From a bacterium (GTDB lineage: Bacteria > Patescibacteriota > Gracilibacteria > Peribacterales > Peribacteraceae), in the NCBI GenBank assembly GCA_027623015.1, contig JAQBVR010000010.1, positions 1-38,555 of the forward strand: a stretch of DNA of 38,555 nucleotides. Direction: 5' to 3'. The position numbers and the translations under genes were made by a program. Position 1 is the stretch's first letter; each line of letters begins with the position of its first letter. The notes below the pieces were generated by a model, which saw only the letters and a list, made by a program, of their open reading frames with translations, did no database searches and was not told the origin of the DNA. Positions 1-38,555 of the stretch are shown here, in pieces.

Positions 1-2
1 GC

Positions 3-1493
3 CAGTGTAACTGGAATCCATTGCACATTCCTCCAGATGCCTCTGCTGACTATTGCGGAGCAGGCGATGTCGGTGGATCACCACCTTCACCATCTCCAAG
101 CCCTTCACCTTCACCATCTCCAAGCCCTTCACCTTCACCATCACCAAGTCCATCCCCATCCCCATCACCAAGCCCATCCCCATCCCCATCACCATCACCC
201 TTTGCACCACCAAACACACCAGTGACAGCACCTCCACCACTGTCTGCACCTCCAGTTTCTCCACCAAGCACACCAGTGACAGCACCTCCACCATTGGCTC
301 CACCTTCGCAACCTGCGCCTCCGCCAAACGTTGTATCTGCTCCACCAAGTACTCCGTCTCCATTCGCCCCACCACCACAGCCTTCGCCTCCAACGATATT
401 TGTATCAGCACCACCAAGTGCTCCAACACCCTTTGCACCGCCATCTGCCCCAACACCCTTTGCACCAGTGACAGCACCTCCTTCACTTGCACCACCCAAT
501 ACACCATCACCCTTTGCACCTCCAAGTGCGCCAACGCCAACTCCTTCATTTGGCGCATCTGCATCTAGTGCCATGTCATCCCTGAAGCCTGCTGCATGTG
601 GGTGGAATGGATTTGCTTGCGGCGGCGGATGTCCCACTCCTGGCGATGGCTGTCAGCTAAGCAACAAAGCTTGTACATGTTGCCCAAAGGAAGGATGTTT
701 AGAAACGAACTCATCTTCATCTACTAGTTCAAGTATTGGCGGAACAACACCATCACCATTCGCACCACCACAGCCTGCACCTCCGGTGATCTTTGTATCT
801 GGACCTCCAAGTCCTCCAGTTACCGCACCTCCACCTGTAACGCCATCTGCACCATTCGCTCCACCATCTGCACCTGTCACTGCACCTCCGCCAAATGCAT
901 CTCCTTCAATCATCATTGTCTCGTCACCTCCTTCTTTCTCACCTCCAAGCTCTCCTGCCACTGCACCTCCACCTATTACACCTCCAAGTCCGTTATTGAA
1001 TCGATGTGGCAATGGAAATGTTGATCTTGAGGAGCAATGTGATGATGGTAATACGCGTTCTAACGATGGTTGCAGTGCGACTTGTACTCTCGAAATACAA
1101 CTAGTAGCAGGGGAGTTTTTCGATCCTTTAGCTGCTGCGCAGAAGCTTTCTGCTTCACAATCTTCTACACCACAAAGAAATTTTAATAGCCAAGTCTTTG
1201 GTTCACAGCAGCAATTACAGCAGAAATTTGGACTTTCACAACAACTAGCCTATCAACAGCAGTCATTGCTAGGATCCCAGTTTGTACAGCCACAACTACC
1301 TGTACAAGGTATGGGAATCGCACAGTTCCCAAGTTTCCAGCCACAGCCATACAATGTGCCATTTACAGCGTCTCTACAGAGGCGTACTACATCATACGTG
1401 CCAATATCTCAAACAGGGCCAGCAGCACTCTTTGCAGTAGCTGGAGGCGCTGCAGCGGGTATCGGACTTGTACGACGAAAGAAGAAACGATAG
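3..1493 (+). CDS. Pro/Ser-rich surface protein, 5' end cut by window
   Basis: The reading frame is open to the window edge, so the N-terminus and signal peptide are missing; the visible part is about 496 codons. It starts with a Cys-containing segment, then a long (Pro-Ser)n tract and many APPxAP-type repeats, giving an extended, probably wall-spanning stalk. A Cys-rich insert (CGWNGFACGGGC through CTCCPKEGC) interrupts the stalk near 597-705. Near 1009-1090 there is a DUF4215/Myxococcus-type Cys-rich repeat (CGNG, EQCDDGN, DGCSATC). A Gln-rich segment follows. The C-terminus is a sorting-signal-like tail: SQTGP, a hydrophobic Ala/Gly-rich helix, then RRKKKR. I infer an extracellular protein anchored at its C-terminus; function unknown. 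It ends with TAG and is followed by a tRNA gene. Confidence 0.8.
   Translation, partial: QCNWNPLHIPPDASADYCGAGDVGGSPPSPSPSPSPSPSPSPSPSPSPSPSPSPSPSPSPSPSPSPFAPPNTPVTAPPPLSAPPVSPPSTPVTAPPPLAPPSQPAPPPNVVSAPPSTPSPFAPPPQPSPPTIFVSAPPSAPTPFAPPSAPTPFAPVTAPPSLAPPNTPSPFAPPSAPTPTPSFGASASSAMSSLKPAACGWNGFACGGGCPTPGDGCQLSNKACTCCPKEGCLETNSSSSTSSSIGGTTPSPFAPPQPAPPVIFVSGPPSPPVTAPPPVTPSAPFAPPSAPVTAPPPNASPSIIIVSSPPSFSPPSSPATAPPPITPPSPLLNRCGNGNVDLEEQCDDGNTRSNDGCSATCTLEIQLVAGEFFDPLAAAQKLSASQSSTPQRNFNSQVFGSQQQLQQKFGLSQQLAYQQQSLLGSQFVQPQLPVQGMGIAQFPSFQPQPYNVPFTASLQRRTTSYVPISQTGPAALFAVAGGAAAGIGLVRRKKKR
80..206 (+). repeat. Tandem CCATCN-type repeat encoding (Pro-Ser)n
   Basis: A short-period tandem tract of Pro and Ser codons (cca tct, cct tca, cca tcc) encodes an uninterrupted Pro-Ser array. 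Such tracts expand and contract by slippage. They also create long open shadow frames (His-rich and Gly/Asp-rich) that are not genes. Confidence 0.85.
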
Positions 1494-1511
1494 ATACATC
1501 TCATTTTAGTT

Positions 1512-1524
1512 GCTGCAAAGCAGC
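1512..1524 (+). terminator. Weak hairpin after the Pro-rich gene
   Basis: GCTGC-AAA-GCAGC forms a 5-bp stem with a 3-nt loop 19 nt after the TAG stop. No T-run follows, so termination here is only a suggestion. Confidence 0.25.
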
Positions 1525-1608
1525 TTATTGCTACACTTTGTTTGCCCTATAATTACCCAGATGGTGGCCCTCCTACGTCTGCGGACTTCGGCGGGTGAAT
1601 ACCTCGGC

Positions 1609-1614
1609 TATAAT
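1609..1614 (+). promoter_or_regulatory. -10 box for tRNA-Leu
   Basis: A perfect TATAAT lies 28 nt before the mature tRNA 5' end, so a short pre-tRNA leader would be made. A second TATAAT lies at 1548-1553. No good -35 box is visible for either. Confidence 0.5.
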
Positions 1615-1642
1615 AAGGCCCTCAGATCTTTAGTGTCACCGT

Positions 1643-1729
1643 GCCCAGGTGGCGGAACTGGTAGACGCGCACGCTTGAGGGGCGTGTGGGAGTATTCCCG
1701 TGGAAGTTCGAGTCTTCTCCTGGGCACCA
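1643..1729 (+). tRNA. tRNA-Leu, anticodon GAG
   Basis: The cloverleaf can be drawn by hand. Acceptor GCCCAGG (1643-1649) pairs with CCTGGGC (1719-1725), followed by discriminator A and an encoded CCA (1727-1729). D-stem is GCG/CGC, with the GG-containing D-loop of class II tRNAs. The anticodon stem CACGC/GCGTG encloses loop TTGAGGG with anticodon GAG at 1677-1679. The long variable arm (GGGA/TCCC stem) is typical of tRNA-Leu. The T-arm is GGAAG, TTCGAGT, CTTCT. It decodes CUC and CUU leucine codons. The CCA is genome-encoded. Confidence 0.95.
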
Positions 1730-1737
1730 TTCGATTA

Positions 1738-1755
1738 TTGGCTTAAGAAAGCCAA
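1738..1755. terminator. Hairpin between tRNA-Leu and the TrmB gene
   Basis: TTGGCTT, loop AAGA, AAGCCAA: a perfect 7-bp stem between two convergent units. It has no strong T-run on either strand, so it may act as a weak bidirectional terminator or 3'-end stabiliser. Confidence 0.4.
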
Positions 1756-1772
1756 AGTAGAAACCACTGGAA

Positions 1773-2564
1773 TTACAGGATAGAACTTTTTAGTTCTTTA
1801 CTAGTGTTCCACATCACTTCGAACCATTCTCTGAACGTATCTGCAATTTTTTTGTTTTCTATCCGAATAATCGTTCGTTCATCATCAAATGCAAACAATG
1901 TAACTGTATCGCCAAATACAATCGTGTCAGTTTCAAAATCCATACCTTTGGGAAGTAGTCGTATTTGATAATCCTTGGTAGGAGGCACATCCAGCAGATA
2001 CTGCTCGGCTCCTTCATTATTTACAATGAGATCTCTGCCTTTCAGCGTTGCCTGTTTACCAAATAGCATTGTCACAATGTTGTCGCCAAACGTGTCGATA
2101 GAAGCCTGTGCATTGTAAATACCAACATATTCTCTCGTCAGAATATCTCGATACACCTGCTTCATTCCGTCGAGCCCCTTAAGCACCGTTACTCTGGGAG
2201 AGCCCGCATACGCACTCGTCATGGCATTGAGCGCTGGCATGGCACCCTGTACAAGTTGCTGCAGGTCTCGAAATTTACGCTCCCGGTCCTTTAGAAAGCT
2301 AAGGAGGCGCTCGGGAGGCTCTGCGATAAATCTGAGTACGTTTCCCTGTTCTACCTCGGAGACCAAGCCCATTTCTTCCAGTTCACGCAAAATAATATAC
2401 ACGTGACTCCGTGACTGCTTGGCCAGCTTGGCCACCGCACTCGCCTTGGCAGACTTTAGTGATAGTAGTGCCAGGTATATTTCCGCTTGTTTCTCGTCCA
2501 TACCAATCTGCTTTAACAGAGAACGAACAGATTTTTGGGTGCCGGCAGTATCGGTATATTCCAC
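1773..2564 (-). CDS. TrmB-family transcriptional regulator
   Basis: A 263-residue protein. Residues 11-80 form the TrmB-type winged helix (VRSLLKQIGMDEKQAEIYLALL, then AKASAVAKLAKQSRSHVYIILRELEEMGLV), with a basic wing and a short coiled segment near 90-110. The C-terminal half (from about residue 125) resembles the TrmB regulatory region but is short, and no sugar-binding site can be assigned. The start is GTG at 2562-2564: a TATACT box with a TGC extension ends 6 nt before it, implying a leaderless mRNA. It is divergent from the dioxygenase operon and may be its repressor or activator (inference). The stop is TAA. Confidence 0.85.
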   Translation of the reverse strand: MEYTDTAGTQKSVRSLLKQIGMDEKQAEIYLALLSLKSAKASAVAKLAKQSRSHVYIILRELEEMGLVSEVEQGNVLRFIAEPPERLLSFLKDRERKFRDLQQLVQGAMPALNAMTSAYAGSPRVTVLKGLDGMKQVYRDILTREYVGIYNAQASIDTFGDNIVTMLFGKQATLKGRDLIVNNEGAEQYLLDVPPTKDYQIRLLPKGMDFETDTIVFGDTVTLFAFDDERTIIRIENKKIADTFREWFEVMWNTSKELKSSIL

Positions 2565-2570
2565 GAATAT

Positions 2571-2612
2571 AGTATAGCATACTGTTGTAAATATTTTTAG
2601 ACAAAATTACAA
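2571..2612 (-). promoter_or_regulatory. TrmB-gene promoter and candidate operator
   Basis: On the minus strand an extended -10 (TGC TATACT, 2571-2579) lies 6 nt before the GTG start. Upstream, TTGTAA (2585-2590) and TTACAA (2607-2612) form an inverted pair with 16 nt between the half-sites, flanking the expected -35 position. This is a reasonable binding site for a dimeric regulator acting on the divergent region. Confidence 0.5.
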
Positions 2613-2708
2613 ATATATCATATTTATAAGCCAAAAGTAGATATAAAACACATTTTTTATTGTTATTTGATTATAGACACTCTACATATAAAACAATACT
2701 ATGTGTAC

Positions 2709-3419
2709 ATGTCAACTATCTCATCTTCATCCACCGGCCCAGAGGAAACTCCCTACTTCCGTAAGTTTACGGTAGCAGAACTGGGGATAGATACACCTGC
2801 TCTGCTTACTCAATTACAACCCGTGTACGACACACTCCGCTGGGACGCATACGATGTAATTCGTGGCGGACTGAAAAAACCCACCCGTAAACGTGGGCTG
2901 GCAGAATTTACACTGCAAAAGACAGCCGATGACTGGCAGGTTGAGCGCGTAGAAGCTCAACCATATCAACAAGATGACGACCACGGTGATTACATTCGCA
3001 CCGAACCAAGAACATACCCCGAAGTCATTGCGTTACAAAAAAGAATTGCTGATATAACACATTCCGTACGGGAAGATGCGAAGAAACTACGCATGATCTT
3101 TACCTTCCTGCGTACCGTCGATGCACCCGACCGCAGCGGCATCTGTGCACTTGAGGGCACACCACATATTGATGGCATAGACTACATTGTTTCCGCACTG
3201 GTAATTAACCGCCAAAACCTGAAACCCGAAACCGGAGAAAGCTCGGTGTATACCATGGACCAAGAACCATTGATGCATACCGTACTGCAACCCGGTGAAG
3301 GAATCTTCCAAGATGACAAAAACCTGATGCACCACATCACCAATATTCAACGTGATGTACAGGAAGAAATTGGTATCCGCGACATGCTTGGTATTGATGT
3401 TTCAATTCTTTCCCAATAA
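2709..3419 (+). CDS. 2-oxoglutarate/Fe(II) dioxygenase, PF10014-type (amino-acid hydroxylase-like)
   Basis: A 236-residue protein from ATG 2709. The frame is open back to TTG 2667, but those 14 extra residues have no support. The double-stranded beta-helix core is readable: PHIDG gives the H153-x-D155 iron ligands, then SALVINRQNL, GESSVY, LMHTVLQPGEGIFQDDKNLMHHITNI with the distal His (208 or 209). This layout matches the PF10014 family, which includes bacterial L-isoleucine 4-hydroxylase. The true substrate (a free amino acid or a related compound) cannot be told from sequence. It is followed after 5 nt by an unknown gene in an apparent operon and diverges from the TrmB regulator. This pocket appears richer in GC than its neighbours, so transfer is possible. 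Confidence 0.82.
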   Translation: MSTISSSSTGPEETPYFRKFTVAELGIDTPALLTQLQPVYDTLRWDAYDVIRGGLKKPTRKRGLAEFTLQKTADDWQVERVEAQPYQQDDDHGDYIRTEPRTYPEVIALQKRIADITHSVREDAKKLRMIFTFLRTVDAPDRSGICALEGTPHIDGIDYIVSALVINRQNLKPETGESSVYTMDQEPLMHTVLQPGEGIFQDDKNLMHHITNIQRDVQEEIGIRDMLGIDVSILSQ

Positions 3420-3424
3420 CACCC

Positions 3425-4006
3425 ATGAAAAATATTATTTTTGATAGCAGTTCCCACCTCGGCCAATTCTGTACGACCAATGAAGACATTCGCAGGGGGT
3501 GTAAGAACATGCAGGCATCTATTTCTCCTCTTGGCGATGATGATTGTATCGGACAGTGGACCGACCTGGAGAACGGTCGTACGGACAGAGCGATCTGGAA
3601 TTTGCAAACAGAGGTACAGGATGCGTATTACCCCGTCATGGACCGCTACTACTCAATAACCAATGTTGAGCAGCAGGCACTTTCTATGTTTGAAGAAGAC
3701 ATTGCGTATAGGCTAGTGCCATATCTGCCTCGTTTAAGCCCGAATAGTCGTCACACATGCGCACGCGCAATCGTACGCGGTGCATCTGAGATACACACTC
3801 TCTTCAAAGAACTTCTTTCAGAAGATGTGGTCTCGTATATGGCTTCACATCACAACATTACAATTCACAAACCTCAGTCAAAAGAGGAGCTGTCATACAA
3901 GGACGCCATTCTTGAAGAGCGCTACCAGACGGCACTCAAAACATTCCGACTGTTCGGGGTAAACCCTCCTGCTCAATTGGATGATAAGAGGTCTGTACGG
4001 TTCTAA
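3425..4006 (+). CDS. Hypothetical protein co-transcribed with the dioxygenase
   Basis: A 193-residue protein that I do not recognise. No signal peptide or membrane segment. It is mostly helical, with several Trp, Tyr, His and Cys residues (DCIGQWTDLENGR; AYYPVMDRYYSI; a central SRHTCARAIVRGASEIH segment). The start is 5 nt after the dioxygenase stop, so co-translation is likely. By context it may help in making, binding or using the hydroxylated product, but that is inference. Its 3' end runs into a repeat-like non-coding segment. Confidence 0.7.
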   Translation: MKNIIFDSSSHLGQFCTTNEDIRRGCKNMQASISPLGDDDCIGQWTDLENGRTDRAIWNLQTEVQDAYYPVMDRYYSITNVEQQALSMFEEDIAYRLVPYLPRLSPNSRHTCARAIVRGASEIHTLFKELLSEDVVSYMASHHNITIHKPQSKEELSYKDAILEERYQTALKTFRLFGVNPPAQLDDKRSVRF

Positions 4007-4160
4007 CTTCAGTAAGTTCAGTGCACCATTCGACTGCGCTCATGGTCCTCGGCCTAACGGCCTCGGGCCCCTTAATAGTGTAGTTGGATCTAGCAGTTGA
4101 ATGACTCTGAGTGAGTTTGCCGTAGGCAAGCGAATCGAAGAGCCCAGCAGAGAAAAAAAT
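4007..4160. other. Non-coding, repeat-like intergenic segment
   Basis: GC-rich text unlike the flanking genes, containing CATTCGACTGCGCTCATGG and a small TTGCC-GTA-GGCAA hairpin at 4117-4129. The wording resembles dispersed intergenic repeats seen in many bacterial genomes. No second copy lies in this window, so the repeat status is a guess. No gene seen. Confidence 0.35.
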
Positions 4161-4181
4161 CTGTGATAGGATATTTCTCCT

Positions 4182-4436
4182 ATGTCTTGGTATGTCTATA
4201 TAGCTCAGGCGAGAACTGGTAGGTATTACACCGGAATTACACAAAACCCAAATCAACGTATGATTGATCATAAGCGAGGTAAAGGTGCAAAGTTTGCACA
4301 TGATCAAGGACTAGATCACTTTACATACATTTCACCACCGCTTATTACTAAATCAGAAGCTCGCAAACGCGAAATTCAAATCAAAGGTTGGACAAGAGAA
4401 AAGAAGGAAAACCTGATTCAAGGAGAGTGGAAATAG
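4182..4436 (+). CDS. GIY-YIG nuclease-domain protein (UPF0213/YhbQ-like)
   Basis: An 84-residue stand-alone GIY-YIG domain. VYIA (residues 4-7) and YYTGIT (15-20) form the two halves of the signature. R26 in NQRMIDHK is the expected catalytic Arg and E66 in SEARKREIQIKGW the metal-binding Glu; the C-terminus is basic. This single-domain class is common in bacteria and is thought to act on DNA, but its cellular role is unclear. A TAGGAT box preceded by TGA lies 9 nt before the ATG, so the mRNA may be nearly leaderless. It ends with TAG and lies just upstream of the toxin-antitoxin pair. Confidence 0.88.
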   Translation: MSWYVYIAQARTGRYYTGITQNPNQRMIDHKRGKGAKFAHDQGLDHFTYISPPLITKSEARKREIQIKGWTREKKENLIQGEWK

Positions 4437-4484
4437 TAACCTGTAAACCCCTCGTCACCAGATCATTGGCCTCAATTCTTTTAT

Positions 4485-4521
4485 TTGCAATGCATAGACA
4501 TGTACGTTATAATGTACATGT
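4485..4521 (+). promoter_or_regulatory. Toxin-antitoxin promoter with palindromic operator
   Basis: TTGCAA (4485-4490), a 17-nt spacer and TATAAT (4508-4513) make a near-consensus promoter ending 8 nt before the ATG. A perfect inverted repeat, ACATGTAC (4498-4505) and GTACATGT (4514-4521), straddles the -10. This is where a Phd-type autorepressor would be expected to bind. Confidence 0.85.
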
Positions 4522-4788
4522 ATGAAAAGTATATCTGCGACCAATGCACGAAATCAATTATTTGATTTAATAGAACAAGCAGGTAAGCCTGGTTCGGTTG
4601 TATCTATTACACATAGAGATCTGCCAGATGTTGTACTTATGTCTTATGACGAATTTGAAGGTTGGGTGGAAACAATGGAAGTTATGGCAAATCCTTTACT
4701 AGTTGAGCAGATTCAAAAAGGTCTTAACGAAATTAGTACAGGGAAAAAGACAAGTTTGGCTGCAGTTAAAAAGAAGCTTAACATGTAA
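4522..4788 (+). CDS. Phd/YefM-family antitoxin
   Basis: An 88-residue protein. The N-terminal half matches the Phd/YefM DNA-binding fold (SATNARNQLFDLIEQA, then VSITHRDLPDVVLMSYDEFEGW). The C-terminal 30 residues form the toxin-binding tail. It should neutralise the downstream RelE-type toxin and repress its own promoter, whose palindrome lies directly before the ATG. The stop codon is 2 nt before the toxin start. The transcript is expected to be leaderless. Confidence 0.9.
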   Translation: MKSISATNARNQLFDLIEQAGKPGSVVSITHRDLPDVVLMSYDEFEGWVETMEVMANPLLVEQIQKGLNEISTGKKTSLAAVKKKLNM

Positions 4789-4790
4789 AT

Positions 4791-5051
4791 ATGTATTCGA
4801 TAGAACTTTCTAGGGGGGCTGAAAAATCATTGAATACTCTAGAAAAGAAAAATCAACAAAGAGTAATTTCCGCCTTAGAAGGGTTAGAAAAAGATCCTTT
4901 TATAGGGAAGAAGCTTCAAGGGCCACTGAAAGGATTATGGTCAATTCGAGTTTTGCCATTTAGAATTATTTATTCAATAAGCAAGAAAACGGTTACAGTA
5001 TCAGTTGTTGCTATTGGAGATAGAAAGGGCGTTTATAAGATATTGAAGTAA
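4791..5051 (+). CDS. RelE/ParE-superfamily toxin
   Basis: An 86-residue protein with the RelE/ParE pattern: an N-terminal strand (MYSIELS), two helices (GAEKSLNTLEKKNQQRVISALEGLE), then GLWSIRVLPFRIIYSI and a C-terminal VVAIGDRKGVYK strand. The Arg residues in SIRVLPFR and GDRKGVYK are in the usual active-site positions of mRNA-cleaving RelE members. RelE or ParE activity cannot be separated by sequence alone. It overlaps functionally with the antitoxin gene 2 nt upstream, a standard antitoxin-first arrangement. The stop is TAA. Confidence 0.9.
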   Translation: MYSIELSRGAEKSLNTLEKKNQQRVISALEGLEKDPFIGKKLQGPLKGLWSIRVLPFRIIYSISKKTVTVSVVAIGDRKGVYKILK

Positions 5052-5111
5052 ATCATTAACAGTCAGTAACCAGAAATCTCTTCAGCATTGTTCATGGTAC
5101 AATTTCATCCT

Positions 5112-5561
5112 ATGGATGACACAGAGATTCTCAAGTACATCGTCATTGGATTTGCGATCTTGTGGATTGGTATCTGCAATGCTATGGCGTACATGTCGGG
5201 CTGGAAGTCATTAGCCAGAAAGTACCCTGCGTTGAACAAGCCTATGCAGAAGCGGTACTTCATGCAGGACATGAAGATTCGATGGGCAACATACAAAAAC
5301 GGTATAACGATCCGTACAGGGCCCGAGGGTATCTACTTCTCTATGTTCCCAGTGTTTCGCTTTGGTCATACGCCCTTTCTCATTCCATGGTATATGATCA
5401 CAAAATACGAAAAGACTACGATGCGTGGTAAGGCCATCTAGCTGCATTTTGGGAGTTCAGATACACAGAAAACTATCACTGTACCTGCAAAGATTATCGA
5501 TGACGCTATTGTACTAGGGCACATCACTGCGAAAAGCTCAATTCCTGTGGCCATTAATTAA
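5112..5561 (+). pseudogene. Small membrane protein gene interrupted by in-frame TAG
   Basis: From ATG 5112 the protein reads one membrane helix (ILKYIVIGFAILWIGICNAMAY), then WKSLARKYPAL and a PH-like beta-rich part (YFSMFPVFRFGHTPFLIPW) up to TAG at 5439-5441. The same frame continues for 39 protein-like residues (starting LHFGSSDTQKTITVP, ending SIPVAIN) to TAA at 5559-5561. The unbroken product would be about 149 residues. I judge the TAG a nonsense mutation or base error, because other genes here use TAG as a true stop. A TACAAT box preceded by TGG ends 8 nt before ATG 5112, which supports this start over TTG 5088 or ATG 5094. Function unknown. Confidence 0.6.
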
Positions 5562-5602
5562 CACAAAAGCTTCTAATGAAGCACCAATAGTATGGCTATA
5601 AC

Positions 5603-5631
5603 TTGCTATCTATAGCTCTCGGGAGTTTACT
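5603..5631 (+). promoter_or_regulatory. Candidate promoter of the antiporter gene
   Basis: TTGCTA (5603-5608), 17 nt, TTTACT (5626-5631), then 9 nt to the ATG. Both boxes match consensus at 4 of 6 positions. The GGGAG at 5621-5625 lies too far upstream to be a normal ribosome-binding site. Confidence 0.4.
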
Positions 5632-5640
5632 GCCTGTCAA

Positions 5641-7416
5641 ATGGCTCTAAAGGAATTTGCTACTCATCTTCGAAATTACCTGCTTATGGGCATAGTCCTC
5701 TCAGGTATATGGTACATATCGCCTTCATTTGCACTAGGAATGAACACTATTATCACTGGATCTGAAGAGCAGACGCAAATGTTGTTCTTTCTCACAAGTA
5801 TCACTTTGATCTTTGCTTTGGGGTATTTGGCATACGAACTAGCAAAGCCTACGATCATCCCTTCATTTGTCCTCGCAATATTTGTAGGTATGGCTGCACG
5901 AGATGTCTTTGCTCATGTAACACAAAATACAGCGTTGCTCTCTATGCTCATCACCGCTGGTGCTGTGATGATCTTATTTGGAGGGGGGATAGAGACGCCA
6001 TTCCAACAGTTTAAGAAGTCTATTGGGCCCATACTTTCATTGGCCATAGTGGGAACAGTGGTCAATGCCTTCCTTTTTTCACTTGTCTTATCAGCGTTAG
6101 CTTCATGGATGCACATTGCTCTCCCACTGACTGTCATCGTCTTACTAGGAGCAGCTCTAGCTTCCACAGACCCTGCTGCCATCATTCCTAGTTTTGGTAC
6201 GTTATTCTTCACAAAACCCCGTGTAAAACATATCGCCATAAGTGAAAGTGCGATAAACGATGTCGTAGGCGCGGTACTTGTCAGTATATTCTTGTCTATC
6301 ATCCTTTCAGATGTTGCTCCTTCTACAGTGCAAGATGCTTATAGCATGCTACTCAGAGATGAATCTCTGAATCTCATATTGCGTACTGTTTCCATTGGGC
6401 TTGTCGTTGGATGTATCGGGTTCTGGTTCTTCTCTCTTTGGAGTAAGTGGAAAGAGCATGTCGATATAGATGCTGGCAGTGATGCAGCACTCTTTCTAGC
6501 TATTCCGTTATTCTCATACACATTTGCGACAATCTTTGGGGGAAGTGGACTGCTTGCTACATTTATCACCGGTCTACTACTGCAAGTACGTTCACATTTT
6601 CGACATGTAGAACATTATTTCAACCATACTATCGAAGGTTTCATGAAACCAATGATGTTCATGTTACTTGGGGCGATGGTGGAACCTTCAGAACTCCTCC
6701 TCGTTGCAAATATAGGCATAGTAAGTGGCTTGATCTTTATGTTTATCTTACGGCCAATAATAGTCTTTTGTACACTTGCACCGTTTACTGTTGGCAAGGA
6801 GAGGTTGAGCCTTTCGGAATTACTATTTTTGTCATTTGTCCGTGAAACAGGGGTTATACCTGCTGTGTTACTCATTACGATCTATTTATCGGGAATAGAA
6901 GGCGCAGATACAGGTATGGCTATCGGACTATGGGTTATTCTTCTTACACTCATCATAGAGCCTCCGATTACGCCCTATTTAGCAAGAAGACTCGGCTTAG
7001 CTCGCCTTCAAAGAGATGTACCAGAGAGACGCCATGTAGGCCCTGTAGCAGTACTCTGTTCTCGTGGATTTTCATTCCCTGAACGTATGGAAACAGTAGT
7101 TCAGTGGGCCTTACAACATTCGGTAGAAAATATAGTTCTTTTACATTGCCCAGAGTCGAGATACACAGAGGAGTTTATTGCCGATGTTTATGAGCGCGCG
7201 ATTGCACTATTTACGTCGATGAATGCGAAGCTTGTGCATAGTGGCCAACGAGAAATCAACTTTGAATTTCTCGACGCACCAGGCTTACTGCAAGACAATA
7301 TTGACGCACTGATAGCAGCAGGGGATGTGTCCATTATTTTCGTTGGGTCGAAGATGCTCGACTACAGACTAGACGATGTAAAGCGGCTCAATGTGCCGTT
7401 CTACTTTATGGAATAA
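5641..7416 (+). CDS. Na+/H+ antiporter, CPA1 (NhaP-type) family
   Basis: A 591-residue membrane protein. About a dozen hydrophobic segments occupy residues 10-440. The CPA1 signatures are ASTDPAAIIPSF near residue 180 and SESAINDVVGAV near 205; the Asn-Asp pair is the ion-binding site typical of electroneutral Na+/H+ exchange. The cytosolic C-terminal part (from about 465: GPVAVLCSRGFSFPERMETVVQWAL through NVPFYFME) forms a small alpha/beta domain resembling a nucleotide-binding or USP-like fold, perhaps a regulatory sensor. It should exchange cytosolic Na+ for protons and help pH and salt balance. It appears monocistronic, and a 453-nt gene-free stretch follows. Confidence 0.9.
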   Translation: MALKEFATHLRNYLLMGIVLSGIWYISPSFALGMNTIITGSEEQTQMLFFLTSITLIFALGYLAYELAKPTIIPSFVLAIFVGMAARDVFAHVTQNTALLSMLITAGAVMILFGGGIETPFQQFKKSIGPILSLAIVGTVVNAFLFSLVLSALASWMHIALPLTVIVLLGAALASTDPAAIIPSFGTLFFTKPRVKHIAISESAINDVVGAVLVSIFLSIILSDVAPSTVQDAYSMLLRDESLNLILRTVSIGLVVGCIGFWFFSLWSKWKEHVDIDAGSDAALFLAIPLFSYTFATIFGGSGLLATFITGLLLQVRSHFRHVEHYFNHTIEGFMKPMMFMLLGAMVEPSELLLVANIGIVSGLIFMFILRPIIVFCTLAPFTVGKERLSLSELLFLSFVRETGVIPAVLLITIYLSGIEGADTGMAIGLWVILLTLIIEPPITPYLARRLGLARLQRDVPERRHVGPVAVLCSRGFSFPERMETVVQWALQHSVENIVLLHCPESRYTEEFIADVYERAIALFTSMNAKLVHSGQREINFEFLDAPGLLQDNIDALIAAGDVSIIFVGSKMLDYRLDDVKRLNVPFYFME

Positions 7417-7478
7417 CGCATGTTCTTGCAGAGGAAAAGAAACCCGTACACTGCGGTAAAAAAAACTGAAGAATCAAG

Positions 7479-7524
7479 ATCTCCACGCCACATTTTGAGC
7501 ATGCAAAATTGCTTGCGGGGAGAT
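7479..7524 (+). terminator. Nested hairpin downstream of the antiporter gene
   Basis: Outer arms ATCTCCACGC (7479-7488) and GCGGGGAGAT (7515-7524) pair with one mismatch. An inner ATTTTG-AGCATG-CAAAAT stem sits at 7492-7509. It may be a terminator or a 3'-end structure, but only TTTC follows, so true intrinsic termination is unsure. Confidence 0.4.
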
Positions 7525-7825
7525 TTCATCTCGTTGAAATATGCGTATATAATCTATAAAATTAATGAAAAAAAACCCTTAATTCTGTCTAAAATAGTAG
7601 ACAATTATACTTAACTTAGAGTTAAGTAAACTAAACAAGTAGCTATTTTCATACATGTGACTTTAGCCCTAAATTAAGCCGAAAAACTATTAAAAGCTTT
7701 TGAAACTTAAAGTGTCATGAAGAAAGTTGTACTCGTAAATCCCACATCCAAAATCTCAAAGAGGAAATAGGAAATATCTTTGGGATTTGGTGCTTGGATA
7801 TTGGGATTTGTATATGTTGTAGTAG

Positions 7826-7854
7826 TTGTCTTTTTCTGCGAAATTTGCTATACT
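7826..7854 (+). promoter_or_regulatory. Promoter of the LPSSG-tailed protein gene
   Basis: TTGTCT (7826-7831), a 17-nt spacer and TATACT (7849-7854), with TGC directly before the -10 (extended -10). The ATG is 15 nt further, giving a leader of about 8 nt without a Shine-Dalgarno site. Confidence 0.7.
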
Positions 7855-7869
7855 AAGTAGTACAAACAT

Positions 7870-8322
7870 ATGAAACACAACACACCAAAAACATTCGCAT
7901 CATTCCTTCTTGTAGCAATTGTATTTGCACTTGCAGACATGCCCGTTGCAGAAGCTACTCTATCTCCACGTCGTACCGATGGACTACGTAATGCTGCGAC
8001 AACACCGAAGCAAATCGAGCTACAAGCTGACCTCGCCGAACGCACTCGTCGACTAGCAGATCAATATAGTACACGCACGGGTGGTAGTGACTTCGATGCA
8101 CCTGACGTAAATAGTGACACTCCTGATCCAGTCATGCGAACTCGCCGTGAAAGTCTCACTGCAGTGGTAACACAGTCTGAGCCCACTTGGGAACTTGCAG
8201 AGGTGGCTGAGTCTCATACGATTGCTAAAAACATGCCTGCGTTGCCAAGTTCTGGATTTGGCATCTCTATGACTGCTATCGCTCTTGCAGCAACCGCAGT
8301 TATACGAACATTGAAGAGCTAA
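7870..8322 (+). CDS. Small secreted protein with LPxSG-like C-terminal anchor
   Basis: A 150-residue protein. Residues 1-29 form a signal peptide (MKHNTPKTF, then the hydrophobic ASFLLVAIVFALADM, cleavage probably after VAEA). The mature part is polar, with basic and acidic patches (SPRRTDGLR; DLAERTRRLADQYSTR) and no domain that I recognise. The C-terminus has ALPSSG, a hydrophobic helix and a short tail ending RTLKS, like a sortase sorting signal with Ser in place of Thr. I infer a wall-anchored or membrane-anchored surface protein. It lies just upstream of the giant SLH gene in the same direction, but the giant gene has its own candidate promoter. Confidence 0.75.
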   Translation: MKHNTPKTFASFLLVAIVFALADMPVAEATLSPRRTDGLRNAATTPKQIELQADLAERTRRLADQYSTRTGGSDFDAPDVNSDTPDPVMRTRRESLTAVVTQSEPTWELAEVAESHTIAKNMPALPSSGFGISMTAIALAATAVIRTLKS

Positions 8323-8459
8323 GAACTTCGTATCTCAACTTGAATCTATGTCTGACATTTGAGTAATGTTGACTTTTGTTTACTTTGTGTCCGTACCTAT
8401 AGAAGTACTTGCTTTAAACTGAGACTATGTCGCTGTGCATAGAGCAAAAGCGTGTTTTG

Positions 8460-8468
8460 TGGTAAAAT
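8460..8468 (+). promoter_or_regulatory. Candidate extended -10 of the giant gene
   Basis: TGG TAAAAT at 8460-8468; no clear -35. Transcription would start near 8475. That gives a roughly 90-nt leader if translation starts at ATG 8565, or almost none if a non-AUG codon near 8475-8484 is used. Confidence 0.4.
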
Positions 8469-8532
8469 TATAAGATTTCATACATACAAACACTATTCAA
8501 CGTTCTGGAGGCCCCAGAAGATATCTCTCTAT

Positions 8533-8561
8533 ACGCGCGCGCGCGTCGTGCGTGTGCACGT
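8533..8561. other. Alternating purine-pyrimidine tract (Z-DNA-prone)
   Basis: Positions 8533-8546 and 8547-8561 are each perfect purine-pyrimidine alternations rich in CG and TG steps, joined at one pyrimidine-pyrimidine step. This lies immediately before the giant gene's ATG. Such tracts favour left-handed DNA under negative supercoiling. Read in the giant gene's frame it encodes basic residues (ARARRACAR). Confidence 0.6.
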
Positions 8562-8564
8562 CTC

Positions 8565-11500
8565 ATGTTAGTGAGTTTTCTGCTAAACGGTATCATCACA
8601 ACACCGGTTCTTGCACAAGCTATCGAAGATGCGAGTCCGGTTGAGTTAACTGTTAGCTCATCGTCTACTTCGTCAGAAATATCTGAATCATCTTCTTCGA
8701 AAAAAGAGATAGAGGAAATAAAAGAAATAGAGGATTCATCATCTGCATCTTCCGAATCTGAATTGTCAGACTCATCCGAAGAAATAGTTGAAGAAGTAGT
8801 TGAGGTTGAATCTTCAACCTCGAGTACCTTGAGCACGTCGTCCACTTCGAGTACCTCTAGTGCAGAAGTAATATTAGATCTTGAACTTCCAGATACATCA
8901 TCCAGTTCTTCATCTTCAACCTCGAGCACGTCGTCTACCTCGAGCACTTTAGAGAAAGAGATACAAGCATCGCTTATAAGCACACCAAAGCGATCGGTAC
9001 CAACCAATACACATCCTACATTTTCTGTACCGAAGGATGCAGAGATACAAAATATAGATGAACTTACACAGAGACTCATCGTTACACTTACAGATGCAGA
9101 CGGAGAGCTGACAAGCCCTGAGCTTGATATTGAAGCTACACAGGGTGCATACACCGTTACAGTGTTACCAAGTAATGACTTTGCACCAGGGCTCTACAGC
9201 ATCTCTGCTGTCATCGACGGTACCCGTGGTGCCAATCGACAACTTCAAAAACTCTTCCGAGAAACCGAAGGTGATGTAGAGGACATTATTGTTCTAGATG
9301 ACACTGTTCAGTGGGGAATGATCGCATTAAATACTGACCGTGCTGTGTACAATGTTGGTGATACTGCAGAGGTCACATTCACCGTGTTGAGTGATTATGG
9401 CAATGCACTCTGCGATGCAGACGTTGTTCTCACGATTACAGACTCAGATGGCAACGTAACTGAGCCAACTGTACTGCATCCATCTACATGCGAAGCGACT
9501 GCAGAAGGTATGCCAGTCTTTACGGCATCTATAACATTTGAAACATCTGGAGATCATAATCTGATAGTAACAGCTGAAACAGAAGAAGGTCAGCGCACAC
9601 TGAAGCAAGCAGTGTCTGTGTCAGACGAGCAGTCACTCATCGATGTACAGCGCAGCAATGCAGTCATTGCACTTGCAGGATCTGAGCAAACCATGACAGT
9701 CACTATTACTCCATCGCATACATTTGTTGGAGAAGTAACAGAGACTTTTCCATACGCAGTAGAGATTCTTGCATCTGATCCACCTGCAGATCTTAGTTTA
9801 GATAGCGATGGCAGCAAGCGCCTGACATGGAATAAGCAGTGGGATGCAGATAGGACATATACATTGACCTACACGTACAAGAGTCCTGTAGACGAGAAAG
9901 CATTTAGACTCTTTGGGCCTATTCATGCTGAGGGTACAGTGATGGGAACTACCGCTATTGAGGTGGACGACGTACTCGACGTTTTTTCATCTAATTCAAG
10001 TGAATCAGACAGCTCTTCATCATCCAAAGAAGTAATAGAGGATTCTTCTTCCTCTGAGGATGTTGTCGAAGTGGACGAGGTTCTCGACGTGCTCGACGTT
10101 TCTTCGTCTAGTTCAGAAGATACCTCTGAGTCGTCTTCCTCAGAAAAAGAAATAGAAAATTCTACTTCAAGCACGTCGTCCACCTCAGAATCTTCCGAGA
10201 TTGAGGAAGTCAGTGAGCCAGAGTCAGAAGAGGCTATCGAAGAAGTCATTGAGCCAGAAGAAGTCTCCAGTATCTGGAAACGCATCTTCAGCTTCATCGT
10301 CCAAGATGCTATCGCATTATCAGTAGATCGAGATCTACGGTTTACAGAACTACGACAGTGGCAGACCGTATTCGCAGTATCTGTTGTAGGGGAGGTAAGT
10401 AGCGATACAGGATTTACATTCTTGTCCGATGAATCCGAATTCCCTGAGCAGAAAACTGAAAATACATTGGTTCTAGAGAGCGAAGGAGATCAAGAGCTCT
10501 TTGCCCTAGGAAGTGAGCCAGAGTTTGTCATCCTTCAGCCTCTTATCAAAAAATCAGATGTAAAAGACAAGGAAGATACTTCTGTCACTGAACAGAAAGT
10601 CTTTGCTGATATTCTCGATACAGTCATCGATACTGAGTCTGTAGAGTATGCGATCGCAGAGACTATTATTGCAGATCAGAACACACAAGAGCGTATTGCA
10701 GGTGCTGTCATGAAAGATTCACTGCATGTTACTAAGCTTAGTGATGTTGCCTTGCCATCTGGTAGACGTATGCGGGCTTCGACAGTGAATTCTATAACGG
10801 ACAACATCATCCAAACTCTCGATGATTCAGAGAGCGTACAAGATGCTGTAGCGCAGGAAGTGCAAGATGTTGTTGCGACTGTTATCGAAGAACATGTCGT
10901 CGAAAAGGTAAAGCAAAAGCTTATCGCAGAAGCAATAGATGGTGACTTGCAGAAAAAAGACATCGAAGATGTTGTAGAGAGTATTGTTGCATCTGATCAG
11001 AGAGGTATAGTCGCAGATGTTACAGCGGAAGATGTGAGCATTCAAGATGTGGTTGTAGATGCAGTTGTACAAAATATGCAAAAAGGAACCGACTCACAAG
11101 AGGTTTCTACGAAAGAAGTCTTCCAGATGCATGTAACAAATGTTGCAGGAGATGCAGTCGCTATCGAACATCACTTCGAACAGAAGTCAGATGGATCTAC
11201 TGTCTTAAAACTAGGAAACAAAAAAGGTCTCAAGCCTGGTAGATACACAGTGCACACACAGATCACCAATCCACTTACAGGAGAGGAACAGATATTTGAA
11301 CAAGACTTTACATGGGGTGTCCTTGCACTCAACGCTGCAAAGGACGTTTACACTCCTGGTGAAGTGGTAAAGCTTGCTCTTGGTGTACTAGATGACGAAG
11401 GTGCCATGGTCTGCGATGCTATTCTTCATCTAACAGTGCTATCTCCAGATGGGACAGAGACTATCCTTTCAACTACAGAAGGATCTATCTCAGTTTCAGA

Positions 11501-14500
11501 AACATGCTCTGTCATGAAGTCAGATCTTATTACGCCCGACTACTCAACCATGTTCCGTGTCGATGAAGCAGGGGTATACAAAGTAGAAGCTGTCGCACAG
11601 ACACCAAATGGAGAACGGTCTCTAAAGTCACAGATTGTTGTTAAAGAAAATCCTGTATTCGTTGTTAAGAGAGAAGCTGCAACGCGTTTGTATCCTGTTG
11701 GATATTCACCGATGACGATCACCGTCACATTTAACCAAGACTTTACCGGTTCAATTGCCGAAAAACTTCCATCAGACTTCTATCCAACAGATATATCTGC
11801 AGATGGATTGCTGAGCAATGAGGAGAAAAATATTACATGGGAAGGAAGTTGGTCTGCTGGAGAAACAGCAGAATTCTTCTACCGATACAATGCTCCAGAC
11901 ATCTCTCCAGAGTTCTACACATTGGGACCCATCATACTTTCAAGCAGTATTGACAACTTTACACATAGAGAGTCTCGTGTATGGCTCATCGCAAACGATG
12001 CAACTGTTACTTCAATATTTAGACCAAACGCAGATGGAGCAAATGTAAGTCATACAGACTCATTTTCCTCTTGTAATACGCTTGGAAACTACGAGTGCGT
12101 CGATGAGGTAGTTGCTGATGACACAACTTCACAAATTCAGGCTACAGACGCATGCTCAGCAAGCATTGAGACTTTTGCAACAACATTTGCACTAACAGAT
12201 GGCAGTCTAACCAACGGTGCCATCGCATCTGTAACGGTCTATACAAGAGTGGCCGTAGACACGACAACTGATCAAACCTTTACGACCGAAATTCGAACTG
12301 TCTCTACCAATTATCTTGGGTCTACAGAAACACTTTCTGCAAATAGTACATTTCAGACGATCTCAAAAACCTATACGACAAATCCAAATACAGGTATCGC
12401 ATGGACTTGGGCACAGATCAACGCGATAGAAGCAGGTGCAGAGGCAACGCATGATGCAGACTCTTGTGGTGGATTATCTTACATTACACAGACATACATA
12501 GAAGTCTCTTACACAGCAACAAGTCCGTGGACAATTCGACCAAATGGAAATGGAACGATTGCATATACGGATGTAAATAGCACAACGTGTAATGCGACGA
12601 ATGGTAACTATGATTGTGTAGACGAAACGAGCGCAGATGATGCAACGAGCAATGTTGGATTTCAAGATTCTTGTTCTATATCTGAAGAATCTGCAGAAGA
12701 CCTCTACACAGTAACTGGTAGTGGAGGGATAACAAACGACATAGATTCCGTCACTGTCTATGTCCGTAGTCAGTCAAATAATGGAGCAAACGCTACTGTC
12801 GCAACAAAGCTACGAACAAATTCTACAAACTACTATGGTACAGAAGTTGGTAATGGTACTTATGTAACAGATTCGACTGTGTATACGACAAATCCAAATA
12901 CAGGACTCACTTGGACATGGGCAGAGATCGATGCATTGCAAGTAGGAGCACGTTCCACTCACGGAGGAGGTGCATGTAGTGCTAAAACAGATGTCACACA
13001 GGTATATGTGGAAGTTGCTTTTGCTGCTACACCGAGAGTAACAGGTACGCTCTATAGCGACGAAGGAGTTACGCCTGTTGCTGGGAAGACTATTGCGTAC
13101 TCTACCAATGGTAGTGGAGCTATAGACACTGCCATCACTGATGCAGGTGGTCAATTTAGACTGTCTGGAGCCACATTGACAGGCGGAACCATCATCACCC
13201 TATGGCAAGACGATGGCACAGGAACTGGTGTAGTAGTCACCCAAGCTACAACTGGAACAAATACTGGTATCCATCTATACCAAAACCGTTTGATCATCCG
13301 AAATGAAAATGGATCTGGAGCGATCACAAATAATATTCTCAATAGTGCTGAAAATAACGGTGGTACGCCTGAGCCAGACATCGCAGCAGTATATACAGTG
13401 ACATCAGACAATCTGACGATGTCCGGAGGCATGGAGCTTCTGGTCTGGGCAAGAGATGTGTATACCCCTGGAGGCACAGTGACTGCAGACGACATCGATA
13501 TAAATGGTACGTTGACGATGGGGACCAATGCACTTACTGCATCTGGATCCTTCGATGCAACAGGAGGTAGCTTCTCCATCTCTGGAACGACAACATTTAA
13601 CTCTACTGCATCTACAAATACCATCACGATGAACGGAGGAACAATGTCCGGTGTAATCTTTGCTGGAGGACAGGGTGCTTGGACACTGCAAGATGCGACA
13701 GATATAAACGGTCTTTTGACCATCTCTGGAGGAACATTGAAACAAGGAAATGCGACATTAAACATCTCGAAAGACCTGCGCATCGCACTCGGTGCATCAT
13801 TTACCAAATCGACCAATAGCTCACTTCTCAAGCTTGATGGAGACTTGTGGTACGAAGATGAAGTTGGTCTAAATCTTGGATATGTGCAAATAGGAGCAAG
13901 TCCTGAAATCATAACACTCTCAGGCTCACTCCAAGCAGACAAACTAACGGTTGGAACAGGGGATACACTGACACTCTCTGGAAACAATCTATTTGTAGGA
14001 ACCGGTGGTTTGTATCTCTATGGAACGCTTGATGCCAGTGACGACAGAGGGAGCACTTCGCTCATCACAGTATCTGGAGCATGGGTAGCAGCAGGCTCTG
14101 GAAACCTTATTGGTGGTACATCAACAGTACTGTTTGATGGTACATCTGGATCACATCAATTTGCGTCTTCTGGCGCATTCCATAATCTGGTCTTCTCTGG
14201 AACTGGAGGTACATGGAGTGCATCTGGCGATGCTCTAGATGTAAATGGAAGCTTCAGTCTCTCTGCAGGTACATTTGTCGCTCCGACTACATTAAACCTT
14301 TCAGGTTCATTCCTAAACGGTGCTAGCGGTACCTTTACACACAACTCCGGTTCGGTGATCCTCGATGGTAATAGTCAGACCGTATCTGGCGCTACAGCAT
14401 TCCACATCTTTACAAAAAATGGCTCTGCGCCTGACATATTTACATTTGCAGCTACTGCACTCCAAACATTTAGCGGAACGCTTACGATAGCTGGTACATC

Positions 14501-17500
14501 CAATGACTCGCGCATAACTGTTGTATCTTCTCAAGCAGGACTAGCCGCAAAACTTTCGCTCGATGCAGCAACCTCAGAAAGTATCTCCTTTATAGACCTG
14601 AAAGATAACGATGCATCTGGTGGTCAGACACTCGACTGTACTGGATGTATAAATACTGGAAACAATACAGGTTGGTTCTTTGCAACAGATCCTGTTGTTG
14701 GAACATTGTATAGCGATAGGGGAGTCACGCCATTGCCAAGTAAGCTCGTATCGATCAGCTACAACGGTGGTTCGCTCACTTCTTCTTATACGACAGATGC
14801 AGGAGGACAATTTACACTCTCTGGTGTCGCGATGACAGGAGGTACGATCATTACACTGTTCGTAGATAACGAGACGCAGGATGCAGTCACAGTGACACTT
14901 GGTTCTGGAGGATCCATGACAGGAATCCACATGTACCAAGACTTCTTCATCATTCGTAGTGACTCAGGCTCTGTAGCGCAGACAAACAACATCCTCACGA
15001 GTGCAGCAAACCTTGGCGGTACAGGAGACAGCGATCTTAGCAATATCTTCACACTTTCAAGCAACAATCTTACAGTACCCTCTGGAAAGAACCTCCTTAT
15101 ATGGGATAACGATACCTACAACCCTAGTGGCACAGTCACTGCGACAACACTCAGTGTCAGCACAGGTTCATCTCTTACTGCATCTGGCTTTGCAGTAGAT
15201 ATAAACGGCGATATGAGCGTATATGGAACGTATGACCAAGCACATGGAACACTTACAGTATCTGGATCTTTGCGGATCAAATCTGCAGGAGCATTTACGC
15301 ATGCTACAAATGCATCTCTCATCACTTTCGATGGAGAGTCTACGTTTGAAGATGAGGGTAATAACGGACTTGGTACGGTGATTATTGGTGCAAGTGACAA
15401 CACAACACTCACAGTATCTGGTGCACTGCAGGCATATATGCTCACCGTTGGAACGGGGGATACACTCGTCACAAATGGATACAATATCTCCGTTGGCACA
15501 GGTGGTTTGCACAATCATGGTTACTTCATTGCGTCAGACAATAGTCCGCATATATCTACCATTACCGTCTCTGGTTCATGGTTACACTCTGGAACAGGAG
15601 GATTTACTCCCGGGTCATCTACAGTCCTCTTCGACGGTACCTCAGGAATACATGAGATCACAGCATCTGGCTCGTTCTACCGATTAGTCTTCTCTGGCAC
15701 AGGGGCAACGTGGACTGCAACAGGTTCATTCCTCGATATCAATGGTGGACTAACGATCTCTGCAGGAACTCTCATTGCATCTGACGTCATCACACTTTCT
15801 GGTTCGTTCCTCAATGGAGCAAGTGGCACATTTACACACCATTCAGGTTCCGTGATACTCAACGGTCTCGACCAGACAATCTCTGGTTCTACAGTCTTCT
15901 TTAGGCTCACCAAGACTGGGTCAACAGCACAGACTCTCACATTCCCAGCAACTGCACAGCAGTCTATCAGTGGCTCTATAGTTCTCACGGGAACTAGTGC
16001 ATCAAATAGACTCAGCCTACGATCGAGTACATCTGGCATCGCGGCCAAACTCTACGTAGATGTCGGTGCAACGAAAGAATTTTCATATCTCGATGTACAG
16101 GATATCGATACCTCTCCAGGTGTCGTGCTCACCTGTACAACAGAATGTGTAAATAGCGGAAACAATACAGGATGGAATTTCAATACTATCGTTGGTTCTG
16201 CATATAGTGACGAAGGGGTTACACCTCTTTCAGCTGTAACTGTAGCCATGTCTCTAAATGGAGGTGTTGCGACAGATACAGCGATAACAGACTTGGGAGG
16301 ACAGTTTACACTCTCTGGTGCAACATCTTTGACTGGTGGAACGATCATCACTCTGTACTTAGATTCTGGAAGCTCTTCGGGTGTGACTATCGCACTAGGT
16401 TCTGGTTCGAGTATGTCGGGCATGCACATCTTTAAAGACAGGCTTATCGTCCGTAGTGTTGCAGGCTCAACTGCTATTACAAACCTCGACATCGACCACG
16501 CAAATGACAACGGCGATGCATCTATCACCGCAATACTTACAAGCGCTAGTACTAGCGCTATAGTAGTAGCTGGAGGGAAGGAGCTACTCGTCTGGACAGG
16601 TTCAACATTTGCACCAGCAGGTACAGTGACTGTTGACGATATCGACATAGATGGAACACTGACCATGCTGACCAATGCACTTACAGCTTCAGGCTCCTTC
16701 GATGCTACTGGTGGTAACTACAGCATCTCAGGTACGACAACATTCAACTCTACAGCATCTACAAATACCATCACGATGAATGGAGGGACTATGTCTGGTG
16801 TTATCTTTGCTGGAGCAAACGGGTCTTGGACACTACAAGATGCAACCGACTTCAATGGTACGGTAACCATCTCTGGTGGAACGCTCGTACAAGGAAACAC
16901 AACCCTCTCTATCGCAGGCGATCTACGTGTCACAGCAGGTGCTGCCTTCACGAAGTCGAGTAACAGCTCAATGTTGACGCTTGACGGAGACTTGATCCTT
17001 GAAGATGAGCAAACAGTAAACTTCGGTAATCTGGCTATATCTGGGGCTCCAGATAACACGGTAACGCTTTCTGGGGCACTACAAGCAGACAGTCTAACTA
17101 TCGGAACAGGAGACACACTCACACTCTCTGGGTTCAACCTCCTCATCGGAACAGGTGGACTGCATCTTCATGGAAGCTTGAATGCAGGTGATAATGGAAC
17201 TGCAGTGTCACTCATTACTGTCTCTGGTTCATGGCTTGCATCTGGAACAGGGGACTTCATCGGCGGAACATCTACTGTTCTCTTCGATGGCACTACAGGC
17301 TCACATGAGATCACATCATCTGGAGCATTTCACAACCTCGTATTCTCTGGAACAGGAGGAACGTGGACAGCGAGTGGCGATGCGATGAACGTTAACGGTA
17401 GCTTTAGTTTGAGCGCTGGTACATTGACGGCACCTGCAACATTGAACCTCTCAGGGTCCTTCCTCAATGGCGCCAGTGGTACATTTACGCACAATTCAGG

Positions 17501-20500
17501 TTCGGTGATCCTTGATGGTAATAGTCAGACTATCTCTGGTGCGACAGTATTTTATAACTTGTCTAAGGTAGGATCTAGCCCAGATATACTTACATTTGCA
17601 GCTACTACTGAGCAGTCTGTAAGTGGAGCACTTTCATTGCGAGGCACGAGTGCATCAAGCATATTAGTAATCAAATCTAGTATTGCAGGTATTGCAGGAC
17701 TACTCAGCCTCGATACTCTCGCTGGTACTTCAAACAATGCATTCCTCGATATCATCGATAACGATGGAAGTAATGGCCTGCAAATCTCTTGTACGGACTG
17801 TACCGATAGTGGTAACAATACAAACTGGGACTTTGCACTCGCTTCTATCGTCGGTACGCTCTATAGCGACGAAGGAATCACCCCTCTGGCGAGTAAAAAA
17901 GTTGCAATCAGCTTTAATGGTGGAGCAATACTCGATGATGATGAGACAGATGCCGGAGGTCTATTTACCCTATCAGGTGCCTCTCTAACAGGGGGAACTA
18001 TCCTCACTATTTATATCCAAGACGAGGTACAGGATGGTGTACTTGTCGCTTTAGCAACAGGATCAAGTATGACTGGTATGCACTTGTACCAAGACTTCCT
18101 TATAGTAAGGAGTGAATCGGGAGCTGTTGCTGTTACAAATACAATACTGTCACTGGCAGATGACTTTGCTGGAACACCAGATACAGATGTATCTAATATC
18201 TACACAATTTCTGCTGGAAACCTTACTGTGCCCACAGGAAAGAACCTTCTTGTATGGGGCAACGACACATTTGAACCAGGTGGAAGTATAAACGTTCCAT
18301 CCTTCTCTATAGGGACAGGCTCTGTCTTTACCACAAATGGATCTGCCGTAGATATCAATGGAACATTCACGGTCTACGGTACATTTAACCAAGGTAATAG
18401 TGCTCTTAGTGTGTCAGGAAATTTGCTCATCTCTTCTGGTTCGACATTTACGAAGTCGAGCAATAGTTCACGGTTTATCCTCGATGGTGACCTCACGTTT
18501 AACGATGAGACATCTACAAATCTAGGTCATGTGCAGATCGGAGCAAGTCCAGATACCACAACGCTACTCTCAGATCTTACAGTCGATACTCTTACTGTGG
18601 GCACAGGGGATGTCCTTATATTATCTGGTCATAATCTGTTTATCGGAACTGGTGGACTACATCTTCATGGTCTTATGGATGCAACAGACGACAGAGGAAG
18701 TGTGTCGCTCATTACCGTATCTGGTTCTTGGCTAGCGTCTGGGACGGGAGACTTTATCGCAGGCAAGTCTACAGTGCTCTTCGATGGTAGTTCTGGATCA
18801 CACAACATTACCGCTTCTGGAGCATTCTACAACGTTGTATTCTCTGGAACAGGAGGCACGTGGAGTGCATCTGGATCGTATCTAAATATAGATGGAAACT
18901 TCACACTTTCTGCAGGTACGTTTACAGCTCCAGACATCATCAATCTTTCTGGTTCATTCCTTAATGGAGCAAGCGGAATGTTCAATCACAACTCTGGTTC
19001 TATGATCCTTGATGGACCAGACCAAACACTATCTGGTTCTACAGTGTTCTACAACTTGAGTAAGTCTGGTTCGACTGCACATACTCTTACATTTGCAGCC
19101 ACGGCTGAGCAGACTGTAAGTGGCGCACTTCTTCTACATGGTGGAAGTTCGACTGCACGCTTAAGCTTGCGTTCAAGTATCGCAGCCATCCTCTCACTCC
19201 TCACACTAGATGCCGCAGGAACACAGTCTATTTCCTATGTTGATGTAAAGGATAATAGCGCATCTGGAGGCCAAATACTGACATGTGGAAACCTCTGTGC
19301 AAACAGTGGAAATAGCGCAAACTGGCTTCTCGATACTGTTACAGGTACTGCATATAGTGATGAAGGAGCAACGCCGATTGCATCCACACAAATCGCAATA
19401 AGCTACAACGGTGGTGCAGTAACAGATACACACACGACAGATGCTGGTGGACTCTTCACTCTCTCTGGAGCAAATATGACGGGTGGTACAGTCATTACAG
19501 TATATCTCAATGGTGGCACTGCTACAGGAGTAACTATTCTTCTTGGATCAGGATCATCTATGACAGGCATCTCCGTATTTGAAAATCGTCTTATCATTCG
19601 CAGTGAATCTGGCTCTGTACTGTTTACAAATACCACACTCGCAGTCGCAGATGACAATGCAGATACGGACATCACGACAGTGCTTTCGAGTGCTTCAACT
19701 ACAGCTGCAACGGTATCAGCTCCATATGAATTACTCGTGTGGGCAGGTACGACTTTCATACCAGGAGGCACACTAACAACAGACGACATAGATATAAACG
19801 GTACACTCACACTTGGTACCAATGCACTTACTGCTTCAGGATCCTTCGACGCAACTGCTGGAACATACAGTATCTCTGGGACGACAATATTTAACTCCAC
19901 TGCATCGAACAACCTTATCACGATGAATGGAGGGACTATGTCTGGTATAATCTTTGCAGGAGCAAATGGAGCATGGACGCTACAAGATGCAACAGACTTC
20001 AACGGAACAGTGACGATCTCTGGTGGAACACTGATTCAAGGAAATACAACACTTAATATTGCAGAAGATCTTCGCGTTGCTGCTGGAGCAGCATTTACGA
20101 AGTCATCAAACAGCTCACTGCTTACACTCGATGGAGACTTGATCCTCGAAGACGAGCAGTCCGTCAACTTCGGAAATCTTTTGATCTCTAGCATTCTAGA
20201 GAACACAGTTACGCTATCTGGATCTCTTCAGGCGGACACTCTCACGATCGGAACAGGAGACACACTGACACTCTCTGGATTCAACCTCTTCATCGGAACG
20301 GGTGGATTGCATCTTCATGGAAACTTGAATGCTGCAAACAATGGATCTGCAATATCACTCATTACAGTATCTGGCTCATGGCTAGCATCTGGAACAGGAG
20401 ACTTTATCTCGGGAGATTCCACAGTCCTCTTTGATGGAACATCGGGTAGCCATGAGATCACAGCATCTGGTGCATTCCATAACCTTGTCTTCTCTGGAAC

Positions 20501-23500
20501 AGGAGGTAGTTGGACTGCGTCTGGTACGTATATGAACATCGATGGTAGCTTCACGCTCTCTGCAGGTACGTTTACTGCTTCAGATATCATCACTCTATCT
20601 GGATCATTTGTACATGGAGCAAATGCAACATATACACATAACTCCGGTTCATTTATCCTCGACGGTACGAATCAGACGATATCAGGATCTACAGTTTTCT
20701 ATGGTTTGACCAAGACAGGATCTCTCGCACATACATTGACCTTTGGTGCTACGACGCAGCAGTCTATTAGTGGATCGCTCACACTACGCGGAGCTACAAG
20801 TCAGTTGCTGTCTATCCGATCAAGCATTACATCCATCCAACCTAAGTTAGTAATAGACTCTAGTGCTACACAAGATATCGCATACTTAGATGTACAAGAT
20901 AACAATGCAAATGGAGGTTTGTCACCGAATTGTACAAGTTGTACAAATAGCAGTAACAACACCAACTGGTTCTTCGAAACGCATACGATTGTTGGTACTG
21001 TCTACAGTGATGAAGCGGTCACTGCTATAGCATCTACAGAAATCGCAATGTCTCTTAACGGAGGAGCTGCAACAGACACAGACATCACAGATGCAGGTGG
21101 GCAGTTCATTCTCTCAGGCGCTACAACAACAGGGGGTACGCTTATCACTTTGTATCTCAACTCTGGTACAGCATCTGGTGTCATGATAGTACTAGGATCT
21201 GGCTCATCTATGACGGGTATTTCCATCTTTGCAAACCGACTCATCATTCGCAGTGAAACAGGGGCATCGGTGACAAATGCCGACCTTGCAAATGCAGATA
21301 ACAACGGCGATAACGCTATCTCTGCAATTCTTTCTAACGCTAGTACTAGCGCTATTACAGTCGCAGCAGGGAAAGAGCTGCTCGTATGGACTGGTAGTGT
21401 CTTCGCACCTGGAGGCACTATAACCACAGACGATATCGACATCAATGGAACGCTCACTCTTGGTACCAACGCCCTCACGGCTTCAGGATCATTTGACTCA
21501 ACTGGAGGGAACTTCTCTATGTCTGGAACGACGACGTTCAACTCCACGACATCGACCAATACCATCACGACAAATGGAAGTACATTCTCAGGAGTAGTCT
21601 TCTCTGGAGCAAATGGAAGTTGGACTCTTATAGATGCGCTAGACATCAACGGAACAGTAACCATCTCTGGTGGTACACTTGTCCAAGGTAATTCCACGTT
21701 GAATATCGGAGGAGATCTTCGTATTGCTGCCGGGGCAACGCTAACAAAATCCAGCAATAGCTCATTGCTTACACTAGATGGCAACGTAATTCTTGAAGAC
21801 GAAGTCAGCTTAAACTTCGGTAATTTGGCTATATCTGGGGCTCCAGATAATACGGTAACGCTTTCTGGATCACTACAAGTAGACATGCTTACTATTGGTA
21901 CAGGAGACACACTCACACTCTCTGGGTTCAACCTCTTCATCGGAACGGGTGGGCTGCATCTGCATGGAAGCTTAAACGCAGGAGACAATGGAACTGCAGT
22001 GTCACTCATCACTGTCTCTGGTTCATGGCTCGCATCTGGAACAGGGGACTTCATCGGCGGAACGTCTACAGTAATCTTCGATGGAACATCTGGAAGTCAT
22101 GAGATTACATCTTCAGGCGCATTTAACAATCTTGTATTCTCTGGAACAGGAGGAACATGGAGTGCATCTGGAGATGCGATGGACGTAAACGGAAGTTTCT
22201 CACTCTCAGCGGGTACATTTACTGCACCGACTACGTTGAACCTCTCTGGAGCATTCCTCAATGGTGCCAGTGGTACATTCTTGCACAATTCAGGTACTGT
22301 AATACTCGATGGTGGTAACCAGACCATCTCTGGTTCTACAGCATTCTACAGCTTCACCAAGACCGTCTCAGCAGCGTATACATTGACTCTTCCAGCCACT
22401 GCTGAACAGACATTTAGCGGAACACTTACTATACAAGGGGGCGGATCTACCGATCGCCTTACGCTTGCTTCAAGCAATAGCGCAGTGGATTATTTGATGA
22501 CACTAGATGCAGCTGGAAGCGAAACGATCTCACAGCTTATTGTTGCACGTAGTGATGCAAGTAATGGTCAAGAGTTATCGTGTACAAACTGTATCGATAA
22601 TAGTAACAATACAAACTGGAACTTTATAACGCCTGCTGTCGTTGGTACGGTATACACTGATGAAGGAGTGACACCGCTTGCAAGTACGGTAGTAAGTTTT
22701 AGTGCAAATGGTGGTGCGCGGCTTGCATCGTACACAACAGATGCAGGAGGTCAGTTCACTGTTTCTGGTTCATTGATGTCCGGTGGTACAGTTATTTCAT
22801 TGTATCTTAATGGAGGAACTGCAACAGGAATGACGATTGTACTTGGATCTGGCTCAGCGATGACGGGTATAAGCATCTTTGCCAATCGTCTGATAGTTCG
22901 TAGTGAGTCTGGCACTTCAGCTATCACCAATGCCACACTCGCTATTGCGGATAACCTTGGTGATAGCGATATGACCGCTATTCTTTCGAGCGCTACTACT
23001 AGCGCTATAACAGTGGAAACAGGGTACGAGCTTCTCGTATGGACAGGGACAACATTTACTCCTGGTGGCACCATTACGACTCACGATATGGACATAAATG
23101 GAGTCCTCAACTTCCAGCGAAATGCCATCACGGTAAAGGGGTCATGGGAGATGACGAGTGGTACGCTCTCTGGCCACACAGCTATCACATTTGCACCGAA
23201 GATAACGACAGCAACTATCACGTCTGGTGGTAGGACATTCTCTGGAGTGACACTCAACAGCACAGGAACAGTGACGCTTGCAGATGCGATGAACATCGAT
23301 GGGTCACTCAAGGTACTCTCAGGAACCTTTGTACAAGGTCTCTATGCTCTAAATGTATCCGACGATGTTCGTATTGCTTCTGGTGCAGTATTTACGAAGT
23401 CGAGCAATAGTTCTGTCTTCACGTTTGATGGCGACCTTATATTCGAAGACGAAGTTGGTGAAAATCTTGGTGTTGTACAGATAGGTAGCAGTCCAGAAAC

Positions 23501-26500
23501 TATTACTCTATCTGGCTCACTCCATGCAGATAAGCTTACTATTGGTACAGGAGATACGTTGGTACTTTCAGGTCACAATCTCTTCGTTGGAACAGGTGGG
23601 TTGTACATTCACGGACTACTCGACGCAACAGATGCAGGTTCTACTGCTTCGGTCATCACCGTATCTGGTTCATGGCTTGCATCGGGAACAGGAGACTTCA
23701 TTTCAGGTCGTTCTACAGTGCTCTTCGACGGAAGTTCAGGGTCACACAATATCACCGCCTCAGGTGCCTTTTACAACGTAGCATTCTCTGGTACTGGAGG
23801 AACGTGGACAGCCTCTGGGCAAGCTCTAGACATCAACGGAAGCTTTACGCTTTCTGCAGGCACATTCACTGCACCGACAACACTCAACATTAGTGGATCC
23901 TTCCTCCGTGGAAACAGTGGTACTTTCCTGCACAATAGTGGGTCTGTATTCTTAGATGGAGGAGACCAGACAGTGTCTGGTTCTACAGTCTTCTACAATT
24001 TCGAGAAGCAATCTTCAGCAGGAGTAACACTGGAATTTGCAGTCGGAACACAGCAAAGTTTCAGTGGATCTTTGACTCTGCAGGGATTGCTCAAAGCAAT
24101 GATCATTAGCTCTACAAGCAGTACTATCACCGGTGCGCTCAATATGGGAAGTGGAACCGTAGTGATGGATCTTCTTAATATAGAGGATATAGATGCAGAC
24201 CCAGGTGCTACACTTATATGTAACAACTGTGTAAATGCAGGAAACAACAGCAATATCACATTTGTTACAGCTGTAATTACTGGTACTGCTTATAGCGACG
24301 AAGGTGTAACGCCGATAGCAAATACTACCGTGAGTCTTAGTTACAACGGACAAAGTGCTGGAGATAGTGACCTAACAGATGCAGGAGGTATGTTTACCCT
24401 CTCTGGTGTGGTCATGACAGGGGGTACGGTATTAGCAGTATACCTCGACGGAGGCACATCTACGGGTCTCACTATAGTACTTGGATCTGGCTCTGCGATG
24501 ACAGGTGTACACATCTACGCAAATAGACTGATAGTACGCAGCCTGTCGGGCACGAGCGCTATTTCCAATGCAAACCTAGCAATTGCAGATAATAACGGCG
24601 ATACAGATATCACCTCCATTCTTACGAGTGCAACGGGAGGCAATATCACTGTCGCTGCACAAAATGAGCTTTTCATATGGACGGGTAGTGTGTTTACACC
24701 TGGCGGAACAATAACTACAGATGACATCGACATCGACGGTACACTCACGCTCGATAACAATGCACTTACTGCAAGTGGATCTTTTGATGGACAGGGTGGA
24801 AACTTCTCTAGTTCTGGAACCATAACACTCCACTCGTATAATATAAACAACACGATCTATAGCAATGGTAGTACATTCTCAGGACTGACATTGGCAGGAG
24901 GAAGTGGATCATGGATACTCCGTGACGCACTCAATGTAGATGGTGTCTTCCATTTCTCTGGTGGTACGTTGACCCAAAGTGGTCTTACGATGAACCTATC
25001 AGAAAATATAACCATAGATGCAGGAGTAACATTTACAAGGTCACTGCAGCAAGCACGGGTCACACTAGATGGCTCACTCTTGTACCAAGACTCTGCAGAT
25101 ATTTCGTTGGGTTATGTGACAATTGGCGGAAGCAATAGTGCCACAGTCACTCTCACAAGTGATCTTCGAGCAGATCTTCTCGTAATTGGTACCGGAGATA
25201 CCTTGGTGCTGTCTGGAAACAATCTAAATATAGGAACGGGTGGCCTCTTTATCCACGGTACATTAGATGCATCTGATAACAACAGCTATGACAATTCTAT
25301 TATTACGTTGAGTGGCTCGTGGGCAGCGTCTGGTACGGGAGACTTCATAGCTGGAACATCGACGGTAGTACTCGAAGCAGGTGCTGCAAGCTCTGGTATA
25401 AGTGTAAACAATATTACCGCTTCTGGAGCGTTCTACAACCTAGTAATATCGGCTACAGGAGCGGTGTACTCGGCATCTGGTTCGTTCTTAGATATCGATG
25501 GAAACTTAACGATCTCTGCAGGTGCACTAACAGGATCGGACATCATTACTCTTGCTGGAAACTGGATGGTTGGAAGCGGTTCGACATTCGACCATAACTC
25601 AGGGTCTGTGATCCTCGATGGTATTTACCAGACCATCACAGGCTCCACGCTGTTCTATAACTTGGCGATGACAGGAGCATCGGCTGCACGTCTAACATTT
25701 GCAGCGCATACACAGCAGACTATTAGCGGCTCTCTTACACTACATGGGCCGAACTCTAGCAATCCACTTGAGATTCGATCTAGTAGCACAGGAAGCTTTG
25801 CAAGGCTCTATGTCGGATCGGAAGCAACATACTCCGTACAAAATCTTGACGTACAAGATAGCGATGCCAGCTTTGGACAATTGCTCTATTGTGAAACGGG
25901 ATGCCAAAATAGTGGCAACAACCGTAACTGGGCATTTGCGACAGTCGTTGGTACGCTCTATAGCGATGAGGGTGTTACGCCACTAGCCAGTAAAACAATA
26001 GCGATTTCCAGCAATGGTGGATCGGTATTCGATACTGCAGAAACAGATGCAGGAGGTCAGTTCACACTCTCTGGAGCGGCGATGACAGGAGGAACGATAT
26101 TGACCCTTTTTGTACAAGATGAAACAGAAGATGCTCTATTGGTTGTTATATCTGATGGCGGATCGATGACAGGTATAGATCTGTACCAAGATCGGCTGAT
26201 TGTTCGCAGTGAATCAGGCTCATCCACAATCACAAATAGTGATCTTATTATTGCAGATAACAACGGTGGAACGTTTGATGCAGATATAGCAAATATCCTA
26301 TCGAGTGCTACGACAGCAACTGGAATCACCGTTCCAGAAGCCAAAGAGTTGCTCATATGGACAGGAAGCGTATTTACACCATCTGGTACATTCTCTGTTC
26401 ATGATATCCAGATAGATGGTCGACTCAATATGTCTAGTGGAACTGGAACAATCTCAGGTAGTTGGGATGGATCAAATGGTATATTCAGCCCAGGAAGTGG

Positions 26501-29500
26501 AACAATAGTTTTCATTGCAAAGTCGAGTGAATCCATCGATACAAATGGTCAGTTGCTCAATAATATTCATTTCACAACGACAGGATCATGGACTCCTACA
26601 AGTGATTTAGGTATTGCAGGAAATATACGGATTCTTTCTGGAACACTTGTTGCTCCAAGAACGATTACCTTGAGTGGTAGTTGGACACTTGGCAGTGGTG
26701 CAGTATTCACCTTCGGTACTGGTACTGTACGACTAGATGGTAATCGACAAACTATCTCTGGTTCGACGACGTTCTACAATCTTGTCAAAACAGCTGATGG
26801 ATTTGAGTATGTAACCTTCAGTTCCGATCGTCTCTTTACGATCTCTGGTTCACTAAGCATGTCTGGTCAGAGCTTGACGGAGCTTATCATGATACGTTCG
26901 ACTATTGATGGCACTCCGCATAGGCTCAGTGTCAACACAGCAGGCCGAGATGATATGCTCTATATAGATGTAAAAGACTCAAACGCATCTGAAGGACAAG
27001 CTATAAACTGTCCTATTGGTTGTACAGATAGCGACAATAACACTAATTGGTTGATCAGTAGCACAGTCAGTAGTGGCGGTGGCGGTGGCGGTGGCGGTAG
27101 TACGGGTGCAGGCGGCGGAGGTGGCGGTGGAGGTGGAGGTGGAGGCCCAACTGTAGAGATTACAGCTGTAAAACATGCCTGTCTTACATTTGGTCGCTCA
27201 TTGTCCTCTCCGTATCAAGATATAGAGGGTCATCCAGCTGAACATGCGATACGTCAGTTGCAAAAAGCACGTATTGGAAATGCAAATATCGCATTGCTCC
27301 GTGGAAGGTTGCAGCAGGAAAAAGGGAATCACCGTCGTTTGTACTTGCCAGATGAAGCGATAACACGTGCAGAGATGGTAGAGCTCGTACTCCTTGCAAA
27401 CTGTGTGCCGCTCATTCACGATCCACAAGATCTTAGCTTTGCATTTATCGATGTTTCAAGTAGCACAAGGAAGGGTGGAGAAGACGAGGTATTCAAAAGA
27501 AAGCTTATCTACACCGCTGTGGATCTTGGTCTTATCGATGGGTATTCAGATCACAACTTTAGGCCAGATGAGCCTATAAAAAAGGCAGATGCTATGCGTC
27601 TTCTCGTTCTTGGCTCAGAGCTACCTCCCCTCAGTACATCACCAGTACAAACCTTCTCAGATGTGCCAGTCAAAGCATGGTACGCACCATTTGTAGAGCG
27701 TGTCATAGCAGATGGACTTGTAGGAATCTTTGGCAGGCTGTTCCAACCACTAGGTACATTTAGCAGAGGAGATGCTGCATTTGCTATCCATCAGCTCATT
27801 CAAAATAGTGGTGAGAAGGGGCTAAATACTCTCGAGATAGATGGAAAGATCCTTACAGAGGTAGCTGCTACACCACAGGAGCTCCAAGATGCGTTTGATG
27901 ATCCACAAGAGTGTCTACTGTTTGGCGCACCGCCTACACCAGAGTTCTCCGATATAGCAGACCACTGGGGTAGTGCACCTATCCAGCGCCTCGCTAGGAT
28001 GCGTATCGCAAATGGACAACGCCCACTGACGTCAGGTTATCTCGTAGAGAAGGGAGGGCGTATGGTTCGTCAATTTAGTCCGAACAAAGACATCACAAGA
28101 TTTGAGATCCTCAAGCTTGCACTACTTAGCAACTGTATTCCACTTATTTCAGAGATTGAAAGTGCAAATACAACATTTACAGATGTTCCAAAGAAAGGAA
28201 GGCTAAACGAAGACCCTGAAGACTGGCAAAAACGCTCTATCATCTACACTGCAGCGAACTTAGGACTCATCCGAGGGTATGATGATGGTAGTTTCAGAGC
28301 AGATCAACCTGTGACGCGTGCTGAGGCTCTCAAGATCATCACACTTGCAGCAAACCTACCAACACTCGATAACGATGATGTACAAGTCTTTAATGATGTA
28401 CCGGTCTACGCATGGTATGCATCGTACGTAAACCAAGCAGTTGGATTTGGTCTCGTCACAGGGTACGGCGATAGTACATTCCGTCCCGGAAACAATGTGA
28501 CACGAGCTGAGGTAGCCAAGATCATCAATACGATACTTACATCGACAGAAAAAATGACGACTGCCATAGCACAGCAGGCTCTACGCAGAGCTGCAGAAGA
28601 TTTGATAGATCCTCTCACATATGCCGATGTTCCTGCAGAAGCGCCTCCATCGTATCTTGAGTACTTAGAGAATATACCGAAGCCTATAGACACTAAAACA
28701 GACCTCATAACCAATGAAGACATTGTCCAAGAGCTACAGCGTAACCAACGTGCTGTAGTACGTCAGGTTGAAAAGAGGGCAGAGCGTCTCGATATCATTG
28801 ATGCACGTGAAGCAGAAGCAGAAGCCGAGCGTCTCGCGATAAAAACAGAAGAGAGTATCGAAGACTATATTCCAGAAGAAGTACTCCAAGTAGATATCGA
28901 AGAGTGTCACATCGCAGGAGAGCCACTTGAGCCTAGATTTAGTGACACAGAAACACACTGGGTACGTAGCATCGTCGATACATTATCTCGTACACATACT
29001 GCAGTAAGTGAAACACCGATCCTTCAAGGTCATGTGCAAGGGGGTAAGAGGCTATTCTACCCAGAGTTGCCAATGACTCGGTACGAATTCCTAGCAACAG
29101 TACTTAAATCTCGTTGCTACTCAACCTTGTCAGATCTTCGACATGTCAGAGCAAACTTTAGCGATGTACCAAAGGACACATCACTAAAGAGTAGAGTCAT
29201 CTACACCGCTGCACACCTGAAGATAGCTGGTGGCAATGGCGATGCAAGCTTCCGTCCAGATGAGCCTATCTCTCGAGTAGAAGCACTGGCGATACTCCTA
29301 CGTGCATCAGATATCGCACCGATCCATCCATCACTTATCAAGACAACCAATGCATTTGAAGACGTACCATCCTATCAGTGGTACTACCCATATGTGTATA
29401 CCGCTGTTTATGAGGGCATCGTCGGTGGATACAGAGATGGTACATTCCGTCCTGCAAAACATCTTACACGCGCAGAGGGTGCGAAGCTTGTTCACTCTCT

Positions 29501-31162: not shown

Positions 31163-32872
31163 ATGATTTCGTGCTTCGGTAAGTTTACCTTGTTCAGCCT
31201 GCACTGCAGATACATGGTAATGCGCAGGGATCAAGTAGGGGTCAGCTTCGAGCGCTAAGAGAAACTCTTGTTCTGCTTCTTCTATCCTCAGACGTTTTTG
31301 GTAGCCGATGCCGAGGTTTAAGTGCGGCTCTGCATACTGCGATCCTCGCTCTGCAGCTTCTTCATATAGTGCTACTGCTTCCTCATCTTCATCCATCACT
31401 TCTTTCAGTCCAGCAAGGAAATAATACGGAGCGTACATACCAGCTTGCGGCTGTTTGATGGTGTCGATCGACGTGATTGCTTTCTCGTAATAGGTGATAG
31501 CCATATCGATTTCTCCTCGTTGCTGATAGATCAAACCTATGTTCGACAGTGCACGAAAGTCTGGGTCTATCGCTGCGGAACGTTCGAAGAGTTCCAGTGC
31601 TTCGTCTGGTTTACCCTTTGCATTGAGTGCAGCTCCGAGATTATTGAGTGAGAGTGCAGACTCTGGAAATTGTCGAACAACATTGCGATACAGCGCTTCG
31701 CTGTCTTGCCATGTTCGAGCGTAGATGTGGCTATTTGTAGCGAAGCAGAGGAGTAAGAACAAAACTGCAGCAGCCATACCATGCATCTTCTTCTCTGTAG
31801 TACACAGTGCATGGAGCCCAAGGCCAACGAGAAGTATCACTGCGATAGAAGGCAGATAGCTGTAGCGATTGTCTGCAAAAAAGATGAACCCACCCTTCGT
31901 AAAGTTCACGATATTTGGTGCAAGAAGTAGTCCATAAAAACTTCCTGCAAGAAACACATACTTTGCTTTGTTGTAGGACCAGAAAAAGAGTCCGATACCG
32001 ACAACCACAAGCACGATAGGAATGAAGAAACTAGGGTCGATAACTTCGATAGAATCATGCTGTGGGTAAATCGCAGAAAGCCCTGTAGGAAGGGCGATAC
32101 TCTTTATTGAAAATACGATACTCTTGCACGCCATCATCAGCGTTTCCAGAGGAGTAAGCAGGAGTGCATTCTTCGTTCGACCGATGATAGCGATGGCCAA
32201 AAAGAGAATGCTCAAGATGCCAAATGGAATCTTTTCTTTTAGTGTGTCTTTTGTTATTTTTCTTTTTCCAAAATCATCAAGCACAACATAAAAAACAGGG
32301 AGCAGAACAATGACAACTTTCGAAAGCAGTCCAACGGCAAATGTCGTGATGCTCGCAGTCAGCCATTTTCGATTTTCTGTCTTTGGTGATGCGCTGTAGC
32401 GAAGATAGCAGTTGAGCGAGAGTAGACCAAACAGTGCAGAGAGGACATCTTTCCGTGCAGATGCCCATGCGACGACATCGACATGTAGAGGGTGTAATGC
32501 AAAGACAAAACCGCAGAAGATAGCCAACCATGGCTTTTTACTCAGTTGCTGAACTGCCAAGAGCACAAGCAGTGCATTGCAGATATGTAGCAACAGATTT
32601 GTTGTGTGAAACAGCATCGCACTTCCACCAACAAAAGCGTACTCAATTTGGTATGTCAGCAGTGTCAGTGGGATGTACAGTTCAGGATCGTACGATGTAA
32701 ATATTCTGAGGATGTTATAGGCAGAGATGTGTTTCACGAGGGGATTTCCTGTGATGAGCATCCCGTCATCGAGAGAGACAAATCCATTGCCGAGTGATAG
32801 TGCATACACAGAAAGTGTTACGACAGCGATGATGCCAGACCATAACCGAAGATGTGCTTTGGGGAAATCCAT
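31082..32872 (-). CDS. TMTC-like GT-C glycosyltransferase with TPR repeats
   Basis: 596 residues from ATG 32872; the frame is open to GTG 32896. The N-terminal ~390 residues hold about ten membrane helices. The first long loop has FVSLDDGMLITGNPLV, with the DD pair of GT-C enzymes, and HPLHVDVVAWASARKDVLSALF is the hallmark of the TMTC/DUF1736 family. The C-terminal ~200 residues are about five TPRs (SLNNLGAALNAKGKPDEALELFE; EPHLNLGIGYQKRLRIEEAE). Eukaryotic TMTCs are O-mannosyltransferases using lipid-linked sugar. By analogy this one may glycosylate Ser/Thr of exported proteins, and the convergent giant protein is an obvious candidate (inference). The start choice rests on the TACACT box ending 7 nt before ATG 32872; GTG 32896 would lie upstream of that box. 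Confidence 0.82.
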   Translation of the reverse strand: MDFPKAHLRLWSGIIAVVTLSVYALSLGNGFVSLDDGMLITGNPLVKHISAYNILRIFTSYDPELYIPLTLLTYQIEYAFVGGSAMLFHTTNLLLHICNALLVLLAVQQLSKKPWLAIFCGFVFALHPLHVDVVAWASARKDVLSALFGLLSLNCYLRYSASPKTENRKWLTASITTFAVGLLSKVVIVLLPVFYVVLDDFGKRKITKDTLKEKIPFGILSILFLAIAIIGRTKNALLLTPLETLMMACKSIVFSIKSIALPTGLSAIYPQHDSIEVIDPSFFIPIVLVVVGIGLFFWSYNKAKYVFLAGSFYGLLLAPNIVNFTKGGFIFFADNRYSYLPSIAVILLVGLGLHALCTTEKKMHGMAAAVLFLLLCFATNSHIYARTWQDSEALYRNVVRQFPESALSLNNLGAALNAKGKPDEALELFERSAAIDPDFRALSNIGLIYQQRGEIDMAITYYEKAITSIDTIKQPQAGMYAPYYFLAGLKEVMDEDEEAVALYEEAAERGSQYAEPHLNLGIGYQKRLRIEEAEQEFLLALEADPYLIPAHYHVSAVQAEQGKLTEARNHLQSVVWMAPDYEQASKHLGNIERLID

Positions 32873-32879
32873 TGGGATT

Positions 32880-32888
32880 AGTGTAGCA
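32880..32888 (-). promoter_or_regulatory. Extended -10 of the glycosyltransferase gene
   Basis: On the minus strand TGC TACACT ends 7 nt before the ATG; leaderless mRNA expected. The upstream promoter DNA is the left arm of the palindrome at 32898-33100. Confidence 0.6.
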
Positions 32889-32897
32889 GAGAGCACA

Positions 32898-33100
32898 TTG
32901 TCTGAACTACAGATTACGCAGATATACGCTGATTATGAACACTGTCTGAACGTTTTCTCTGTTGGGACTTTGACCAGACTCGATAGCAGTGAAACAGAGC
33001 ACCCCTCCCTATCAGCCGTCGCTTGCTGCAACAAGCTATGGCCGACAAGAAGGGAGGGGTGGCTAGAAAAGTGAGTGTGCGTAATCTGTAGTTCAGACAA
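32898..33100. repeat. 203-nt nested palindromic element
   Basis: Perfect 23-nt terminal inverted repeats (32898-32920 and 33078-33100). Inside, an 11-bp pair (CACCCCTCCCT at 33000-33010 with AGGGAGGGGTG at 33051-33061) encloses a further imperfect pair 33015-33025/33032-33042. There is no coding capacity. The C-rich inner arms resemble those of the element at 36765-36912. Possibly a non-autonomous mobile element or a cruciform or terminator between divergent or adjacent units. The remaining gene-free DNA to 33212 shows nothing else. Confidence 0.75.
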
Positions 33101-33212
33101 CATACAAAACAACAAACAAAACATTTCCCACTCCACCGCAGACAAACCTCTCAACTAAAGTCAAAACACCACATTTTACACCGCTATATTTAAGAAAGAA
33201 ACGTCGATAGTA

Positions 33213-33428
33213 TTAAGCAGCAAGCGTCCTATTCATTGCCCATGCGATGTATTTCTGTGCAGCCTCAAGCGTATGGTCGCTACGAATAGACTCAGGCATC
33301 GTACCCTCATCGTGCGTCTCTATCGCAGCATACTCGTTTTGCACCGCGGCGACATCGTATCGCTCGACTCCTATGAGTCGTGCTACTTCATCTACTTCTT
33401 CTTGGGTGGGTCCATTGTCTAGGTTCAC
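33213..33428 (-). CDS. Small acidic protein, hypothetical
   Basis: 71 residues from GTG 33428, read as NLDNGPTQEEVDEVARLIGVER, then ETHDEGTMPESIRS and EAAQKYIAWAMNRTLAA. It is acidic, helical and soluble; I recognise no family. The frame is open up to TTG 33458, but the -10 box overlaps that stretch, so GTG 33428 is the first sensible start. It lies 53 nt downstream of the ligA stop, in the same direction, but with its own near-consensus promoter. Confidence 0.6.
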   Translation of the reverse strand: MNLDNGPTQEEVDEVARLIGVERYDVAAVQNEYAAIETHDEGTMPESIRSDHTLEAAQKYIAWAMNRTLAA

Positions 33429-33449
33429 AAGCTTGGAGAAAGTACTTAT

Positions 33450-33478
33450 ATTATACAATAATAATGTAAATAAGTAAA
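33450..33478 (-). promoter_or_regulatory. Promoter of the small acidic protein gene
   Basis: On the minus strand TTTACT (33473-33478), a 17-nt spacer and a perfect TATAAT (33450-33455). The leader to GTG 33428 is about 15 nt and has no Shine-Dalgarno site. Confidence 0.7.
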
Positions 33479-33481
33479 CTC

Positions 33482-36111
<2,630 letters not shown>

Positions 36112-36207
36112 TCAGTTGGTAATACTATTTGCACATTCAGTTATACAACAACGAACTGTCTCTTCGTCAATTGCAATCTTCAGATATTCAGCGAATATAC
36201 GCCGCGT

Positions 36208-36453
36208 ATGGCACCTGTTTCTGATCTCCACCCACAGCTCGTTCAAATCGACCAGCAGCTTATCCAGCTACTGGAAAGACGTCGTCAGCTTTGCAATGAC
36301 TTACGCGAAAGTGGTTCGATGCTCACTTCTGATGAAGAGAATCAGATCATGTTCCAATGGCTAGAAGATGCAGCGGATTTTGAGATGGATGAAGTCATCA
36401 TCGAGAAGATGAATCGGCTTACACAGGCATTGTGTAGGAAGATGGGGGAGTAA
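36208..36453 (+). CDS. Small helical protein, chorismate mutase-like helix
   Basis: 81 residues. LVQIDQQLIQLLERRRQLCNDL resembles the first helix of AroQ-type chorismate mutases, and two more helices follow. The catalytic Lys expected after this helix is not seen, so enzymatic activity is doubtful. A TATACG box ends 6 nt before the ATG. The weak similarity could be simply that of a helical hairpin. It ends with TAA. Confidence 0.6.
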   Translation: MAPVSDLHPQLVQIDQQLIQLLERRRQLCNDLRESGSMLTSDEENQIMFQWLEDAADFEMDEVIIEKMNRLTQALCRKMGE

Positions 36454-36488
36454 GAGTCTATATGATTGATCCTATCTGTTTTCTAGAA

Positions 36489-36504
36489 CCAGATTTCTAT
36501 CTGG
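36489..36504. other. Small perfect hairpin
   Basis: CCAGAT-TTCT-ATCTGG between two small genes, 18 nt before the next start. Could be a weak terminator, a processing site or an operator. Confidence 0.4.
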
Positions 36505-36522
36505 AGTACAGTGATCTTTCTC

Positions 36523-36750
36523 ATGAAAAACGATAACAAAACAGCAGTGGCAACGAAGGAAGATGTATCACTTATTATGGACTCTATCGGAAATCTTTAT
36601 GATGCAAATGAATCGTGGAAAGATGAAATATTAGATAAGAATGAAAAGTGGAAAGAGGAAATAAAAAACCACTTCGGCGTCATGCTTGAAGCATATCGCC
36701 ACGATCTTGCGCGAGCGAAATTTCTGAGGAGTAGCATGCACCAGCTCTAA
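36523..36750 (+). CDS. Small coiled-coil protein, hypothetical
   Basis: 75 residues from ATG 36523. Charged and helical: ATKEDVSLIMDSIGNLYD, WKDEILDKNEKWKEEIKNHF, EAYRHDLARAKF. A heptad-like pattern suggests a coiled coil. No signal peptide. This style (ATK-x-D-x-x-x-L/I-M-D-S-I/V-G) recurs among small proteins of unknown role. It ends with TAA just before the MITE-like element. Confidence 0.65.
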   Translation: MKNDNKTAVATKEDVSLIMDSIGNLYDANESWKDEILDKNEKWKEEIKNHFGVMLEAYRHDLARAKFLRSSMHQL

Positions 36751-36764
36751 AAATAGTTATACGG

Positions 36765-36912
36765 GGCACCCCTCCCTTTCAGGGAGGGGATAAAGGGGAG
36801 GGTTTAAAAGGAAATTCCATAAGGAGTCGTTTATTGATTGAAACGAACTATTTTGGCTTATTAGTTAAATAAATGACCCTCCCCCTACCCCCTCCCTTGA
36901 GGGAGGGGTGCC
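36765..36912. repeat. MITE-like element with C/G-rich terminal inverted repeats
   Basis: Left arm 36765-36803 and right arm 36876-36912 are near-perfect reverse complements (GGCACCCCTCCCT at the left end, AGGGAGGGGTGCC-type at the right), each arm itself holding a CCCTCCCT/AGGGAGGG mini-hairpin. The 72-nt core is AT-rich and non-coding. No clear target duplication. The rest of this 330-nt gene-free stretch carries the pilT promoter. Confidence 0.75.
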
Positions 36913-37044
36913 TTGTAATGGGATGTATGTAAGTAACTGCTCACTGACCCTGCAATAGCAGCCTAGAGGGCTATTTATAGAGATTTCCACGATACACGGT
37001 GTCCTAAATGTCAGTGTTGTTTATACCAGTTACAAGATTGATAA

Positions 37045-37073
37045 TTGCTAAAATAGCATAAATCTGCTATAAT
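37045..37073 (+). promoter_or_regulatory. pilT promoter
   Basis: TTGCTA (37045-37050), 17 nt, perfect TATAAT (37068-37073) with a TGC extension, then only 7 nt to the ATG. Leaderless mRNA expected. Confidence 0.75.
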
Positions 37074-37080
37074 ATTAGAA

Positions 37081-38112
37081 ATGACATTTACACCAAATAC
37101 CGTATTTGCCGCAGTAGAAAAGGCAGGAGCGTCCGATGTTCACATCGCCGTGGGTTCTCCACTCATTTTTCGTATAGAAGGAGTCCTTACACCACAAGGT
37201 GGAGCATCACTTTCAAAGACCTAAGTAGAAGCATTTATCCGCAGTGTTCTTGGCACAGAACAATCCAAAAAGTTCAAGGAGCAGAAGGAGATCGACTCAT
37301 CGTATGAGGTAAAAGATGGCACACGACTTCGTATCAACTGTCACTTTGAGAGGGGATACCAAGGCCTTGTAGCTCGAACTATTCCACAAGACATCCCAAC
37401 GCTCGAAGAGATCGGCCTTGGCGAAGTCGCAGAAGAGCTCTGTAACTTGAGCAACGGTCTTGTACTCTTTACCGGACCTACAGGATCTGGAAAGTCTACA
37501 TCGCTAGCAGCGATGATCCAGCATATCAGTACACAGAGGCCAGCACACATTGTCACACTCGAAGACCCTATAGAATTCGTCTTTCCAAAAGGGCAGGGAG
37601 TTATCCGCCAACGTCAATTTGGTCAGGACTTTCATTCATTTGCAGATGCTCTCAAACATGTCTTACGTCAAGATCCAGATATTGTCATGGTAGGTGAGAT
37701 GCGAGATCTTGAAACTATTGCAGCAGCACTCACGCTAGCGGAAACAGGCCACCTTATTTTTGGAACACTGCATACACCAAGTGCTGTACAGACTATCGAT
37801 CGTATCGTAGATGTATTCCCACCACATCAGCAAAACCAGATCCGTACACAGCTGTCTCTATCTCTGAAAGGTATCATCGCTCAACGATTGATCCCCTGTG
37901 AACATGGAGGTCGAATTGCACAGCGAGAGATACTGATCAATAACACTGCTGTTGCAAATATCATTCGAGATAACCGTATCCAAGAACTCAAGTCTGCTAT
38001 TCAGACAGGAGTAGGTGAAGGTATGTGCACATTTGAACGTGATGCGAAGCGTCTCTACAAGGCTGGAGACATCGACAAAGAGACGTATCAATGGGTTTCA
38101 GAAAGTGACTAA
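37081..38112 (+). pseudogene. pilT: Type IV pilus retraction ATPase PilT with in-frame TAA at codon 48
   Basis: From ATG 37081 one frame reads a normal 343-residue PilT except for TAA at 37222-37224. Before the stop: SDVHIAVGSPLIFRIEG, the usual PilT N-terminal PAS-like domain. After it: VEAFIRSVLG, Walker A GPTGSGKST (from about residue 132), the Asp box TLEDPIEF, Walker B DIVMVGEMRDLETI, the His box HLIFGTLHTPSA, and AQRLIPC. One base change (GAA or CAA to TAA) explains the break. Without readthrough the product lacks the N-terminal domain; a TTG at 37447 gives a 221-residue core. PilT powers pilus retraction and DNA uptake, so loss would matter. It may be a real mutation or an assembly error. 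Confidence 0.85.
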
Positions 38113-38246
38113 TCTCTAATGTCAAAGAATGTATTAAAAACTATAAATCCGAAATGTAAACGTAAATAGTTTTGCTTAAGGTATGCAAAATAGCTTACAA
38201 AAGCCAATAAACCTCTATTTGACGTGTTCAAAGTAGTATATTTTGA

Positions 38247-38274
38247 TTTACTAATGAAAACTTTACTGTATATT
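38247..38274 (+). promoter_or_regulatory. Candidate promoter of the winged-helix gene
   Basis: TTTACT (38247-38252), 16 nt, TATATT (38269-38274), then 10 nt to the ATG. Confidence 0.5.
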
Positions 38275-38284
38275 CCTCGGTTGC

Positions 38285-38555
38285 ATGTCAGACCTACCTA
38301 TCAGCATCGAAACATATCTCGCAGAGTCTGGATACTCTGGCACCGAGCTCTTACTTCTTAGGCACTCTCTTGCAGGGCAACCAATGACGTTGCGGGAGCT
38401 TGCATCGAGAACAGGGAAGAGTACCGGCGTGTTGAGTCAAGCAGCTCGTAAACTTGTCTCGAAGAAGATCCTCACTAAACAGCTTTTTAACAATTCTCCG
38501 AAGTATGTACTGAGTTCGTTAGATGCTATCCGACATTGGATTACGATAGATAGAA
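38285..38555 (+). CDS. Winged-helix DNA-binding protein, 3' end cut by window
   Basis: 90 codons visible, open at the window end. Residues 20-75 form an HTH (GTELLLLRHSLAGQPMTLREL, then ASRTGKSTGVLSQAARKLV, then SKKILTKQ with a wing) of the TrmB/MarR style. YVLSSLDAIRHWI follows. A regulator is likely; the effector domain is not visible. The frame begins 172 nt after pilT with its own promoter. Confidence 0.7.
   Translation, partial: MSDLPISIETYLAESGYSGTELLLLRHSLAGQPMTLRELASRTGKSTGVLSQAARKLVSKKILTKQLFNNSPKYVLSSLDAIRHWITIDR

What the first reader, a model, noticed from the sequence alone, without database searches (positions are those of the whole stretch)
8565..30353. A 7262-residue surface protein with a full outward-to-wall architecture
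Seen: one uninterrupted 21.8-kb frame with signal peptide, duplicated Ig-like units, nine beta-helix-like modules, poly-Gly hinge and four SLH triads. Known: SLH domains bind wall polymer. Inference: a very long S-layer fibre or attachment protein, perhaps for host or particle contact in an episymbiotic cell. The module motif YSDEGVTP through NSGNNTNW does not match a family I can name.
Basis: partly seen in the sequence, partly recalled or inferred. Interest (0 to 1): 0.72.

Follow-up and report, generated by a model that had tools for sequence, protein, structure and literature searches.

The report
Giant wall-anchored beta-helix surface protein
A tiny uncultured bacterium (Peribacteria/Peregrinibacteria group) carries one gene, 2% of its genome, for a 7,262-residue rod-like surface protein that is clipped to the cell wall at one end and carries immunoglobulin-like domains at the other; it is real, kept in at least three related species, and is an unnamed example of a known kind of giant surface protein.

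Summary
ORF 8565-30353 (+) is one open frame of 7,262 codons, about 753 kDa. Its parts are a secretion signal, Ser/Glu-rich spacers, a duplicated MG2/Ig-like unit, a Cys-bearing duplicated domain, nine tandem modules, a Gly-rich hinge and four SLH triads. It is not a repeat artefact: modules are 40-72% identical in protein and 50-71% in DNA, and three related MAGs carry orthologues (7,806 codons intact; one split over two contigs; one contig-truncated) beside the same downstream genes (TPR gene, ligA). The module has no Pfam, NCBIfam or PDB sequence match. AlphaFold (pLDDT 93.6) gives a small Ig/transthyretin-like cap on a right-handed beta-helix (Z 12-15 to VacA p55, AlgG and phage tailspikes). 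Seven SLH grooves satisfy the published wall-polymer binding rule, and the genome has a CsaB-like pyruvyl transferase. In a 287-genome phylum sample SLH occurs in 26/26 genomes of this class and 4/261 others. Best reading: a long wall-tethered beta-solenoid stalk displaying an N-terminal tip for contact with cells or surfaces. Anchoring is well supported by sequence; adhesion and host contact are inferred. Giant surface proteins and SLH proteins are already reported in related CPR bacteria, so this is a new member of a known kind, with a new module family.

The parts
8565..30353 (+). Giant surface protein gene, 7262 aa, about 753 kDa, pI 4.2
8565..8618 (+). Signal peptide h-region (MLVSFLLNGIITTPVLA|QA); the true start may lie up to 33 codons upstream (from 8466)
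   Evidence: cleavage site inferred by eye
8619..8984 (+). Ser/Thr/Glu-rich spacer
   Evidence: composition
9042..10004 (+). First Ig/MG2-like unit (Pfam MG2 at aa 256-304)
10005..10289 (+). Second Ser/Glu-rich spacer
10290..11204 (+). Charged linker region, low similarity to orthologues, fold not tested
11205..12059 (+). Second Ig/MG2-like unit: MG2-like sandwich followed by an integrin-calf-like sandwich
   Evidence: model m610da3fab5d6
12060..13040 (+). Cys-bearing domain in two copies; no relative in 59 related genomes; orthologues have a beta-helix mini-module in its place
13041..14696 (+). Module 1 (552 aa)
14697..16190 (+). Module 2 (498 aa, short form)
16191..17849 (+). Module 3 (553 aa), structure predicted
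17850..19340 (+). Module 4 (497 aa, short form)
19341..20990 (+). Module 5 (550 aa)
20991..22640 (+). Module 6 (550 aa)
22641..24278 (+). Module 7 (546 aa)
24279..25946 (+). Module 8 (556 aa)
25947..27089 (+). Module 9 (381 aa, truncated, next to the hinge)
27073..27164 (+). Poly-Gly hinge
27213..27866 (+). SLH triad 1 (groove 2 predicted functional)
   Evidence: rule from PMC6081394
27945..28559 (+). SLH triad 2 (grooves 2 and 3 predicted functional)
28938..29525 (+). SLH triad 3 (grooves 2 and 3 predicted functional)
29760..30350 (+). SLH triad 4 (grooves 2 and 3 predicted functional)
7870..8322 (+). Small secreted protein (150 aa) with C-terminal SGFG - hydrophobic - basic tail; also found upstream of the giant gene in two other species; possible partner
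31082..32896 (-). Membrane plus TPR protein (604 aa); syntenic in all three other species
33482..35692 (-). NAD-dependent DNA ligase LigA; syntenic marker

Best explanation
The gene encodes a giant, secreted, wall-anchored rod. The signal sequence sends it out by Sec. [quoted passage not shown] The Gly-rich hinge leads into nine tandem modules, each a small Ig/transthyretin-like cap followed by a right-handed beta-helix, which stack into a stiff stalk, by inference on the order of 100 nm long. The stalk carries the N-terminal end, with two MG2/integrin-calf-like units, a lineage-specific Cys-bearing domain and Ser/Glu-rich spacers, away from the cell, where it binds another cell, a surface or a polymer. 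Shown here by sequence or model: architecture, fold of a module and of the second Ig unit, conservation, and wall-binding residues. Inferred: export, polymer type, stalk length, and adhesive function. Not tested: the partner bound.
For: Open frame and architecture. Orthologues with the same order of parts: G060 (7806 codons, Peregrinibacteria CG10_49_10), G059 (N- and C-terminal parts on two contigs), G061 (C-terminal part), with downstream TPR gene and ligA synteny. Modules pair by position among those species with up to 100/100 support, so the array is old and maintained; third codon positions are the least conserved (33-51% identity). Module model pLDDT 93.6, pTM 0.88; right-handed beta-helix neighbours VacA p55 Z 14.9 (rmsd 3.4, 234 aligned), TibA 12.6, HK620 tailspike 12.4, Ag43 10.4. 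Second Ig unit (model residues 11-265) mostly pLDDT 90 or more, MG2-like and integrin-calf-like, Foldseek E 2.5e-7. SLH residues meet the SpaA rule in 7 of 12 grooves. CsaB-like gene in the genome; across the phylum sample 27 of 30 SLH genomes have a CsaB-like protein against 17 of 257 without SLH. No hydrophobic anchor apart from the signal; two further marginal windows lie inside modules.
Against: No expression or imaging data. The CsaB-like protein is below the NCBIfam equivalog cut-off (115.9 against 213.1 bits), so pyruvylation is not proven. SLH-CsaB co-occurrence is mostly one class, so the test is not independent of phylogeny. Foldseek gives no strong single match for the module (best E 0.37). 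The tip's binding partner is unknown, the Cys-bearing domain could not be modelled (mostly pLDDT under 50), and the start codon is unusual.
Confidence: 0.68

Rival explanations
1. Structural coat: the protein is a main S-layer or sheath component whose rods pack side by side, protecting the cell rather than binding a partner.
For: Four SLH triads; SLH is universal in the class; very long repetitive rod.
Against: The genome has 17 further SLH-bearing frames on other contigs, of ordinary size (167-1452 codons), better suited to a lattice; giant single-copy rods with distinct tips are not typical of lattices (general knowledge). The tip has its own conserved and swapped domains.
Confidence: 0.2
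2. Defence: the MG2-like units act like alpha-2-macroglobulin, trapping proteases, as proposed for two Vampirococcus membrane proteins (PMC8080830).
For: MG2 Pfam hit and fold match to bacterial alpha-2-macroglobulin and complement C5.
Against: No thioester motif C-x-E-Q anywhere in the protein; only isolated MG-like sandwiches without the rest of the macroglobulin; such sandwiches are common stalk domains (general knowledge).
Confidence: 0.05
3. Enzyme: the beta-helices degrade polysaccharide, as pectate lyases, tailspikes and epimerases of the same fold do.
For: Fold neighbours include AlgG, alginate lyases and tailspikes.
Against: No match to any enzyme family in Pfam or NCBIfam; invariant module columns are mostly Gly and other small residues, with no acidic cluster among them in the helix part; Ser/Thr/Gly-rich like adhesins.
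Confidence: 0.06
4. Artefact: repeats were expanded or joined by the assembler.
For: Draft genome, repetitive gene; an orthologue (G059) is split across two contigs within a module.
Against: Module copies differ by 29-50% in DNA, far beyond assembler confusion; an independent MAG (G060) has one intact 7806-codon frame with nearly the same order.
Confidence: 0.02

Closest known systems
SLH-domain surface proteins (Paenibacillus alvei SpaA and SlhA, Bacillus anthracis Sap; PMC6081394)
   Same: SLH triads with the Gly29, Trp13 and Arg43 pattern; phmmer match to Sap SLH (6BT4, E 2.7e-9)
   Different: Four triads instead of one, first repeat of each degenerate; the rest of the protein is unrelated and far longer
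Large extracellular proteins of Candidatus Peribacter riflensis (PMC4736985)
   Same: Same broad lineage; large secreted proteins proposed for attachment; S-layer genes reported
   Different: Those described are Cys-rich (7.2%) and average 1655 aa; this one has 0.5% Cys and 7262 aa. Whether its family was among their set could not be checked (supplements not available)
Giant and SLH proteins of Absconditicoccaceae epibionts: Vampirococcus lugosii (PMC8080830) and S. methylophilicida (PMC13059738)
   Same: CPR bacteria with giant surface proteins and, in the second paper, 8-10 SLH proteins, proposed for host contact
   Different: In V. lugosii the ten longest are 1392-4163 aa; domains named there (WD40, DUF11, fibronectin, concanavalin A) differ from this module
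Giant1-4 proteins of Apilactobacillus kunkeei (PMC12863079)
   Same: 3,000-8,000 aa surface proteins with a predicted beta-solenoid
   Different: There the beta-solenoid is one N-terminal domain on an alpha-helical rod with an SH3b-like end; here nine beta-helices form the rod and SLH is the anchor
Giant ORFs of Omnitrophota (PMC10066038)
   Same: Very long ORFs in nanobacteria, proposed adhesins; relatives of the module also occur in Omnitrophota MAGs (L045, L065)
   Different: Those are described as poorly conserved, many with transmembrane helices, up to 39,678 aa; SLH is not named in the passages read
Right-handed beta-helix adhesins and tailspikes (VacA p55, Ag43, TibA, HK620 tailspike)
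   Same: Fold of residues ~130-553 of the module (Z 10-15)
   Different: No sequence similarity; each helix here is short, capped by an Ig/TTR-like domain and repeated nine times in one chain

Membership tests
SLH-anchored wall proteins (PF00395) | SLH repeats above the curated cut-off | tested here: met
   8 repeats over cut-off, E 7.1e-88 in all
SLH-anchored wall proteins (PF00395) | SLH trimer arrangement with the Gly29/Trp13/Arg43 groove pattern | tested here: met
   Four triads; groove 2 in all four, groove 3 in triads 2-4
SLH-anchored wall proteins (PF00395) | Pyruvylated wall polymer made by CsaB | tested here: inconclusive
   CsaB is the best NCBIfam match but 115.9 bits against a 213.1-bit cut-off
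S-layer lattice protein | Forms a 2D array covering the cell | not testable with these tools
   Needs imaging or proteomics
Right-handed beta-helix fold | Parallel right-handed beta-helix | tested here: met
   AlphaFold model pLDDT 93.6, Z 12-15 over 230-260 residues to known beta-helices
Two-partner-secretion or autotransporter adhesin (FHA, Ag43) | N-terminal TPS domain or C-terminal beta-barrel | tested here: not met
   No such Pfam or NCBIfam domain; C-terminus is SLH
Alpha-2-macroglobulin | Thioester motif C-x-E-Q | tested here: not met
   No C.EQ in the protein; MG2 domain alone is met
LPxTG sortase substrate | C-terminal LPxTG, hydrophobic stretch, basic tail | tested here: not met
   No LPx[TS]G and no hydrophobic stretch at the C-terminus
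Cna-type isopeptide-bonded pilin/adhesin modules | Conserved Lys and Asp/Asn pair in the cap domain | tested here: inconclusive
   CnaB-type chains are among Foldseek's weak matches, but the cap has no near-invariant Lys (best column 18 of 35); 45 Lys in 4683 module residues

The most novel reading that the evidence does not exclude
This orthologue group is a dedicated host- or prey-contact fibre of SLH-bearing CPR bacteria (Peribacteria and relatives): a beta-solenoid stalk of roughly 100 nm, held on pyruvylated wall polymer by several grooves, with an exchangeable tip domain that sets the partner, made together with the small conserved secreted protein encoded just upstream.
Probability: 0.2. 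Interest if true: 0.65.

Novelty: new member of a known kind. Interest (0 to 1): 0.4.

Why it matters
How wall-bearing CPR bacteria hold on to other cells is mostly unknown. This gene gives a concrete candidate with a defined anchor, stalk and tip, conserved in several species, and a new module family that recurs in other giant frames in CPR, Omnitrophota, Elusimicrobia and Gammaproteobacteria. The class-wide pairing of SLH with a CsaB-like enzyme suggests that this whole class, unlike most CPR, uses SLH-based wall anchoring, which can be tested with expressed domains.

Tried and rejected
Assembly artefact: rejected by divergence between modules and by independent orthologues. Sequence match of the module to solved structures: none. 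Pfam and NCBIfam for the module: only weak scattered hits, such as CarboxypepD_reg and G8 in one or two of 38 members. Phage origin: no tblastn match among 50,697 phage records; structural matches to viral proteins are weak apart from one uncultured phage protein at E 3e-4. Sortase anchoring of the giant itself: no signal. Thioester protease trap: no motif. The Cys-bearing domain (aa 1166-1492): no relative in 59 genomes, no PDB sequence match below E 0.6, model mostly below pLDDT 50, so its fold is open. A first NCBIfam call failed on a wrong frame and was repeated.

Full report
Observation. The frame 8565..30353 on the + strand is real, 7262 codons without a stop, about 753 kDa and pI 4.2, and makes up 2.0% of a 1.10-Mb, 99%-complete genome in 46 contigs. 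The closest relatives with names are MAGs of Peregrinibacteria/Peribacteria, so the bacterium belongs to that CPR lineage.

Anatomy. Going from the N-terminus: a hydrophobic signal; a Ser/Glu-rich spacer; a first MG2/Ig-like unit (Pfam MG2 at aa 256-304, E 3.6e-10); a second Ser/Glu-rich spacer and a charged linker; a second copy of the unit (aa 881-1165); a Cys-bearing domain in two copies (1166-1492); nine modules (1493-6175); a Gly-rich hinge; and four SLH triads (6217-7262). The modules are six of 546-556 aa, two short ones of 497-498 aa and a truncated last one of 381 aa. Protein identity between modules is 40-72%, DNA identity 50-71%, and third codon positions agree in only 33-51% of cases, so the copies are old, diverged and constrained at the protein level. 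That excludes a repeat expanded by the assembler.

Start codon. The ATG at 8565 gives a signal without basic residues ahead of the hydrophobic stretch. The frame is open for 33 more codons. There it reads ...YARARRACARLMLVSFLLNG, and the orthologue reads ...VLVRVRKCFARAMLISVFFSN, also without an upstream ATG, GTG or TTG; in G059 an ATG stands a few residues earlier (KKMLVRAVLAS). A sequence resembling an extended -10 box (TGGTAAAATTA / TGGTAAAATTA / TGGTATTATTA) lies upstream in all three. The true start is therefore open; the export inference does not depend on it.

Module fold. A model of module 3 with 38 aligned sequences has mean pLDDT 93.6 and pTM 0.88. Foldseek finds no strong single match (best E 0.37), but the second-look aligner places residues ~240-553 with right-handed beta-helices: VacA p55 Z 14.9 (rmsd 3.4, 234 aligned), AlgG 12.7, HK620 tailspike 12.4; TibA (Z 12.6) and antigen 43 (Z 10.4) cover residues ~140-445. 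The first ~90 residues form a small sandwich; the Foldseek list holds CnaB-type and transthyretin chains over short stretches, which is weak evidence. No Pfam, NCBIfam or PDB sequence family covers the module.

Tip fold. The second Ig unit (model residues 11-265) is mostly at pLDDT 90 or more. It consists of an MG2-like sandwich (complement C5 and bacterial alpha-2-macroglobulin; about 2.2 A over 95-97 residues, Z 10.6-11.5) and an integrin-calf-like sandwich (2.2 A over 114 residues, Z 11.8). It occurs in 29 of 287 genomes across the phylum, often in large frames, so it is a general CPR surface unit. The Cys-bearing domain has no relative in 59 related genomes and could not be modelled. In G060 and G059 the same place holds a diverged mini beta-helix module, so this slot of the tip is exchanged between lineages.

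Orthologues. G060 (CG10_49_10) has one frame of 7806 codons with signal, both Ig units, modules in the order mini, full, short, full, short, five full, truncated, then Gly-rich hinge and SLH; the window has full, short, full, short, four full, truncated. G059 (CG11_49_14) holds the N-terminal part at one contig end and the C-terminal part at the start of another, which share the residues GVASTITLSGSWLAT. G061 (RIFOXYB1_FULL_54_35) holds the C-terminal 3850 codons. In all three the 604-aa TPR gene and ligA lie next to it; the small secreted gene is found upstream in the two that hold that side. In the module tree, modules of G060, G059 and G061 pair by position with up to 100/100 support, while the six full modules of the window form their own group (95/95). 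So the array was present in the common ancestor of those three species, and the window's lineage has expanded or homogenised its full-length modules on its own.

Wall anchoring. The four triads align with each other, and phmmer matches triad 4 to Bacillus anthracis Sap SLH (6BT4, E 2.7e-9). PMC6081394 states that a groove is predicted functional by Gly29 in SLH n, Trp13 in n+1 and Arg43 in n+2. Applied here, groove 2 is intact in all four triads and groove 3 in triads 2-4: seven grooves; groove 1 lacks a clear Trp in SLH2. The genome has one PF04230 protein whose best NCBIfam match is CsaB, at 115.9 bits against a cut-off of 213.1. In a phylum sample of 287 genomes, SLH occurs in all 26 of the window's class and in 4 of 261 others; CsaB-like proteins (E up to 1e-10) occur in 25 of 26 and in 19 of 261. 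So 27 of 30 genomes with SLH also have a CsaB-like protein, against 17 of 257 without SLH (tabulated, whose total of 288 counts the window's genome twice). Most of this is one clade, so it is a single contrast plus two outside cases (G335, G076), not 27 independent ones. Among 59 nearer relatives, 59 have SLH and 56 have PF04230.

Other uses of the module. Relatives of the module occur in further giant frames: 8175 codons in G012 (contig-cut, C-terminal hydrophobic tail), 10,041 in G039 (contig-cut) and 13,354 in G051, the last two with an N-terminal hydrophobic stretch and none with an SLH motif at the end held. It is also found in Omnitrophota, Elusimicrobia and Gammaproteobacteria MAGs. It is a building block shared by giant proteins with different anchors.

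Mechanism. The parts fit a wall-tethered stalk with a contact tip. Shown: architecture, folds of one module and one tip unit, wall-binding residues, conservation. Inferred: Sec export, pyruvylated polymer, rod length of about 100 nm (from module count and the usual beta-helix rise; not measured), adhesion. Not tested: the partner. Rivals are a structural coat, a protease trap (no thioester), an enzyme (no family match) and an artefact (excluded above).

Known and new. Large extracellular proteins proposed for attachment and S-layer genes are reported for Peribacteria (PMC4736985); giant surface proteins for Vampirococcus (PMC8080830); SLH proteins and large surface proteins for Absconditicoccaceae (PMC13059738); giant ORFs for Omnitrophota (PMC10066038); giant beta-solenoid proteins for Apilactobacillus (PMC12863079). 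So the kind is known. New here are the capped beta-helix module family, the four-triad anchor with seven predicted grooves, the conserved gene neighbourhood and the class-wide SLH contrast. Most subscription papers were not searchable, so some of this may be in print.

Noticed in passing
window 37222 (+): A PilT-like ATPase reading frame (about 37090-38112) has an in-frame TAA at 37222, where the G059 homologue is intact; either a broken pilus-retraction gene or a sequence error.
   Followed up: partly
window 7870-8322: Small secreted protein with a C-terminal P-x-L-x-x-SGFG, hydrophobic stretch and basic tail, resembling a sortase signal; conserved upstream of the giant gene in two other species; the genome has three sortase-like matches.
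   Followed up: partly
window 21-1493: Pro-rich protein with a Cys-rich acidic repeat (TIGR02232) and a C-terminal hydrophobic tail ending RRKKKR, like the Cys-rich proteins described for Peribacteria.
   Followed up: no
phylum sample: SLH domains are in all 26 sampled genomes of this class but only 4 of 261 other CPR genomes, with a matching but weaker pattern for CsaB-like enzymes; G335 is a possible independent gain.
   Followed up: partly
L075-L077 (G051:C3:815645-855706), L073-L074 (G039:C18:3-30125), L071-L072 (G012:C4:47748-72272): Frames of 13,354, 10,041 and 8,175 codons holding relatives of the module but with hydrophobic anchors and no SLH seen at the end.
   Followed up: partly
window 8455-8500 and the matching stretches of L040 and L067-L068: Conserved promoter-like sequence followed by an A/C-rich leader before the giant gene in three species, with the frame open but no standard start codon for 33 codons in the window.
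   Followed up: partly
window 31082-32896 (-): Multi-spanning membrane protein with C-terminal TPR repeats; from memory the N-terminal part resembles TMTC-type mannosyltransferases, which would suit a Ser/Thr-rich neighbour, but no family match beyond TPR was found.
   Followed up: no
window 30674-31162: 23S_rRNA_IVP four-helix-bundle protein (PF05635) just after the giant gene; whether the orthologous loci have it was not tested.
   Followed up: no
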